From the NCBI GenBank assembly GCA_024698145.1, contig JAILRO010000003.1, forward strand, positions 1 to 62,196: a DNA stretch of 62,196 bases, in the 5' to 3' direction. Source of the stretch: Lachnospiraceae bacterium. GTDB taxonomy: Bacteria; Bacillota; Clostridia; Lachnospirales; Lachnospiraceae. Below the pieces are notes generated by a model. The model was not told the DNA's origin. It was given only the letters and a program-made list of their open reading frames with translations, and searched no databases. Shown piece by piece: positions 1-62,196 of the stretch (within the stretch, counting starts at the first letter, position 1; the number at the start of each line of letters is the position of its first letter). Position numbers and translations under genes: made by a program.

Positions 1-243
1 ATTCTTGCCATAATAGCAGGAATGAAGATCAGTTATAAGTGCTATTCTTACACCCGTCCCTGAATCCTTCAACAGTTCAAGTTCTATTCTCTCTGTTACC
101 GGAACCCATGACCACAAAGTCCAGACAATAAAAAAGATAATGACTGTCAAAAAGCCCTTTCTTATTTTAGGTTTATCGTTTTTCTTCTTTTGAAATAACA
201 GACCTTTGCTAATAATGTAATCCTTCTCAGTTCTATGCCCCAT
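1..243 (-). CDS. Metallophosphoesterase, N-terminal part (cut by window edge)
   Basis: Eighty-one codons run from an ATG at 243 down to the left edge without a stop. A GGGA-type ribosome site (AAAGGGATTACC) precedes the ATG. Residues about 30-45 form one hydrophobic membrane anchor after a basic N-terminus. It is followed by RIALITDLHSCYYGKN, whose D-x-H is the first metal-binding motif of calcineurin-like phosphoesterases of the YkuE/YaeI type. These are membrane-tethered, two-metal enzymes that cleave phosphodiester or phospholipid-like substrates. The family call is good. The substrate cannot be read, and the remaining metal motifs lie outside the window. Confidence 0.75.
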   Translation of the reverse strand, partial: MGHRTEKDYIISKGLLFQKKKNDKPKIRKGFLTVIIFFIVWTLWSWVPVTERIELELLKDSGTGVRIALITDLHSCYYGKN

Positions 244-338
244 GGTAATCCCTTTAGTCGATTCTACTGAAATATAATATGCTCTTATTCTAACATAATT
301 ATTAACAAAATCAATAGGATTATGTATAGTCAAAACGA

Positions 339-453
339 GCGGAAGATGGGGTGCGCGAGGTCCAGTGGACCTCATGCTTGCGCGCCGACCGAGCGGCATC
401 CCCATGCCGCGAGACCTTGAACCCTTGGGTTCATGGCACGCATCGGCGTGCCA
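339..453. repeat. GC-rich array of four perfect hairpins beside tRNA-Leu
   Basis: Four consecutive perfect inverted repeats stand in an otherwise AT-rich spacer: 357-364/366-373 (GAGGTCCA arm), 393-399/404-410 (GCGGCAT arm), 418-424/427-433 (TGAACCC arm) and 434-441/446-453 (TGGCACGC arm). The block opens at 339-350 with GCGGAAGATGGG, an exact copy of the tRNA-Leu 3' end at 504-515. It could be a small structured RNA, a dispersed palindromic repeat or an old integration scar. No protein is supported: an open frame starting at 365 runs straight through the tRNA. Confidence 0.7.
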
Positions 454-454
454 T

Positions 455-496
455 AAAGAAAAAAAACATGTGCTTTTGCACATGTCCTTTTTCTTT
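455..496 (-). terminator. Intrinsic terminator of tRNA-Leu
   Basis: Perfect 8-bp stem ACATGTGC (466-473) / GCACATGT (478-485) with a 4-nt loop. Read on the minus strand it is followed by an eight-base T run and lies just downstream of the tRNA. The right flank is also T-rich on the plus strand, so it may work both ways. Confidence 0.8.
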
Positions 497-503
497 ACGT
501 TAT

Positions 504-586
504 GCGGAAGATGGGACTTGAACCCACACGGTGTAACCACCACTAGATCCTTAGTCTAGCCTGTCTGCCAATTCCAGCACTTCCGC
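504..586 (-). tRNA. tRNA-Leu, anticodon AAG
   Basis: The minus strand folds as a complete 83-nt class II tRNA. The acceptor stem is GCGGAAG/CTTCCGC, the D arm contains GAATTGGCAGAC, the anticodon stem is CTAGA/TCTAG with loop CTAAGGA (anticodon AAG), there is a long variable arm, and the T loop is TTCAAGT. CCA is not encoded. It has its own promoter (619-647) and terminator (455-496). A34 is unusual: most bacteria use GAG for the CUU/CUC codons. Confidence 0.95.
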
Positions 587-618
587 TTAAGTCGTGGCTC
601 GTTTTACGAGCCTTGACT

Positions 619-647
619 ATATTACTACATCTAATTTCAAATTGCAA
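619..647 (-). promoter_or_regulatory. Sigma-A promoter of tRNA-Leu
   Basis: On the minus strand, -35 TTGCAA (642-647) and -10 TAATAT (619-624) are separated by exactly 17 nt. The tRNA 5' end follows about 33 nt after the -10. A short GGCTCG/CGAGCC hairpin (596-612) lies in the transcribed leader. Confidence 0.65.
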
Positions 648-673
648 GCCTTTTTTTTATTTTTTTCAAAAAA

Positions 674-1030
674 TTATGCAAGCTTACCTTTTGCAACCTC
701 TACAAGCTTAGCAAAACCTTCTGCATCAGATACTGCAAGCTCTGCAAGCATCTTACGGTTCATGTCTACACCTGCAAGCTTAAGACCATACATGAACTTG
801 CTGTATGAAAGACCATTTAATCTTGCTGCTGCATTGATACGAGCGATCCAAAGACGTCTGAACTGTCTCTTTCTCTGCTTTCTTCCGGCATATGATGAAG
901 CCAAAGCTCTCATTACAGACTGCTTAGCAACTCTGTACTGCTTAGATCTTGCTCCTCTATATCCCTTAGCTAACTTTAATGTTCTATTATGTTTCTTCTT
1001 AGCGTTAACTCCGCCTTTAATTCTTGCCAT
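674..1030 (-). CDS. rplT: Large ribosomal subunit protein bL20
   Basis: 118 residues, the normal length of bL20. It begins [20 protein letters not shown], with the very basic N-terminal extension that threads into 23S rRNA domain II during early 50S assembly, followed by the conserved globular half ([19 protein letters not shown]). It is the last gene of infC-rpmI-rplT. In Firmicutes bL20 also binds the leader of this operon to repress it, and a matching leader is present at 1791-1964. The ribosome site is strong (GGAGGAAAG). No clear hairpin terminator was found after the stop. Confidence 0.98.
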
Positions 1031-1058
1031 CTTACTTTCCTCCTGATTTGATCTCTAA

Positions 1059-1256
1059 TTAAAGATAAGGTAAAATCTTCTTCATTACCTTCTCATTTGT
1101 CTTATCCATCATAGCTGCTTTTCTAAGATTTCTCTTTCTCTTAGTAGTCTTCTTTGTCAGGATGTGGCTCTTGTAGGCTTTATTTCTCTTAAGGCTACCG
1201 CTTCCTGTCTTCTTAAAACGCTTAGCTGCTGCTCTGTTAGTTTTTAATTTTGGCAT
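1059..1256 (-). CDS. rpmI: Large ribosomal subunit protein bL35
   Basis: 65 residues, the usual size. It begins [20 protein letters not shown], the family signature, and is extremely rich in Lys and Arg, as expected for a small 50S protein that packs against rRNA. It lies 27 nt after infC and 28 nt before rplT, so the three are co-transcribed. Its SD is GGAGGAC. Confidence 0.98.
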
Positions 1257-1283
1257 TGTATTGTCCTCCTTAAATATATCTTA

Positions 1284-1790
1284 CTATTTCTTCTGTGACA
1301 GAAACATTATCATGCTTCTTCCCTCGAACTTAGCAGGCTTATCCACAACTGCAATATCTTCGAGCTGTTTAGCAAAATCATCAAGAATTACCTTTGAATG
1401 GTTGACATGCGCAAGTTCACGTCCTCTAAAACGCAATGTAACTTTAACCTTGTCACCCTTTGAAAGAAACTTTCTTGCCTGATTAACCTTTGTATTAAGA
1501 TCATTAGTATCAATGTTCGGTGACAAACGCACCTCTTTGATATCTATTACCTTCTGTTTTTTCTTGGCTTCTTTCTCTTTTCTTGCCAGCTCGTAACGAT
1601 ATTTTCCGTAATCAATAATCTTACACACCGGTGGTTTGGCTGTCGGAGCAATCTTAACAAGGTCAAGTTCTGCTTCTCTTGCAAGCTTCATTGCATCTTT
1701 TGCAGACATAATTCCCAACTGCTCTCCCTCTGAGCCAATCAAACGAATCTCTTTGTCACGAATCTGTTCATTGATCATTAACTCGCTAAT
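1284..1790 (-). CDS. infC: Translation initiation factor IF-3, probable AUU start
   Basis: IF-3 binds the 30S subunit, blocks premature 50S joining and rejects non-canonical start codons. The two-domain layout is complete: N-domain with INEQIRDKEIRLIG, Lys-rich linker near residues 70-80, C-domain with KGDKVKVTLRFRGRELAH. The first ATG (1778) lies 21 nt from GGAGG (1800-1804). An in-frame ATT at 1788-1790 lies 9 nt from it and gives (M)SELMINEQIRD, so ATT is the better start. This is the same trick used by E. coli infC for autoregulation. First gene of the operon. The alternative start is 1778. Confidence 0.95.
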   Translation of the reverse strand: MSELMINEQIRDKEIRLIGSEGEQLGIMSAKDAMKLAREAELDLVKIAPTAKPPVCKIIDYGKYRYELARKEKEAKKKQKVIDIKEVRLSPNIDTNDLNTKVNQARKFLSKGDKVKVTLRFRGRELAHVNHSKVILDDFAKQLEDIAVVDKPAKFEGRSMIMFLSQKK

Positions 1791-1964
1791 GGTCTTATAC
1801 CTCCATCTCCCATAAACTGTTATTAAATAGAAAAAGTGGATAGCATACTATCCACTTTCATAATTAGAAAAACCATACGGTTATTATATCTAATATAGAA
1901 CCCGAGTCGCCTATAGCGCTAAGGTGAGAGTGGATACTCTGCTTGTATGTCTCGTCAAACGACT
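1791..1964 (-). ncRNA. L20-type leader RNA of the infC operon
   Basis: About 170 transcribed nucleotides precede infC. They hold the stretch CACCTTAGCGCTATAGGCGA and then CGGGTTCT, which resembles the conserved core of the Firmicute L20 leader as I recall it, and end in a terminator hairpin (1826-1858). In that family excess bL20 binds the leader and favours termination. The position, size and terminator fit. The exact fold was not computed. Confidence 0.75.
1826..1858 (-). terminator. Leader attenuator in front of infC
   Basis: Perfect 11-bp stem (1833-1843 with 1848-1858, arm AAAGTGGATAG) and a 4-nt loop. On the minus strand it is followed by TTTTTCTATT, about 20 nt before the infC ribosome site. 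Its place between promoter and gene means a conditional terminator rather than the end of an upstream gene. Confidence 0.85.
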
Positions 1965-1969
1965 TGAAC

Positions 1970-1998
1970 ATATTACCATACATGTATATGGCTGTCAA
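1970..1998 (-). promoter_or_regulatory. Promoter of infC-rpmI-rplT
   Basis: On the minus strand, consensus -35 TTGACA (1993-1998), a 17-nt spacer, and -10 TAATAT (1970-1975). Transcription would start near 1963, giving a leader of about 170 nt. Confidence 0.85.
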
Positions 1999-2024
1999 GA
2001 CGTTTTTATTACAAATCCAAATAA

Positions 2025-4160
2025 TTATTCATCTGCACCCGTCGCAGGCTCGAAAATAGTCTTAACTATATTCTCGGTAACCTTCGGTTTCTTCTGCAGA
2101 GCGATACGTCTAAACTCATCTTGAGAAGCAATCTTCTCCTGTCCACGAAGGTCACGTTTCTCATATTCCCTGCCATTAGGGAGAAGGAAATGAGCCTTCA
2201 CGTTATCTGCAAGTTGTAATCTCAATATATTGATAACCGCCTGCTTAAGCGCATCGTCCTCAACAGGAAATGTTATCTCTACACGCTTATCAAGGTTACG
2301 TGGCATCCAGTCAGCGCTTCCCATATATACTTCCTCAAATCCATCATTATAGAAATAGAATATTCTCGCATGCTCTAGAAAATCACCAACTATTGAGTGA
2401 ACGGTTATATTCTCCGACACTCCCGGGATACCGACCTTAAGACAACATATACCACGAACAATAAGATCAATCTTAACTCCCGCAGAACTTGCCTTATACA
2501 GAGCTTCTATAATAACAGGGTCACATATTGCATTCATCTTGGCAACAATTCTACCCTTTTTACCCTTCTTTGCATTCTCCTCCTCGCGTTCAATAAGTCG
2601 CAGAAAGCGATCCTTTAACCATATAGGTGCAACCATAAGCTTATTCCAAACCGGTGGCTCTGAATAACCCGAAAGCATGTTAAATACAGCAGTCGCATCC
2701 TCACCGATTGCATCATTACACGTAAGAAGTCCCATATCTGTATAAAGCTTTGCTGTAACATCATTGTAATTACCTGTTCCAAGATGTACATATCTTCTTA
2801 TTCCGTCTTCCTCACGTCTTACAACAAGCGCAATCTTCGAGTGAGTCTTAAGACCAACAAGTCCATATATTACGTGGCAACCTGCTTTCTCAAGCATCTT
2901 TGCCCATCCGATATTATTCTCCTCGTCAAAACGAGCCTTAAGTTCTACCAAAACGGTAACCTGCTTACCATTCTCAGCCGCGCGCGCCAAAGACGCAACA
3001 ATAGGCGAGTTACCACTTACACGGTACAATGTCTGCTTTATCGCAAGCACATTAGGATCATTTGCCGCCTGTGAAATAAAATCAATAACCGGTGTGAACT
3101 CATAATACGGGTGATGCAGCAATATATCATGTTCACGTATCTGTTCAAATATACCGCGCTCCCTATCCATACCCGGTGTTGGTTGCGGTGTGTATTTTGC
3201 AAGCTTATACTCATCAAAGCCCTCAAGTCCGTATACTTTCATAAGAAATGTAAGATCAAGCGGTCCTTTTATCTTATATAAATAGTGCTCATTAACATTA
3301 AGCTGTTCCATAAGTTTCTTGATAAGTCGCTTATCCATTGAATCGGCAACCTCAAGTCTGATAACTTCACCCCACTGGCGTTGCTTTAATTTGCTCTCAA
3401 TCTCCTTAAGCAAATCCGTTGCCTCATCCTCATCAATTGTAAGGTCGGCATTTCTCATAACACGATACGGGTGAGCGCACAACACTTTATAATTAAGGAA
3501 CAATTTGTCGATATTTCTCTCAATAACTTCCTCAAGCAAAATTATGCTTGTAACGCCCTCTTCATCTGAAGGAACTTCTATAATTCTAGGTAACACACTT
3601 GGCACCTGAACAGTGGCTATATCGACAACATCATCTTGCTTCTTATCCTTTATAAGAGCACCGATATTAAGACTCTTACTCTGTATAAGAGGAAACGGAC
3701 GCGATTGGTCAACCGCCATAGGTGTAAGTACCGGATACACGTTGCGCTTGAAGTAATTGTCAACATACTCTGCCTGTTTCTCATTAAGATCTTCATGCTG
3801 TTTGATTAAATGAAGACCTACTTTATCAAGCTGTGGTATGAGCGAACGGTTAAATACCTTATATTGATCTGCCATAAACTCTTTTGCTTCAGGAATAATC
3901 TGCTCAAGTTGCTCCCTTGCGGTAAGTCCTGCAATATCGCGTTTGGTAAATCCCGCATGCATCATGTCGATAAGACATGCCACACGAATCATGAAAAACT
4001 CATCCAGATTAGACGCGGTAATGCTTAAGAACTTCATTTTCTCAAACAAAAGATTGTTCTTGTCTTTGGCTTCCAATAAGATTCTTTTATTAAACTGAAT
4101 CCATGAAAGTTCACGGTTCTCAAAATATTCCGGCTTTGCGAAAACGTTTTTTTCTTTCAT
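2025..4160 (-). CDS. ppk1: Polyphosphate kinase 1
   Basis: 711 residues, full PPK1 length. It makes long-chain polyphosphate from the gamma-phosphate of ATP, reversibly, usually at the inner membrane. The N-terminal domain has RELSWIQFNKRILLEA and the ITASNLDEFFMIRVA segment. The C-terminal half has two phospholipase-D-like lobes with the conserved histidines in LKTHSKIAL and YVHLGTGNYND; one His in this region becomes phosphorylated. The C-terminus carries VEITFPVED and an IFEPATGADE tail. Directly downstream of ppx (26 nt), forming a polyphosphate make-and-break pair. Confidence 0.97.
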   Translation of the reverse strand: MKEKNVFAKPEYFENRELSWIQFNKRILLEAKDKNNLLFEKMKFLSITASNLDEFFMIRVACLIDMMHAGFTKRDIAGLTAREQLEQIIPEAKEFMADQYKVFNRSLIPQLDKVGLHLIKQHEDLNEKQAEYVDNYFKRNVYPVLTPMAVDQSRPFPLIQSKSLNIGALIKDKKQDDVVDIATVQVPSVLPRIIEVPSDEEGVTSIILLEEVIERNIDKLFLNYKVLCAHPYRVMRNADLTIDEDEATDLLKEIESKLKQRQWGEVIRLEVADSMDKRLIKKLMEQLNVNEHYLYKIKGPLDLTFLMKVYGLEGFDEYKLAKYTPQPTPGMDRERGIFEQIREHDILLHHPYYEFTPVIDFISQAANDPNVLAIKQTLYRVSGNSPIVASLARAAENGKQVTVLVELKARFDEENNIGWAKMLEKAGCHVIYGLVGLKTHSKIALVVRREEDGIRRYVHLGTGNYNDVTAKLYTDMGLLTCNDAIGEDATAVFNMLSGYSEPPVWNKLMVAPIWLKDRFLRLIEREEENAKKGKKGRIVAKMNAICDPVIIEALYKASSAGVKIDLIVRGICCLKVGIPGVSENITVHSIVGDFLEHARIFYFYNDGFEEVYMGSADWMPRNLDKRVEITFPVEDDALKQAVINILRLQLADNVKAHFLLPNGREYEKRDLRGQEKIASQDEFRRIALQKKPKVTENIVKTIFEPATGADE

Positions 4161-4186
4161 ATATCCCTCTCCAATCTTAATTTATT

Positions 4187-5728
4187 TTAAATAGTAGCAC
4201 TTCTTTTCTGTTTTAATACAGGCTTAATTCCATACACCTGCTCGAAAAACTCTGCCTTATCATCAAAGAGTCCTCTCTCTAATGCCAAATCATATAACGT
4301 GTCCACCGTTATAAGCAATTGTTTATCCTTAACCACAATATTGTAAGCGCTTGCCTTCTGTTTGTGCGAACGGTCCATTGCATTAGCAACCTTAAGAATT
4401 GCCGATATCTTAGCAACTGTCATATAATCCGCATCTCCTATTTTACCATGAGCTTCATTATAGTCAGGAAAATCAACCGAATTGTATCTGACTACATTGG
4501 CAACTTCTTCGCGTTCTTTATGAGACAAGCCCATGATTTCTGTCGACTTAATAATGGTATACGAATTCTCGGCTGCACCACTCATATTGATAAACTTACC
4601 GCAATCATGCAAAAGCGCTGCAATCTCCAACTGAAGTCGATGACTGCTCTTTAGTCCGTGTATCTTCTTTGTCTTATCAAATATCTGACATGCAATCTTG
4701 GCAACATTTTTGTTATGTTGTTTATCACAATGATATTTCTTTGCCATCTGCATAACCGCTGACAACACGTCCTCATCAAAGTCACGGTTAAATGCAAGTT
4801 TCCTCGTACGTTCAAGTTCATCAACGATAATTCCGTCACAAAGGTCTATCTGATTGGTCCATATCCTATCCGCCTTGGAACGCTTAAGAAATACGCTATA
4901 TATCATTGCTGCCGGAAGAAGAAGTGTTGCTCTTTCGTATGAAATCTTATATTCTGCCGCAATGTCTGACGGGCTCTTACTTATAAGTCTTTCAAACATC
5001 ACTCGAAGTTCTTCCTCTCCAAACTGATCGGTAATATGAAACTCCGGAACAATCTGTGTAAGATATCTGGTCTCATCACCCATTGCAATAACGTTCTTAA
5101 TCTGTTTGTTAAAAAGATAATAATTCTGGAAAGTATCAATCTCGTTGGATATATACTCCTCCATAACACGCTCCATATGCGTCGTATCAAGACGGAAAAA
5201 CTTAAGTCTGTCTCTAACTCGAAGAGCACCAATTGATATATTCTGAGTGCTTATAAGCTTGCCGTCATTCATAAGCGATATCTGAATACTTCCCGCTCCT
5301 ATATCTATAATAGCCGTATTCTTATCAACAACCTTATCAAAGTATTCAGCATTAATTGCAAGTCCCTTATACATTAGGAAACGATGCTCCGCATTACTCA
5401 GTATTTCAACGTCAATTCCGGTCTTTCTCTTAATAAGGTCCAATACCATACGATTATTTTTCGCTTCTCTTATAGCACTTGTCGCATACGCACGGTAATC
5501 AAGCGTATCATATTCTCTCATCTTAATCATGAAGCCTGACAGAATATCACATAGCCTGTCAAGAGAGCCTTGCGAAATGTAGCCATCAGCATAAGTATCC
5601 GAGCCTAACTCTATTATCCTGCTGGCATAGTCAATCAGGCGATAACCCTTCTTGGCCGTAATCTCATATATTTTCATTGTGACATCTGTTGAACCAACGT
5701 CTATCGCAGCGAATGTTTTATACGCCAT
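4187..5728 (-). CDS. ppx: Ppx/GppA exopolyphosphatase with HD domain
   Basis: 513 residues. The N-terminal half is the actin-like Ppx/GppA fold (AAIDVGSTDVTMKIYEI, phosphate loop; TSAIREAKN; AIIDIGAGSIQISL, second loop). The C-terminal third is an HD-type domain with AALLHDCGKFINMSG, as in two-domain E. coli PPX. Predicted to release phosphate from polyphosphate ends; (p)ppGpp or pppGpp hydrolysis is the alternative within the family. It stands directly upstream of ppk1 in the same operon, which favours polyphosphate as substrate. Confidence 0.92.
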   Translation of the reverse strand: MAYKTFAAIDVGSTDVTMKIYEITAKKGYRLIDYASRIIELGSDTYADGYISQGSLDRLCDILSGFMIKMREYDTLDYRAYATSAIREAKNNRMVLDLIKRKTGIDVEILSNAEHRFLMYKGLAINAEYFDKVVDKNTAIIDIGAGSIQISLMNDGKLISTQNISIGALRVRDRLKFFRLDTTHMERVMEEYISNEIDTFQNYYLFNKQIKNVIAMGDETRYLTQIVPEFHITDQFGEEELRVMFERLISKSPSDIAAEYKISYERATLLLPAAMIYSVFLKRSKADRIWTNQIDLCDGIIVDELERTRKLAFNRDFDEDVLSAVMQMAKKYHCDKQHNKNVAKIACQIFDKTKKIHGLKSSHRLQLEIAALLHDCGKFINMSGAAENSYTIIKSTEIMGLSHKEREEVANVVRYNSVDFPDYNEAHGKIGDADYMTVAKISAILKVANAMDRSHKQKASAYNIVVKDKQLLITVDTLYDLALERGLFDDKAEFFEQVYGIKPVLKQKRSATI

Positions 5729-5757
5729 ACATCGTCCCTCCCGTCAATTCCAATACA

Positions 5758-6399
5758 TTATAATTTATTAATATCCTTTTTCTCAACGCCGATAAGCAGC
5801 ATGCTGTCAGGTAAAAATGGCTTCTGCGGATCTACAAAATGCCATCTGTGTCCCTCTTCCCTAACCGCAATGACGTTAATATTAAATGATTTTCTAAGTT
5901 GAAGCTCTATAAGGTTCTTACCTATCCATTCCTTTTTCGGATGCATTTCAATCATATACATATTCTCATCAATTTCAAAATAATCCTTAAACGATGAGGA
6001 AAGCAGTATTCTTGCAGAACGTCCGCCGCCTTCCCCCTCCGGGTCTAATATCTTGTCCGCACCCACCTTCTTAAGAATTGATGCCATACGATCTGAAGAT
6101 GCCTTTGCAACCACTAACGGTACTCCCTGCTCTTTTGCAACTGCAACACACATGATGCTGGCAGCGAGGCTTCTACCCATAGAACAAACGACGATATCCA
6201 TATTTTTAAGTCCGAGCGCAGCCACCTCATCTTCATTATTCAAATTGGCATATACTGCCGAAGTACAGCTACCCGTGAACTCATTTATTAATTCCTCATT
6301 ATTATCAACAGCAAGCACATCTGCACCCAAACGATACAAATTCTCCGACAAGCTCCTTCCGTATTTACCAAGTCCTAATACTGCGACCGATTTTTTCAT
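5758..6399 (-). CDS. ktrA: Potassium-channel RCK regulatory subunit (KtrA/TrkA type)
   Basis: 213 residues. The N-terminal Rossmann RCK_N domain has the nucleotide-binding loop VLGLGKYGRSLSE and an acidic strand end (VLAVDNNEE). The C-terminal RCK_C half begins near residue 135. Single-RCK length is typical of KtrA/KtrC, whose octameric ring binds ATP/ADP (often with cyclic-di-AMP) and gates the membrane subunit. It lies 10 nt downstream of the ktrB-like gene, so the pair forms a low-affinity K+ uptake system. Whether it is KtrA or a short TrkA cannot be settled here. Confidence 0.92.
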   Translation of the reverse strand: MKKSVAVLGLGKYGRSLSENLYRLGADVLAVDNNEELINEFTGSCTSAVYANLNNEDEVAALGLKNMDIVVCSMGRSLAASIMCVAVAKEQGVPLVVAKASSDRMASILKKVGADKILDPEGEGGGRSARILLSSSFKDYFEIDENMYMIEMHPKKEWIGKNLIELQLRKSFNINVIAVREEGHRWHFVDPQKPFLPDSMLLIGVEKKDINKL

Positions 6400-6409
6400 T
6401 ATGTGCCTC

Positions 6410-7804
6410 CTATCCTACATAAAATGTTCCTTCTGAATGTTTTATTTTGTTCTGACTGCTCGAGCCTTTTGTAAAGAATATTGCCATCGAAATAGGACCA
6501 ATTCTTCCCAAGTACATCGAAGTAATAATTATAAGTCTGCCGAATCTGTCAAGATTAGGTGTTAGCGATCTTGATAACCCTACTGTTGCAAGAGCGCTGA
6601 CAACCTCATACATTGCATCTGTAAGATTAACACCTCGTGTCATAAGAAGAAGTGTCATAACCGTCACGGCACAAAAACTTACAAACACTACCGCCGCAGC
6701 TTTTCTCATTAATTCCTCTGATACTCTGTGTTTGAAAACAACATTCTCTTTTTTTCCTCTAATATACGATACTGCATTCATGAAAACAAGAAATGCCGTA
6801 ACTGTCTTAACTCCACCCGCCGTTCCAACCGGCGAGCCTCCAATAAACATCAGCACATATCCGATAACACACGAAGTCTCTGTCAGCATATCCTGCGGTA
6901 CAGCCGCAAATCCTGCAGTACGAAATGTTACCGACTGAAAAAGACTGTTAAGAAGCTTATCCGATAGGTTCATATTACCTATTGTCTCCGGATTATTATA
7001 CTCCGCCGCAAAAATGCCTACAGTACCTGTAAGCAACAAAATAAATGTCATAACAAGAACAAGTTTGCTGTGTTCCGGCAAACGCTCAAATACCCTGTCA
7101 GGACCAAAACGTTTCTTTACACCATCACGAACCCCATCAATTACATCAAACCATACAACAAATCCAAGTCCACCAAGCACAATAAGTATCATTGTAAGAT
7201 ACATAAGATACCTAGACTCTCTAAAATCAATCATGCTGTTAGGTCCTACAATATCCATACCCGCATTACAAAATGCCGAAACAGATTGAAAGATTGAAGC
7301 CCATACGCCTTTGATCGGTCCAAGCAGTGGTACAAACTTAAAAGCATATAGAATTGCTCCCGCACCTTCCACGAAGAAAACACCTTTGAATATCCGTATC
7401 AGAAACGAAAGCAATCCCCTGTTCTTTTCAACATTCAACGAATCGCCCAAAAGCTTACGGTCAGCAAGCGAAAACTTCTTTTTTCCAATAAGCATAATCA
7501 TCGAACCGACCGCGACAACTCCAAGTCCTCCGATTTGAACAAGAACAAGTATTACAGCCTGTCCAAACGCTGTCCAATGAGCATAAGTGTCAACCACAAC
7601 AAGTCCTGTCACACATACTGAAGTGGTCGCAGTAAAAAGTGCTGTTATAAGCCCGGTCTTTTCTCCCGGCACGGTCGAAATCGGAAGCATTAACAAAATT
7701 GTTCCGATAATTATCGTAACCAGAAAACTTACAGGAATAAACTGTCCCGGGGAAATCCTGATATTTTTTATGTCGAACTCTTTCTTTTTGTCTTTGTTTT
7801 GCAT
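6410..7804 (-). CDS. ktrB: K+ uptake membrane subunit (KtrB/TrkH type)
   Basis: 464 residues, the length of KtrB. Four M1-P-M2 repeats carry the selectivity-filter glycines in TSVCVTGLVVVDT, SAFCNAGMDIVG, TFRTAGFAAVP and LATVGLSRSLT. The conserved QIGGLGVVAVGS segment follows the first repeat. It conducts K+, probably with Na+ coupling, together with the RCK protein encoded just downstream. Operon order is ktrB, ktrA, ppx, ppk1, with gaps of 10-30 nt; potassium homeostasis and polyphosphate may be co-expressed. Confidence 0.94.
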   Translation of the reverse strand: MQNKDKKKEFDIKNIRISPGQFIPVSFLVTIIIGTILLMLPISTVPGEKTGLITALFTATTSVCVTGLVVVDTYAHWTAFGQAVILVLVQIGGLGVVAVGSMIMLIGKKKFSLADRKLLGDSLNVEKNRGLLSFLIRIFKGVFFVEGAGAILYAFKFVPLLGPIKGVWASIFQSVSAFCNAGMDIVGPNSMIDFRESRYLMYLTMILIVLGGLGFVVWFDVIDGVRDGVKKRFGPDRVFERLPEHSKLVLVMTFILLLTGTVGIFAAEYNNPETIGNMNLSDKLLNSLFQSVTFRTAGFAAVPQDMLTETSCVIGYVLMFIGGSPVGTAGGVKTVTAFLVFMNAVSYIRGKKENVVFKHRVSEELMRKAAAVVFVSFCAVTVMTLLLMTRGVNLTDAMYEVVSALATVGLSRSLTPNLDRFGRLIIITSMYLGRIGPISMAIFFTKGSSSQNKIKHSEGTFYVG

Positions 7805-7829
7805 AATGTGTATTACCTTATTCGAGTTA

Positions 7830-9332
7830 TTATTGTTTGGTGCATACCCATAGTATCGTTGAAACCAATGTCAAAAGAATAAAAATGATTCCAATCGCAG
7901 CAGAATGATGATAGCTGTTTTCCTTGTCATTTTTCAATGTAAGGCAGAACATAAACAATCCCAGAATCGACCATGCTGCAAATAGCAGATATGACTCCGG
8001 TTGCATTGTCTCAAACGAAATGATTTTCGGGAAAAGTGACAACACGGCTATCCCCGTCATTACGGCCATTCCAAACATTCCTGTATTCTGCTCAATTATA
8101 TCATCACAACTACGTGCATCCCTATAAACCAAATACGAAAGTATTCCATACACTATTGCCGCACCCAACGTCGTAACATAAACTATCCATCCGATAACAT
8201 TGCGGCCAAGAAACAGTACAAAACAAGAGATTAATACCGTTAAATAAATTGCCCTTTTCGGAATGTTGTTTTTATTAAGCTTACTCAAACCACCAAGCCA
8301 ACTGTGATCTCTTCCGTAAGCATACAATAGTCTGCTTATGGCTGTAAGATTACCGATTAGACTCGTAACTATCACAGAAAAAAGTGCTAACAACATTAAC
8401 GTCACGCCGGCATTTCCAAAGTAATACTTGGCTGCATAAAAAGCCGGAACCGAACTTATTCCACTTAGGTTGCTCATATCACAAATATACTCAAACCAGT
8501 TACTGTACTCGGGTGGAAAAGCAGTTATAGAAAGAACTGTCAATAGTATATAAACTGCCGTAGTTAAAATAACTGCTGTTATCATTACCCCGCGAATCTT
8601 TTCGACCGGGAACGAATACTCCTCTGTAAAAAGGACAACATTCTCAAAACCTATATACGCCCATGGCGATACAACAGCAATCCTGACTATTTGTCCCCAA
8701 TTAGTCTTATCAGCAATATATAACGGATTATAAGAAAACCCGGTACTATCATGTTTGATAACAGCTACCGCAGTAATAACCGCAAGACTAACCATAAATG
8801 TCACTGCCATTATTATCATTAAATATTGTGGGATTTTTTTGAAATTCGCACAGAAAACACCGCCTACAATAGCCACCAGGACAGACAAAACCACCTCTCC
8901 CAAATAGACTCTGTAGCCGAACAAAACATAACTTGGACCAACCTGAAAGATTGAACTTAGAAATCTCCCCGCAAAAAGCGGCAAAGCTGTAAGGTTGCCC
9001 CAGAAAATTGCAAGATATGTAAGTAATAAAAACCATGCTACAACAAAAGCAAGGTCATGCCCTCTCACAGTGCAGGCGTAAGCATAGATGCCTCCGGCAT
9101 CCTGCTTACGTTCTATCATATAACAAAGATTATGATTAATAATAAGTATAATTACCATACCAAGTAGGCTTCCCAATATCGTACCTAACACACCTGCCTG
9201 AAAAAGATATGTATTGCAGGTAACGACAAAGCTCCCCCAGCCTATACTTGTTCCAATCGAAAAGGCCAATATCCCCATTCTATTAAAATACGGGGTTAAC
9301 TGTTGATTTTTATCTGATTGATTATTCCCCAT
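7830..9332 (-). CDS. APC-family amino-acid permease
   Basis: 500 residues with about 12 membrane segments. The N-terminal signature IGTSIGWGSFVV corresponds to the broken TM1 (GxG) that holds the substrate alpha-amino and carboxyl groups in APC transporters. TM6 contains SPWAYIGFENVVLFTEE, the region that selects the side chain. Substrate unknown. It lies 130 nt after the serine dehydratase genes and 26 nt before ktrB, so serine/threonine uptake is a reasonable guess but only from position. Confidence 0.85.
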   Translation of the reverse strand: MGNNQSDKNQQLTPYFNRMGILAFSIGTSIGWGSFVVTCNTYLFQAGVLGTILGSLLGMVIILIINHNLCYMIERKQDAGGIYAYACTVRGHDLAFVVAWFLLLTYLAIFWGNLTALPLFAGRFLSSIFQVGPSYVLFGYRVYLGEVVLSVLVAIVGGVFCANFKKIPQYLMIIMAVTFMVSLAVITAVAVIKHDSTGFSYNPLYIADKTNWGQIVRIAVVSPWAYIGFENVVLFTEEYSFPVEKIRGVMITAVILTTAVYILLTVLSITAFPPEYSNWFEYICDMSNLSGISSVPAFYAAKYYFGNAGVTLMLLALFSVIVTSLIGNLTAISRLLYAYGRDHSWLGGLSKLNKNNIPKRAIYLTVLISCFVLFLGRNVIGWIVYVTTLGAAIVYGILSYLVYRDARSCDDIIEQNTGMFGMAVMTGIAVLSLFPKIISFETMQPESYLLFAAWSILGLFMFCLTLKNDKENSYHHSAAIGIIFILLTLVSTILWVCTKQ

Positions 9333-9462
9333 AACTCGAATCTCCTAATACATTATCGAGAATTTATTATAACACTTTTCAGGAATTTTATCTATCAGAT
9401 TTTTAATACTCAGCCAAGCAATTCCTCAACTGCTTTTCTCACCTCACCCATCAAAATGATGT

Positions 9463-10332
9463 TTACGACGATATATTCTCCATTATCTTTATAGCCGATG
9501 ATGTTATTGCCAATCCGTCTTTACTCGTTTCCCTTAGGCACTCCGGTAACAGATTTCCAATCCTTTTCATGGAATCAATCACTTCATCAGGCTCAATCCT
9601 GCTTCTAATTCCCGCAATAGCCATTTGTGATGAAACTATCGCATTGACTGCACCGGATACATTTCTCTTAATACAAGGTACCTCGACAAGACCGCCTACA
9701 GGATCACATGTAAGACCTAGCATATTCTTAAGTGCTAATGCAGCTGAATGAATAATTGCTTCATTATCTCCGCCTTCAAGATAAACAACCGCCCCCGCTG
9801 CCATCGCACTTGCCGAACCTATTTCTGCCTGACATCCTCCTTTAGCACCGGATATTTCCGCACTCTGTGCAATAACCTCTCCAATTCCTCCCGCGACATA
9901 AAGTGCTTCTATTATTCTATCCTGTGCAACCTTCTTTTCTTCCTCATAGGTAATTAACACTGCAGGTATTACTCCGCACGAGCCTGCCGTCGGTGCCGCC
10001 ACAATACGTTTCATACAGGCGTTTGACTCACCCATTTTAACCGCTTTTTCAATTACCTTAGTAAGAAAATCTCCGATCAACCTGTTTGGCTGCTTTCTAA
10101 AGTCCTCTAAAAGCTTACCGTCTCCACCGGCCATACCGCTTGCAGATTTAGCCTTAGAATCATAGTTAGAATCCGCCTCTTTCATTGCGATATACATATC
10201 CGTCATTTTAGAAAATGATTCTTTCTCTGTTATTCTGTTTTCCCTGCAATTATCATTTAAAATCACCTGCCAAAACTTAAGGTTCTCATTTTGGGCATCG
10301 GATAATATTTCTCTTAACAACCTATAACTCAT
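9463..10332 (-). CDS. sdaAA: L-serine dehydratase, iron-sulfur type, alpha subunit
   Basis: 289 residues, normal for the catalytic subunit. It carries the [4Fe-4S] ligand regions of this oxygen-sensitive family: PTAGSCGVIPA, GGCQAEIGSA and LTCDPVGGLVEVPCIKRN. It deaminates L-serine to pyruvate and ammonia using the cluster as Lewis acid, without PLP. The start overlaps the beta-subunit stop (ATGA, 10329-10332), showing translational coupling. SD GGAGGTAG. Confidence 0.96.
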   Translation of the reverse strand: MSYRLLREILSDAQNENLKFWQVILNDNCRENRITEKESFSKMTDMYIAMKEADSNYDSKAKSASGMAGGDGKLLEDFRKQPNRLIGDFLTKVIEKAVKMGESNACMKRIVAAPTAGSCGVIPAVLITYEEEKKVAQDRIIEALYVAGGIGEVIAQSAEISGAKGGCQAEIGSASAMAAGAVVYLEGGDNEAIIHSAALALKNMLGLTCDPVGGLVEVPCIKRNVSGAVNAIVSSQMAIAGIRSRIEPDEVIDSMKRIGNLLPECLRETSKDGLAITSSAIKIMENISS

Positions 10333-11006
10333 AGACTACCTCCTGTTGGTATCAGGCTGTAATAAGTTACCTTAACGACTCCTTCAAGCTTCTTTAGCCA
10401 CTCAACCGCCGATTCCGGTATTTCCTGATCACACTCCAAAATCATGACTGCGTTACCACCACGATTCTCCCTATATAACTGCATAGACGCAATGTTTACA
10501 GACTTATGCGAAAGCATACTTGTAACCTCCGCTACGTGTCCCGGCTGATCTAAGTTATGTACAATTAAAGTAGGACGGTCTCCCGAAAAATTAGCGGAAA
10601 GACCGTCTATAGCTGCAATATTAATTATGGAACCGCCCAGGGATTCCCCGACAATTTCTAACATTCTTCCGGACTTCCCTGTTAATTTGAGTAGTACGGA
10701 GTTGGGACTTGCGTCCTTAAGGGATATTCCCGAAAACTTGATATCAACACCCATTTTGTCAGCAATTTCTAAGCTTTCGGGAATTCTAACGTCATCAGGC
10801 TGCATTCCTAAAAGACCTGCAACTATTGCCTTATCGGTACCATGACCTTTGCCTGTTGCCAAAAATGAACCGTGCAAAAATATTTCGGCCTTAACAACCT
10901 GTTCTGAAAGCAGTTTATGTGCCACATATCCAATTTTAACGGCTCCGGCAGTATGGGAACTTGATGGTCCTACCATCACCGGACCTATAATATCGAATAA
11001 CTGCAT
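10329..11006 (-). CDS. sdaAB: L-serine dehydratase, iron-sulfur type, beta subunit
   Basis: 225 residues. It begins MQLFDIIGPVMVGPSSSHTAGA, the family signature of the beta subunit, and ends in an ACT domain (residues about 150-225, from PTLIVHNLDQPGHVAEV) that may bind serine. It forms the heterodimer with sdaAA. It begins 4 nt after the class III aminotransferase, so serine breakdown is in the same transcript as the LIV/aminotransferase island. Confidence 0.96.
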   Translation of the reverse strand: MQLFDIIGPVMVGPSSSHTAGAVKIGYVAHKLLSEQVVKAEIFLHGSFLATGKGHGTDKAIVAGLLGMQPDDVRIPESLEIADKMGVDIKFSGISLKDASPNSVLLKLTGKSGRMLEIVGESLGGSIINIAAIDGLSANFSGDRPTLIVHNLDQPGHVAEVTSMLSHKSVNIASMQLYRENRGGNAVMILECDQEIPESAVEWLKKLEGVVKVTYYSLIPTGGSL

Positions 11007-11010
11007 TTAC

Positions 11011-12345
11011 TCACCTCATATAAAAGGGATCACTGTCTACTATCTTAATTACCTCTTCAAGCTTATCAAGTTCTTCATTAAGCTGTTCTTCGGTAATAAT
11101 AAGCGGCGGATTACAAAGAACCATATTCTCATGACCGAATGTCATAAATCCTCTTTCCTTAAGCAATCCTATAATTGACGAAAGTTTTCCGTGAGGATCC
11201 TGTCCATAAGGAACTATCGGCTCTTTTGTCTCCTTGTCCTTAACAAACTCAACACATGAAAACAGTCCAATATGTCTCACATCACCGACACAGTTATATT
11301 TTTCCTTAAACTCATCAAGCCTGTCTGCCAAAACCTTGCCTACCTTATTAACATTGTCGAGAATATTTGCCTTGCTGTAATAATTAACACAAGCCACTCC
11401 CGCTGCACACGCAAGCGGATGCCCGCAGTATGTAAGTCCGCACGAAAGTACATGGTCATCAAAATACTCTGCGATTTTCTTACTTACACACACGCCTCCA
11501 AGCTGTATGTAACCGCATGTAACTCCTTTTGCAAATGTTACAATGTCCGGTTCAACATCAAAGTTCATAAACGCAAACATCTTTCCTGTTCTACACCAAC
11601 CGGCCATTACCTCGTCACAAATCATCACAATTCCAAACTCATCACATAACTTTCTTACGCCCTGCAAATATCCCTTAGGCGGAATAATGATACCGTTTGT
11701 TCCTGTAATCGTCTCCAAAATGATTGCTGCAATCTGGTCACGACCCTCATAGATAATCTGCTCACGAAGTTTACTTATATAAAACTTTGTAGCCTCTTCT
11801 TCAGACTCAAAAGTAATACTTTCTCTGTATATGTACGGATCAAAAAACTTGATAAATCCGGGCATTCCGGGTTCGAGCGGGAATCTTCTGGGTTCACCCG
11901 TTACATTACCCGCACCAAATGTTGAGCCATGATAACTTCTGTAACGACTCATTACCTTATATCTTCCCGTATACATTCTTGCCATCTTAATTGCATTTTC
12001 ATTAGCATCTGCTCCGCCGTTGGTAAAGAATACCTTTCCCATATTATCCGGCATAAGGTCAACTATCATTTTGGCAAGTTTTGCTCTTGACTCAACTCCG
12101 TAACCGGGACCCATCCATGCGTATTTATCAATCTGTTCCTTCATTGCATTGTTGATATCTTCATTACCGTATCCCAGATTGACATTGACCTGAGTTGAAG
12201 ACATATCCGTATATCTATTCCCGTCATAATCCCAGATATATATTCCTTCAGCTTTTTCAATAGGAATAGGACAAACGTCATTCTGCTTCGCCCAAGACTG
12301 CAGATAATATTTCTTCTGTGTTTCGGATATTTCTTTTCCAGTCAT
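11011..12345 (-). CDS. Class III aminotransferase, omega-amino substrate likely
   Basis: 444 residues from ATG 12345 (GGGAG 9 nt upstream; an in-frame ATG at 12354 has no SD room). Fold-type I PLP enzyme. PLP phosphate and ring motifs are in FFTNGGADANENAIKMA and RSYHGST, the Asp is in VMICDEVMAGWCRTGK, and the Schiff-base Lys is in VTFAKGV. The GADANENAIKMAR form, as I recall it, occurs in the subgroup with taurine:2-oxoglutarate aminotransferase, but GABA, beta-alanine or 5-aminovalerate are equally possible. Last enzyme after livFGMHJ, just before sdaAB. Paired in the island with an iron alcohol dehydrogenase that could reduce the aldehyde product. Confidence 0.85.
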   Translation of the reverse strand: MTGKEISETQKKYYLQSWAKQNDVCPIPIEKAEGIYIWDYDGNRYTDMSSTQVNVNLGYGNEDINNAMKEQIDKYAWMGPGYGVESRAKLAKMIVDLMPDNMGKVFFTNGGADANENAIKMARMYTGRYKVMSRYRSYHGSTFGAGNVTGEPRRFPLEPGMPGFIKFFDPYIYRESITFESEEEATKFYISKLREQIIYEGRDQIAAIILETITGTNGIIIPPKGYLQGVRKLCDEFGIVMICDEVMAGWCRTGKMFAFMNFDVEPDIVTFAKGVTCGYIQLGGVCVSKKIAEYFDDHVLSCGLTYCGHPLACAAGVACVNYYSKANILDNVNKVGKVLADRLDEFKEKYNCVGDVRHIGLFSCVEFVKDKETKEPIVPYGQDPHGKLSSIIGLLKERGFMTFGHENMVLCNPPLIITEEQLNEELDKLEEVIKIVDSDPFYMR

Positions 12346-12371
12346 AATACACATCTCCCATCTGTTTTTAT

Positions 12372-13082
12372 TTATGCTCCAAGATATGCCTTTCTAACTT
12401 CATCATTGTGAAGTAATTCATCGGCATCACCTGACAGTTTAATCTTTCCTGTCTCTAATACATACGCACGATTTGCAACTTTAAGTGCCATCTTTGCGTT
12501 CTGTTCTACCAAAAGCACTGTTATTCCCTGCTGATTGACTTCCTTGATAATCGCAAAAATCTCCTGTACCAAGAGTGGCGACAATCCCATTGAAGGCTCG
12601 TCCATAAGTATAATCTTAGGGTCTGCCATCAGTGCTCTTCCTACGGCAAGCATCTGTTGCTCACCACCTGACAAAGTTCCCGCAAGCTGTGACTGTCTCT
12701 CTTTAAGTCTTGGAAACTTAAGAAATACTTCATCCATTCTCGCAATTATTTTGTCCTTGTCTTTTTTTGAAAACATGTATGCACCCATTTCGATATTTTC
12801 ACGGACAGTCATATCAACAAATACGTGTCTGCCCTCCGGAACGTGTGCAACACCATGTGTAATTATTTTACTCGGTTCTTCCTTCAAAAGATCGACATCA
12901 TCATACACAACCTTACCGCTCGTTGCTTTTTTAAGTCCTGTTATTGTATGAAGTATCGTTGTCTTTCCGGCACCGTTAGCTCCGATAAGTGTAACGATTT
13001 CTCCGTCATTTACCTCTACGCTGACATCCTCTATTGCATGTATAACTCCATAATGAACATTAAGATTTTCTACCTTTAACAT
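12372..13082 (-). CDS. livF: LIV-type ABC importer ATPase LivF
   Basis: 236 residues. Walker A GANGAGKTT, signature LSGGEQQMLAVGRAL, Walker B ILMDEPSMGLSP, and the LivF-style ending VRKAYLGA. One of the two ATPases that drive import through LivH/LivM. Start codon overlaps the livG stop by one base (TGATG). Family members carry branched-chain amino acids, amides, urea or other small amines. Confidence 0.95.
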   Translation of the reverse strand: MLKVENLNVHYGVIHAIEDVSVEVNDGEIVTLIGANGAGKTTILHTITGLKKATSGKVVYDDVDLLKEEPSKIITHGVAHVPEGRHVFVDMTVRENIEMGAYMFSKKDKDKIIARMDEVFLKFPRLKERQSQLAGTLSGGEQQMLAVGRALMADPKIILMDEPSMGLSPLLVQEIFAIIKEVNQQGITVLLVEQNAKMALKVANRAYVLETGKIKLSGDADELLHNDEVRKAYLGA

Positions 13083-13882
13083 CAGTCATCACCGCCTTCA
13101 TCCTCATCTTCTTTACCCAGATATGCTTCAATAACATCCTTATTGGCAGCTATCTCTTCCGGCGTTCCCGATGCAAGAATCTCTCCGAAATTAAGTACAT
13201 ATATGCGTTCGCAAATACTCATTACAAGGCTCATATCATGCTCGATAAGAAGAATCGGTATTCCGAACTTTTCTCTTAGCATTTTGATTGACTCCTTAAG
13301 TTCTGCTGTTTCAACCGGATTCATACCCGCTGCCGGCTCATCTAACAACAGAAGTTTCATATCCGTAGCAAGTGCTCTTGCAATTTCCAAAAGTCTTTGC
13401 TTTCCATACGGAAGATTCTCTGCATATTGATCTGCAAACCCCTCCAAGTTAAAAAGCTTAAGTAACTCCATCGCCTTTTGTGTTGTCTCTTCTTCTTCCT
13501 TCCAGAAGTATGGAGTTCTTATTATTGACTGAAACAGATTTGCCTTCATGTTCTTATTAAATGCGACCTTTACGTTGTCAAGAACCGTCATTTTCTTGAA
13601 TAATCTTATATTCTGAAACGTTCTTGCAATTCCCTCATCCACGACCTGATGAGTTTTTAATCCATTCATTCTCTTTCCACAAAGCATATAACTTCCTGTT
13701 GTCGGAGCATATATACCTGTAATAAGGTTAAATATCGTCGTCTTGCCTGCACCGTTAGGGCCGATAAGACCGATAAGCTCACCTTTGTATATTTCTATAT
13801 TTACATCATTTACCGCTTTAAGTCCTCCGAACTGTATTCCAAGGCTTTTCGTTTCCAATACCGGTACATTTTCCTCTGCCAT
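13082..13882 (-). CDS. livG: LIV-type ABC importer ATPase LivG
   Basis: 266 residues from ATG 13882 (SD GAGGTGATACAT; an in-frame GTG at 13891 is less likely). Walker A GPNGAGKTTIFN, the LivG-type signature YGKQRLLEIARAL, Walker B LLLLDEPAAGMNP, and a long insertion between Walker A and signature typical of LivG. The C-terminus is acidic (EDEDEGGDD). Second gene from the end of the five-gene importer. Confidence 0.95.
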   Translation of the reverse strand: MAEENVPVLETKSLGIQFGGLKAVNDVNIEIYKGELIGLIGPNGAGKTTIFNLITGIYAPTTGSYMLCGKRMNGLKTHQVVDEGIARTFQNIRLFKKMTVLDNVKVAFNKNMKANLFQSIIRTPYFWKEEEETTQKAMELLKLFNLEGFADQYAENLPYGKQRLLEIARALATDMKLLLLDEPAAGMNPVETAELKESIKMLREKFGIPILLIEHDMSLVMSICERIYVLNFGEILASGTPEEIAANKDVIEAYLGKEDEDEGGDD

Positions 13883-13916
13883 ATGTATCACCTCTCATAT
13901 AAGAATACTTTTATTC

Positions 13917-14939
13917 CTAACTGACCTTTTCTTTCTTCTTGCGTTTTCCGTCCAGTATCAAATCAGGCAGTGAGAATTCCTTGCCACCAAACAATCCGGT
14001 AGGCTTAAATATCATTACCACAACAAGTACTACTGCGTAAATGAGCATTCTATAACTTGCAAAATCCGGGAAAACATACGAGATAAGCTGTGGCAGTGCC
14101 GATAATATCGGTGCTGCAATTATTGAGCCTGTCATCGATCCGCTTCCTCCAAGTATTACGATTGCAAGAAACTCCGAAGACTTTGAAAAGTTAAAATATG
14201 TAGGAACCAATGTAGTAATGTAATGTGCATATATAGCACCTGCAACTCCCGCAAATGCTGCCGAGATTGTAAATGTAAGCACCTTTGTTCTTGTAACATT
14301 TATTCCCGATGCCGCAGCTGCTATTCTGTCCTCACGAATTGAAATCAATGCTCTTCCGTAACGTGAACGGATATAGCAATACATTATGGCTATACAAATT
14401 ACCATTGTGATATACACGTAATGATAATCAGATACTCTGGCAATTCCTGCAAAGGATTTACCAAATGTTGCATTTCCGGTAATCGGTTTGATACCGACAT
14501 TACTAAGTACAACCCTGACAATCTCTGCAACAGCAACCGTTACTATACAAAGATAATCTCCGGAAAGTCTTAATGCCGGAATACCAACAAGCACTCCAAT
14601 TATTGCTGCTGCCAATCCTCCGATTATGATTGCAATAAGATAAAGTGCAATGCTTGATAATTGAACATGGTCTGAAATAATTGTTGTTGCGATAGCGGAT
14701 GCATATGCACCTATCGACATGAAGCCGGCATGTCCTAACGAAAACTCTCCCATGTAACCTGTTAAAAGATTAAGGGAACAAACAATTATCGTATAGAACA
14801 TTCCGATTGTTACCAGACCGTTAAAATATGCTGCCTTTCTGCCAAGCAGTCCCGTATCAAATAGCAGACACAGAATCAGGAATACAACAGCAACCGCAAT
14901 AATATTAATCAAATATTTTTTCTTCATTATCTTAGGCAT
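13917..14939 (-). CDS. livM: LIV-type ABC importer permease LivM
   Basis: About 340 residues with 8-9 hydrophobic spans and the LivM landmarks GYMGEFSLGHAGFMSIGAY and SIREDRIAAAASGIN (coupling loop). ATG 14939 has AAGGA at the right distance. An upstream ATG at 14960 overlaps the livH stop as ATGA and could also be used. Confidence 0.93.
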   Translation of the reverse strand: MPKIMKKKYLINIIAVAVVFLILCLLFDTGLLGRKAAYFNGLVTIGMFYTIIVCSLNLLTGYMGEFSLGHAGFMSIGAYASAIATTIISDHVQLSSIALYLIAIIIGGLAAAIIGVLVGIPALRLSGDYLCIVTVAVAEIVRVVLSNVGIKPITGNATFGKSFAGIARVSDYHYVYITMVICIAIMYCYIRSRYGRALISIREDRIAAAASGINVTRTKVLTFTISAAFAGVAGAIYAHYITTLVPTYFNFSKSSEFLAIVILGGSGSMTGSIIAAPILSALPQLISYVFPDFASYRMLIYAVVLVVVMIFKPTGLFGGKEFSLPDLILDGKRKKKEKVS

Positions 14940-14956
14940 ATTCCCACTTCCTTCCG

Positions 14957-15844
14957 TCATACTTTTTCGCTTACTGCCTTACCGAGCAGTCCTGTCGGAC
15001 GTACAAGCAATACCACAATCAATATAAGATAAGTAACTGCTTCATATGTACCCGGCAACATATATACCTTAACCAAAATCTCTACTATACCAAGCAAGAG
15101 TCCTCCGACCATTGCTCCTGCAACACTTCCGATTCCGCCAAGAACCGCTGCAACGAATGCCTTAAGTCCCAATGTTATACCAAGTTCATTTTTGATACTT
15201 ACATAAGATGTCGTGTACATCATTGATGCAATTGCAGCAAGTCCGGAACCGATTGCAAATGTTATTGTAATTATCTTGTTTACATTAATACCAACAAGGG
15301 TTGACGCCACCTTATCTTCCGGAACCGCTCTCATTGCCTTACCAAGTTTTGTATATTTGATAAAGAGTGAAAGGATAATCATAACAACCACGCCAATTGC
15401 AAGTGTAAGTAATGTCTGTCCCGGTATTGATGCTCCCATAATTTCAATGGTTGGAAGCGAAAACATTGGTGGTACATTACGTGGTGCCGAGCCGAATACG
15501 ACTAAGGCACCATTTTCCAAAACAAGACTCATACCAAGGGCGGTGATGAGAGCAGTGGTAGAACCCTGTCCTCTCACCGGTTTATATGCAATCTGCTCCG
15601 TAAGTACACCTACACCAACGCATACACAAATTGCTGCTATAACCGCCAGCCATAACGGCAGTCCAAGGTTTTTCATAACCGGTATAGTATAGAACAGTGT
15701 AAAACCACCAACCATGATAAAATCACCATGTGCAAAATTGATCATCCTTATAATTCCATACACCATGGTATAACCGAGAGCTGTCAGTGCATATATAGAA
15801 CCAAGATTTAATCCATACATTAAACTCTGTATTAATTTTGTCAT
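14957..15844 (-). CDS. livH: LIV-type ABC importer permease LivH
   Basis: 295 residues, about eight membrane spans. The N-terminus LNLGSIYALTALGYTMVYGI, the MINFAHGDFIMVGGF segment and the coupling loop RAVPEDKVASTLVGIN are all diagnostic. Forms the channel with LivM. 32 nt after livJ. Confidence 0.95.
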   Translation of the reverse strand: MTKLIQSLMYGLNLGSIYALTALGYTMVYGIIRMINFAHGDFIMVGGFTLFYTIPVMKNLGLPLWLAVIAAICVCVGVGVLTEQIAYKPVRGQGSTTALITALGMSLVLENGALVVFGSAPRNVPPMFSLPTIEIMGASIPGQTLLTLAIGVVVMIILSLFIKYTKLGKAMRAVPEDKVASTLVGINVNKIITITFAIGSGLAAIASMMYTTSYVSIKNELGITLGLKAFVAAVLGGIGSVAGAMVGGLLLGIVEILVKVYMLPGTYEAVTYLILIVVLLVRPTGLLGKAVSEKV

Positions 15845-15876
15845 GTGCTCTCATCTCCATTCCTGTTTCTTATTTT

Positions 15877-17073
15877 TTAGAAGCTTCCGTAATACTTAAG
15901 TTCACCATTTTCAAAAGTTTCAATTGTAAACGGCTTAACCGCATCACCATTCTCATCATAAGTAATGGTTCCACCCATACTTTCGTATGTAATCTTTAAC
16001 AATGCATCCTTGATAACCGAAGGATCTGTGCTTCCTGCCTCTTCCATAGCCTGAACGAGCATCTTGATTGAATCGTAGTAAAGTGATGATACTGCATTTA
16101 ATCCGCTGTCTGAACCATACTCTTCTTTGTAAGCACCTACATAACTCTTAACTGCATCTGTATCAGCCGAAAGGTCTACGTGTGCAAGATAATAACAATT
16201 GTTGAACTTATCCTCGTATCCTGTTACATCAGTTCCGTCCCAAGCATCACCACCAAGAATCGGTCCGTCAAAGCCTGCATCACGTGCCTGCTGTACAAAG
16301 TTAGGAACCGTATCATAGTTGTTAGGATAAATGATAACCTCTGCGCCCTGTTCTATTGCCTTTGAAATCTGTGCTGTGTAGTCGGTATCTGTTGTAACAC
16401 ATCCATAGTGCTCATATTTAACACCATCTGTTGAATCAAGTGCACCCTCCATTGCCTCTGCAAGACCTGCACAATAATCTGAATCCTCTGCTGCTACAAT
16501 TGCAATGTTTGTTGCCTTAAACTCATCTGTTGCCATCTTTGCAAGTGTAGGTCCCTGGTTTGCATCCGAGAAACACTCTCTGAAAATGTAATCACCTGTC
16601 TTACAGATTGTTGCGTTTGTAGAATATGGTGTGATTACGAGCATACTGCTTGCCTGTGCTTCCTCAACGAATGATAATGTACAGCTTGATGAACAAGATC
16701 CGATAACTGCACTTACATCATATGATGCACAGTTGTTATAAGCACTTGCTGCCTCTGTTGCATCTGACTTATCATCTGCAAATACTGCCGATTCAAGCTT
16801 GTAAGACTTATCTCCAATCTTAACACCACCGGCTTCATTTACTTCTTTGATGGCAAGATTATAACCATTTTCTGCGCCCTCGCCCCAGCTTGCGAAGCTT
16901 CCTGTAAGCGGCGCGATACCTGCGATTGATACTGTTCCGTCAAAATCTCCTTCAACTTCAGCTGGTCCTGAACTACTCTTGCTTCCGGATGAAGCTCCAC
17001 AACCGGAAAGCATTCCCATTGCCATTGTTAATGTTGTAAGTAACGCTATAGTTTTTCCTATTCTCTTTCTCAT
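15877..17073 (-). CDS. livJ: LIV-type substrate-binding lipoprotein LivJ
   Basis: 398 residues. Lipoprotein signal with lipobox LSGCGASS (Cys near residue 25), a Ser/Lys linker, then a periplasmic-binding-protein type I fold: VSIAGIAPLTGSFASWGEGA is the first ligand loop, where branched-chain binders bind the alpha-amino/carboxyl group. It is anchored outside the membrane and defines importer specificity. First gene of the transporter set, 52 nt after the cytidylate-kinase-like gene. Ligand cannot be read. An omega-amino compound or a branched-chain amino acid are the main options given the downstream aminotransferase. Confidence 0.93.
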   Translation of the reverse strand: MRKRIGKTIALLTTLTMAMGMLSGCGASSGSKSSSGPAEVEGDFDGTVSIAGIAPLTGSFASWGEGAENGYNLAIKEVNEAGGVKIGDKSYKLESAVFADDKSDATEAASAYNNCASYDVSAVIGSCSSSCTLSFVEEAQASSMLVITPYSTNATICKTGDYIFRECFSDANQGPTLAKMATDEFKATNIAIVAAEDSDYCAGLAEAMEGALDSTDGVKYEHYGCVTTDTDYTAQISKAIEQGAEVIIYPNNYDTVPNFVQQARDAGFDGPILGGDAWDGTDVTGYEDKFNNCYYLAHVDLSADTDAVKSYVGAYKEEYGSDSGLNAVSSLYYDSIKMLVQAMEEAGSTDPSVIKDALLKITYESMGGTITYDENGDAVKPFTIETFENGELKYYGSF

Positions 17074-17124
17074 AATTAATTCCTCCTTATTGTTTAATTT
17101 GCAAAATCTATGTGATTTCGGTTT

Positions 17125-17739
17125 TTACAAACCGAATTTCACCTTAACGTAGTTCTCAATGACATCTACACATCTGTCTCTTCCTACTCTTGCACTGTTA
17201 AGTGTCATATCGTAGTTGACAGGATTGGTCCAGTAGTTGCCGTTGGTGTAATACTTGTAATAATCGGCACGGTACTTATCTGTTTTTTCGATAAGTCTGT
17301 GTGCCTCGGTTTCAGTAACTCCAAGCTTTTTAACTATTGATGCAACACAGTCGGCTCTTGGAGCCTCGATGTAAAAACTTGCCACATTACAGAAATCCTT
17401 AAGTACGTAGTCTGCACATTTTCCAATAACAATAAATGACATCTCTCCCGCGAGTTTTTTGATAATCTTGCTTTGAATATTAAAAAGATTGTTGTTGGAT
17501 GTAAAACGTTTATCGGACGGCTCAACCACGTAATCAAACGGCAGTCCCTTGAACAATCCCTTGCCAAGTTTTTCATCCGCCATGTTAAACAGTTCCTCGT
17601 TGATTCCGCTGTGCTCTGATGCCATTTTCAAAATCTGTTGTTCGTAACAGGGAATACCAAGTCGCTGACTTAGTTTTACTCCTATTTCCTTTCCACCGCT
17701 TCCAAATCCTCTGGCAATGGTTATTACATATCCCTGCAT
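17125..17739 (-). CDS. Cytidylate-kinase-like family protein
   Basis: 204 residues from ATG 17739 (AGGAGG 8 nt upstream; an in-frame ATG at 17748 lies against the SD). It begins with a P-loop variant, ITIARGFGSGGKEIGVKLSQ, and belongs to the Cytidylate_kin2-like group, which keeps the NMP-kinase fold without the classic GxxGxGK(S/T) spacing of Cmk. Members often lie next to transporters or regulators in anaerobes. Their substrate is not established to my knowledge. Here it stands between the alcohol dehydrogenase and livJ. A 17-bp leader hairpin (17764-17803) precedes it. Confidence 0.8.
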   Translation of the reverse strand: MQGYVITIARGFGSGGKEIGVKLSQRLGIPCYEQQILKMASEHSGINEELFNMADEKLGKGLFKGLPFDYVVEPSDKRFTSNNNLFNIQSKIIKKLAGEMSFIVIGKCADYVLKDFCNVASFYIEAPRADCVASIVKKLGVTETEAHRLIEKTDKYRADYYKYYTNGNYWTNPVNYDMTLNSARVGRDRCVDVIENYVKVKFGL

Positions 17740-17763
17740 ATTCTTCACCTCCTATTGACCTTG

Positions 17764-17803
17764 CAAAAGGGCCCTACCTATATTCATAGGTAAAGCCCCT
17801 TTG
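17764..17803 (-). terminator. Long RNA hairpin between alcohol dehydrogenase and kinase-like gene
   Basis: On the minus strand the arms form a continuous 17-bp helix with three G-U pairs and a 6-nt loop. Only four Ts follow. As DNA the palindrome is imperfect, so it is selected as RNA. It could be a weak terminator that lowers expression of the importer, or a processing or stability element. Confidence 0.6.
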
Positions 17804-17821
17804 CTTTGATCAAATATTAAA

Positions 17822-18922
17822 TTAACGCAACCAAAGTTGCTTGTATAAAGCAGCTATATCTTTCTCGGTAACATCCTTTATTGTGTTTGCCGGACTGCCG
17901 CTTGCCATTGCATCCTTTGACATCTTATCTATATTGTTAAAAAATGCTTCTTTATCAATTCCATATTCCTCAAGGGTTGGAATCTCTATTTTTCTTATCA
18001 GTTCATTTAAGGATATGAAGAATGCATCTGCACATTCCTTATCAGTTCCTTGTGCTCCTAATAGTCTTCCTATTTGAGCAAATCTCTCTATGCATCCATC
18101 CTTTGCAAAACTTAAACATGTATCGATTAACATTGCATTAGATATGCCATGCGGAACATGAAATAGTGCTCCTATCGGCCTGCTCATTCCATGTACAAGT
18201 GTAACACTTGCATTATTGATACATATACCCGCTTCATATGCTGCATATGCCATCTGAAATCTTGCCTCTAAATCATTACCGGTCTCATATGCCTTGGGAA
18301 GATATTCAAATATTCTCTTAATCGCAGATAAAGCAAACACGTCAGTATAAGGCGTTGCCTTCTTTGATGTATATGCTTCCACCGCATGTGTAAGTGCATC
18401 CATTCCCGTTGCCGCCGTAACAGATTTTGGTGCAGTCACACTAAGCACCGGATCAATAATTGCAAGCTTTGGTATAACCTTCTCATCGGTTATAAGCCTT
18501 TTTGTATCGGTTGCACTCTCTGTCACACAATAAAACTTTGTGGCCTCCGAACCCGATCCTGCTGTTGTCGGGATTAAAACAATCGGTATATACCCTGACT
18601 TTGATGATACTGCTTTGGCACTGTCTTGAGGACTTCCGCCTCCTATACCGATTACCATATCACAGTTATTATCATCAAATACCTGCTTGGCTTTTTCAAT
18701 CATTTTGTCGTCGGGCTCTCCGATTATGTCAGTAAATACTGTGTAAGTTATTCCTTCTTTATCAAGCACTTCTTTAAGTCTGTCTACTATGCCGCTTTTT
18801 TCTACAATTTTACCGGAGATGATTAATGCATTCTTTCCAAGTTCACTAACATCTTTGCCTGCCTTGTCAATTGCATTTTCTCCAATTATTGACTTACTTG
18901 GCATCAAAACCTGAAATGCCAT
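17822..18922 (-). CDS. Iron-containing alcohol dehydrogenase (aldehyde reductase)
   Basis: 366 residues from ATG 18922 (GGAGGTGTTAAT before it). Group III metal-dependent ADH: dinucleotide loop GIGGGSPQDSAKAVS, TTAGSGSEATKF, and the metal-binding Asp/His set in GMDALTHAVEAY, VHGMSRPIGALFHVPHG. The family reduces lactaldehyde, 3-hydroxypropanal, succinate semialdehyde or sulfoacetaldehyde, usually with NADH. Set in one island with a class III aminotransferase, it may reduce that enzyme's omega-aldehyde, as in taurine-to-isethionate or GABA-to-4-hydroxybutyrate schemes. First gene after pucR, behind its own promoter and leader hairpin. Confidence 0.9.
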   Translation of the reverse strand: MAFQVLMPSKSIIGENAIDKAGKDVSELGKNALIISGKIVEKSGIVDRLKEVLDKEGITYTVFTDIIGEPDDKMIEKAKQVFDDNNCDMVIGIGGGSPQDSAKAVSSKSGYIPIVLIPTTAGSGSEATKFYCVTESATDTKRLITDEKVIPKLAIIDPVLSVTAPKSVTAATGMDALTHAVEAYTSKKATPYTDVFALSAIKRIFEYLPKAYETGNDLEARFQMAYAAYEAGICINNASVTLVHGMSRPIGALFHVPHGISNAMLIDTCLSFAKDGCIERFAQIGRLLGAQGTDKECADAFFISLNELIRKIEIPTLEEYGIDKEAFFNNIDKMSKDAMASGSPANTIKDVTEKDIAALYKQLWLR

Positions 18923-18939
18923 ATTAACACCTCCTATCC

Positions 18940-18983
18940 AAAAAGAAAAAGGCAAAGAAATCATTTTAACTGACTTCTTTGCC
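18940..18983 (-). terminator. Leader terminator hairpin before the alcohol dehydrogenase
   Basis: Stem GGCAAAGAA/TTCTTTGCC (18951-18959 with 18975-18983), extended by three more pairs across a mismatch and followed on the minus strand by TTTTTCTTTTT. It sits between the predicted promoter at 19048-19076 and the ribosome site of the dehydrogenase, so it would end pucR transcripts and also attenuate the downstream operon. Confidence 0.7.
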
Positions 18984-18998
18984 CTTGCTTTTTTCTGT

Positions 18999-19071
18999 TG
19001 TGCACATATTATCATCAGACACTTCTTTGTGCAATAGCACATTAAACATTATATCTTGTGCAGGTGCACAA
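18999..19071 (-). promoter_or_regulatory. Three TGTGC/GCACA dyads upstream of the dehydrogenase-LIV operon
   Basis: Perfect palindromes TGTGCACA (18999-19006), TGTGC-N4-GCACA (19028-19041) and TTGTGCA-N2-TGCACAA (19056-19071). The last fills the spacer upstream of a perfect minus-strand -10 TATAAT (19048-19053), where the -35 hexamer (19071-19076, TATGAT) is poor. This is the layout of an activator-dependent or tightly repressed promoter. The neighbouring PucR protein is the obvious candidate to bind. Confidence 0.6.
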
Positions 19072-20232
19072 TCATAATATGGTGCTGATGCAATGTGCCG
19101 TAAAAAGAATTGCCTTGTTTTCCCAGGAGGAAATATCCATATCAAGGATCTCCTCAATTCGATTAAGATAATTATTAACAGTATTTCTATGAATAAACAA
19201 TTCTTCGCTTACTCTTCTTGTACTTCCATCGCATTCTATATATTTATCGATAAAGGTACAATACTCCGTCCCATTATCTTTGTCATAGTCAAGAAGCTTT
19301 CCCATTATGCTTTGGTACATTTCCAGTAACAGCTCATTGTTTTTAACATTTACAAGTAACTTGTATATGCCTAACTCCTGATACGTTAGCACATGTTCAT
19401 TTTTCTTAATTGCTATTCTACATGCCGCATAAGCACGCATAAAATTATTATCCTGTGTTTCAAAACCCTTTATGTTATCACTTATGCCTATATAAATGTA
19501 TGGAACACGCTTGTTTGCGGATATGGTCTTAAACAACATATCCGTATATTTTTCAATCTCCTCTGCACTGTAATTGATAAGAGCAACTATTCTCTTGTCC
19601 TGATATCCAAAGGAAATGTATTTATCATTTATTCTTTTTGCGGATTGCTCTGCAATCGTTTTTATTTTTCTGCTTTCTTCCACAAACTCGGAACTTGTCT
19701 TCTCCCATTCCAAAGAGATACAGACAAAAGACATACTACTGTCTTTTAAGTAGCCAAATCTCTCCATTTGGTGAATAAGTTCATGTTTGTCTCCCGTATG
19801 GAAAATAAGATTTTTTAATGTTGTCGCAATACTGTCCTGCCTTGAAATATGATCAACAATCCTCTTGCAATAATCTGATGTTAGATCTACAAGCGGGACC
19901 TCCCAAGGCACCGAAAACAGTGGAAGATTTTTTTCATTGCAAAAGTAGACTACATTACTCGGTACGTTAACAATAAACTTACCTGTGTTTAGAATAACCG
20001 CACTTGCATTATGGGCATGAACTTCCTTAACGTATGCCATCAATTCATCATCACTTCTGCATATTGCTCCCTCTGTGATAACTATCTCATTACCGTGAAG
20101 AAAACCGGCCCCCTCTACCGTTTCAACAATATGTATCCAGCTTACAAGGTTGGTAAGCCCGCCTTCTCCGGCATGCAGTTTAATTTTATATTTCGCTGAT
20201 TCTTTATACAAATCATTAACGGTAAGTGCCAT
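19072..20232 (-). CDS. PucR-family transcriptional regulator
   Basis: 386 residues. The N-terminal PucR sensor domain (about 5-125: LTVNDLYKESAKYKIKLHAG ... SAVILNTGKFI) is followed by a GGDEF-like middle region and a C-terminal PucR HTH (about 325-380: EELFIHRNTVNNYLNRIEEIL). The family controls nitrogen-scavenging operons such as purine or GABA breakdown, commonly as effector-dependent activators. It is 27 nt after the D-amino-acid transaminase gene and directly before the alcohol dehydrogenase promoter, so it sits at the hinge between the two halves of the island. Confidence 0.93.
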   Translation of the reverse strand: MALTVNDLYKESAKYKIKLHAGEGGLTNLVSWIHIVETVEGAGFLHGNEIVITEGAICRSDDELMAYVKEVHAHNASAVILNTGKFIVNVPSNVVYFCNEKNLPLFSVPWEVPLVDLTSDYCKRIVDHISRQDSIATTLKNLIFHTGDKHELIHQMERFGYLKDSSMSFVCISLEWEKTSSEFVEESRKIKTIAEQSAKRINDKYISFGYQDKRIVALINYSAEEIEKYTDMLFKTISANKRVPYIYIGISDNIKGFETQDNNFMRAYAACRIAIKKNEHVLTYQELGIYKLLVNVKNNELLLEMYQSIMGKLLDYDKDNGTEYCTFIDKYIECDGSTRRVSEELFIHRNTVNNYLNRIEEILDMDISSWENKAILFTAHCISTIL

Positions 20233-20259
20233 AAATGTCCCCTTTCTGCTATACGCTTT

Positions 20260-21099
20260 TTACTCGGTTGCGTCAATTATCTCCTGATACAAAGCGTCAC
20301 GAAGTGCAAATAATGTGTCCGGATCTTTTCCTCCAAACGGTTCTCCATCAAGCTCATTTACATACATGCAGACATTAGATGAGGATGTGATAATAATCTC
20401 ATCAGCCGACTTAAGATCCTCAAGATAATATGGTGTTTCGCTAACGCCGATTCCAAGTTTCTTGCACATTCTTACAAGATGAGCTCTTGCAATTCCCGGA
20501 AGTATCATGTCATCTGTTGGAGCCGTGTGTACTATACCGTCCTTTATAATATGACAGTTACAATGTGCACACTCCGTAATTCTTCCGTCATGTCTATACA
20601 AAATCGTCTCATCCGCCCCCATGTTATAAGCTTTTTCCGCATACAAAACGGATGGCAGAAGATTTAATGTTTTGCAGTTACAGTAATAAAATCTCTTATC
20701 CTCGGCCGTTACACATTTGATTGGCTTCTGACAATCATTAATTGTTTCCGGCTTAATCATTACCCACAGGTTACCGGGTCCCTTTTTGTATGTATGATTT
20801 CTTATTCCCGTTCCTCTTGAACAAGCCCAATAAACAAAGTTTTCTCCGGTATCCATCTTATGAACAAGTTCATTTAAAATATCCTTAAGTTCTTCCTTTG
20901 TACAAGGTATTTCAATATCCATAAGCGCCGCTGAATTAAAAAATCTGTCGATATGCTCATCGATTGCAAATAAATTGTAGTGTCTTGACGGACCTGCATC
21001 ATACACTCCGTCACCAAAGAAACACACTCTGTCGTTAAACGGCACCATCATGTTATCAAGTTCATCAAATTTTCCGTTATAATATCCTAATGTTTTCAT
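20260..21099 (-). CDS. dat: D-amino-acid transaminase (class IV PLP)
   Basis: 279 residues from ATG 21099 (GGAGGAATTGATT upstream). The frame is open to 21159 but that part overlaps the previous gene. It matches bacillary D-amino-acid aminotransferase along its length. FGDGVYD holds the Tyr, and SRGTGIRNHTY the Arg and His, that form the D-specific carboxylate trap (Tyr31, Arg98, His100 in the Bacillus enzyme); KTLNLLPSV carries the PLP lysine; ILPGIARAHL is the cofactor phosphate region. Reaction: D-amino acid + 2-oxoglutarate to 2-oxo acid + D-glutamate. It follows two D-glutamate-cyclase-type genes and pxpABC, a strong contextual fit. Branched-chain or ADC-lyase roles are less likely. Confidence 0.88.
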   Translation of the reverse strand: MKTLGYYNGKFDELDNMMVPFNDRVCFFGDGVYDAGPSRHYNLFAIDEHIDRFFNSAALMDIEIPCTKEELKDILNELVHKMDTGENFVYWACSRGTGIRNHTYKKGPGNLWVMIKPETINDCQKPIKCVTAEDKRFYYCNCKTLNLLPSVLYAEKAYNMGADETILYRHDGRITECAHCNCHIIKDGIVHTAPTDDMILPGIARAHLVRMCKKLGIGVSETPYYLEDLKSADEIIITSSSNVCMYVNELDGEPFGGKDPDTLFALRDALYQEIIDATE

Positions 21100-21124
21100 A
21101 ATCAATTCCTCCACTTCATTTATT

Positions 21125-21985
21125 TTATGCACAATTATCTTTAATTGGATTGCGTCCAAACTTTCTTAATGCACGCAATATTTCATGTTCTGTTTTCATG
21201 CTCTTACCGTCAACACTTATGCTGTGCCAGCCTGACACCCCGTCAACGCTTCCAAGTTTGACCGTTTTTTTGATGTAATCCTGTACCCAGTCAAAGCCCG
21301 GAACGAGTTCCTGCTTACACAATTTTGACAGAGCAGCAACTATACCGTATGCTCCCCAGTTTGAAACCGTTGCAATAACAAATATATCTGCGGGAATCAC
21401 GCAAGGCTCAAGCGACAACTTTCTCGATACAGGTCCTGCAATTTTGCCCATTCCTATCTCATTGCCTCCGTCGCCAACACCAATCGTCGGAATAATTCCT
21501 TGATACTTTAAAAACATTTCATCTATCGGAGCTGTAAATGCTCCAATGTCTTCACCACGCATATTGGTATATTTGCCGTGTTTGTTTTTTCCGCAACGTT
21601 CTATTGATATCAAACCCTTCGGCTCATACACCTTAATCAAATCGTCTATGTGTCGATCACCATTATCAAGTTCTACATATATCGTCTCTATATCTTCAGG
21701 CTCAAAAAAACCTCTGCAGAACTCATCAGTAATAATGATTGGGTCATATCCAATCTTTGAAAGTGCATGAGCAAGAGCAACCGTCCCGACAGGTCCGTCT
21801 GTTTCCGCATATCCCTTGACGTAAAATCCTGTAGTTAAGAATACATTTCCCCTTTCCCACGAAAGGATTTCCTTTGCAGCCTTCGTACAATAATCTGTTG
21901 AAAGATACAACCTTATATCAGGCATTCCCCTCTCGGAATATCGAAGAATAATATCTTCTATTGTTTCTGTCCTTTCCGCCTCCAT
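21125..21985 (-). CDS. D-glutamate cyclase-like protein, C-terminal half type (DUF4392)
   Basis: 286 residues, one base after pxpA, with its GGGAGGTG site inside the pxpA end. Motifs include FLTTGFYVKGYAETDGPVG, IGVGDGGNEIGMGKI and SNWGAYGIVAALS, typical of the DUF4392 / GLUCM-like C-terminal domain. In vertebrate mitochondrial D-glutamate cyclase this domain is fused behind a DUF1445 domain and the enzyme turns D-glutamate into 5-oxo-D-proline. Here the two domains are separate genes flanking pxpA. Family call good; activity inferred. Confidence 0.82.
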   Translation of the reverse strand: MEAERTETIEDIILRYSERGMPDIRLYLSTDYCTKAAKEILSWERGNVFLTTGFYVKGYAETDGPVGTVALAHALSKIGYDPIIITDEFCRGFFEPEDIETIYVELDNGDRHIDDLIKVYEPKGLISIERCGKNKHGKYTNMRGEDIGAFTAPIDEMFLKYQGIIPTIGVGDGGNEIGMGKIAGPVSRKLSLEPCVIPADIFVIATVSNWGAYGIVAALSKLCKQELVPGFDWVQDYIKKTVKLGSVDGVSGWHSISVDGKSMKTEHEILRALRKFGRNPIKDNCA

Positions 21986-21986
21986 T

Positions 21987-22763
21987 TCAACACACCTCCC
22001 TTAACAAGTTTTGCATTGATACAATTTCTATTCCTTCTGCAGTAAGTGCAGCATTTATTTTTCTTGCAAACTCAACAGCCTTCTCACCGTCTCCATGAAG
22101 ACAAACCGAATCCGCTTTGACCTCTATTGTTTTTCCAGTTATCGACTTGACAGTGCCGTTTTTTACCATCTCTATAACTCTTTGTATCGCTGTTTCTTCA
22201 TCTGTAATAACGGCTCCTTTCTGACTACGATCTACAAGCGTTCCGTCATCATTGTAGGCTCGGTCAGCGAACACTTCATTGGCTCCGCCAAGCCCTGTCT
22301 CTTTTGCGGCCTCAACCAACAAACTTCCCGAAAGTCCTAGAAGTATAAGGCTTGGATCCACCTCATATATTCCCTCTGCAATGGCAAGTGCCAATGCTTT
22401 GTCCTTTGCTGCCATATTGTACATAGCCCCATGAGGCTTTACATGTGATAATTTCATATCATAGGCCTTACAAAATGCATTTAACGCGCCTATCTGATAT
22501 TGAACCATCGCTTTTAGTTCTTTTGGTGTTACCGCCATCTTTCTTCTTCCAAAGCCGTTAAGATCGGGAAAGCCCGGATGAGCTCCAACGCATATACCAT
22601 GCTCTTTTGCAAGGCTTACAGTCTTGTCCATAACCACAGGATCCGCAGCATGGAATCCGCAAGCGACGTTTGCCGATGATATGTACGGAACAACCTCCTC
22701 ATCAAGTCCACATTTATAATTACCATAACTCTCGCCTATATCGGCATTAAGATCTATCTTCAT
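21987..22763 (-). CDS. pxpA: 5-oxoprolinase subunit A (LamB/YcsF family)
   Basis: 258 residues, full length. It starts MKIDLNADIGESYGNYKCGL and has VACGFHAADP, VGAHPGFPDLNGFGRR, HVKPHGAMYN and VCLHGDGEKAV, the His/Asp motifs of the LamB/YcsF fold. With PxpB and PxpC it hydrolyses 5-oxoproline (pyroglutamate) to glutamate using ATP. The pxpB-pxpC-DUF1445-pxpA order resembles the ycsFGI-kip locus of Bacillus. Stop TGA is followed almost at once by the DUF4392 gene. Confidence 0.95.
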   Translation of the reverse strand: MKIDLNADIGESYGNYKCGLDEEVVPYISSANVACGFHAADPVVMDKTVSLAKEHGICVGAHPGFPDLNGFGRRKMAVTPKELKAMVQYQIGALNAFCKAYDMKLSHVKPHGAMYNMAAKDKALALAIAEGIYEVDPSLILLGLSGSLLVEAAKETGLGGANEVFADRAYNDDGTLVDRSQKGAVITDEETAIQRVIEMVKNGTVKSITGKTIEVKADSVCLHGDGEKAVEFARKINAALTAEGIEIVSMQNLLREVC

Positions 22764-22787
22764 ATAATCATCTTCTTCCTTAATTTT

Positions 22788-23624
22788 CTAATATTTCAAA
22801 TTGACATTTTTTACATCAGATATAAACATATGGCCCGGCGAATGCGTTATACAAAAATCGGGTTTTGATGCCATAACAACCGACTGCGGGGTCACCCCAC
22901 ACGGCCAAAACACAGGAACCTCTCCCTCATTGATAATTACAGGATCCCCAAAGTCAGGATGAGCAAGATCTTCAATTCCTATCGCTTCAGGAAAACCGAT
23001 ATGAACCGGAGCACCATGAACCTTTGGCATTGCACCCGTAACAAGTACGGCTTTGGGTATAAGCTCATGCGGTATCGGCCGCATGCTTACAACCATGTTT
23101 CCATGAAATATTCCTGCACTCTTGCACTTAATATTCGTCTTGTACATTGGGACGTTGCAATTCATCTCTATTTGTCTTACGGGTATTTCTGCATTTAACA
23201 TCTCGCTTTCAAATGAAAAACTGCATCCGATAAGAAAACTTACAAGGTCTGTTCTCCAATAGTCCGATACATCCGTAAACTCTCCTACCAATTCACCTTT
23301 TTCATATATTCTATACTTTGGAATATCCTTCGTTATATCTGCACCCGGGGCTATGTCAGTTAAATATTTGCTTCCGGCATCCGTAACCTCAAGAAGCGGA
23401 CACGACTTAGGATTTTTAGTTGCAAATAAAAGAAAATCGAATGCATCCTTCTTCGGAAGAACTACAAGATTTGCCTGAGCATAACCTGAACACATTCCGC
23501 TTGTCTGACCCGTAATACTTCCCATTCTTATAAGCTGTCTCACTTCACGTGGAAGAAAATCGGCATAATCAGATGCTTTATTTTTTTCTGCGTATAGTTC
23601 CGGAATCTCCTTTATGTTTTCCAT
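22788..23624 (-). CDS. DUF1445 protein (YcsI / D-glutamate cyclase N-terminal type)
   Basis: 278 residues from ATG 23624 (GGAG 9 nt upstream; an in-frame GTG at 23630 is closer). Motifs include GMCSGYAQANLVVLPK, SFLIGCSFSFE, FWPCGVTPQSVV and DFCITHSPGHMFI, the signature of the YcsI family formerly called putative hydro-lyase. In vertebrates this domain is the N-terminal half of D-glutamate cyclase. It sits between pxpC and pxpA, with the partner domain one gene further on. Proposed role: interconversion of D-glutamate and 5-oxo-D-proline, or a related lyase step. Confidence 0.88.
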   Translation of the reverse strand: MENIKEIPELYAEKNKASDYADFLPREVRQLIRMGSITGQTSGMCSGYAQANLVVLPKKDAFDFLLFATKNPKSCPLLEVTDAGSKYLTDIAPGADITKDIPKYRIYEKGELVGEFTDVSDYWRTDLVSFLIGCSFSFESEMLNAEIPVRQIEMNCNVPMYKTNIKCKSAGIFHGNMVVSMRPIPHELIPKAVLVTGAMPKVHGAPVHIGFPEAIGIEDLAHPDFGDPVIINEGEVPVFWPCGVTPQSVVMASKPDFCITHSPGHMFISDVKNVNLKY

Positions 23625-23645
23625 TGTCACTCACTCCTTTAGTCT

Positions 23646-24566
23646 TTACTTCTTTCCAAACAAACGATGTATTAATCCTTTTTGCATATCCTGTAACGAT
23701 ACACATTTAAAACTTACTTCATTACCCGGTCTTGCCTGTGCAAGGTACTGCAAATCCTCACTTACCACCGTTGCAATCTTTGCATATCCACCTGTTGTCT
23801 GGTGGTCGGCCATTAAAATAATTGGTTGCCCCGATGATGTCACCTGGATTGAACCAAATGTTATTCCGTCAGATACAATATCCATGCCATTCTTGCTTTC
23901 TATTGTTTCACCGGATAGCCTTATTCCCATTCTGTCGCTTTCGGGTGAAACCTTATAAGTTGTATTAAAAAATGTATTTAGTCCTTCATCGGTAAAATAG
24001 TCGTCCTGAGGTCCTTTAATAACCCTTACACAAATACTGTCCGAATATGTCGGGGCTTCAACTTTATTTTTTAACAGTGCATCCTTTTTTGAATAGTCAA
24101 ACCCTCCGATTGTAAGAGCATCGCCTGTCTCTATTTTTCTGCCCATATATCCGCCCATTTGGCACTTTAGGTTTGTCGATCGGCTATCCATAACAACTGG
24201 TACTTCAATTCCTCCGGCAACTGCAAGATATGCTCTTAAGCCGTTAATCGCAAAACCAAATGTTAGTTTCTGCCCTTCGTATATTTCATAAGGTTTGCCT
24301 CGCTTAATTGACACGCCATCAATTTCCGCATTCATTTCTGCTCCCATATATGCAATAATTGCATCTGAATTAAAAACCACATCCGCACCTATAAATGTAA
24401 ACTCAAGTGCCGCCTCACCATTCTCATTTCCGACGAGCTTATTGGCTAATCTGTATGAGTATCTGTCCATTGCACCGGACTCTCCAACACCGTATTCCAT
24501 ATAACCAAATCTTCCTTCGTCCTGAACGGTTGTAAGTGAACCGGCTTTTTCAATATACATTTTCAT
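23646..24566 (-). CDS. pxpC: 5-oxoprolinase subunit C (KipA type)
   Basis: 306 residues. N-terminal KAGSLTTVQDEGRFGYMEYG and GAMDRYSYRLANKLVGN, later LAVAGGIEVPVVMDSRST and PIILMADHQTTGGYAKIA, all diagnostic of the biotin-carboxylase-C-like PxpC/KipA family. Works as a complex with PxpB and PxpA in ATP-dependent 5-oxoproline hydrolysis. 16 nt after pxpB. SD GAGGTGACTCTAT. Confidence 0.95.
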   Translation of the reverse strand: MKMYIEKAGSLTTVQDEGRFGYMEYGVGESGAMDRYSYRLANKLVGNENGEAALEFTFIGADVVFNSDAIIAYMGAEMNAEIDGVSIKRGKPYEIYEGQKLTFGFAINGLRAYLAVAGGIEVPVVMDSRSTNLKCQMGGYMGRKIETGDALTIGGFDYSKKDALLKNKVEAPTYSDSICVRVIKGPQDDYFTDEGLNTFFNTTYKVSPESDRMGIRLSGETIESKNGMDIVSDGITFGSIQVTSSGQPIILMADHQTTGGYAKIATVVSEDLQYLAQARPGNEVSFKCVSLQDMQKGLIHRLFGKK

Positions 24567-24582
24567 ATAGAGTCACCTCTTT

Positions 24583-25302
24583 CTACTCGTATACATATTC
24601 CGGATTATATTTGTTGTCTTTCACATCTTTTTGTATAGATTCATAATCCGAAATGCTAATCTGGATAAATCTTATATATTCGCCTGCATTACACAGCACC
24701 GGCTTTTCTCTTTGAGGATTGTAAAACTCAATCGGTGTGTTTCCGATAAGCCACCATCCTCCCGGGGAAGCAACAGGATAAACGCCTGTCTGATTACCTC
24801 CTATGCCAACCGAACCTGCAGGAATAGAGGTTCTTGGCGTATCAAGTCGCGGCATATGTATCCTTTTGTCAAGGCCTCCAAGATATGTAAAACCGGGCTG
24901 GAAACCAAGCATGTAGATTTTGTAATCAGACTGTGAATGAAGTTTAATAATCTCTTCCGTACTCATACCAAGTCTTGATGACATTTCCTTAAGGTCAGGG
25001 CCATAATCAGATCCATAACAACATGGAACACACAATATCTTTTTCTTTTCAGCCACCCCTTCTTCTTTGTCGTTTTTAAAATGTTTAATTTTCCCTATCA
25101 GTTTTTTGTAGCTAATCACATTACTGTTATAGAAAATCATAAGGCTTCGAAAAGTCGGTAGCAGTTCTCTTATACCGGATATATTTTGACTGCGGATAAA
25201 ATCGGCCAATCGTTGAACTTTTCTATTGATTTCATCATCAATCTCCATTCCAAACTCAACTATAAGCGCCTCATCACCTGCAGGTAAAAATCTCATTTCC
25301 AT
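24583..25302 (-). CDS. pxpB: 5-oxoprolinase subunit B (KipI type)
   Basis: 239 residues from ATG 25302, chosen because GGGAG lies 9 nt upstream and the protein then begins MEMRFLPAGDEALIVEFG as in PxpB. An in-frame ATG at 25332 lacks an SD. C-terminal half has LGFQPGFTYLGGLDKRIHMP and SVGIGGNQTGVYPVASPGGW, the cyclophilin-like KipI motif. In Bacillus KipI also inhibits a sporulation kinase; the operon here points to the enzymatic role. First gene of the pxp/D-glutamate operon. Confidence 0.94.
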   Translation of the reverse strand: MEMRFLPAGDEALIVEFGMEIDDEINRKVQRLADFIRSQNISGIRELLPTFRSLMIFYNSNVISYKKLIGKIKHFKNDKEEGVAEKKKILCVPCCYGSDYGPDLKEMSSRLGMSTEEIIKLHSQSDYKIYMLGFQPGFTYLGGLDKRIHMPRLDTPRTSIPAGSVGIGGNQTGVYPVASPGGWWLIGNTPIEFYNPQREKPVLCNAGEYIRFIQISISDYESIQKDVKDNKYNPEYVYE

Positions 25303-25364
25303 AACAATCATCTCCCACTTGATTATCTTCATAGCGTAAAATCATATAACCAAAAGCCAAAGAA

Positions 25365-25407
25365 AAAGGCGTTTATTGGCACAATCATTGTGCCAATAAA
25401 CGCCTTT
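25365..25407 (-). promoter_or_regulatory. 43-nt perfect palindrome in the pxpB leader
   Basis: Two perfect 20-nt arms (25365-25384 and 25388-25407) with a 3-nt loop. At its centre is GGCACAA-N3-TTGTGCC, similar to the dyads before the alcohol dehydrogenase. On the minus strand TTTTTCTTT follows, so the RNA would make an intrinsic terminator or attenuator about 60 nt before the pxpB start. It lies just downstream of the -10 TATAAT at 25424-25429. Confidence 0.7.
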
Positions 25408-25423
25408 GCCCGTTCGTTATTAA

Positions 25424-25429
25424 ATTATA
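25424..25429 (-). promoter_or_regulatory. -10 box of the pxp operon
   Basis: Perfect TATAAT on the minus strand. Seventeen nt further upstream the hexamer is TTATTT, a poor -35, as at the other island promoter. An activator is therefore likely. The previous gene's terminator (25443-25487) is just upstream. Confidence 0.45.
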
Positions 25430-25442
25430 TAATTCACGTTTT

Positions 25443-25487
25443 TAAAAAATAAGGGACTGTATAAATACAGCCCCTTTGCTATGTGCA
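25443..25487 (-). terminator. Terminator after the second iron alcohol dehydrogenase
   Basis: Hairpin of the form AAGGGGCTGTA / TACAGTCCCTT (one mismatch) followed on the minus strand by ATTTTTT. It lies 60 nt after the stop of the gene at 25548-26726 and insulates the pxp operon. Confidence 0.75.
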
Positions 25488-25547
25488 TATTATATTGTCT
25501 GATTTTCAAAATGTCAACTTTATTTTTTTAGTTTTAAAACCATGACG

Positions 25548-26726
25548 TTATACACTTGCCTTTGCTGCAATCTTATATATGGCTGAAACATCTTCTGAAG
25601 AAAGCTCCATAAAACCGCCTCTCTTGCCATCGCCGATTCCAAGTTTTTCTACAAGTGCAGGAATATCCTCTTCCTTTGCACCAAGTTCTTCAAAGTTGAT
25701 CGGCATTCCAATGCTATGCAGAAAACTTCTGAATCGTTTGATTCCTTCCAACGCAGTTACCTTAGGATTTTCGAAGTTCATCTGACATCCGAAAACTCTT
25801 GTTGCCATCTGACAGAAACGCATAACATCATGCTCATAAACATACTCCATCCAAGAAGGCATAATAACCGCAAGCCCTGCTCCATGTGCACAATCATACA
25901 ATGCAGACAATTCATGCTCAATTGCATGGCTGTTCCAATCCTGAGACCTGCCAACTCCGACAAGACCATTATGTGCTACCATTCCGGCCCACATTATATT
26001 AGCACGTGCATCATAATTGTCAGGATCTTCAATTACCCTTGGTGTCTCTTTAACCATGGTTAATAATACTGCCTCACAAAGTCTGTCGGTAATCTCTACC
26101 TCTTTTGTATTGGTAAAATATCTCTCAAAAACATGTGCCATAATATCAGTCGCACCACAAGCGGTCTGATAAGCCGGTAATGTCTGCGTAAGTTCAGGAT
26201 TAAGAATAGAGAACTTTGCTCTTAAAAGATCTGAACCTGCACCACGCTTTAACATGCCTTCTTCTTTTGTTATCACTGAATCGCCTGAGCCTTCACTTCC
26301 CGCTGCAGCAATGGTTAAAACCACTCCAAGTGGCAACGCTTTCTCAATCTTTGTGCCACAGTAAAAATCCCAGAAATCGCCGTCATATAATGTACCTGCG
26401 GCAATTGCCTTTGCAGAATCTATAACACTTCCGCCACCTACTGCAATAATAAAGTCAACATTTTCCTTCTTGCAAAGTTCAATACCTTCATAGACAAGTC
26501 CACTTCTAGGGTTAGGAAGAACCCCGCCAAGTTCAACGTGCGAAATACCTTCCTTATCAAGCGAATTTTTAACCCTGTCAAGCAATCCTGAACGAACAGC
26601 ACTTCCACCGCCGTAATGAATCAAAACTTTGCTTCCACCAAACTTCTTAACGTAAACCCCTGCCTCATTCTCAGTGTCCTTACCAAACACAAATTGTGTC
26701 GGTGAGTAAAACATAAAATTGTCCAT
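25548..26726 (-). CDS. Iron-containing alcohol dehydrogenase, BdhA/YqhD type
   Basis: 392 residues, longer than the dehydrogenase at 17822 and of a different branch. N-terminus FYSPTQFVFGKDTENEAG, nucleotide loop VGGGSVIDSAKAIAAG, metal-binding ATDIMAHVFERYF, SHAIEHELSALYDCAHGAG. These NADPH-linked butanol-dehydrogenase-like enzymes reduce a range of aldehydes, in fermentation or detoxification. It has its own terminator and lies upstream of the pxp promoter, so it is probably not part of that operon. Preceding gene on the strand is a MATE pump (21 nt). Confidence 0.93.
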   Translation of the reverse strand: MDNFMFYSPTQFVFGKDTENEAGVYVKKFGGSKVLIHYGGGSAVRSGLLDRVKNSLDKEGISHVELGGVLPNPRSGLVYEGIELCKKENVDFIIAVGGGSVIDSAKAIAAGTLYDGDFWDFYCGTKIEKALPLGVVLTIAAAGSEGSGDSVITKEEGMLKRGAGSDLLRAKFSILNPELTQTLPAYQTACGATDIMAHVFERYFTNTKEVEITDRLCEAVLLTMVKETPRVIEDPDNYDARANIMWAGMVAHNGLVGVGRSQDWNSHAIEHELSALYDCAHGAGLAVIMPSWMEYVYEHDVMRFCQMATRVFGCQMNFENPKVTALEGIKRFRSFLHSIGMPINFEELGAKEEDIPALVEKLGIGDGKRGGFMELSSEDVSAIYKIAAKASV

Positions 26727-26747
26727 AGCGTCTTCTCCTTTTTTTAT

Positions 26748-28148
26748 TTATATTTTAGCAGATAAATGTTGTACCTTAAATCTTAGCTTTGGCATAAGCA
26801 CCTGATAAAATGCTAAAATGTTAACCACCAAAGCTACCGTCCACGCACATGCCTCTGCATAAGCGGTCGCTGCAAATCCTACGCGCCCCATAAAAAGCGC
26901 AATAACCAAAGTTCTCATAATCATTTCCATTACACCGGAAAACATAGGCATAAGCGGTCTACCCATCCCTTGTACGCCACTTCTAAACACAAACAGGCAA
27001 TCTACCGTTATAAGCATGATTCCTGCTATCGGGAAATATTGTGACGCCAGATTTATCGGTCCTTCGCCTTCTAACAATACCCCTGCAAGCTTTGTCGGGA
27101 ACAAAAACATTATCGTTCCGAGTATTGCATACGATATCAATGCAATTGTAATACAAACTTTGAGTCCTTCTTTAATTCTGTCATATCGACCGGCACCATA
27201 ATTCTGGCTGGTGAATGCACTCATTGCATTACCCGCTGTGCAAGCCGGATTCATGAACAGATTAATGTATTTGCTGCAAGCAGAATATGCCGACGTATAA
27301 TCTACACCGTAACTGTTGACAAAATACTGAATCACCATGCATCCCACGGCAGTAATCGAGTTCATAAACGCCATCGGAAGTCCGTTTTTGAAAAGATTCA
27401 CATATACTTTTGCCTCATTTACAAAATGGTTCTTTTTAAGCTTTATATAACTTATTCCTGTTAATTTCTTTATACATACCAAGGCAGATACAATCTGCGA
27501 AAATACTGTTGCAAGAGCAGCTCCTTCTACACCCATATTAAATGCGAAGATAAAAAGCGAGTCCAATATAAGATTAAGTACTGACGAAATTATAATCGCT
27601 TTAAGTGGTGTACGGCTGTCACCGAGAGAACGGAGTATGCAGGAACTTACATTGTACGCAATGGTACATATAAGTCCGCCAAACATGATATATCCATATT
27701 TTAAGCTGTCTGCTATTATTACCTCATCGGTACGCAAAAACCTCAATGCATCCGGCAATATATTGATACTGACAATCGTAAGCATTATCGCAATAAGAAC
27801 TGCCAGCTCTATCGTTGCCGCAATATTACGTTTCAAAGCCTCATAATCTTTCGCACCAAAGTTCTGTGCAATAATAATTCCAAATCCGGTAGATATACCC
27901 ATCGAAAATCCGACTATCAAAAAGAACAACGAGCCCATGTTACCTACAGCGGCAAGTGCATGGTCACCAAGTCCCTTGCCCACAATAAGTGTATCTACAA
28001 AATTATATAACTGCTGGAGCATACTCGTAAGAAGCAACGGCCAATAAAAAGCCAGTATCTGCTTGGTTATATCACCCTCTGTAAAGTCAATGTTTCCCTT
28101 AACTTTACGCTTCTTAATTGCATTTTCTGAGTGCTTATTAAAAATCAT
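26748..28148 (-). CDS. MATE-family efflux transporter
   Basis: 466 residues from ATG 28148 (AAAGGA upstream; ATG 28166 is the alternative). Two MatE repeats with about 12 membrane spans. Motifs include YNFVDTLIVGKGLGDHALAA in the first repeat and NYGAGRYDRIKEGLK in the second. It exports cationic drugs, dyes or metabolites against Na+ or H+. Divergent from an AraC regulator, which may control it. Confidence 0.93.
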   Translation of the reverse strand: MIFNKHSENAIKKRKVKGNIDFTEGDITKQILAFYWPLLLTSMLQQLYNFVDTLIVGKGLGDHALAAVGNMGSLFFLIVGFSMGISTGFGIIIAQNFGAKDYEALKRNIAATIELAVLIAIMLTIVSINILPDALRFLRTDEVIIADSLKYGYIMFGGLICTIAYNVSSCILRSLGDSRTPLKAIIISSVLNLILDSLFIFAFNMGVEGAALATVFSQIVSALVCIKKLTGISYIKLKKNHFVNEAKVYVNLFKNGLPMAFMNSITAVGCMVIQYFVNSYGVDYTSAYSACSKYINLFMNPACTAGNAMSAFTSQNYGAGRYDRIKEGLKVCITIALISYAILGTIMFLFPTKLAGVLLEGEGPINLASQYFPIAGIMLITVDCLFVFRSGVQGMGRPLMPMFSGVMEMIMRTLVIALFMGRVGFAATAYAEACAWTVALVVNILAFYQVLMPKLRFKVQHLSAKI

Positions 28149-28227
28149 TGCTTTTTTTCCTTTCATATTATATCATCTATTTGTTCTGGATTATATTATT
28201 ATTTTTTTATATCGTTTATCAATTCTA

Positions 28228-28256
28228 TTGGTTTTTTTATAATTTTATGGTATATT
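28228..28256 (+). promoter_or_regulatory. Promoter of the araC-type gene
   Basis: -35 TTGGTT (28228-28233), 17-nt spacer, -10 TATATT (28251-28256), about 30 nt before the ATG at 28288. The MATE/araC divergent spacer is very AT-rich, so chance matches are possible. Confidence 0.5.
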
Positions 28257-28287
28257 ATGATTACTTTTTTTGAAAGAAGGTCATTCT

Positions 28288-29037
28288 ATGAACAGAAAAC
28301 GTGAACTAATATACCGCCTCTACACGCAGCGTGAAGAACAATTTATAAGAACTGATATAAAGAGCGAGTTTGCAAGATATGACGATATTAAAAACGGCAA
28401 TGTCGAGCAAGTAGCCGCTAATTTTGAAATAATAAAGAAAGACTTCTTTAAAGGAAAAGGAACTCTCTCAAAAAATCCATTAAGAAATACGATCTATCAC
28501 TTTGTGGTAGCCATCGGTGTAATAACAAGAATGTGTGTTAATGCAGGTCTTCCGCACGATGAAGCTTATACCATGAGTGACATCTTCATACAGGAAGCCG
28601 ATGAATGCACGAGCATAGAACAAGTAATAGATTTGTTGGGGCAAGCTCAGATTGACTACGCAACTCACATGAATGAACTGCACAAAAGCAATCCATATTC
28701 GATTCATGTACGCCATGCTATTGACTACATATACGACCATTTGCATGAATCACTTACAATGGAACAACTTGCCAAAATAGAGCAACTAAATCCCAGCTAT
28801 TTTTCAAAGGTGTTTGCAACAGAGACAGGTTCTACCGTCAAGGCATATATTCTTTCCGTCAAGATTGAAACTGCCAAAAACATGCTTGAAAAATCAGAAC
28901 ATTCAATATCAGATATACACTTTTCATTGGGGTTCTCATCGCAGAGCGCTTTTACTGCAGCATTTAAGAAAATAACCGGGACAACTCCCGCAAAATATAG
29001 AAATAACTTTAATTACACAAGAATTCAAGGAGACTGA
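28288..29037 (+). CDS. AraC-family transcriptional regulator
   Basis: 249 residues from ATG 28288 (AAGAAGG 8 nt before; an in-frame TTG at 28270 would precede the SD). The C-terminal ~100 residues are the double HTH of AraC proteins (HLHESLTMEQLAKIEQLNPS, ending LGFSSQSAFTAAFKKITGTTPAKYR). The N-terminal part is helical, with no cupin, like many Lachnospiraceae AraC proteins next to transporters. Divergent from the MATE gene and overlapping-close to the Na/Pi gene, so either could be the target. Confidence 0.9.
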   Translation: MNRKRELIYRLYTQREEQFIRTDIKSEFARYDDIKNGNVEQVAANFEIIKKDFFKGKGTLSKNPLRNTIYHFVVAIGVITRMCVNAGLPHDEAYTMSDIFIQEADECTSIEQVIDLLGQAQIDYATHMNELHKSNPYSIHVRHAIDYIYDHLHESLTMEQLAKIEQLNPSYFSKVFATETGSTVKAYILSVKIETAKNMLEKSEHSISDIHFSLGFSSQSAFTAAFKKITGTTPAKYRNNFNYTRIQGD

Positions 29038-29038
29038 T

Positions 29039-30991
29039 ATGAACATTTTATCAATTATAAACCTATTCGGAGGAGTTGGACTATTCCTTTTTGGAATGAG
29101 TCTTATGGGTTCATCGCTTCAAAAACTTGCAGGCGGTGGATTGGAAAAAATACTTGAAACACTTACCACAAGTAAAAAGAAAGGTGTCGGAGAAATCAAA
29201 GGCTGGGGTCTTGGTGTAGTTGTTACGGGAATCATTCAGAGTTCTGCTGCAACAACCCTTATGCTTATCGGTTTTGTTAATGCCGGAATTATGAAACTTT
29301 CTCAGGCTATCCCGGTAGTATTTGGTGCTAACGTTGGTAGTACATTTACTGCACAGATATTAAGACTTGGTGACTTAGGTTCCGGCAATCTTGTTCTTAA
29401 GTTGTTAAAGCCTTCTTCCTTTGCACCTATGTTACTTGCAGTCGGAATGTTCATAATTGTAATAACGAAAAAGAAGAAGAAAAAACAAAAAGCCGCAGAT
29501 GTTGCGTATATTATGATAGGACTTGGATTGTTGTTCTACGGAATGACCATGATGGAGGAAGTATTTGCTCCGTTGAAGGATTCTCCTTCCTTCCAGAAAT
29601 TGTTCACATCATTTAGCAATCCAATAATCGGTATTCTTACAGGTATTCTCCTTACAGCAGTAATTCAGAGCTCATCAGCAGCTGTCGGAATCCTGCAGGC
29701 ACTCTCAGCATCAGGAAGTGTTACTTTCGGAATTGCCTTACCATTTATCCTTGGACAAAACATCGGTAAATGTACACCTATCATGCTCGGTGCTATCGGC
29801 GCAACCAAAAAGGCAAAACGTGTTTCTATCAGTTATATACTTTTCAATATAATAAGTACTGTTGGTTTTGCACTTTTGATATACGGCATTGCATACACCG
29901 TTGGTCTTCCGCTTCTTAGTAAGCAGATGAATCGTGGTGACATTGCCAACGTTCATTTGTTAATTAACCTGATAACAAGCCTTATACTTCTTCCTTTCTG
30001 TAACAAGGTTTCATCTCTTAGCAGAAAAATCACAGGAGACAGTGATATTGTTCCGGGCGATGAAGAACTCAAAAAACTTGATGATCGTCTTCTTAGTACT
30101 CCCGGCATTGCGCTTGCTCAGTGTATCAACCTTATTAACAAGATGAGTGAGAAGATACTTGAGAACTACAAAATCTCAACTTCAATGATTAACGAATATG
30201 ACGAATCTGCATTTGCTGACTTAGAGGCTAATGAAGCCTTCCTTGATAAATGTGAAACCGTACTTTCAGCATACGTTGTTCGAATCGACAGAAAACGTCT
30301 GACCCCGGACAACAAACTTGCAGTTACGGAAATCCTTCATTCTATCGGTGACTTTGAGCGTATCGGCGACTACTGTATGAATATAGCATATGTTGCTAAG
30401 AGCAATTATGAGAATAACATAGTATTTTCCGAAGCAGGAAAGAAAGAAATCAACACAATTATAAATGCTGTAGGATATACGTTAGATACTCTTATTACTT
30501 CATTTATGAAGGATGACGGTAACCGTGCAGTTCGTATTGAGCCTTTGTCACACACCATCAACAACTTAAAAGAGATTATCAAATCACACCATGTTCTTCG
30601 TTTACAGACAGGCGATTGTGGTGTTGAAGGCGGAATAGCGTTGTTTGACCTTACCAATTCATTTGAAAGAATCGCGTCACACGCTGCTAATATTGCGCTT
30701 CATATAATCAAGCGTACAAGCGGAGATTCAGATTTTGATGAAATGCATGGTCATGTTAAAAGTGCAGGAAGCGAAGAATACATTGCTCTTGAGAACTACT
30801 ATCGCACTATGTACATTGCCCCTATGTTAAGTGATACTTCTTCCGATAACGAAAAAAATATCGCCGCTTCACCCGAAAACGAGAAAAGCAACGATAAAAA
30901 AGATAAAAAATCCAAAGATAAAAAACCTGAAAGCAAGAAAAAGAAATCCGACAACAAAGAAAAATCAAAAACTAAAAAGAGCGATAAATAG
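29039..30991 (+). CDS. Na+/phosphate cotransporter with PhoU-like domain and lysine-rich tail
   Basis: 650 residues. Two Na_Pi_cotrans repeats with the paired QSSAATTLM and QSSSAAVGILQALSASG motifs. Then a cytosolic PhoU-like helical domain (about 350-570, LHSIGDFERIGDYCMNIA), which in relatives links transport to phosphate state. The last ~40 residues are an unusual Lys/Ser/Asp tail (repeated KKDKKSKDKK-like runs), probably disordered. It begins one base after the AraC stop (coupled). Confidence 0.93.
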   Translation: MNILSIINLFGGVGLFLFGMSLMGSSLQKLAGGGLEKILETLTTSKKKGVGEIKGWGLGVVVTGIIQSSAATTLMLIGFVNAGIMKLSQAIPVVFGANVGSTFTAQILRLGDLGSGNLVLKLLKPSSFAPMLLAVGMFIIVITKKKKKKQKAADVAYIMIGLGLLFYGMTMMEEVFAPLKDSPSFQKLFTSFSNPIIGILTGILLTAVIQSSSAAVGILQALSASGSVTFGIALPFILGQNIGKCTPIMLGAIGATKKAKRVSISYILFNIISTVGFALLIYGIAYTVGLPLLSKQMNRGDIANVHLLINLITSLILLPFCNKVSSLSRKITGDSDIVPGDEELKKLDDRLLSTPGIALAQCINLINKMSEKILENYKISTSMINEYDESAFADLEANEAFLDKCETVLSAYVVRIDRKRLTPDNKLAVTEILHSIGDFERIGDYCMNIAYVAKSNYENNIVFSEAGKKEINTIINAVGYTLDTLITSFMKDDGNRAVRIEPLSHTINNLKEIIKSHHVLRLQTGDCGVEGGIALFDLTNSFERIASHAANIALHIIKRTSGDSDFDEMHGHVKSAGSEEYIALENYYRTMYIAPMLSDTSSDNEKNIAASPENEKSNDKKDKKSKDKKPESKKKKSDNKEKSKTKKSDK

Positions 30992-30992
30992 T

Positions 30993-31649
30993 TTAATTGT
31001 TTTTGATAATATCAAATACTTCCTGCGGTGTATTGGCAAATTGAGAAGCACCAATGCTTATTAGATAATCTTTATCTCGAAATCCCCAAAGCACCGAGAT
31101 GCATGGAAGTTCGGAGTTAACTGCCGTCTGAAAGTCGACCTCTGAGTCACCGACATAGACGGCATTTTCTTTGTCACTTCCAAGTTCCCTTAACGCTTCT
31201 ATAACCGTATCGGGAGCCGGTTTTCTGTTAATCCCGGCTCTTTCGCCTATTGCCACATCGATATACTTCGAGAAAAATCTCTCGTTTAATTCCTTAACAG
31301 CCGAATCTATTTTGTTGGACACAATAGCCATCTTGTATCCGTTTTCTTTTAGTTCCTTCATAAGTTCAAGTATTCCGTCATACGGTCTTGTACGATCTAA
31401 ACAATGTGCATCGTAATGCTCTCTAAATACAGGAAGCATTTCCTCAATAACACTATCGGGTGTCCCATCGGGGGCCGCACATTTAAGCGCGTATTTGATG
31501 CCATTACCAAAAAATCTTCTGTATTCTTCAAGCGTTCGCAGTGGCATGCCAAACTTGTTAAGTACGTAATTAACTGATTCTGTCAAATCATCTAACGTAT
31601 TAAGCACCGTTCCGTCCATATCAAATATAACTGTATCTATTTTATTCAA
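30993..31649 (-). CDS. HAD-family phosphatase (phosphoglycolate-phosphatase-like), TTG start
   Basis: 218 residues. TTG 31649 is chosen: AAGGAGG lies 9 nt before it and the protein then begins (M)NKIDTVIFDMDGTVLN; the upstream ATG at 31685 precedes the SD. HAD motifs: I DMDGT, II IVSNK, III K in NRKPAPDT, IV GDSEVDFQTA. Cap subdomain in residues 15-85. Gph/YsbA-like small-molecule phosphatase, substrate unknown. Its stop lies one base from the convergent Na/Pi stop, so neither gene has room for its own terminator. Confidence 0.9.
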   Translation of the reverse strand: MNKIDTVIFDMDGTVLNTLDDLTESVNYVLNKFGMPLRTLEEYRRFFGNGIKYALKCAAPDGTPDSVIEEMLPVFREHYDAHCLDRTRPYDGILELMKELKENGYKMAIVSNKIDSAVKELNERFFSKYIDVAIGERAGINRKPAPDTVIEALRELGSDKENAVYVGDSEVDFQTAVNSELPCISVLWGFRDKDYLISIGASQFANTPQEVFDIIKNN

Positions 31650-31764
31650 GTTCTGTATCCTCCTTAACAACAAAACCCTTGTCATTCATAAATGACCGTT
31701 TCCTTGCACACTATAGCACAAATATGCGTATCTGTCATTATGGAGGATACTTAACATTTATTTA

Positions 31765-32090
31765 TTATGCTGTTCGAATCTGTTTTGCCGCTGCTACCAG
31801 ATTAACAAGACTTACTTTCGTCTCGCTCTCGCCCCTCGTCTTAAGTCCACATACTCTTCTTTTGATATCTCAGCTTTTTTAAACAGTTTTCTGTTACGCT
31901 TAACATCTGATGTCTGAGGAAATGATCCGATAGTAGTGGTTGGGAATATAGGAAGGTTAAGTTTCTCTTTTTGTATTGCTTCACGTTCTTCAAAAGCAGG
32001 AAGTCGAGTATAGTCCTCCTCCTTTATGGCAGCCACCCTGTTCTTAACAGCTTCATCAACAACATTTTTTCTACTTTCAAAAAGCTTATA
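31765..32090 (-). pseudogene. metE: Remnant of cobalamin-independent methionine synthase
   Basis: Minus-strand reading shows two pieces of MetE. From about 32090 to 31850: ESRKNVVDEAVKNRVAAIK, then EEDYTRLPAF, LNLPIFPTTTIGSFPQTSDV and KKAEISKEEYV, the linker and start of the catalytic domain. Then in another frame CGLKTRGESE and SLVNLVAAAKQIRTA, the native C-terminus, ending at a TAA at 31765-31767. About 250-300 residues are missing between them and the N-terminal half is gone. The zinc-binding catalytic core is absent, so it is dead. Confidence 0.85.
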
Positions 32091-32094
32091 ATTC

Positions 32095-32403
32095 TTGATA
32101 TATCTTGCGTCAGATTCACAGCCTGAAAATTCATTTTATTTTTCAGAGGAAATATTAAGTGCTGTTGATGCTGACAAAGAATTGATTGTCAGAGACAGAG
32201 CAACATTATTCAATCTTCTAATTGGAATGAACGGATATACAATCTGTTCGGGTGTAATAAGCGAGGAACTTAACGGCCCTAACATAATAGCAAAACCGCT
32301 TGACGTTAACGAGCACATGGAAATCGGCTACATTTTGCATGAATCAATTAAGCCATCACCGCTTACAAGAAAATACATTGAGCATTTAAAAAAGATAATA
32401 TAA
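32095..32403 (+). pseudogene. Remnant of a LysR-family regulator (C-terminal part)
   Basis: About 100 residues matching only the end of the LysR substrate-binding domain (ENSFYFSEEILSAVD, VRDRATLFNLLIGMNGYTIC, PLDVNEHMEIGYILHESI). The HTH and the first half are missing. As I recall, regulators of this kind stand next to metE, and here the fragment abuts a metE remnant head to head. Both appear to be leftovers of one divergent pair after a deletion. Confidence 0.75.
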
Positions 32404-32423
32404 GCTGCCTTTATCCCATAATG

Positions 32424-33254
32424 CTACTCGCCTTTTCTCAGTTCAAATACCTTTTTTCTAAGAGCAACCGTTAAAGGAATGAACGAACTTGCGGTTTCTT
32501 CATCCGTTGTTCTTCTGGTAGGAATGAACTTTTGAATTCCTAATAATATTCTTTTCTGGTTTAACGTAAGTTTATTGGCATATGTTTTAACAAACTGCTC
32601 TCGTTTTAATTCTGCCAGTTCTTTTTCTTCAATGATTTTTTGTTCTATAAGTTTTGGAGTGGAAGCAATTTTTTCATACTTAGCCTGTGCCTTAACATTA
32701 AATTCTTCATGCATTTTTTCTACTTCTTTTAACAGAGTTGAAAGACTTGCTTCGGTAAGTGCTATGTCCGCACCGATTAAACCTGCAAAAACAATCGCCA
32801 ATATTTCATACACGGCAGGGTTAACAACCGCATGAAAACCTTCGATTGTAGGGATAAGAAATCTCACCGCTACAACACCTGCCAAACCAAACCCGATACT
32901 AACCGGAACACAGACTCTACCCTGAATGTTAAGTGGTACCTCACTGTAATCCCACCATCTTGCGTGAAATCTTTTTTCCAGCACCCATGATGTTGAAAAT
33001 TCTGCAACCGCACTTCCCAGATAACAAATGATAAATGTTGCCCATACAGGAAAATCCGGAGAAGATAAAAAACTAAATGATCCAAAAACTATCGAAGCAG
33101 CTACAACACACGCTCCATATATTGGACAAATCGGTCCAAACAAAAAACCTCTGTCAGCCCATTTTCTTTCTTTTGCCGAACAATATATTGATTCCCATAT
33201 CCAGCCTAAAAAACTATAAAATATAAATTCGACAAAATACTGTGCTATTATCAT
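32424..33254 (-). CDS. Putative ABC-transporter type IV membrane protein (PF06541-like)
   Basis: 276 residues from ATG 33254 (GGGGAG upstream; the frame opens at 33311). Four to five membrane segments in the first 180 residues, with FIFYSFLGWIWESIYCSAKE and DRGFLFGPICPIYG, the hallmark of this clostridial family, then a cytosolic coiled helix (KMHEEFNVKAQAKYEKIA) and a basic C-terminus. The family is called ABC transporter permease in databases, but function is not established. Confidence 0.82.
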   Translation of the reverse strand: MIIAQYFVEFIFYSFLGWIWESIYCSAKERKWADRGFLFGPICPIYGACVVAASIVFGSFSFLSSPDFPVWATFIICYLGSAVAEFSTSWVLEKRFHARWWDYSEVPLNIQGRVCVPVSIGFGLAGVVAVRFLIPTIEGFHAVVNPAVYEILAIVFAGLIGADIALTEASLSTLLKEVEKMHEEFNVKAQAKYEKIASTPKLIEQKIIEEKELAELKREQFVKTYANKLTLNQKRILLGIQKFIPTRRTTDEETASSFIPLTVALRKKVFELRKGE

Positions 33255-33346
33255 TTCCTTCTCCCCTTCTGGTCTAACATCTTTTGAGTCAATTAAATCA
33301 AATACTATCATTTAATATAGCACAATCTTTCACATCTGTCAGCCTT

Positions 33347-33545
33347 TCAAGACAACAGCGCTTCCACTTGTTCTCGTTTTTCATATAAAACGCATCCACC
33401 ATTATGGTCATCAGCAAGTAAATCTCCTGAGCGCAAGGCAGTAAACAATTTGAAATTCATTGCTTCTTTCAAACTCTTGTCCCGAATGTTCACATCAGAG
33501 TACGGCGAAAAAGGACATGGTTCTGCACCACCATGCGATAAGATC
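33347..33545 (-). pseudogene. Remnant of a radical-SAM/SPASM protein (C-terminus)
   Basis: About 60 residues from ILSHGGAEPCPFSPYSDVNI to the stop, resembling the C-terminal iron-sulfur region of radical-SAM enzymes with EPCPFSPYSD and GGCVLYEKRE motifs. The SAM-binding CxxxCxxC part is missing. Upstream of the junction the frame continues into sequence that, in another frame, encodes a TetR helix-turn-helix. Confidence 0.65.
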
Positions 33546-33615
33546 ATACTTATCCTTAAACTGTCTGTAAAAAGTTGCGGACGAGTATCCACAGTTTTCC
33601 GTTATGACTTTTATA
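33530..33615 (-). pseudogene. Remnant of a TetR-family HTH
   Basis: In the minus frame offset from the radical-SAM remnant, about 25 residues read VITENCGYSSATFYRQFKDK followed by YDLIAW. This is the recognition helix and following Tyr-Asp-Leu segment of TetR regulators. It breaks off at the fusion with the radical-SAM piece near 33530-33545 (shared bases ATCGCATGG). Confidence 0.65.
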
Positions 33616-33651
33616 AATATATCATATTTTGATATAATATAAATAATTTTT

Positions 33652-33677
33652 TGTAACAAATCTTTCTGTAACGTGTC
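33652..33677 (+). promoter_or_regulatory. Possible ECF-type promoter of the sigma operon
   Basis: TGTAAC (33652-33657) and CGTGTC (33672-33677) resemble the GTAAC / CGTC elements used by Firmicute ECF sigma factors. It lies 45 nt before the sigma gene and suggests autoregulation. Spacing is slightly short for the Bacillus consensus. Confidence 0.45.
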
Positions 33678-33721
33678 ATATTAACAGAAGGCCTTTTTAA
33701 TACAATGGGAATCGAGGTGAA

Positions 33722-34225
33722 ATGATGAAACGTCACGAAAGTGAATTAGATATAATATACAGAAAATATTATAACGATGTATACCACTACAGTGTTGCAA
33801 TTACAGGCAACAGAGATTTTGCAGAGGAAATCACACAGAATACATTCTACAAAGCGATTACCTCTATAAATAAATTCCGTGGTGATTGCGATATACGAGC
33901 ATGGCTTTGCAGAATTGCAAAAAACGATTATTTAAATCAAATCCGGAAGAATAAACATTTTAACTCCATTCAAAATTATGATGAACTGCTCGAAACAATC
34001 CCTGATGAAAAAACACCTGTTGAAAAGCGAATTGAAGATGCAGAAACTGCATCAGAAATCAAAAAGCATTTAGAAGACATGGATGAGCCCTACAAGACTG
34101 TATTTACATTGCGTGTGATTCACGAACTATCATACTCTCAAATAGCAAAAACATTCGGAAAAACCGAAAGTTGGGCCCGCGTAACGTACTACAGGGCAAA
34201 AGCAAAAATTTCAGAACAATTATAG
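33722..34225 (+). CDS. ECF-type RNA polymerase sigma factor
   Basis: 167 residues, ECF size. Region 2 (about 10-75: YNDVYHYSVAITGNRDFAEE, FRGDCDIRAWLCRIAKNDYL) binds the -10 and core polymerase. Region 4 (about 105-165: LEDMDEPYKTVFTLRVIHEL, then an HTH with KTESWARVTYYRAKAK) binds the -35. No region 3. SD GAGGTG. Followed 24 nt later by its anti-sigma factor. Likely responds to envelope stress, by analogy with SigV/SigW-like pairs. Confidence 0.95.
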   Translation: MMKRHESELDIIYRKYYNDVYHYSVAITGNRDFAEEITQNTFYKAITSINKFRGDCDIRAWLCRIAKNDYLNQIRKNKHFNSIQNYDELLETIPDEKTPVEKRIEDAETASEIKKHLEDMDEPYKTVFTLRVIHELSYSQIAKTFGKTESWARVTYYRAKAKISEQL

Positions 34226-34249
34226 ACATACGAAAGGATGGAATCGAAT

Positions 34250-34846
34250 ATGAATAAAGATTGCAATATAGTAAATGATCTTTTACCGTTATATGTAGAT
34301 GACGTGTTATCCGCAGACAGCAAGCAGTTTGTCGAGGAACATTTATCCTCTTGTGACAATTGCAAAGATCAGTTAGATAAAATGAAGGCCGATATCACTA
34401 CTCTTCCCAAGGATAATGACACCAAACCGTTCAAAAAAATCAAGCGCAAACTTATAACACGACTCATACTCATTGTAGTATTAGCAGCCGCTTTATTGGT
34501 GGGATGGGTATTTGTCTGGACTACTTATATTCCAGTAAAATATATAGGAGAGCAATTCTATGCTGATATGGATGTCGTATTTATGGATGACGGAGCATAC
34601 CTTCGAAGAGATAATCTCTGTTCAAGAGGAGATGTGATAATCTCTTACATTGATAATGACAAAGAAAATGGTGTTATTGGATTATACATTGCCGAGAGCG
34701 TTCCCGATCATTTTCGTCTTGGATGGTATGAAAGCACATGTTATACAAAGATTAGCAATGACCTAATAGTTCCCGAAAAAATTAAACAGGTTGTCTACAC
34801 TGACAAGAACGGAAATCCTTTGCAAACTTTGTGGGAAAAAGAATAG
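34250..34846 (+). CDS. Anti-sigma factor with zinc-finger and single membrane span
   Basis: 198 residues from ATG 34250 (an in-frame ATG at 34238 abuts the AAAGG). Residues 1-45 are a zf-HC2 domain (CNIVNDLLPLYVDD, H-x3-C-x2-C in EEHLSSCDNC) that clamps the sigma factor. Residues about 67-90 are a membrane helix (LITRLILIVVLAAALLVG). The rest is extracytoplasmic and unlike known sensors that I recognise. Partner of the upstream sigma gene. Confidence 0.9.
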   Translation: MNKDCNIVNDLLPLYVDDVLSADSKQFVEEHLSSCDNCKDQLDKMKADITTLPKDNDTKPFKKIKRKLITRLILIVVLAAALLVGWVFVWTTYIPVKYIGEQFYADMDVVFMDDGAYLRRDNLCSRGDVIISYIDNDKENGVIGLYIAESVPDHFRLGWYESTCYTKISNDLIVPEKIKQVVYTDKNGNPLQTLWEKE

Positions 34847-34894
34847 AGAACTCTGTAAGTCACTTTGGGTCTGTTTGTCAAGTGCAGACGTTTG

Positions 34895-34935
34895 TAAAAA
34901 CATAACCGGTACCTTAAAGATACCGGTTATGCTTG
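34895..34935 (-). terminator. Terminator between anti-sigma and surface-protein genes
   Basis: Perfect 11-bp stem (34901-34911 with 34921-34931, arm CATAACCGGTA), TTTTT on the minus side. It ends the minus-strand surface-protein gene (stop 34941) and may also stop the convergent anti-sigma transcript. Confidence 0.75.
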
Positions 34936-34940
34936 AATAA

Positions 34941-36212
34941 TTATTTAACTACAGCCTTTACTCCGATATTCTTCTTTGTAAAGAACTTCTTATACTTGTT
35001 AATGTATTTCTTATTTTCTTTCTTTGAACCCACTTTAACTTTAACAATAAGCTTCTTAACTTTAAGTCCCTTAAATGCATTCTTAACAGACTTCTTTGTA
35101 AGCTTCTTTGACTTAATTGTTATTGTCTTTACGTTAGAGCCCTTAAACGCCTCTGGTGCAAGTGTTGTTACATTCTTTCCTATTGTTACTGTTGTAGCAG
35201 AACTGTTTTTAAGAGCTTCGGCTGATACTTCTGTAACCTCACACTTCTTACCATCAACAGTTACAGTATTAGGTATAGTAACGCTCTTTGCTTTAGTGTT
35301 AGCAACGGCAGTATACGTAACCGTATTAGTTTTTGATGTGGCATCTGATGTTACTTCAAATGTACCCTTCTTTTCAACAGTTACTTCTTTACCTTTTTCT
35401 ACAACAGTAGGCTTTTGCTCTACAGGTGTTTCGGGTTTTGCTTTTCTTGTAATGGCAATCTCTACACTTTCCGTCTCATAATTTCCTTTATCTGATCCAT
35501 TATATACAGCAGTTGCAGTTACCGCTTTACCAACTTCAAGTGCCTTATCTTTATCTGCATCAGCCCATTTCCAATTTGCAGGAAGCACCACATCGGATAC
35601 TGTTGTAATATCATATCCATCCTTTAAGGTTGCTGTGGCAGTATAGTTTCCTGCATTTGTTGCGGTCGTTATCCCACTCAACGTATAACCTGTTCCTCCC
35701 ACAACACCTGTCTTTTCAGAACCATCATATGTAAGGTCTGTGGCAGCTGTAGGAACTATTGCTTTCAGCCAAAATTTTTTTGAATCTCTATCAAAAACAA
35801 CCTTTGCGCAGTCTATCTGCACAGCTGGACGAAGCCATTTTTTTGTACTAATCGTTCCAGAATATATATTTTTATCGCCCACATACTTTAGAGGTGTACG
35901 AAGCCACCAACCAGCATCATTTGTCCAGTTACTATCTATAGCACTTAGATTCGTTGAAGAATAAAAGCCCATCTCATCCTCACTTAAGAGATACAGTTTA
36001 CCATAATCCGTATCTTTTATCGCATACGCAACATTTTCAAAACTGCCACCAGGCGCAGCAAGAGCATCTAAAGTTGACTTTACAGTTGAAGAGTTGTAGT
36101 CATTTCCCGTTCCACCGAATACACAGTCTCCATATTTGCTTTCTGCCGCAAGTAAAGTGACCGTTCCTTCTGTACCAGCATTAGAAGATTCATCCTTAAT
36201 TATATACCACAT
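34941..36212 (-). pseudogene. Surface protein with MBG-like and BspA-type repeats, lacking a signal peptide
   Basis: 423 codons. N-terminal ~125 residues are a DUF6273-like fold (AAESKYG ... WWLRTPLKY), then an MBG-like beta domain (LTYDGSEKTGVVGGTGYTLS ... NAGNYTATATLKDGY), a Pro/Glu linker, and a C-terminal leucine-rich BspA-like segment (VTIGKNVTTLAPEAFKG) ending in a Lys-rich tail. All are extracellular modules, yet it starts MWYIIKDESS with no signal peptide and a weak ribosome site. It is probably the 3' part of a larger cell-surface gene, N-terminally deleted. A short intact gene cannot be excluded. A 10-bp direct repeat (GGGTCTGTTT, 34867 and 36243) flanks it. Confidence 0.6.
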
Positions 36213-36252
36213 TTCTCGTCATCTGTCAGCACACAGTGGTTAGGGTCTGTTT

Positions 36253-36636
36253 TTACACAGTAATCTCTATTTGATTTCCTTCAATCGCCACTATACATGA
36301 CTCATAGTAGCCATCTCCTGTTGTTCTTGGACCACTTACTACTTCGTACCCCAAATTTCTTATCTGTGCTGTTAACTCGTCTACACGTTCTTTACTTCCG
36401 ACAGAAAACGCTATGTGAGCATATCCTGTGCGATTCAAATCTTTTTTACTGTCTGGCATATTAGGCTTGTTCATAATCTCAAGTCTTGCTCCATCCTCAA
36501 AAGAAATGAAGTACGAGCGAAAATCCGTCTTTACATTATGATAGCCGTCATTTGATGTTCCATTTAAAACATCAACAAAGAAATCCCTTGCCTTTTCAAG
36601 ATCATTTACATACAAAGCAATATGTTCTATCCTCAT
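36253..36636 (-). CDS. VOC-family (glyoxalase-like) protein
   Basis: 127 residues from ATG 36636, starting [20 protein letters not shown], the usual first beta-alpha-beta-beta-beta unit. Putative metal ligands are His in IEHIA, Glu in GARLEIM, His in GYAHIAF and Glu in NQIEIT. Single-domain vicinal-oxygen-chelate proteins include glyoxalases, fosfomycin-resistance and dioxygenase-like enzymes; substrate unknown. The open frame extends to 36693 without an SD. Confidence 0.85.
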
Positions 36637-36693
36637 ATATCTCTTTCTCTTCCTTCCGTAATCTACTGCATGGGTCCACCATGGAAATATCAT

Positions 36694-37458
36694 TCATATA
36701 CTTTTTTGTTTCTGTGGCATAACCAAAATTATAAATGAAATAACAAACAATATCACCAACATTATCTTAAATATAGCATTCGCACTATCGTAGATTATAT
36801 TGTGATTCCATTCAATGAATACTACCATTTTAGCGATTATGTCATATAGAAAATGCAATATCATCGGAACAACAATATTACCGGATTTGACAAATATTAC
36901 GGCAAACGCAAATCCAATAATTCCGGTCCGAAGAAAAGTATAAGTATCCCAATCCGTAACACAATGAAGCAGACCAAATAAAACCGAACTTACCATCGTA
37001 TACAAAATCTTCATACTAATATCATTTTTTGTATGCTTAAGTCCTTCTAACAAAAGAAATCTATAATTAATTTCCTCATAAAATCCTGTTGAAGCCTGCT
37101 GAAGAATAACCTTTGAAAGAAAGACTCCCGTTGTAAGACCTACAATTCCCCCTATACCGGATACAACCGTAATGAGATAATATACAAAAAACAGAAGAAA
37201 TCCGGCTCCGGCAAGTAATGCTCCTTTCGTATTCTTAAAAGACAGTATTTCAGATATTTTCCTATCAAAAAGTTTGGAAGATACAATCAGAATCGCAGTA
37301 CCAAATATAATCCTTAAAACAGTACTTATAAGATACCACGTCACTCCTTCGGTAAACTCAATAAAAAATAGTGACAAACCAATAAAAACCCCTGCAAATA
37401 TTAAGTGCCATATGAGTCCACTATATTTTTTATTTGTAAAAATCTTACCTATACCCAT
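36694..37458 (-). CDS. CPBP-family intramembrane metalloprotease
   Basis: 254 residues, about 7-8 membrane spans. Glutamate motif EExxxR in GFYEEINYRFLLLEGL (near residue 130), and the second and third motifs VLFGLLHCV and MILHFLYD supply His. This is the Abi/CAAX-protease-like family, which in bacteria acts in bacteriocin immunity or protein maturation. Partner unknown. 17 nt before (downstream of) the ygiQ gene and on the same strand. Confidence 0.85.
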   Translation of the reverse strand: MGIGKIFTNKKYSGLIWHLIFAGVFIGLSLFFIEFTEGVTWYLISTVLRIIFGTAILIVSSKLFDRKISEILSFKNTKGALLAGAGFLLFFVYYLITVVSGIGGIVGLTTGVFLSKVILQQASTGFYEEINYRFLLLEGLKHTKNDISMKILYTMVSSVLFGLLHCVTDWDTYTFLRTGIIGFAFAVIFVKSGNIVVPMILHFLYDIIAKMVVFIEWNHNIIYDSANAIFKIMLVILFVISFIILVMPQKQKSI

Positions 37459-37474
37459 TATTATTCACCTATAA

Positions 37475-39382
37475 TTACTTTTTATTTTTCTTACCATGTA
37501 CATTACGTATTGTCTTTTTCTTTTTAGTAACATTCGTCTTTGAAGTGCGACCTGTTTTTGTGTCTTTGTTAGCATGAAAAGTCGCATTCTTTCTTGGTCG
37601 AATCAAACACTTTTTATCAAATCCAATCAAATCCTGTCTGCCCGCTTTGACGAGAGCCTCGTATACTAAATCATAATTATCCGGATTACGATACTGTATC
37701 AGTGCACGCTGCATCATTTTTTCATGAGGATTTTTGACAACATAAACCGGTTTCATATCGCGCGGATCTATTCCTGTATAATACATTACCGTAGACATAG
37801 TTGAAGGCGTAGGATAAAAATCCTGAACCTGCTCCGGCATATAGCCAAAATCTCTCAAATACTCCGCAAGCGCCACAGCCTCTTTCAACGTACTTCCGGG
37901 ATGCGACGACATCAGGTATGGAACAACAAACTGATTCTTTCCCATTTGCTCATTTAATTTCTTATAACGACGAATAAATCGTTCATAGACGCTGTTCTCC
38001 GGCTTTCCCATCCTCATAAGTACCGGATCTGCGATATGTTCCGGTGCAACTTTAAGCTGTCCGCTTATGTGATGTTCTACCAGTTCTCTGAAAAATGTAT
38101 CGTCAGAATCCGCAAGCAGATAGTCAAATCGTATACCGGAACGCACGAATACCTTTTTCACTCCCGGAAGTTTCCTTAATTTTCGTAAAAATTTCAGATA
38201 ATCGCTATGGTCCACATAAAGATTCTGGCAAGGCTTTGGGAAAAGGCACTGCTTGTTTTTACATACACCATATTTTAGTTGTTTCTCACAGGAAAGGTGT
38301 CTGAAATTAGCCGTCGGGCCACCCACATCATGGATATATCCCTTAAAATCAGGCAATGCTATTATTTTTTTGGCCTCTTCGATAATCGACTCATGACTTC
38401 GCACCTGTATAGTCCTTCCCTGGTGGAAAGTCAGTGCACAGAAATTGCAACCGCCAAAACACCCACGATTGCTAATTAGCGAAAATTTTATTTCAGAAAT
38501 GGCAGGTACTCCACCCGCTGCTTCATAAGAAGGGGGGTAATTTCTCATATATGGAAGTGCATAAACATCATCCATCTCCTGCATTGAAAGCGGAGGCTGT
38601 GGTGGATTCTGCACCACAAATACTCCGTTAGGATACTCCTCCACCAGAACTTTCCCCGTAAAAGGATCGGTGTTGTCATACTGTATCTTAAAACTTTCAG
38701 CATAGTAACGTTTTTGATCCTTCATTTGTTCATAGGAAGGAAGTCTGATTTCATCATAAAACAGGTTTTCGTCTTTGGTTTTATACACTGTTCCCTTAAT
38801 AAAAGTAATGTCCGAAATCTCCAAGCCGGAATTAAGGGCATCTGCAATCTCAACGATTGCTTTTTCTCCCATTCCATAGGAAATAAGGTTAGCACCGCTA
38901 TCAAGCAAAATGGATCTCTTAAATGAATCCGACCAGTAATCATAATGTGCCATACGTCTAAGGCTTGCCTCAATACCTCCGATAATAATCGGAATATCTT
39001 TGTAGGTTTGACGAATCAAATTACCATAAACTACAGTGGCATGATCGGGGCGTTTACCCATCTCTCCTCCGGGAGTATATGCGTCTATTGAACGACGCTT
39101 CTTGGATACATAGTAGTGATTTACCATGGAATCCATATTGCCGCCGCAAACCAAAAAAGCCAAACGAGGCTTACCGAGAATTGTAACACTCTCCGGATTC
39201 TTCCAATCCGGCTGGGAAATAATACCCACTAAGTAGCCATTCGATTCCAAAACCCTGCTGATAATTGCAGGACCAAAAGACGGGTGATCTATGTAAGCAT
39301 CTCCGATAACAAAGACAAAATCAAGTTGTTCAATATTTTGTTTTTCTAAATCTTCTCTGCAAATAGGTAGATAACCCGACAT
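37475..39382 (-). CDS. YgiQ-family radical SAM protein
   Basis: 635 residues. N-terminal UPF0313 region ([20 protein letters not shown]), central radical-SAM core with [20 protein letters not shown] (CxxxCxxC for the [4Fe-4S]-SAM cluster) near residue 315, then the family C-terminus and a basic tail rich in Lys. Conserved across many bacteria; the reaction is unknown to me. Length and motifs are full, so intact. Confidence 0.95.
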
Positions 39383-39487
39383 TTTTCCTCCTCATTCACT
39401 CTCAAACCATAACCATACAACTGATAATATACCACATTTACACGTATTTACATGCGGTAGTCCTTGTCAACTATTCCATCAAATAAA

Positions 39488-41698
39488 TCACATTGTTAGG
39501 ATATTTTCAAAATCTTGTGATGGCATAGGCTTATAGAAGTAATATCCCTGCATTTCGTGACATCCGCAACTTTGAAGATGCTCTGCCTGCTCCTTATTCT
39601 CCACACCTTCTGCAATCAGGCTCATTCCCAAATCCTGTGCCATTTGCACCATATATCTTATAATTATACGACCCTTATTCTGATCTCCTGTCTCAGTGAG
39701 GAAATGAAGATCTAATTTAATACGATCCACCTGTACTTCCTTAAGCATATTCAAAGAAGAATAACCACTACCAAAATCATCCATCTCTACCGAAAATCCA
39801 TATTCTCTAAACTTTTGTGTCATAGAGAGCAAAAGGTTCGGATTGTCAACATAGGCTGTTTCTGTAATTTCTACATGAATCTGACTCGGATTAAGTTCAT
39901 ATTTATTAATCAAATCCCTAAACAATTCAGGAATGTCTGCATCATGCATAATATCTGCGCGTGAAAGGTTTACAGATACCGATTGGATTCTTCCCTGTTC
40001 CTTCCATTTATGAAGATCTTTACAAACTGTTTCCCACACAAAACAATCTAAATCATATATAAGTCCGACTTCTTCTAATGCAGGAATGAAGTTGCCCGGA
40101 GATATCCATCCAAGTTTTGAATGATTCCATCTACACAAAGCCTCGGCTCCATCAACTTTGTTATTCTCATAATCAACCTGTGGCTGATACCATACTTGTA
40201 TTTCTCCATTTTCAATCGCCTCAAAAAGATGTCCTGACACATCCGCAATCATTTTACCTGTTTTCCACTGCTCCGGATTATAGAACTCACATCCCTCTTT
40301 ATGGCTTTCCTGTAATCTTTTTTCAGCAAGTCTGGCACAATCAAGCATACGATCAACATTTATATTCCTGTGGTCATCCCCGGTAAGTACGTATATACCG
40401 GCAGACAATTGAACACGTATTTTGTTATCACGGTCTCCAAAATAATCGCTCACCTCATCAATAACTCTTTGCGTATCGTCTTGCAATTTTGCAACATCAT
40501 CGACGTAACGAAGCATCGCGAAATGATCAGCCTCTATACGGGCAACAGCATCTAACTCGGTTAGATTTTTCCCGGCACATTCAGCCCAGAAACGAAGCAA
40601 TTCATCTCCGGCATCCATTCCGTAGCTGTCATTGATATATTTGAAGTTCTTAATATTGTTATATGAAAGCACATATGATTTGTCCGGATTCTCACGCAAC
40701 AATTCTTCTACTCTTTTTCTAAAACCATTAATGTTAAGGATTTCTGTCAACGGATCATAATCCATTAGCTTTCGCATCTTCACCACATGCTCAAAATGAC
40801 GTGTTCTCGAATTAAGCGTAAATCTAAAACTAATGAGTATGACGAGAAGAACACATATTATCATCAACGGTCCGTAACGAAAAAGGTAATCAGATAAATT
40901 GAATTGATAAAGTTGTCTGCTTGTATAATCCAATATAATAGCTTGTCTTTCGGTATCCGAAATTGCTTCTATACCATCGTTTAAACGTTCAATAATCTCT
41001 CTTCCTTCGGGGGTATCAAGAGTGCCCGCTCTAAAATCCATAGAAAACATTGCCGTCGGATGAATGACAAGATTTGTATATGAAGGTTTTTGCAGTATAT
41101 AACTCCACACATACGAATTGTGCAAGAGTGCATCTACATTTCTCGAGCGTAATGACTTTACAGCCTCGTTCATCGTCTCAAAGAATGTAATTTCTATGTC
41201 CGGATATAACTGACGCACAGTCTCCGCACCACCTGCAAGAGAACTTAACATTCCCACATGAAGTTCGTTCAACTCCTTAAGTTCATAATTTTCCAATGTA
41301 ACAAGCGTAAACGGTGTTTGAAAAAGATTGTCTGATACTACCGAGGCTTTACCGGACGTGCTTGAAAAAGCGCTTCCCAAAGGCATGATAACGTCGTACT
41401 CTTCATTATCCAATGCATCTTTGAGCGACTCTTCTTTGACTGTTTCGAACGTAACATTATAACCCGCCTCGTCTGCCGCTTCACGCATCAAATCAACACC
41501 TATACCTACAATCTCATCTGTTTCTTCGTCACAGTAAAAAATAGGACAGCGATCTTTGGGCACACCTACTACAATATTATTGTTTCCTTCTGATTCTGCC
41601 GACACCGGCATCGACACGCACAACAGACAAATGATACCTGTTAGCGTTAAAGAAAATACACGTTTAAAAGATTTCTTCCATACCCCAATACAAAACAT
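39488..41698 (-). CDS. Periplasmic-sensor c-di-GMP protein: SBP3 - TM - GGDEF(degenerate) - EAL
   Basis: 736 residues from ATG 41698 (GGGGGATTGTT upstream). Signal segment (residues about 10-35), an extracellular amino-acid-binding-type (SBP_bac_3) domain (NIVVGVPKDRCPIFYCD ...), one membrane helix near 280 (LMIICVLLVILISF), a GGDEF domain whose motif reads IEADHF instead of GGDEF, and an EAL domain (GAEALCRW, VEITETAY, DDFGSGYSSL, AEGVE). EAL catalytic residues are all present, so it should degrade cyclic-di-GMP, with the GGDEF as a GTP sensor. First of three neighbouring c-di-GMP genes. Confidence 0.92.
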   Translation of the reverse strand: MFCIGVWKKSFKRVFSLTLTGIICLLCVSMPVSAESEGNNNIVVGVPKDRCPIFYCDEETDEIVGIGVDLMREAADEAGYNVTFETVKEESLKDALDNEEYDVIMPLGSAFSSTSGKASVVSDNLFQTPFTLVTLENYELKELNELHVGMLSSLAGGAETVRQLYPDIEITFFETMNEAVKSLRSRNVDALLHNSYVWSYILQKPSYTNLVIHPTAMFSMDFRAGTLDTPEGREIIERLNDGIEAISDTERQAIILDYTSRQLYQFNLSDYLFRYGPLMIICVLLVILISFRFTLNSRTRHFEHVVKMRKLMDYDPLTEILNINGFRKRVEELLRENPDKSYVLSYNNIKNFKYINDSYGMDAGDELLRFWAECAGKNLTELDAVARIEADHFAMLRYVDDVAKLQDDTQRVIDEVSDYFGDRDNKIRVQLSAGIYVLTGDDHRNINVDRMLDCARLAEKRLQESHKEGCEFYNPEQWKTGKMIADVSGHLFEAIENGEIQVWYQPQVDYENNKVDGAEALCRWNHSKLGWISPGNFIPALEEVGLIYDLDCFVWETVCKDLHKWKEQGRIQSVSVNLSRADIMHDADIPELFRDLINKYELNPSQIHVEITETAYVDNPNLLLSMTQKFREYGFSVEMDDFGSGYSSLNMLKEVQVDRIKLDLHFLTETGDQNKGRIIIRYMVQMAQDLGMSLIAEGVENKEQAEHLQSCGCHEMQGYYFYKPMPSQDFENILTM

Positions 41699-41767
41699 AA
41701 CAATCCCCCATATGCGCAGCACATCAATCCTCTTCCCCACATCCGGATTGATATGCCATTATTTTTA

Positions 41768-42850
41768 TCAGTATTTGTCTTCAAATATCACTACATTTTT
41801 GCCATGCTGCTTACCGTAATACATACGTTCATCAGCAACTTTTATAACATCATCCGGCTCCTTATGTGTTTCTTTGTACTCTTCAAGACCTATTGTTATT
41901 GTTACTGCAATATGCTTGTTATAGAATACTGTCGGTGTAGTCTCTACACATTTCCTCAAGTATTCCATCTTATGTTTTGCAACTTCAAAATCATAATCCT
42001 TCATAAGAATTACCATTTCTTCGCCGCCCCATCTACAGATACTGCAATTGGTCATCTCTCTTTTGATAAGCTTGGCAATATGTCTTAAAACCTCATCACC
42101 GCAATCATGACCATAGGAATCATTTACACGCTTAAAATTATCTATATCGCAAAATGCAACACAGAAGTTGTTGCGAATATCGCCTTTCATAAGAGATTCT
42201 ACTATGGGAATAAAACCACGTCTGTTAAGAAGTCCAGTCAGTGCATCTTCTTTGGCATCTACGATCAGTTTCTCATTCTCTTTCTCAAGGTCAACCTTCT
42301 CATTCTCGCTTGAATAAATATAAATGGTATTGTAAAAAACAATTGAGAAAACCATTACGAATGTTGTAAAAATCATCAATGCAGCGCTAACTGTATATGA
42401 TACATTATAAACAGGCGTAGCATTGTAATATAAGATAAACAAATATATGTATGTGGCAAAATTAATAATGAGCAGTCCCGCAACAATCCATCTTTTGGCG
42501 CCTTTCATTATAAAGCATCCAAAATACAAAATTATCGGAATAATAGAAAACAGGAAGAATTGCGAACCGCATTTCCAGCCTACATAATACACGGAAACAA
42601 TAGAATATATCGTAACCTCCGCAATCAAACTTATGTAAACCGGAATAATATGTCCAAAATTGCTTAAAATAAGACAAAACAAATAAACAATTACACTCAC
42701 AAAATTAACATACACCAACGGCATAACCCCGGCATACCATGAAACACCAAGTAGCATTGCATGTACCAAACACATAATTGCAATTGTAAACATAAAACTG
42801 TTATGCATTAAAAAATGCATTACGTTATCAGTAATCGTTCTATATTTCAT
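41768..42850 (-). CDS. Membrane diguanylate cyclase
   Basis: 360 residues. Six or seven membrane helices in residues 15-180, a short coiled linker (ENEKVDLEKENEKLIVDAK), then a GGDEF domain with DALTGLLNRRGF and RWGGEEMVIL (GGEEM, active type). Would make cyclic-di-GMP from two GTP. No RxxD inhibitory site was seen before the motif. SD GGAGG. Confidence 0.93.
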   Translation of the reverse strand: MKYRTITDNVMHFLMHNSFMFTIAIMCLVHAMLLGVSWYAGVMPLVYVNFVSVIVYLFCLILSNFGHIIPVYISLIAEVTIYSIVSVYYVGWKCGSQFFLFSIIPIILYFGCFIMKGAKRWIVAGLLIINFATYIYLFILYYNATPVYNVSYTVSAALMIFTTFVMVFSIVFYNTIYIYSSENEKVDLEKENEKLIVDAKEDALTGLLNRRGFIPIVESLMKGDIRNNFCVAFCDIDNFKRVNDSYGHDCGDEVLRHIAKLIKREMTNCSICRWGGEEMVILMKDYDFEVAKHKMEYLRKCVETTPTVFYNKHIAVTITIGLEEYKETHKEPDDVIKVADERMYYGKQHGKNVVIFEDKY

Positions 42851-42873
42851 AAAAAACCTCCAAGTTACATAAT

Positions 42874-43929
42874 CTATCGTCTGAAACTCTCATGTTTTTC
42901 GTAATATTCAGCCTTGTCTCTATACATTTTTGTTTCAGCATCCACTATAAGTTTGCTGATATCTGCATTACGCCTGTCACAATACTCGCAACCCACGGCG
43001 ATGTGATAACCGGCTTCCTTTATCTGCGAATTCATTTGTGCAATTCTACTGTGAATATCTGTTAGACTTTCATCCGTTACAAACGCAACGTATTCATCGC
43101 CACCTATACGATAAGTATCCTGCTTTCCAAACTGCTTTGTCAATATATTCGCAATCATTCTAAGCATGTCATCACCTGCTTTGTGTCCCTCAAGATTATT
43201 AATTTCGTGAAGTCCATTGGCATCAATATAAATACAGCAGATGGAATTAGTGTACATATCCGGATATTTGTCAAGTCTCCATTCAAAACAATTACGGTTA
43301 TTCATTCCGGTAAGCTGATCGGTTTCGCTCATAATATGCAACCTATTCTCCAGGACATATCCTTTAATCTTGGCCCGATATACTACCGTTTCGGAAAGAA
43401 TTGCAAGCACTCCGAAAATGATTGCATCAGTAACATCAACCGACAAAATGCTACCGGTCTTTGTACGTAACGCCATAAAGATAAACAACGCTATATAAAA
43501 TACCAAAAAAAGCGCCATCCTTATTGGTCTGTCAACAAAGATTAACGGTACAAATATAAGCAGCACCATAAATGTCACCGTCTGTTCTTCAGGTCTTGTA
43601 ATGGTTGCAATCGCTATACCGTACAATAAAAATACTGATGTTGCCATATACACAGAAATGTAGGACAATACCGGTATTTTCTTGGCAAGGACCGAAATTA
43701 TCACCTGAATTATTGAAAAGATAACACCTAACAAATATACCGGTTTCGACTTAGCAAAACCATCCTGATAAAATGAAAGTACAAACATCGCACTGATAAG
43801 AAATGTTGCCACCCACGCAAATACCAATGATGTTGTCCTGTTTACAGCAGATATTTTGTCTTGCACTGCAATATAACCATTCCTGTCAGTGCCCCCATAC
43901 AATATGTTTCTCTTAAGTCCTTCTAACAT
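42874..43929 (-). CDS. Membrane diguanylate cyclase, second copy
   Basis: 351 residues. Six membrane helices (about 35-190) then GGDEF: SETDQLTGMNNRNCF and YRIGGDEYVAFV (GGDEY, active type). Only distantly similar to its neighbour, so not a recent duplicate. 23 nt ahead of it in the transcript. The trio (this, 41768 and 39488) combines two synthases and one phosphodiesterase. Confidence 0.92.
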   Translation of the reverse strand: MLEGLKRNILYGGTDRNGYIAVQDKISAVNRTTSLVFAWVATFLISAMFVLSFYQDGFAKSKPVYLLGVIFSIIQVIISVLAKKIPVLSYISVYMATSVFLLYGIAIATITRPEEQTVTFMVLLIFVPLIFVDRPIRMALFLVFYIALFIFMALRTKTGSILSVDVTDAIIFGVLAILSETVVYRAKIKGYVLENRLHIMSETDQLTGMNNRNCFEWRLDKYPDMYTNSICCIYIDANGLHEINNLEGHKAGDDMLRMIANILTKQFGKQDTYRIGGDEYVAFVTDESLTDIHSRIAQMNSQIKEAGYHIAVGCEYCDRRNADISKLIVDAETKMYRDKAEYYEKHESFRR

Positions 43930-44007
43930 AAAAGTTTCACCCCAAATTAATTTATCTTATAAGAAGTATAAAATACCTCCCACCTCACTAAAACCTTCGT
44001 CCTCATA

Positions 44008-45426
44008 TCAGAAACGGAAGTCTCTTTCTCCTCCGTTACGTATCATATCAAGTCGTTCCTTTGTTATTACTTTGACCTTCTCATTGGTTATATCTTCAAG
44101 ATATTTCTTAATTATCGCATTGCCGACTTCTTTCGTCTCTTGTGTCGCATAGTCAGACAAATACTCTTCTAACGTCATAAGTGCATTCGGAAGACAACAA
44201 TTCTGAATCTGACGAGCCTTACAAAGAGTCATAAAACGGTCACCCGTGCGTCCCTCTCTGTAGCAGGCCGTACAAAATGACGGAATATAATCCATCTCCA
44301 TAAGCCATCTTACCACTTCATCAAGACTTCGTCTGTCAGACACATCAAACTGCACCGTATCCTCAGGTCTTTCCTCTCTCGTATATCCACCTACCGAAGT
44401 TCTTGAGCCTCCCGATATCTGCGAAATACCAAGATGCAATACCCGTTCTCTGGATTTCTCCGATTCACGAGTAGATACAATCATTCCTGTGTACGGAACA
44501 GCTATTCTTATACAAGCCACTATCTTGGCAAATGTATCATCATCAATCGCATTGGTAAACTCAGACAAATCCACATCATCAGCAGGACATACCCTGGGAA
44601 CCGATATTGTATGTGGTCCAACTCCGCAAGCTGCCTCAAGATGTTCAGCATGCATCAAAAGTCCGGCAAACTCATAACGATACTTATCTAACCCGAATAA
44701 AACTCCAAGTCCGACATCATCAATTCCCGCCTGCATAGCACGATCCATCGCCTCCGTGTGGTATGCGTAATCGCTTTTAGGTCCTGTCGGATGAAGTTTC
44801 TCATATGAAGACTTATGATATGTCTCCTGAAAAAGAATATAAGTACCGATACCGGCATCGTGAAGTTTCTTGTAATTCTCAACAGTAGTTGCTGCAATAT
44901 TAACATTAACACGACGTATCGCGCCATTCTTATGCTTAATGGAATAAATGGTCTTAATACTTTCAAGAATATATTCTATCGGATTGTTAATCGGATCTTC
45001 GCCCGCTTCAATCGCAAGACGCTTGTGTCCCATATCCTGAAGAGCAATAACTTCGTCCTTTATCTGTTCTTGTGTTAATTTGACACGTGGAATATTCTTA
45101 TTCTTGCCATGATACGGACAGTAAGTACAGCCATTTATACAATAATTGGACAAATAAAGCGGTGCAAAGAGCACTATGCGATTACCATAGAAATCCTTTT
45201 TTATCTGTTCTGCAAGAGCATATATCTCTTCATTCTTCTCCGGCACATCACAGGCAAGCAGGACCGAAGCCTCTCTGTGATTGAGCCCTTTGAGTTCACG
45301 AGCTTTGTTAAGTATATTATCTATTAATTCAACGTTATTCTTGTTCTCATCCGCATAGGCAAGCGATTCCATTATCTCATTATCGTCAATGAATTCTTCC
45401 GCCTTTGCCGACATCACGTTATACAT
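44008..45426 (-). CDS. hydG: [FeFe]-hydrogenase maturation radical SAM enzyme HydG
   Basis: 472 residues from ATG 45426 (GAGGTGG upstream). Tyrosine lyase that makes the CO and CN ligands of the hydrogenase H-cluster. N-terminal cluster motif LSNYCINGCTYCPYHG (CxxxCxxC), C-terminal auxiliary cluster CTACYREGRTGDRFM with later Cys, and ISGGSRTSVGGY near the active site. Length matches HydG rather than ThiH. HydE and HydF are not in the window. It implies the cell makes hydrogen by [FeFe]-hydrogenase. Confidence 0.95.
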   Translation of the reverse strand: MYNVMSAKAEEFIDDNEIMESLAYADENKNNVELIDNILNKARELKGLNHREASVLLACDVPEKNEEIYALAEQIKKDFYGNRIVLFAPLYLSNYCINGCTYCPYHGKNKNIPRVKLTQEQIKDEVIALQDMGHKRLAIEAGEDPINNPIEYILESIKTIYSIKHKNGAIRRVNVNIAATTVENYKKLHDAGIGTYILFQETYHKSSYEKLHPTGPKSDYAYHTEAMDRAMQAGIDDVGLGVLFGLDKYRYEFAGLLMHAEHLEAACGVGPHTISVPRVCPADDVDLSEFTNAIDDDTFAKIVACIRIAVPYTGMIVSTRESEKSRERVLHLGISQISGGSRTSVGGYTREERPEDTVQFDVSDRRSLDEVVRWLMEMDYIPSFCTACYREGRTGDRFMTLCKARQIQNCCLPNALMTLEEYLSDYATQETKEVGNAIIKKYLEDITNEKVKVITKERLDMIRNGGERDFRF

Positions 45427-45519
45427 AGTTATACCACCTCTCGGCATTAAGTATCGTATCAATACATATTAGCACAAAATACGCAAAAATTCAACATTTT
45501 ACAACTATGTACGAGCATA

Positions 45520-45575
45520 CAAAAAAGCACTTGCCCCGACAGTTTATAAACCGCTCAAAAGCAAGTGCTTTAACA
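45520..45575 (-). terminator. Terminator of the padR operon
   Basis: 11-bp perfect stem (45524-45534 with 45561-45571, arm AAAGCACTTGC) and a 26-nt loop, ending in TTTTTT on the minus strand, just after the DUF4097 stop. Confidence 0.8.
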
Positions 45576-45581
45576 TATTTA

Positions 45582-46463
45582 TTATTTCTGATTAACTTTT
45601 ATGTCGCCAATATCTGTAGATATAACAATACTTGGATTCTTGTTTTCTCCATTTGAGTTGTCAGCCGTTTGTTCATAACGCTTTTTGTAATCTTTTCCAT
45701 TAACCTCTACATCACCTATATCAGTTGAAATGTTAAAATCAAAGAGTTTCAAATCTCTGCATCCTTCAACTGATACATCGCCTGTATCATTGCCTATGGT
45801 AAGGCTTCCCGTTTCCCCGGCAAAATCACAATCCGTAAGTCTTACATCACCTGTATCATTACTTATTTCAGTATCGCCAAGATTACAAGAATTAAACTTC
45901 ATATCTCCCGTATCACCTTCTATATCGCTTTTTTCAAAAGAAATACCGGTAATTTTTATGTCTCCTGTATCTGTACTTAACGAAAGCACATCGCCTTTAA
46001 TATCATTTATTGCAACATCGCCTGTATCTGTATCAATTGAAACTCTTGAATATTCCGCATCTTTAGGAACCGTAATTACCATTTTGGCCTTAACTCTGCC
46101 AATATTAAAAATATTTTTTAAACTTTGCTGTTTTACAACAAGCACTTTGTCATCTACGTATATTTCCGGAACGAGTTTCTTTTTGTTACATTCATAGTGA
46201 ATGCATGCCTCGTCACCTGTCTCAATTGTAAGATCCATGACATTAAGATCTATCTTCATCTCATTAAACTCGTCAAGACCGATTGTATTGCCAGACACGC
46301 TTCCGTCATCATCCTTTACCACGATTGTACCTATTTTTTCGCCACCGCCAAATAAAGCAAATGGCATTCCAAGATTAATACCACCAAAGTGCTTAATACT
46401 ACCGAGAACAACACATACTATTGTTATAAGTGATAATGCTATAAGATATCCTGTTCTTTTCAT
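45582..46463 (-). CDS. DUF4097-type beta-repeat membrane protein
   Basis: 293 residues. One N-terminal membrane helix (residues 5-25) and then a beta-helical repeat region with eight copies of a D-T/I-G-D-(V/I/M) turn (DTGDVAIN, DTGDIKIT, DTGDMKFN, DTGDVRLT, DTGDVSVE, DIGDVEVN, DIGDIKVN and others). This is the DUF4097 family, found with envelope-stress and PadR regulators (LiaX/YvlB-like). It lies outside the membrane and probably senses or buffers cell-wall damage. Last gene of padR - 344-aa protein - this. Confidence 0.88.
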   Translation of the reverse strand: MKRTGYLIALSLITIVCVVLGSIKHFGGINLGMPFALFGGGEKIGTIVVKDDDGSVSGNTIGLDEFNEMKIDLNVMDLTIETGDEACIHYECNKKKLVPEIYVDDKVLVVKQQSLKNIFNIGRVKAKMVITVPKDAEYSRVSIDTDTGDVAINDIKGDVLSLSTDTGDIKITGISFEKSDIEGDTGDMKFNSCNLGDTEISNDTGDVRLTDCDFAGETGSLTIGNDTGDVSVEGCRDLKLFDFNISTDIGDVEVNGKDYKKRYEQTADNSNGENKNPSIVISTDIGDIKVNQK

Positions 46464-46481
46464 TTTATATTCTCCTTCCCT

Positions 46482-47516
46482 TTACGATCTCTTCGTCAAT
46501 ATAGATTTCAACGCTACATGAAGCACAGCCGCTATCGGCCAAATAATCCATGTTATAAACCAGTCAAATGTCAGGAAACTCCAACACATATATATGCATG
46601 TAACGGTAGGCCAGAACACCTCCATGATTGTCTCTGCAGTCGATGAAACATATGTAAGCCCTGATCGTTCATCATCTACATATACATTACCGGAACCCTT
46701 TTCTTCTTCAACAGACTCATTTTCAACCTTTTCGGTTTTTCTTGCAATCCCCTTGAAAAGTTCCTCAAAACTACCCTTGATTACTCCCGAATATACGATG
46801 AAGAAAACACCTATTGCTACAAAAACAAACAGACAAACACCACCAAGATCATCTACGCGAACAGGACCTGTAATGATATCGTCGATTTCATCGAATATAG
46901 ATGCAGGAACAACGCTTATAATGCAAAGTGCAACTCCTATTGCAAGTAACAATGCATGTTTTGGAGCATATGCAGCTTCAGCTTCCTTGACAAAGTCAAC
47001 TGTTGCCATATCCATTGAACATGCCTGCTTCTCAATAAAATCCCATTTCTTCATAATGGCACCTGTGTATATGAACAATATCACACCCACTGCAATCATT
47101 ATAAACATCATCGAAACACCAAGTTCACGTACAAGTGGATTTTCGGTAATCGCGTCAGGAATGATACAAGCGCTCACCGACATAATACAAAGTGCAACTC
47201 CAAGTGCAACTCTAAATGCTCTCTTCTTAGAATCATCAAGGAACTCTTTTACTTCTTCAAAACTTACTGTTCTTCTGCCCTCTTCATTCGGTGATTCAAC
47301 AACACTCTCTATTCCAAGTTCCTGCGCTATTTCATCAAGATTACCAAACTCGGAAATTACTGTTCCTACTGCAGCATTATCACTCATCCCCTCCGAGATT
47401 AACTCGTTGTACTTGTCCTCCATCATTTGATAAAGCTCATCTTTTGCCCTTTTTACACTAGATGTGTCCGGCAGATTCGCAAACATGTTATCCAAGTAAT
47501 TCTTAATCGTCTCCAT
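46482..47516 (-). CDS. HAAS/DUF1700-type membrane protein
   Basis: 344 residues. The N-terminal ~70 residues are helical (NYLDNMFANLPDTSSVKRAK ... ISEFGNLDEIAQELG), the HAAS/permease-prefix-like motif that follows PadR genes in Firmicutes. Then three groups of paired membrane helices, with two similar halves (RVALGVALCIMSVSA and LLLAIGVALCIISVVP). No enzyme motif. Probably works with the PadR protein and the DUF4097 protein as an envelope-response module. Confidence 0.82.
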   Translation of the reverse strand: METIKNYLDNMFANLPDTSSVKRAKDELYQMMEDKYNELISEGMSDNAAVGTVISEFGNLDEIAQELGIESVVESPNEEGRRTVSFEEVKEFLDDSKKRAFRVALGVALCIMSVSACIIPDAITENPLVRELGVSMMFIMIAVGVILFIYTGAIMKKWDFIEKQACSMDMATVDFVKEAEAAYAPKHALLLAIGVALCIISVVPASIFDEIDDIITGPVRVDDLGGVCLFVFVAIGVFFIVYSGVIKGSFEELFKGIARKTEKVENESVEEEKGSGNVYVDDERSGLTYVSSTAETIMEVFWPTVTCIYMCWSFLTFDWFITWIIWPIAAVLHVALKSILTKRS

Positions 47517-47518
47517 AT

Positions 47519-47869
47519 CTATTCCCCTTTCACACTCATATCACTTCTTATAAACTTCTCAATTACTTCTTTGGTGATATGCCATTCCTCACATTTTTCT
47601 TTGTAATAATCCTTACCGCTATCAGTTATTCGATAGTAAGTTCGGCGCTTTCCACCATTCTCCTCTGACGAAAACGACTCAACATATCCGTTTTTCTCCA
47701 TTCTTGTAAATGCGGAATATAATGTTGTTTCCTTGATAATATATTTCTCATCGGAAATGTTCTTAATCTGCTTAGATATCTCATATCCGTATGAAGGTTC
47801 TTCCATTAGCAGATATAAAATTATTGTGTCATTATATCCACGAATTACATCACTACTTATATTGCTCAT
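47519..47869 (-). CDS. PadR-family transcriptional regulator
   Basis: 116 residues from ATG 47869 (GGAGG 10 nt before; the open frame starts at a TTG that touches the SD). Winged-helix PadR: YNDTIILYLLMEEPSYGYEI, IKETTLYSAFTRMEKNGYVE, GGKRRTYYRITDSGKDYY. Short, without a long C-terminal dimer arm. First gene of its operon; the operator array at 47904-47977 and a perfect promoter (47980-48008) lie just upstream, so it is almost certainly autoregulated. Confidence 0.93.
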   Translation of the reverse strand: MSNISSDVIRGYNDTIILYLLMEEPSYGYEISKQIKNISDEKYIIKETTLYSAFTRMEKNGYVESFSSEENGGKRRTYYRITDSGKDYYKEKCEEWHITKEVIEKFIRSDMSVKGE

Positions 47870-47903
47870 ATATAACAAGCCTCCTTTCGCAATAACTTCT
47901 TTA

Positions 47904-47977
47904 TTACGTCTGACATTGGTACGATAGACGTTGCTTCGTCTGTCGTTGTTACGACTGTCGTACTACATCTGTCGTAG
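47904..47977 (-). promoter_or_regulatory. Operator array of five ~15-bp units before padR
   Basis: Units start at 47904, 47919, 47934, 47949 and 47963 with consensus (T/C)TACG(A/T)CTGTCGT(A/T)G. Unit 4 is a perfect 13-bp palindrome (TACGAC-T-GTCGTA). The array begins next to the -10 box and covers the start site. The most likely ligand is the PadR protein. Confidence 0.7.
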
Positions 47978-47979
47978 TA

Positions 47980-48008
47980 AATATATCACGACCACATTTC
48001 AAAGTCAA
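47980..48008 (-). promoter_or_regulatory. Promoter of the padR operon
   Basis: On the minus strand: -35 TTGACT (48003-48008), 17-nt spacer, -10 TATATT (47980-47985). The operator units follow immediately, so bound repressor would block initiation or early elongation. Confidence 0.8.
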
Positions 48009-48038
48009 CACCCTTTTTAAAATTTAATCTTCAAACAT

Positions 48039-48076
48039 CAAAAAAGGACACCCCAAAACCTTGAGATATCCTTGAA
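48039..48076 (-). terminator. Terminator of pheA
   Basis: 11-bp RNA stem with three G-U pairs (48063-48073 with 48044-48054), then TTTTTT on the minus strand, 30 nt after the pheA stop. Confidence 0.75.
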
Positions 48077-48104
48077 AATACATGCATTGTACAAGACAGA
48101 AAAA

Positions 48105-49250
48105 TTATTTCTCTGATTGGAAACACCCTATAATACGGAAGTTCTCTGTCTCTTCTTTAATTGCCATCAGAGCGTTTTTAACATCATTATCAGAAAGACT
48201 TCCTTCAAAATCCACAAAGAAACAGTACTCCCACTGTTTATCCGATAGCGGAACCGACTCAATACTTGTCATATTAACATCATTAAATATAAAATGTGCA
48301 AGTATATTGTAAAGCGAACCTACCGCATGCGGCAGCGAAAATGATACGCTCACGCGGTTAGAATCCTTCTCGTACTCTCTATTATTTGATACGATTACAA
48401 AACGTGTCGTATTATCCGAAGACACATTAAGCTTAGGATTAAGAATGTTAAGTCCGTATATCTTGGCTGCTCTTTCGCTAGCAATAGCAACCTGTGATGT
48501 ATCTCCGTCCTCCTTCACCTTTTTAGCGGCAAGCGCGGTGTTACCCATACTAACCTGCCGCCAGTCCTTATCCTCTAAGTATTCCTTTGCCTGCATAAGT
48601 CCCTGCGGATGAGAAAATACAGTGCGAACACCGGATATTTCCGTTCCTGCAAGACCTAAAAGACACTGATCCACTTTAACCATCTGCTCACCGACAATAG
48701 ATAAGTTATAACTCTCAAACAAATCATATATACCGTTAACAAAGCCTGCAGTTGAATTCTCTATAGGAAGAACGCCATAATCTGCACGTCCCTCTGAAAC
48801 CGCCTTGGCAACCTCTGTAAAATCAGCCACATTGGTTGACATAACATTTTCACCAAAAAATGATACCAATGCCGTTTCTGCAAATGCTCCCGGCACTCCT
48901 GCATATACTGCTTTTGTATCTGAAGTTATTTCAAGCTTATCAATCTGCTTATAAAGCTTGTCAACAAAATGATCCCTATCGCCAATCGCGCGATACTGGT
49001 AACGTCTTGAGACAGACATAATCTGGGTAAAAAGCTCCTGAACACTTCTTGCATTAAACTTACCGTGAGCAAGGTTTCCGAGTTTATCAAGTTTCTCCTC
49101 TTCTCTTGCTTTGTCATAGATTGGCTTACCTGTCTCGCTCTTATATTTGGCAACTTCTAATGCCAAATCCATTCTTTTTTCTATGAGCTTAACAATCTCG
49201 CTATCAACCTCATCTATCTGCTGTCTCGTAATGCTTAAGTCCTGTATCAT
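48105..49250 (-). CDS. pheA: Bifunctional chorismate mutase / prephenate dehydratase
   Basis: 381 residues. Residues 1-85 chorismate mutase type II (SITRQQIDEVDSEIVKLIEK), 110-285 prephenate dehydratase (YAGVPGAFAETAL, TRFVIVSNN with the catalytic Thr of TRF), 295-375 ACT domain (SLPHAVGSLYNILAHF). Makes phenylpyruvate for phenylalanine and is inhibited by Phe through the ACT domain. The conserved ESRP phenylalanine site reads ESVP here, which may weaken inhibition. Last gene after the folate cluster, behind a 13-bp tandem repeat. Confidence 0.95.
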   Translation of the reverse strand: MIQDLSITRQQIDEVDSEIVKLIEKRMDLALEVAKYKSETGKPIYDKAREEEKLDKLGNLAHGKFNARSVQELFTQIMSVSRRYQYRAIGDRDHFVDKLYKQIDKLEITSDTKAVYAGVPGAFAETALVSFFGENVMSTNVADFTEVAKAVSEGRADYGVLPIENSTAGFVNGIYDLFESYNLSIVGEQMVKVDQCLLGLAGTEISGVRTVFSHPQGLMQAKEYLEDKDWRQVSMGNTALAAKKVKEDGDTSQVAIASERAAKIYGLNILNPKLNVSSDNTTRFVIVSNNREYEKDSNRVSVSFSLPHAVGSLYNILAHFIFNDVNMTSIESVPLSDKQWEYCFFVDFEGSLSDNDVKNALMAIKEETENFRIIGCFQSEK

Positions 49251-49272
49251 TTTGTATCTCCTTATCAGTTAT

Positions 49273-49324
49273 TTTACATAATATATAGACATAATAGCTA
49301 TACATAATTTGTTTACATAATTAT
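49273..49324. repeat. Four tandem 13-bp repeats between folBK and pheA
   Basis: Exact 13-nt period at 49273, 49286, 49299 and 49312, all of the form TNNACATAATNNN (TTTACATAATATA in the first). The last unit overlaps the folBK stop codon. Single or double copies of the same core occur in the other gaps of this operon (50157, 50196, 51596) and before 54188. Confidence 0.75.
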
Positions 49325-50136
49325 TTCTTTAGATTTTCAAGCATCTCTGCAACTGACTTATGTAATACCGGATGCATGTAGTATGGTGCAATAGAATTAA
49401 GCGGTTCCAACACAAACTCTCGCTTTGGTATCTCTACATGTGGAATCTTAAGATCCTCTTCCATTATTATCTCATCATCATAAAACAGTATATCCACATC
49501 CAATGTTCTTGGTCCCCAGTGAACAAGACGTTCGCGGTGAGCCTCTTTCTCTATAGCCATTGCTGTCTCAAGAAGCTCTCTTGGTGTCTTTAATGTCACA
49601 ATTTCCAAAGCACCATTTAAGAAATCCTCCTGCTCCACATCACCATAAGGCTTGGTTTCTATATAATCTGCAACAGCTGTTACCTTCGTGTCATATTCGT
49701 TGTTGAAATAATCTACCGCCATATCAAGATACCCTTCTCGGTCTCCGATATTAGAACCAATTGAAAGATATGCTTTATGCCATTTTCTTTTGATTGTGAC
49801 TGACACGGTGTCTAAATGTTCCAGCACCGGTGCCCATGGTTTCTTGACTGTAATTTCCACCTCAAATAACTGTTCATATGTAAGCAATAATGTTTCCGCA
49901 ATGGTCTCCGCCACACGCTCAATCAGGAGAAAACGCTGTCTTTCTACAATCTCTTTAATCTTTCTGCAAACTTCACTATAATCAAGAGACTCTTTTAAAT
50001 AATCTGTTTTTCCGGCTTTCCTTGTGTCCAAAAACAAGGTTGCACAAACAATAAACTTCTGTCCCAACACCTGCTCTTGTTCCAACACACCATGATGTCC
50101 GAACAATTCAAGATTCTCTATATATATCTTATCCAT
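49321..50136 (-). CDS. folBK: Dihydroneopterin aldolase - HPPK fusion
   Basis: 271 residues. Residues 1-118 FolB (MDKIYIENLELFGHHGVLEQ, Lys in TVKKPWAP), 122-271 FolK (AYLSIGSNIGDREGYLD, HWGPRTLDVDILFYDD with the ATP/Mg motif). Converts dihydroneopterin to 6-hydroxymethyl-dihydropterin and then to its diphosphate for FolP. Fusion is common in clostridia. Between folP and pheA. Confidence 0.96.
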   Translation of the reverse strand: MDKIYIENLELFGHHGVLEQEQVLGQKFIVCATLFLDTRKAGKTDYLKESLDYSEVCRKIKEIVERQRFLLIERVAETIAETLLLTYEQLFEVEITVKKPWAPVLEHLDTVSVTIKRKWHKAYLSIGSNIGDREGYLDMAVDYFNNEYDTKVTAVADYIETKPYGDVEQEDFLNGALEIVTLKTPRELLETAMAIEKEAHRERLVHWGPRTLDVDILFYDDEIIMEEDLKIPHVEIPKREFVLEPLNSIAPYYMHPVLHKSVAEMLENLKK

Positions 50137-50220
50137 TGCCGTTCCTCCTTTGTTATTATATTATGTCAACCAACAATATATCACTCGCGCAGTCATGCAT
50201 TATGTAAACTAATTCAATAA

Positions 50221-51084
50221 TTACGAATTCAATATTGCTTCTGTCATTTGTATTGCTCTGCGATTTTCCTTAACATCGTGCACTCTGAATATTCTACATC
50301 CCTTCTGATATCCGATAACAGATGTTGCCACTGTTCCTTCCATTCTCTCATCTGTTGGAAGATCTAGCGTTAGTCCAATCATAGACTTTCTTGAGCTTCC
50401 TAATAATACCGGATAGCCAAGTTGACATAACTTTTCAAGATTATTCATCATGACAAGATTCTGTTCACAGTCTTTAGCGAATCCAATACCGGGATCAAGC
50501 ATAATGTTTTCCTTGGCAATGCCAAAGTCCAGCGCAATATCCACAGTGTCTTTCATATCATTTATAACATCCCCAACAAAGTTGACATAACTTTCTTTTG
50601 TATCCCCTTCAACATCTCTGTTATGCATAAGACAACAAGGTACTTTTCCATTAGCTATTTCTTTTGCCATAGCGAAATTGACAGAATCATCATTAATATC
50701 GCCTTCATTATTTAAGCTATCCCACTTAAGTCCCCAGATATCATTTATAAGATCTACTCCCGCTTTGATTCCTGCACGGGCAACCTTATACTTATACGTG
50801 TCCAACGATATCGGTATGTCAAACTTTTTCTTTATCGCTTCAATCACCGGCACAACACGATACATCTCGAAGTCCTCAGATATCTTTTGATGTCCCGGTC
50901 TAGTTGATTCTCCGCCAACATCAATAATGTCCGCACCTTCGCTTATCATTTCTTCTACTCGGAAAAGTGCGCTGTCCATATCATAGTACTTTCCGCCATC
51001 CGAAAATGAATCCGGAGTTACATTAAGTATTCCCATGATGTAAAAATGTTTGTCAAAATCAAATTCTTTTCCGCCTATTAACAT
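50221..51084 (-). CDS. folP: Dihydropteroate synthase
   Basis: 287 residues from ATG 51084 (GGGAGATGAAGCT). TIM-barrel motifs MGILNVTPDSFSDGGKYY, DVGGESTRPGHQK and GSSRKSMIG are intact. Joins pterin diphosphate and p-aminobenzoate; target of sulfonamides. There is an acidic insertion near residues 120-135 (NNEGDINDDSVNF). Confidence 0.96.
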   Translation of the reverse strand: MLIGGKEFDFDKHFYIMGILNVTPDSFSDGGKYYDMDSALFRVEEMISEGADIIDVGGESTRPGHQKISEDFEMYRVVPVIEAIKKKFDIPISLDTYKYKVARAGIKAGVDLINDIWGLKWDSLNNEGDINDDSVNFAMAKEIANGKVPCCLMHNRDVEGDTKESYVNFVGDVINDMKDTVDIALDFGIAKENIMLDPGIGFAKDCEQNLVMMNNLEKLCQLGYPVLLGSSRKSMIGLTLDLPTDERMEGTVATSVIGYQKGCRIFRVHDVKENRRAIQMTEAILNS

Positions 51085-51101
51085 AGCTTCATCTCCCAAT
51101 T

Positions 51102-51581
51102 TTAATATTTTATGCTGTAATTCTTAAGATCATCATTCCAATAACAATCTGCTATTGCTCCACATTCGAAACAATTACGACTGAGTTTATCAGCCTTATA
51201 CAAAAGACGCGTAAGCACATCTCCATTACCGACATCATCGCTGTGAACCCTTATTGCGTTTATCGCAAGTTCACATTCTTCTTTTGAAAAACCACAATCT
51301 CTTAATATACTTCCCGCAATGTCAGCTCCTGCATCTCCATGAGGTACTTTGTTTTCGTACTGTTCATATCTTCCTATGTCATGAAGAAGTGCTGTAGCAT
51401 ACGCAAGTTCTTTATCTATATCCGCTTTCTCTTCCAGTATCAGAATATATAATATCCTGGCAACATCTAAAAGATGTGTAATTCCATGCCTGCAAAAGAT
51501 ACGGTCTGTCTCCGCAACCTCAATGCGTTTCATTATGTCTTTGAATGTTTCATGATTCATTACTTTTTCTACACGTTCCAT
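51102..51581 (-). CDS. HD-domain phosphohydrolase in the folate operon
   Basis: 159 residues. HD-type metal motif: His in CRHGITHLLDV, HD in ALLHDIGRYEQY, then His and Asp in PHGDAGADIA and VHSDDVGNGD. Small HD proteins of this kind commonly sit between folate genes in clostridia. A role in dephosphorylating dihydroneopterin triphosphate is attractive because no FolQ-like Nudix enzyme is seen here, but this is a guess. Between folC and folP. Confidence 0.85.
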   Translation of the reverse strand: MERVEKVMNHETFKDIMKRIEVAETDRIFCRHGITHLLDVARILYILILEEKADIDKELAYATALLHDIGRYEQYENKVPHGDAGADIAGSILRDCGFSKEECELAINAIRVHSDDVGNGDVLTRLLYKADKLSRNCFECGAIADCYWNDDLKNYSIKY

Positions 51582-51650
51582 ACTACGACCTCTTGTATAT
51601 TATGTCAACTAATCTCATTAATCTCTGCGTTGTCATATGGTTGTTTGGTT

Positions 51651-52964
51651 TTACATAACAATTTGTCCTATATATGACAGTGACCCCCATGCAACAATGA
51701 CCGGAGCATCGTCTTTTTCTTTAATATCCCCGTTACTATCTTTGTCGCACATTTCCTTCCAGCATTTTTGTGCCTTATCAACTGCATCCTTAACCGACTC
51801 ACATTTTGTAACATCGCCGCAATACCTGCCAACAACTTCTGACAATCTATCGGTATCAAGACCTCTTGGATTATCAGGTTTTATGATATAACAGGCACTT
51901 GCCATAGGGCAAAGACAAGCCATCATTTTTTCATACTCCTTGTCTTGCAACACTCCTATTATAAAGATAAATTTTCTGTTTGTAAAATGCTTTTCAATAC
52001 TTTCTTTAAGTGCAGCAACTCCCTGTATATTATGAGCGCCATCTTTGATAAATGTGGGATTATCGCTTATTTTTTCAAAACGGCCTTCCCACACGGCCTG
52101 TTTAAGCGAGGAAGCATTGACATTACCATCCAACAAAAGTTTTGTCTCTATCGCAGTTATCGCATTGTATATCTGATATCTACCGGCCAAAGAAATCTCA
52201 TACTCAACATCCTTATATAAGAATGTACTTCCACAAAGATCCTCTTTCAGTATGGTAAGCTTTGATGCATCAGCCACAACAAAATCACCATTTTTCTCAT
52301 CAGCCGTCAGACCTTCATTTACATTGATATACTCTTGTCGTAAAACGTCAAGTGTTCGCTCATCCATAGGATATGCCACGGAAGGGCAACCCGGTTTCAT
52401 TATTCCTGCCTTCTCGTAAGCAATCTTTTCTAGTGTATCACCAAGGAACTGCATATGATCCATGCCGATATTGGAAAATACCGTACAAAGAGGCTTCTTG
52501 ATAACATTTGTGGCATCCTCTCGTCCGCCCATACCAACTTCAAGAATTACAGTGTCAACATTTTCCTTAACAAAATACAAAAAAGCAACCGCCGTTTCAA
52601 TCTCAAATGCAGTAGGGACGGGAAATCCGTCCTGCTCCATAGACAAAACGGCCCTGTCAACCGCCGTTAAAAGCCTTGCAAACACGTCTTTATCCATGAA
52701 TACTCCATTTATCTGAAAACGATCAAGATATTCATGTATAGTAGGCGATATATATCTTCCCACTTTCTTCCCTTCACTTCTGTACATCATTTCAAGGAAT
52801 GTGCATATACTTCCCTTGCCGTTAGTACCTGCAACATGAATTATAGAAAGTTTATCCTGCGGATTATCAAGTCTCAAAAGCAGTTCTTTAATTGATAAAA
52901 GTCCCAGAATACTGCCTTTTTTACCAACATTATCGATATAATCCATAGCCTCATCATATGTCAT
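51651..52964 (-). CDS. folC: Folylpolyglutamate synthase / dihydrofolate synthase
   Basis: 437 residues. P-loop IIHVAGTNGKGSICTFL, Mg/ADP site VGMGGREDATNVI, DGAHNIQGV before the C-terminal domain, and HMQFLGDTLEKIAYEKAGI. Adds glutamates to folates and often performs the dihydrofolate synthase step. First gene of the folC-HD-folP-folBK-pheA series. The ribosome site is weak. Confidence 0.96.
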   Translation of the reverse strand: MTYDEAMDYIDNVGKKGSILGLLSIKELLLRLDNPQDKLSIIHVAGTNGKGSICTFLEMMYRSEGKKVGRYISPTIHEYLDRFQINGVFMDKDVFARLLTAVDRAVLSMEQDGFPVPTAFEIETAVAFLYFVKENVDTVILEVGMGGREDATNVIKKPLCTVFSNIGMDHMQFLGDTLEKIAYEKAGIMKPGCPSVAYPMDERTLDVLRQEYINVNEGLTADEKNGDFVVADASKLTILKEDLCGSTFLYKDVEYEISLAGRYQIYNAITAIETKLLLDGNVNASSLKQAVWEGRFEKISDNPTFIKDGAHNIQGVAALKESIEKHFTNRKFIFIIGVLQDKEYEKMMACLCPMASACYIIKPDNPRGLDTDRLSEVVGRYCGDVTKCESVKDAVDKAQKCWKEMCDKDSNGDIKEKDDAPVIVAWGSLSYIGQIVM

Positions 52965-52984
52965 TTTCTTTTCGCCTCACTATC

Positions 52985-53025
52985 TACGTAAAAAATCCGG
53001 TTATACAGCTTCGGCACAACCGGAT
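52985..53025 (-). terminator. Terminator of the polysaccharide deacetylase gene
   Basis: Stem ATCCGGTT/AACCGGAT (52995-53002 with 53018-53025), TTTTTT following on the minus strand. Separates the deacetylase from folC. Confidence 0.8.
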
Positions 53026-53062
53026 AAATACTATATATTCTATAATTTGAAAAAACCTATAT

Positions 53063-54130
53063 CTACTCTTCTATCGAATTACATGAAACATGCTGAATAA
53101 GCGGTGTATTCTCATCTATCGGAAGAATCTCATAACCTTCGCTCTTTAATGTGTCAATCAACTTCTGCAACGACTCAACTGTTGCATGTGTTGTCTGCAA
53201 ATCATGCATAAGCACAATCGAATCATCATTATCACGAACATCTCTCATGATATTCTCTACGAGTCTATCTGATGACAACGATGAATCAATCGCATCGCCC
53301 GAAAGTGCATTCCAATCGTAATAGTTGATATTATGCTCATTAAGATAAGCAATGTAATCCTCAATCGGAAGCTGTGATACTGAATTAGAACTTCCTCCGG
53401 GGAATCTGAAAATATTACTATGCGCACCCGTTACATTCTCAATAAGTTTCTGTAACCGCTCTATCTCTGACGCAAATGAATCCCTTGATTCATAAAGCTT
53501 CTGATACACATGCGTATAGGAATGCATACCGATTGTATGACCTTCATCAACAATTCTTCTATAGTACTCGTAATATGCCTCATCCTTGCCTATTACAAAA
53601 AATGTTGCCTTAACATTGTTAGCCTTTAAAACATCAAGTATCTGTCCTGTGTAAATAGACGGGCCATCATCAAACGTAAGATATACACGTTTTGTCTGCT
53701 TAACATCCGCATCTTTATTGCCGTCTGCTTTGGCAGAAGTTTCAACAACTTCATCAACACCGGCGGTTTCTGTTGAAGTCTCCGTAACGTTGGTAGCATT
53801 TTCAGCAGCACTCTCTGCCGTATTCTCTGCCTGATTAATACTCATTTCTGTATTACCCAAAATTGAACGAACCTGCTGTTTGAGAATCTTTCCCTCAACG
53901 TGCGGATTATTAATAAGCGCATCATGGCTGGAGCGATATGTCATATAGTCACCACCCTCTTTTGAAACAACATAGTCAAGTCTTTTCTCAAGAGACGCAA
54001 CTTTGTTAATCAAAAACAGACTGGTAATAATAGGAGATACCAGCATTATCATCAAACCATATACAATTATTTTCTTATAGAGATTAACTCGTCTTCTTCT
54101 GGCAAGTTCAGCTCTTGTAATCTTTCCCAT
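53063..54130 (-). CDS. Membrane-anchored polysaccharide deacetylase
   Basis: 355 residues from ATG 54130 (AAAGGTGGTCAT). Basic N-terminus, one membrane helix (about 20-40), a low-complexity Asn/Ala/Glu/Thr spacer (residues 100-150), then a NodB domain: VYLTFDDGPSIYTG, GMHSYTH, FRFPGGSSN, and late LMHD. Metal Asp/His are present. Deacetylates peptidoglycan or another cell-wall glycan on the outer face of the membrane; deacetylated wall resists lysozyme. Divergent from the ABC pair at 54327. Confidence 0.93.
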   Translation of the reverse strand: MGKITRAELARRRRVNLYKKIIVYGLMIMLVSPIITSLFLINKVASLEKRLDYVVSKEGGDYMTYRSSHDALINNPHVEGKILKQQVRSILGNTEMSINQAENTAESAAENATNVTETSTETAGVDEVVETSAKADGNKDADVKQTKRVYLTFDDGPSIYTGQILDVLKANNVKATFFVIGKDEAYYEYYRRIVDEGHTIGMHSYTHVYQKLYESRDSFASEIERLQKLIENVTGAHSNIFRFPGGSSNSVSQLPIEDYIAYLNEHNINYYDWNALSGDAIDSSLSSDRLVENIMRDVRDNDDSIVLMHDLQTTHATVESLQKLIDTLKSEGYEILPIDENTPLIQHVSCNSIEE

Positions 54131-54326
54131 ATGACCACCTTTTCCAAAGAAAAAATTGCTTTTTTGTAAGTATGCGCAAAAACTCATTATATTATGTAAT
54201 AAAATCTTTAGGTTTGCTTATTATAAAAAAAAGTTTTTTTTTCGTCAACCCTTGATTTTACATGGTATAGGACATTTTTCTTACTTTTGAATACAATATT
54301 ATATACAAAGAAAGAAAGTGAGAAAA

Positions 54327-55109
54327 ATGCAAACACCAATACTTGATTTTTTAGACGTTAATTATAATTATCACACTATATCTTGTGAAACCGTTACACT
54401 TAAAGACATTTCATTTAATCTATATAAAAATGAATTTATTTCATTTGTAGGACCGTCCGGTTGTGGCAAAACCACACTGCTAAATCTTATCGCCGGCCTA
54501 ATAGAAGCATCCTCCGGCGAAATAAAAATAGGTGGAAAACCGGTTAGGGAATCCACTTTAAATATAGGCTATATGCTCCAAAAAGATCATCTTCTTGAAT
54601 GGAGGTCAATATACAAGAACTTAACTTTAGGACTTGAGATTCGAAAACAAATGGACGAAAGTCATCTAAAAACCGTCGACACTCTTCTAAAAACATACGG
54701 TTTATGGGACTTTAGAAATGTGCCACCGCGTCAGCTTTCCGGTGGAATGCGGCAACGCGCCGCACTTATACGTACGCTCGTCTTATCCCCTGATATTTTG
54801 CTTCTTGATGAACCCTTTAGTGCCCTTGATTATCAAACACGCCTAAACGTCTCCGACGATATTGGCTCCATTATAAAAGAGCGAAAAATAAGCACAATCC
54901 TTGTAACCCATGACCTCTCGGAGGCAATATCCATGTCTGACAGAGTAATTGTATTATCCAAACGGCCCGGCACAATTAAGGCAACAATCCCAATTAAGCT
55001 AAGCATTGAAAACCGCACTCCCAAAACCTCCAAAAATGCGCCCGAGTTTGGCATGTATTATAACAAGATATGGGGGGCAGTCCATGAAAAAGATTCGGAA
55101 AACGAGTGA
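54327..55109 (+). CDS. SsuB/TauB-type ABC transporter ATPase
   Basis: 260 residues from ATG 54327 (in-frame GTG at 54318 is the alternative). Walker A GPSGCGKTT, signature LSGGMRQRAALIRTL, Walker B LLLDEPFSALD, H-loop LVTHDLSEA. This group imports nitrate, sulfonates, taurine or thiamine precursors. The next gene is the permease, overlapping by 26 nt. No binding protein is encoded nearby, so a complete importer needs one from elsewhere. Substrate unknown. Confidence 0.9.
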   Translation: MQTPILDFLDVNYNYHTISCETVTLKDISFNLYKNEFISFVGPSGCGKTTLLNLIAGLIEASSGEIKIGGKPVRESTLNIGYMLQKDHLLEWRSIYKNLTLGLEIRKQMDESHLKTVDTLLKTYGLWDFRNVPPRQLSGGMRQRAALIRTLVLSPDILLLDEPFSALDYQTRLNVSDDIGSIIKERKISTILVTHDLSEAISMSDRVIVLSKRPGTIKATIPIKLSIENRTPKTSKNAPEFGMYYNKIWGAVHEKDSENE

Positions 55110-55905
55110 CACGTGCACATCAACAGCTCAAAAAGATTATGTAAAAAGCATCCAACGCAAATCAATGCTTATACGCCTTTATCAGATTTTGTTGTTAATC
55201 GTTTTTCTCACATCCTGGGAAATATCCGCCCGACACGGAATCATAAACGACTTCATTTTCTGTAGTCCCTCAAAACTTCTGTCAACATTTCTTACCATGG
55301 TGCGTGACGGTTCTCTTATACATCACATCGAAGTGACACTTTTCGAAACAATAATCGGCTTTGCACTAGTAATTGTCGGAAGCTTAATTGTCGCAACTCT
55401 GTTCTGGTGGAACGAAACACTCTCAAAGGTGATGGAACCTTACATGGTAATGCTAAATGCGTTACCAAAATCTGCTCTTGCACCCGTTTTGATAGTATGG
55501 CTGGGCTCCAACAAAACAACTATCATAGTTTGCGCCTGTTCCGTAGCAATATTCGGTAGTATTCTCAACATTTACACAGGCTTTGTAAATGTCGAGGCTG
55601 ACAAAATAAAACTCATCAAAACACTCAAAGGAAATCGTTTCCAATGCCTAAAGCTTGTTGTAATCCCTAGTAACATCCCTAACATCATCAGTATTATGAA
55701 GGTAAACATAGGTCTATGTCTTGTCGGTGTTGTCATCGGCGAGTTCCTTGCAGCAAGAGAAGGTCTTGGTTATGTCATCATTTACGGTTCACAAACCTTC
55801 AAAATGGGTAATGTATTGCTGTCTATACTTATTCTTTGCTTCATTGCAATGATACTTTATCTCATCCTGGAGAAAACAGAAAAGAAGCTGTCAGATTATT
55901 TCTGA
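55084..55905 (+). CDS. SsuC/TauC-type ABC transporter permease
   Basis: 273 residues from ATG 55084 (GGGGGGCAG before it). Six membrane spans, binding-protein-dependent-permease motif NALPKSALAPVLIVWLG (helix 4 start), and VIGEFLAAREGLGYVIIYG (the EAA loop, EFLAAREGLG). It starts inside the ATPase gene. A hairpin covers its stop codon (55886-55910). Confidence 0.9.
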   Translation: MKKIRKTSDTCTSTAQKDYVKSIQRKSMLIRLYQILLLIVFLTSWEISARHGIINDFIFCSPSKLLSTFLTMVRDGSLIHHIEVTLFETIIGFALVIVGSLIVATLFWWNETLSKVMEPYMVMLNALPKSALAPVLIVWLGSNKTTIIVCACSVAIFGSILNIYTGFVNVEADKIKLIKTLKGNRFQCLKLVVIPSNIPNIISIMKVNIGLCLVGVVIGEFLAAREGLGYVIIYGSQTFKMGNVLLSILILCFIAMILYLILEKTEKKLSDYF

Positions 55906-55910
55906 CAGCT
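55886..55910. terminator. Hairpin at the convergent permease/ferredoxin ends
   Basis: 9-bp perfect stem AGCTGTCAG / CTGACAGCT (55886-55894 with 55902-55910). It overlaps the permease TGA. The minus side carries TTCTTTTCT, so it may end the ferredoxin transcript. The plus side is poor in T. Confidence 0.5.
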
Positions 55911-55915
55911 CCTTA

Positions 55916-56104
55916 CTATTCAACAATATCTATAACTTCTACCGGGCATGCAGCTTTGGCAGACTCTGCCGATGCGAAATTATCATCGGTAAGTTGCCCA
56001 TTAGCCTCAGCAACGCCCTCTTCGTTAAATGCAAACACCTCCGGGCAAGTACTTACGCAAAGTCCACAAGCTATGCATCCCTCCTGATCTACTTCCGCTT
56101 TCAC
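55916..56104 (-). CDS. Ferredoxin, [4Fe-4S], GTG start
   Basis: 62 residues. GTG 56104 is chosen because GGAGGTG lies 6 nt before it; the longer frame would start inside the SD. It reads (M)KAEVDQEGCIACGLCVST with C-x2-C-x2-C-x3-CP, and only one more Cys (AACPVEV). So one four-iron cluster and possibly no second. Small electron carrier for anaerobic metabolism, for example with hydrogenase. No partner gene is adjacent. Confidence 0.93.
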   Translation of the reverse strand: MKAEVDQEGCIACGLCVSTCPEVFAFNEEGVAEANGQLTDDNFASAESAKAACPVEVIDIVE

Positions 56105-56175
56105 AATTAGCACCTCCAATCCTTAACAGGAATGAAGTTATTATGTACCAAAGTGTGAATCATTATGCACAAGTA

Positions 56176-57594
56176 TTAATTATACAGTGTATTAGCCATG
56201 TTACCGATATCGACGGCAAACTTGTTAAGTTCTTCTATTGTCGAATCAATCTGCTCCATCTGCTGATTTTCTTCCGAAACATTATCGCTTATTAATGATA
56301 TCTTACCAAGCATTTCTTTAACCGAATCGTTCATTTCACCAAGAATCTGTGAAATATGGTTTGTTGTCTCTTTGGTTGAGTTAGACAGATTCTGAACTTC
56401 TGTAGCAACTACCGCAAATCCACGACCTGCCTCACCGGCTCTTGCCGCCTCTATACTTGCGTTAAGTGATAAGAGATTGGTCTGATTAGCAATACTTTGA
56501 ATACTGTTAATGATATCCATTGAAGCATCAACAGACTTTTCGATTGTCTGAGCCGACATTGCAACATCTTCCTGTCGCTGTGCAACCTCGCGCATCTGTC
56601 TTGCCGCATCATTAACCGTCACAGCAATTTCAGTAATTCCTTTTCTAAGAGATTCTATATTAGGAGCCATCTCCTCCTCAAAACGAAGCTTGTTCTTCTT
56701 TTGCTCGGTTATATCCAAAATAGTGCCGGCAGCCATCAGTGCCTTTCCGTCTCTACTCCACACTACCGTACTCGAAGCGCGAACCCATCTATAGTTGCCG
56801 TCCTTATGAAGCATACGATATTCCATATCAAACACCGTATTCCCACTAACATCAGAAAGTTGTCTGCCCATCGCCTCTGAAGCAGGACCCACATCATCCG
56901 GATGAATCTTGGTAATCCAAGACTGCATCACATCAGGGAAATCCGAAGAACCGCTATATCCCAATATGTGTTTGAACTGGTCTGAAAATACCATTGGAGA
57001 ACTCGGATCATCAATAGCGTACTTGGTAAGATCCATACTCCAGCTTCCTTCAAGCATCATACGATCAACTGCACCTTGTCTTCTCTGTCCAACCTCAAGT
57101 CTGTCTGCGTTGATTTTTGCCTCATCGATATCAGTAAATGTTCCAACAAAAACGATTGGCGTTCCATCCTTCTTTCGAATACACTCTCCGGCTGCGTGGA
57201 ACCATTTATATCCTTCATTCTTTGTCTTGATTCTGTAGTCAACATCATACTTTGTCCGACCCGACCTGTCAGATTCAGCTACTCCATACGCAGCAAAAGC
57301 TTTGTCTACATCTTCCGAATAAATCAATCCTGCAAAAGCAGTCATTTCATCAGGAAAATCTTTTCTGTCAAAGCCTAACATTCTTCTGAATTCATCGGAA
57401 AATATCGCATGTGTCTGCTTTCCGTCATCATCATAATAAGCCGCCCAAAAACCCAAATGCGTACTAACATTAATGGCATCCAACATTCTGTAATTAAGAT
57501 CCGCTTTTGCCTTCTCCTCTTCAAGTTGAGCTTCAAGGCGAGCAATCTTGGTCTCAAGTTGCTCAACGTATCTGTTATCTGCTCTGTTAAACAT
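56176..57594 (-). CDS. Soluble methyl-accepting chemotaxis protein with two PAS domains
   Basis: 472 residues, no membrane helix. N-terminal coiled coil (5-40), two PAS domains (about 45-165 and 185-305; [11 protein letters not shown] ... [37 protein letters not shown]), a short linker, and the MCP signalling hairpin with [19 protein letters not shown]. Cytosolic receptor of the Aer-like or redox/ligand type, working through CheW/CheA. It ends close behind the hairpin, so it has no long methylation helices after it. SD AGGAGGGG. Confidence 0.93.
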
Positions 57595-57682
57595 GTAACC
57601 CCTCCTTGTTCATGCAAAATTATCAGAAAACACACACGTATTATACACTATTTTCACTCAACTACGCAACATAATTCTTGTC

Positions 57683-59203
57683 TTACTTTGGCGAAGAAGT
57701 ATTACTTTCGTCCGGTTTCTCGGGTGGTGTTGAGCCATCGCCCATTGGACCATTTCCGTCAGGTTTCTCTGGCGGCATACTTCCATCTCCCATTGGGCCA
57801 TTTCCGTCAGGTTTTTCAGGCGGTGTAGAGCCATCGCCCATTGGACCGTTTCCATCCGGAGGTGTCATCTGTGAGTCATCACCATTTTCAGAAACAATCT
57901 CTATTGCCTCTCCTGAAACTGCTGTTCCTTCTTCATATTCTTTTCCATCAACGTACAACTTATGTCCGTTAAGATTAATAGAGCCTTCTTCACACGTAAG
58001 CGATGAAACATAAGAATCCGAAGTCAATGTCCACGTACTTCCATCGTCCAACTCTACATACACGTCACCTTTTTGTCCGTCAGTATTGATTGCACCTGTC
58101 CACGAAGAATCCTCTTTTAAGTACAGATTAAGCACCGACACTTCATCAACAACCATATTCCCTGATATCGTCTGTCCCTGCGCTGTAAGATTAACTTTAC
58201 CTCCATTAGAGCCCTCATTGCCCCAGCCGGCTGCAGCAGCACGTAATAACACTCCGGAACCGTCCTCATTTACTATGTCTGCATTTGAAAGATTGATATC
58301 ACATGCAGTATTGTTAACAAAGAACACATCTCCGTTCTTGTTCTTAAGAGTACCTCCATTCATTGTGAATGAAGCTGTTCCCGCAGCAGCGTCACCTGAC
58401 ATAGACTGGTATATCATTACTGCATTATAATTATCGGACTTATCGCTATTCTTTGTATTATTATCCGCAATAAGGTCACAATTGTTAAGAGTTACGGAAT
58501 TCTTTCCCTCCACGACAACACCTTCCGATGCAGTTGACTCAAGTGAGGAATCATTAACAGTAATGGCGGCGGTTGAATATATTACGGGTGAACCCGTTCC
58601 ATCGGTTGTATATGAGCCTCCGTCAACAGTCACGGTTCCACCACCCCTGTCTGAACGTATTGCTGCCGATGAATTGCCGGTTGTATGAATCGTTAGGTTA
58701 GAGGCATTCATTGTTCCGCCTCCGGTAGTCATCAAACCACCGGAACAATTACCTGTAGTTTCTATAACAGAATCAGATATATTAATGGTTGTGCCTTCGC
58801 CATATGAGAAAACACCGTTTGCATGGGTTCCGTTTGATTGGATAACAGCTTCTTTTATTGTAAGAGTTGCCTTATTGGTTGCAAACACAGTTGCATTTTC
58901 ACCGTAAAAATCAGATTCATCTCCTTCGGAATCTCCACTCTTACTAACACTAATATTTGAATACTCCACCTCTTCTCCATCAACCTCTATGGCATGTTCA
59001 CCATCATTTGAATTGTCATACGAGTTCTCCACGGTGATATCCTCTTTTGATAATATACTTTTAACTGATGTATCGGAATCAACACTCGCTTCAGCTTCTG
59101 ATGATTTTTGTTCCGAATCTGTCAGCACAGATGATTGACATCCCGCAAGCCCTGTCACTAATAAGCTTCCTGCTAAAATAAATGAATATTTACTCCATCT
59201 CAT
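57683..59203 (-). CDS. Beta-helix lipoprotein with PPEKPDGNGPMGDGS repeats
   Basis: 506 residues. Lipoprotein signal with lipobox LAGCQ (Cys 22), a Ser/Glu-rich spacer, then about 330 residues of short beta-strand repeats rich in Gly, Thr, Ser, Asn (VIQSNGTHANGVF, VIETTGNCSGGLM, LTIHTTGNSSAAIR), as in right-handed beta-helix pectate-lyase-like or adhesin proteins. The tail has three near-identical 16-residue units (48-nt repeats at 57714-57857). Probably a cell-surface adhesin or glycan-binding protein; no catalytic motif was seen. Confidence 0.85.
   Translation of the reverse strand: MRWSKYSFILAGSLLVTGLAGCQSSVLTDSEQKSSEAEASVDSDTSVKSILSKEDITVENSYDNSNDGEHAIEVDGEEVEYSNISVSKSGDSEGDESDFYGENATVFATNKATLTIKEAVIQSNGTHANGVFSYGEGTTINISDSVIETTGNCSGGLMTTGGGTMNASNLTIHTTGNSSAAIRSDRGGGTVTVDGGSYTTDGTGSPVIYSTAAITVNDSSLESTASEGVVVEGKNSVTLNNCDLIADNNTKNSDKSDNYNAVMIYQSMSGDAAAGTASFTMNGGTLKNKNGDVFFVNNTACDINLSNADIVNEDGSGVLLRAAAAGWGNEGSNGGKVNLTAQGQTISGNMVVDEVSVLNLYLKEDSSWTGAINTDGQKGDVYVELDDGSTWTLTSDSYVSSLTCEEGSINLNGHKLYVDGKEYEEGTAVSGEAIEIVSENGDDSQMTPPDGNGPMGDGSTPPEKPDGNGPMGDGSMPPEKPDGNGPMGDGSTPPEKPDESNTSSPK
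57714..57857. repeat. Three 48-bp tandem repeats in the lipoprotein C-terminus
   Basis: Units at 57714-57761, 57762-57809 and 57810-57857, each coding PPEKPDGNGPMGDGS-type 16-mers, followed by a partial copy. Likely to change copy number between strains. Confidence 0.9.
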
Positions 59204-59437
59204 AGTAATCGCCTCCTAAAAAATGCTTAATAATCTGTATTGTTACCCAAAGTTTATAACCGGTTTTATAATCCTTTGTTTTTCTTTATGCGATTACTAT
59301 ACAAACCGAACCTTAAAAAAATATTGAAAATAAAAAACATTCTTCGTTCCTCGACAATAATATGGAAATACATTATATTATATGCTATCATATTCTGGTA
59401 ACTTATCACCTAAACATTACAACAATAAGAGGGACTT
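59204..59437. other. AT-rich divergent spacer, nothing further recognised
   Basis: 234 nt between the lipoprotein and DUF5721 genes, read away from each other. No hairpin with T run, no convincing promoter pair and no small gene was found. Confidence 0.5.
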
Positions 59438-59923
59438 ATGCAATCAGCAGAAATATTAGATGTCAAAAACTTCATGCAACTTCTTTTCCAATCTGAAGCC
59501 TTTGATTCATACGAAACCGTAGAGGCTGTCATCATCTCAGATATGACATACTCCATAGAAGGAAAACTCAACAGGGACTTTTATTCGCAAGACGAACTTG
59601 AGACCATGTTCCCGGCAGATATTTCATTTCTACCTTGGCAGTATACAAAGCCAAAAGTGTTTTCTATTATAAAAGGAAAACGAACTCCTTCTTATATGAA
59701 GATAGTATTTAAACTTACGGAACATAATTTCTCCGAGAATAAATCATCACATAATTCTAACGATATCACAGGAATATACTTCAATTTCATATTCAAAGAT
59801 CAGAAATTAAATGTGACATGCTCTGTTTCATACAAAACTTTCACTCTTGACAAAACTTTTGAGCAAGAAATTTTCTCTAATTTTATCACATTATTAAAAC
59901 TGAATAGTATAACAACAAATTAA
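59438..59923 (+). CDS. DUF5721-like protein
   Basis: 161 residues. It resembles a small family, seen mainly in Lachnospiraceae, by ILDVKNFMQLLFQSEAFDSY, KLNRDFYSQDELE, FSIIKGKRTPSYMKIVF and SVSYKTFTLDKTFEQE. No signal peptide, membrane span or catalytic motif. Function unknown. Single gene, followed by a terminator and then htpG. Confidence 0.75.
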   Translation: MQSAEILDVKNFMQLLFQSEAFDSYETVEAVIISDMTYSIEGKLNRDFYSQDELETMFPADISFLPWQYTKPKVFSIIKGKRTPSYMKIVFKLTEHNFSENKSSHNSNDITGIYFNFIFKDQKLNVTCSVSYKTFTLDKTFEQEIFSNFITLLKLNSITTN

Positions 59924-59957
59924 AAGCAACGTTTATACGTTGTTTTTAATTTTTAAC
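59924..59957 (+). terminator. Terminator of the DUF5721 gene
   Basis: Stem GCAACG / CGTTGT, extended by flanking A/T pairs, and a TTTTTAATTTTT tail, directly after the TAA at 59921-59923. Confidence 0.7.
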
Positions 59958-60000
59958 TTTTTGTGAGATTCAATTTTCATTAATGTGATGTTTTATTTTG

Positions 60001-60027
60001 TTAGCACTCTTTTTTGTTGAGTGCTAA
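60001..60027 (+). promoter_or_regulatory. CIRCE element (HrcA operator) of htpG
   Basis: Perfect CIRCE: TTAGCACTC, nine bases, GAGTGCTAA. It lies 7 nt upstream of the predicted -35 of htpG. In Firmicutes HrcA repressor binds it and releases on heat shock. Confidence 0.95.
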
Positions 60028-60034
60028 TTTTTTC

Positions 60035-60063
60035 TTGACTTTTCTCTTTTCGCATACTAAAAT
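60035..60063 (+). promoter_or_regulatory. Promoter of htpG
   Basis: -35 TTGACT (60035-60040), 17-nt spacer, -10 TAAAAT (60058-60063), about 50 nt before the ATG. Confidence 0.75.
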
Positions 60064-60116
60064 ATTCCTTGTAATTAAGATAATTAAGAAACAATATTAT
60101 AAAGGAGATGTGACAA

Positions 60117-62057
60117 ATGGCTAACAAGAAAAAAGGAAGCTTATCCATCAACAGTGAGAATATTTTCCCTATAATTAAGAAGTGGTTATATTCAGACCAC
60201 GACATTTTTGTAAGAGAAGTTGTCTCAAACGCTTGTGATGCAGTTACAAAGCTTCGCAAATTAGCACTTATCGGAGAATATGAGGAGGCTGAAGACATCA
60301 ACTACAGAATTGATGTAATTGCAAGCCCCAAAGATAAAACACTTACATTTATTGATAACGGTATCGGTATGACCGCAGACGAGGTCAATGAATACATTAA
60401 CCAGATTGCTTTTTCAGGTGCATCTGATTTCCTTGAGAAATATAAAGACAAGGCTACTGACGACCAGATAATCGGTCATTTCGGTCTTGGATTCTACTCA
60501 ACATTTATGGTTGCCGACAAAGTTACAATCAACACTCTTTCATATAAGGAAGATTCCGAGCCCGTATTCTGGGAATGTGACGGCGGAACTGACTATACAA
60601 TGTCAAAAGGTGACAGAGATGTTCACGGTACAGAAATCACCTTATATCTTAACGAAGAAAGCTATGAATTTGCCAATGAATATCGCGTTAAAGAAGTTTT
60701 AGAGAAATACTGTTCTTTCATGCCTGAAGAGATTTTCTTCACAAATGCTGATGAAGCAAAGGAAGAAAAGACTGACGTTGTTGATTCTACAGCTTCTGAA
60801 GTCAAGGAAACAGGCGATGAAAACGCAGAAGATACTAATGAAGAAACCAAAGAAGAACCAAAAGAAACACCAATCAACGATACTCATCCACTTTGGACAA
60901 AGCATCCTAATGATTGTACAGATGAAGAATACAAGGAATTCTACAGAAAAGTCTTCCTTGATTTCAAAGAGCCTTTGTTCTGGATTCATTTAAATATGGA
61001 TTATCCGTTTAACTTAAAGGGTATCTTATACTTCCCTAAGCTTAATACAGAGTATGATACATTAGAGGGTAAGATTAAGTTATACAACAATCAGGTATTT
61101 ATTGCCGACAACATCAAGGAAGTTATTCCTGAGTTCCTTCTTTTGTTAAAGGGTGTTATCGATTGTCCGGATCTTCCTCTTAACGTATCACGTAGTGCAT
61201 TACAGAATGACGGCTTTGTTAAGAAGATTTCTGATTACATTACAAAGAAGGTTGCCGACAAACTTTCCGGCATGTGTAAGACAGATCGTGAAAACTACGA
61301 GAAATACTGGGATGACCTTTCACCATTCATCAAGTTCGGTTGCTTAAAGGACGACAAGTTCGAAGATAAAATGAAGGACTACATCCTTTACAGAAATATA
61401 GACGGCAAATACTTAACACTCACCGAGTACTTAGATGCCGGCAAAGAAAAATACGAGAACACTGTATTCTATACAGACAATGAGAAAACACAATCTCAAT
61501 ATATCAATATGTTCCGCGAGCAGGGAATTGATGCAGTTGTCCTTGATCACAACATCGACAATCCTTTCATTACACACCAGGAACAGAAGCATGAGGGTGT
61601 TCATTTTGCAAGAATAGACTCAGATATTACCAATACCTTCAAGGAAGAAGTTTCCGAGGAAGAACTTAAAGAAACAACTGATAAGCTTTCAGAAACATTC
61701 AAGAAGGCCCTTAATAACGATAAACTCGAAGTTAAAGTTGAGAAGCTTAAGAATACTTCTATCTCCTCAATGATAACACTTCCTGAAGAAACAAGAAGAA
61801 TGCAGGATATGATGAAGATATACGCAATGGGCGGAATGGATCCAAACTTATTTGGCGGCGATTCATTAACACTTGTACTTAATGCGAACAACAATCTCGT
61901 TCAATACATTCTCAACAATCCTGACGGTGACAAGACAAACATGGTTTGCGAGCAGTTATATGACCTTGCACTCCTTGCTCATGCTCCGCTTGAGCCGGAA
62001 GCAATGACTAAATTCGTGGCTCGTAGCAACGAAATACTTGGACTTATTACACAGTAA
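60117..62057 (+). CDS. htpG: Chaperone Hsp90 (HtpG)
   Basis: 646 residues. N-terminal GHKL ATPase: VSNACDAVTKLR, TFIDNGIGMTADE, GHFGLGFYSTFMVADKV. Middle domain with the client/ATP Arg region NVSRSALQND. C-terminal dimer domain; no MEEVD, as in bacteria. Between N and middle domains is a long acidic insert (about 218-255, Glu/Asp/Lys/Thr-rich), longer than usual in bacterial HtpG. SD AAGGAGATG. Transcribed behind a CIRCE, so controlled by HrcA with groE/dnaK-type genes. Confidence 0.97.
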   Translation: MANKKKGSLSINSENIFPIIKKWLYSDHDIFVREVVSNACDAVTKLRKLALIGEYEEAEDINYRIDVIASPKDKTLTFIDNGIGMTADEVNEYINQIAFSGASDFLEKYKDKATDDQIIGHFGLGFYSTFMVADKVTINTLSYKEDSEPVFWECDGGTDYTMSKGDRDVHGTEITLYLNEESYEFANEYRVKEVLEKYCSFMPEEIFFTNADEAKEEKTDVVDSTASEVKETGDENAEDTNEETKEEPKETPINDTHPLWTKHPNDCTDEEYKEFYRKVFLDFKEPLFWIHLNMDYPFNLKGILYFPKLNTEYDTLEGKIKLYNNQVFIADNIKEVIPEFLLLLKGVIDCPDLPLNVSRSALQNDGFVKKISDYITKKVADKLSGMCKTDRENYEKYWDDLSPFIKFGCLKDDKFEDKMKDYILYRNIDGKYLTLTEYLDAGKEKYENTVFYTDNEKTQSQYINMFREQGIDAVVLDHNIDNPFITHQEQKHEGVHFARIDSDITNTFKEEVSEEELKETTDKLSETFKKALNNDKLEVKVEKLKNTSISSMITLPEETRRMQDMMKIYAMGGMDPNLFGGDSLTLVLNANNNLVQYILNNPDGDKTNMVCEQLYDLALLAHAPLEPEAMTKFVARSNEILGLITQ

Positions 62058-62157
62058 AATTGCTGTTTAATGCACTTTTATCCCTAACAAACGCGTATAG
62101 ATTATCAGATGTATGAATATCCTGTATCCAGGTGAAACGCACTAAGAGGTTGTAGGT

Positions 62158-62196
62158 ATGCCGACTACACTTTCTTATAATACGCGACCGGCTATG
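62158..62196 (+). CDS. Possible start of an unidentified gene, cut by window edge
   Basis: ATG 62158 with AAGAGG 8 nt upstream, 13 codons open to the edge (MPTTLSYNTRPAM). Not recognised. The spacer after htpG (62058-62157) shows no terminator hairpin. Confidence 0.35.
   Translation, partial: MPTTLSYNTRPAM

Follow-up and report, generated by a model that had tools for sequence, protein, structure and literature searches.

The mouse D-glutamate cyclase, a fusion of DUF1445 and DUF4392 domains, cyclises D-glutamate; according to the accessible part of the report, the product of the fusion, DUF1445 domain included, is 5-oxo-D-proline, as judged with both enantiomers as standards, and D-glutamate accumulates in the knockout (PMC5339696). 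Gut-microbial counterparts of this enzyme are already in print, with Table 1 of PMC12547972, the part of that paper available to us, giving no full-length and six split counterparts. Ring opening of 5-oxoproline by PxpABC has literature precedents in Bacillus and Corynebacterium; the B. subtilis operon comprises pxpA/ycsF, ycsG, ycsI, pxpB/kipI and pxpC/kipA, and the accessible text that describes it gives no function for ycsI.

D-glutamate and D-alanine from peptidoglycan should abound in the gut and rumen, and to our knowledge the recovery of their nitrogen by fermenting bacteria is poorly mapped. Here we analyzed a stretch of 62,196 nucleotides from a Lachnospiraceae bacterium (contig JAILRO010000003.1, positions 1 to 62,196; the window), which carries at 20260-25302 of its minus strand a six-gene operon of pxpB, pxpC, a DUF1445 gene, pxpA, a DUF4392 gene, and a class-IV D-amino-acid-type transaminase gene. 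The distribution of this operon suggests that D-amino acids are converted to L-glutamate through a step lacking an assigned enzyme. The operon offers a testable route together with a candidate for 5-oxoproline epimerase activity, and would give a separate job to each of the domains fused in the human enzyme, both of which Pfam names for one activity.

The operon and its surroundings

The six genes lie on the minus strand as the preliminary description had placed them, with gaps of 16, 21, 24, 1, and 25 bases in the order from pxpB to the transaminase. Pfam and NCBIfam searches revealed that all three subunits of the PxpABC 5-oxoprolinase are encoded: pxpB (subunit B, CT_C_D; 24583..25302) scored 252.8 bits in Pfam and above the cut-off of TIGR00370, pxpC (subunit C, CT_A_B; 23646..24566) scored 327.3 bits and passed the broad model TIGR00724 (316 versus 230.2) but failed the equivalog NF045499 (264.5 versus 500), and pxpA (subunit A, LamB_YcsF; 21987..22763) scored 351.8 bits and passed an NCBIfam subfamily model. 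The domain assignments proposed earlier for the remaining pair were borne out, as 22788..23624 matches PF07286 ('D-Glu_cyclase'; 230.3 bits versus a cut-off of 25) and encodes the DUF1445 protein, a predicted 5-oxoproline epimerase, while 21125..21985 matches PF14336 ('GLUCM-like_C'; 246.2 bits versus 27.9) and encodes the DUF4392 protein, a predicted Mn-dependent D-glutamate cyclase. The transaminase (20260..21099) matches Aminotran_4 with 143 bits in Pfam and bears a TECAH signature. By our own reading, pxpB, the DUF1445 gene, and the transaminase gene begin with ATG at 25302, 23624, and 21099, and the starts of pxpC, pxpA, and the DUF4392 gene were read at 24566, 22763, and 21985. An alternative in-frame ATG for pxpB lies upstream at 25332.

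Upstream of pxpB, a sigma-70-type promoter (TTGACA-17-TATAAT, 12/12; 25489..25517, minus strand) has both hexamers preserved in two congeners. A sequence scan identified two terminator-like hairpins on the same strand, versus 0.2 such sites expected in the region: one at 25451..25476, within the predicted leader and just a few nucleotides past the likely transcription start, and a second of 20 pairs followed by a T run at 25365..25407, in the interval between promoter and pxpB. Our alignment reading indicates that the first stem is retained in locus L009 despite changed bases, and that a hairpin of different sequence occupies the position of the second there. A PucR/CdaR-type transcription regulator (19072..20232, minus strand; Pfam, NCBIfam), encoded 27 bases after the transaminase and also found downstream of the cluster in L008 and L009, is possibly the regulator of the operon. 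A branched-chain-type (Liv) ABC transporter set of two ATPases, two permeases, and a binding protein (15877-17073), encoded at 12372..17073 on the minus strand (Pfam, NCBIfam), has similar counterparts close to the cluster elsewhere and is a candidate uptake system.

Candidate enzymes for the D-to-L route

For TON_0340, a Thermococcus DUF4392 protein, the accessible part of the published study describes six acidic metal ligands, weak Mn-dependent phosphatase activity, and a resemblance to DHH/RecJ proteins (PMC5132392). By our alignment reading, the six ligands correspond to E61, D63, E129, D172, E176, and D259 of the window protein and are invariant in 37/37 and 35/35 rows; we predict that the DUF4392 protein is a Mn-type D-glutamate cyclase. 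The DHH/RecJ resemblance also appeared in our fold search. In the part of their text available, Ariyoshi et al. liken DUF4392 to a 'racemase of Thermovirga lienii', a label to which we give no weight because the legend identifies that protein as itself DUF4392.

In the DUF1445 protein, C134, C242, H203, and E139 are invariant in 90/90 rows, two of them repeats, and the structural model (pLDDT 91.9) sets each cysteine between a preceding strand and a following helix. The two invariant cysteines at helix starts expected of a cofactor-independent two-base (Cys/Cys) racemase are present, but neither homologous lobes nor a known racemase fold was found, and we therefore liken DUF1445 to such enzymes in mechanism only rather than placing it in a known racemase family. 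A Foldseek search with the predicted structure returned the fold of 2pif/3db9 (target TM 0.92-0.93) and no racemase; outside its own family, the only match was the NrpR-like regulator domain 3nek (E 9e-6, TM 0.39/0.48). An internal duplication as proof of racemase architecture was considered and dropped, since 8 of 200 shuffles scored equally well in a sequence test of a two-lobed duplication. Half-versus-half scores were higher than that of DUF1445 for the D-amino-acid-type transaminase (DAAT) and PxpC, about the same for DUF4392, and lower for PxpA and PxpB; the half alignment pairs C134 with C242, and the score did not change when one half was rotated.

The transaminase has TIGR01121, the D-amino-acid transaminase equivalog, as its best-scoring NCBIfam model, yet falls below the cut-off (195.5 versus 277.45). 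The Tyr/Arg/His positions to which the preliminary description had drawn attention, and which we take to be the carboxylate trap of D-amino-acid aminotransferase, do line up with those of 3daa/1daa, and together with the catalytic Lys they are kept in 27/27 rows. The TECAH motif was present in all 27 cluster transaminases versus 0/22 other class-IV enzymes in a tblastn comparison in which the second class-IV gene of the same genome (L202) gave no row, and in the phylum sample the cluster enzymes separate by score, at 286 bits or above with the next at 168 or below.

Distribution of the gene families and the proposed pathway

The six-gene set recurs within about 5 kb and in six gene orders in Lachnospiraceae, other Bacillota, and Treponema, and one Eggerthellaceae contig has all six genes in divergent form. 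Co-occurrence was assessed in 398 genomes of the phylum, where DUF1445 is present in 64, 63 of which also have pxpA (19.5 expected, p = 5e-38), and where 32 of the 43 DUF4392 genomes have DUF1445 (6.9 expected, p = 2e-20), although these p values are not strict because the sampled species are related. The recurrence in six gene orders and the co-occurrence far above expectation indicate that the gene set is more than chance. Among DUF4392 genomes, pxpA occurs in 31/32 when DUF1445 is present and in 4/11 when it is absent. Of 40 retrieved stretches in which DUF1445 lacks a nearby DUF4392 (PF07286 gave 66 match rows, 40 of them retrieved), 32 contain all of pxpABC, three a part, and five none. 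Where the DUF1445-DUF4392 pair is unlinked to pxpABC (31 genomes, excluding L152, whose DUF1445 is in two pieces), pxpA lies elsewhere in 24, one match being partial, and the remaining seven, without a pxpA match, carry PF05378 in every case; we take this broad family to include the other 5-oxoprolinase type. DUF4392 also occurs in varied other contexts, and its five partner genes are all absent from 23/40 phylum stretches (40 retrieved from 52 PF14336 match rows) and from 26 of 80 named loci, which are biased toward the window's kind because they are the best-scoring 80 of at least 582. The TECAH transaminase is found in only 6/43 DUF4392 genomes, and two of its eight genomes have no pxp genes nearby. 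As the gene maps were drawn by tblastn with the window's proteins, distant copies may escape them; with the limit set at 1e-10, two of the 40 DUF4392 stretches yielded no match row, and a DAAT match had to reach 43% identity to count as a cluster DAAT.

The preliminary description read the operon as a complete D-amino acid salvage path. Its gene identities, its link to the vertebrate cyclase domains, and its theme of D-amino acids, D-glutamate, and 5-oxoproline stand, but the split-cyclase halves are not supported and the route is incomplete. Ring opening does not affect the alpha carbon; opening of 5-oxo-D-proline would therefore return D-glutamate with ATP spent, and the sequence from D-glutamate through 5-oxo-D-proline to glutamate nets nothing unless a D-to-L step intervenes. 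A separate racemase gene beside DUF4392 was considered for this step and rejected, as the sole Asp/Glu racemase family match in the genome lies on another contig; a profile scan of 30 selected neighbour proteins from DUF4392 loci likewise contained none of this family. Given its dependency on pxpA and the frequent lack of DUF4392, DUF1445 looks like an enzyme of its own acting between DUF4392 and PxpABC. It is dispensable for the L form, since C. glutamicum, which the accessible literature reports to grow on 5-oxo-L-proline, has pxpA without PF07286.

We tentatively favour, at close to an even chance, a catabolic operon running in one direction, in which the amino nitrogen and glutamate skeleton from D-amino acids would end in L-glutamate. 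The transaminase would use D-alanine or another D-amino acid and 2-oxoglutarate to form D-glutamate, which DUF4392, with a two-Mn site, would cyclise to 5-oxo-D-proline without ATP; DUF1445 would convert this to 5-oxo-L-proline, with its two cysteines as acid and base and no cofactor, and PxpABC, spending ATP, would open the L form to L-glutamate and pull the chain forward. The genes, their linkage, the dependency from DUF4392 through DUF1445 to PxpA, and the intact metal and cysteine sites are directly seen; we infer each activity in the window organism, the domain responsible for cyclisation, and the whole of the epimerisation. That DUF1445 represents a so far unrecognised 5-oxoproline (pyroglutamate) epimerase, with its own fold and no need of a cofactor, and forms with a Mn-dependent DUF4392 cyclase and PxpABC a one-way, ATP-driven D-to-L glutamate inverter, is a plausible proposal that we would place somewhat short of even. 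A literature search, with most subscription papers outside its reach, found nothing on 5-oxoproline epimerase activity. If the proposal is true, vertebrate D-glutamate cyclase is a cyclase-epimerase fusion whose epimerase half is lost or silent; the mouse product counts against it, as an active epimerase domain should also yield the L form. Other observations against the favoured pathway are the lack of a racemase fold match in Foldseek, the lack of significance in the duplication test, the frequent occurrence of DUF4392 alone, the rarity of the TECAH transaminase with DUF4392, the transaminase score below the NCBI cut-off, and, by analogy, the phosphatase activity of TON_0340, which would be unexpected of a cyclase.

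A single D-glutamate cyclase split between DUF1445 and DUF4392, as proposed earlier, would leave 5-oxo-D-proline either to be excreted or to be opened by a PxpABC that tolerates both stereoisomers. This view fits the fusion of the two domains in vertebrates, the cyclisation of D-glutamate by the mouse fusion, and their adjacency in 28 same-strand stretches (gaps of -35 to 113 bases with our choice of starts). We nevertheless consider it unlikely, given that half of the DUF1445 genomes (32/64) lack DUF4392, 11/43 show the reverse, DUF1445 accompanies pxpA in 63/64, none of the 28 stretches measured holds a bacterial fusion, and cyclising and then opening the same enantiomer merely burns ATP. 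The near-absolute dependency on pxpA and the position of DUF1445 among pxpA, B, and C might instead make it a PxpABC accessory subunit, activator, or repair enzyme without a step of its own, with DUF4392 supplying 5-oxoproline; this too we regard as improbable, as 58 of 121 pxpA genomes, and the E. coli and C. glutamicum controls by profile search, have pxpA without DUF1445, and the invariant Cys, His, and Glu of DUF1445 suggest catalysis.

A reversed operon, in which this clade's PxpABC opens imported 5-oxo-D-proline to D-glutamate and the transaminase passes it on to 2-oxoglutarate and D-alanine, would accord with the nearby Liv-type transporters and with human excretion of 5-oxo-D-proline exceeding that of the L form, as stated in the accessible part of PMC5339696; given such excretion, operon-bearing bacteria might additionally exploit a compound discarded by the host. 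The PxpAs of six-gene clusters do form nearly a single clade (21/22 rows inside, three label changes in a tree, the one analysis from which the repeats L141 of L045 and L129 of L078 were excluded). However, comparison of 22 six-gene PxpAs with 20 of the 58 from genomes without DUF1445 revealed no position that separates the groups at the thresholds used, and hence no sign of a shift to the D form, leading us to reject a D-specific PxpA; a D-glutamate cyclase in the operon would moreover oppose the flow, and we think reversal rather improbable. Still less probable in our estimation is that the operon in reality acts on a different lactam or gamma-glutamyl compound, with DUF4392 as a DHH/RecJ-type hydrolase similar to phosphatases: the phosphatase activity and resemblance reported for TON_0340 and the varied contexts of DUF4392 favour this, but the D-glutamate cyclase activity of the mouse enzyme, the D-glutamate build-up in its knockout, and the presence of a D-type transaminase among the operon's genes argue otherwise.

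Comparison with known systems

The window DUF4392 model matches TON_0340 (4dwz, 5gl2-4) with a target TM of up to 0.88 and all six acidic metal ligands preserved, although identity in the fold search is about 31% and TON_0340 was studied as a phosphatase rather than as a cyclase. The transaminase shares with 1daa/3daa the class-IV family (E 2e-39), the Tyr/Arg/His positions, and the catalytic lysine, but its type carries TECAH[SCT]N in place of the TEGSSSN of 1daa, and it scores below the NCBI equivalog cut-off. Like the 5-oxoprolinase operons of B. subtilis and C. glutamicum (pxpTABC), the window operon contains pxpABC, and it shares with B. subtilis a DUF1445 gene, PF07286 being found in that genome, presumably as ycsI. 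The transaminase occurs only in the window operon when set against the accessible descriptions of these operons, and DUF4392 also distinguishes it from B. subtilis, as PF14336 was absent from all 14 control genomes, B. subtilis included, in a profile search. With vertebrate D-glutamate cyclase (DGLUCY, GLUCM_HUMAN; mouse 9030617O03Rik), the locus has in common DUF1445, DUF4392, and D-glutamate as the expected substrate; the vertebrate enzyme is a single fused mitochondrial protein, without a 5-oxoprolinase or transaminase partner in the accessible part of its description, whereas in the window the two domains are encoded by separate genes.

The six-gene operon and its transaminase

At 20260-25302 (-), six co-directional genes with short gaps had been named in the preliminary description, and this arrangement was borne out: pxpB, pxpC, a DUF1445 gene, pxpA, a DUF4392 gene and a class-IV transaminase gene follow one another with intergenic gaps of 16, 21, 24, 1 and 25 bases. 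All six proteins score well over Pfam cut-offs, including those of PF14336 (DUF4392) and PF07286 (DUF1445), the families to which the two DUF genes had been assigned. NCBIfam models also support the identities of PxpA and PxpB, while the equivalogs for PxpC and D-amino-acid transaminase were matched, yet below their strict cut-offs. Unless marked otherwise, the functions given here for these genes are predictions. A PucR-type regulator gene lies 27 bases downstream of the transaminase. The operon is preceded by a sigma-70 promoter with a perfect -35/-10 pair (12/12; 25517-25489 (-)), both hexamers of which are conserved in two congeners. As this promoter directly precedes two terminator-like hairpins before pxpB (25365-25517 (-)), and the congeners have hairpins as well, the leader looks like an attenuation or antitermination control; it has no Rfam match at gathering score. 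Branched-chain-type ABC transporter genes at 12372-17073 (-) encode a potential uptake system for a D-amino acid or 5-oxoproline, and such genes recur near pxp/DUF1445 at other loci compared (L007, L100, L113, L115, L117, L125, L126, L130, L133, L134 and L143). Further downstream on the same strand, 7830-12354 is an amino-acid metabolism region with a class-III aminotransferase, a two-subunit iron-sulfur L-serine dehydratase and an amino acid permease.

Among solved structures, the transaminase is closest to the D-amino-acid aminotransferases 3daa/1daa (E 2e-39). In each of the 27 cluster transaminases compared (25 once two repeats are subtracted), the lysine and the Tyr/Arg/His positions are kept, and a TECAH[SCT]N motif stands where 1daa has TEGSSSN. 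Among 30 class-IV hits drawn from the phylum sample, out of the best hits of the 286 genomes with a match, the TECAH motif is found in the top 8, the window's own included, and is absent from the other 22; the former score ≥286 bits and the latter ≤168 bits. DUF4392, DUF1445 and pxpA are all present in 6 of these 8 genomes, so that a minority (6/43) of DUF4392 genomes have the TECAH transaminase; in the remaining two of the eight, G303 and G306, its gene lies away from pxp genes. The transaminases at L234 (8930-9763) and L235 (8598-9404) bear the motif and have no pxp genes nearby. The motif is close to the cofactor and may therefore be a sign of narrow substrate specificity.

Distribution and gene orders

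PF14336 was detected in 6/60 near genomes, namely the window's own and 5/25 others of its genus, and in 0/10 and 0/24 genomes sampled from the rest of the family and order, respectively. Across 398 phylum genomes, 356 of them with completeness ≥90% and contamination ≤5%, PF14336 occurs in 43, PF07286 in 64 and pxpA in 121. Of the best-scoring 80 of at least 582 loci from a DUF4392 alignment search, a selection biased towards the window's kind, 14 contain all six genes (two of them duplicating phylum loci), 4 lack only the transaminase, 4 combine DUF4392 and the transaminase with fewer of the remaining genes (three of these loci lie at contig ends by coordinates), 32 have only the DUF1445-DUF4392 pair and 26 only DUF4392. 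In 40 phylum stretches, six genes were found in 4, both DUFs with pxp genes but no transaminase in 3, the pair in 8 and DUF4392 alone in 23, with no row for 2.

The six-gene sets are about 5 kb long and take six orders (A, B and C, pxpA, pxpB and pxpC; DAAT, transaminase). The window has B-C-1445-A-4392-DAAT and the commonest order is DAAT-B-C-1445-A-4392; the others are DAAT-4392-B-C-1445-A (L007), DAAT-A-B-C-1445-4392 (L043), 4392-DAAT-B-C-1445-A (L054, L143) and B-C-1445-DAAT-4392-A (L125, L126 and L130, Spirochaetaceae/Treponema). At L137 (Eggerthellaceae), one of the 14, the genes are split into two divergent groups. Hosts, going by record titles, include Lachnospiraceae, Schwartzia, Oscillospiraceae, Peptococcaceae, Treponema and Eggerthellaceae. 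The cluster PxpAs form approximately one group in the PxpA tree (21/22 rows, L137 being outside), together with that of L077, a locus in whose genome the transaminase adjoins pxpB and pxpC on a separate contig. As the Spirochaetaceae/Treponema rows nest within this mostly Bacillota group, the tree suggests that the set was transferred as a module.

DUF4392 also occurs in other surroundings. At L056, L062, L067, L070, L072 and L075 a gamma-glutamyltranspeptidase gene lies one gene away (four at L062), and five of the six loci have a transporter and an AstE/AspA-like protein as well, with families assigned from one scanned member per group; genomes G095, G137, G173, G355 and G398, which carry such loci, all have DUF1445 and pxpA. 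This context fits D-glutamate released from gamma-glutamyl peptides. At L140 (9001-12736), and also L142 and L159, DUF4392 is followed by a protein of ~470 aa and a Mur-ligase-type protein; in L140, the only one covered by the protein scan, the gene ends overlap by a few bases and the ~470-aa protein has no Pfam match. DUF4392 may have a different role at L058, L066, L079 and L080, where it accompanies TRAP transporter parts, a malic-enzyme-like protein and a GntR regulator; DUF1445 and pxpA are absent from all four genomes of this type (G108, G147, G182, G238).

A dependency chain and a stereochemical gap

DUF1445 is accompanied by pxpA in 63/64 of the phylum genomes that have it (19.5 expected), the exception, G390, being 86% complete. 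The reverse dependence is absent (58/121 pxpA genomes lack DUF1445), an asymmetry independent of the co-occurrence p-values, which species kinship makes optimistic. DUF4392 is accompanied by DUF1445 in 32/43 genomes (6.9 expected); pxpA is present in 31 of these 32 and in 4 of the 11 lacking DUF1445, which is background (3.3 expected). In 40 stretches with DUF1445 away from DUF4392, pxpA, pxpB and pxpC all adjoin it in 32, some in 3 and none in 5. These observations fit the order DUF4392, DUF1445, PxpABC, with DUF1445 of use to PxpABC even without DUF4392. Where the pair lacks linked pxpABC (31 genomes, 32 loci), pxpA lies elsewhere in 24, one match being partial, and the 7 genomes without any pxpA all have PF05378, which counts for little because the family is broad (19/31 pair genomes, 7/14 control genomes). 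The E. coli and C. glutamicum control genomes have pxpA and lack DUF1445, and C. glutamicum is reported to grow on 5-oxo-L-proline.

The reported metal ligands of Thermococcus TON_0340 are Glu59, Asp61, Glu115, Asp157, Glu161 and Asp246, with which E61, D63, E129, D172, E176 and D259 of the window's DUF4392 protein align; the six positions are invariant in 37/37 and 35/35 rows. The DUF4392 model (pLDDT 94.7) matched TON_0340 structures with target TM up to 0.88. The two-metal lactam closure without ATP proposed for DUF4392 would resemble creatininase in reverse.

DUF4392, as the predicted cyclase, would convert D-glutamate to 5-oxo-D-proline. Ring opening of this product gives D-glutamate back; a cyclase and a D-acting 5-oxoprolinase together in one operon would burn ATP and do nothing else. 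The described substrate suggests that PxpABC is L-specific; if so, something must invert the alpha carbon. When the cluster PxpAs were set against 20 of the 58 PxpAs from genomes lacking DUF1445, no separating position emerged; across all 81 rows, 39 positions are ≥98% conserved. By its distribution, DUF1445 is the gene that suits the missing step; as a predicted epimerase it would invert the alpha carbon of 5-oxoproline between DUF4392 and PxpABC. The strongest argument against an epimerase is the 5-oxo-D-proline product that PMC5339696 reports for the mouse DUF1445-DUF4392 fusion acting on D-glutamate.

C134, C242, H203, E139 and M266 of DUF1445 are present in 90/90 rows, two of them repeats. 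In the model (pLDDT 91.9), C134 and C242 each lie between a strand end and a helix start (127-133/136-144 and 235-241/245-253), as do the cysteines of two-base racemases. Two homologous lobes found no support in a sequence test. Foldseek matches at E ≤0.001 were 2pif, 3db9 and otherwise only MJ0159, which is nitrogen-repressor-like; the likeness of the DUF1445 fold (22788-23624) to MJ0159 (3nek) has E-values of 9e-6 and 1.5e-4. NrpR-type repressors sense 2-oxoglutarate, a C5 acid like glutamate. Diverged second DUF1445 copies at L115 (6829-7629) and L117 (3412-4203), with 41 and 44% identity, adjoin a Liv-type ABC transporter in stretches with no pxp genes.

Comparison with known systems

The B. 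subtilis pxpABC operon is already known to include a DUF1445 gene. The bacterial route proposed here does not appear in the titles or abstract openings of the listed literature naming D-glutamate cyclase, DUF1445 or DUF4392, and a 5-oxoproline/pyroglutamate racemase or epimerase had no match by name in a search that most subscription papers lay outside. A table line in PMC12547972 lists human D-glutamate cyclase in gut microbes as split (0 full-length, 6 split), and in PMC5132392 the TON_0340 authors also read the animal fusion as sequentially linked functions. Within the searches made, the module of six genes in its several orders, the dependency chain, the transaminase signature and the stereochemical argument with its candidate enzyme are new.
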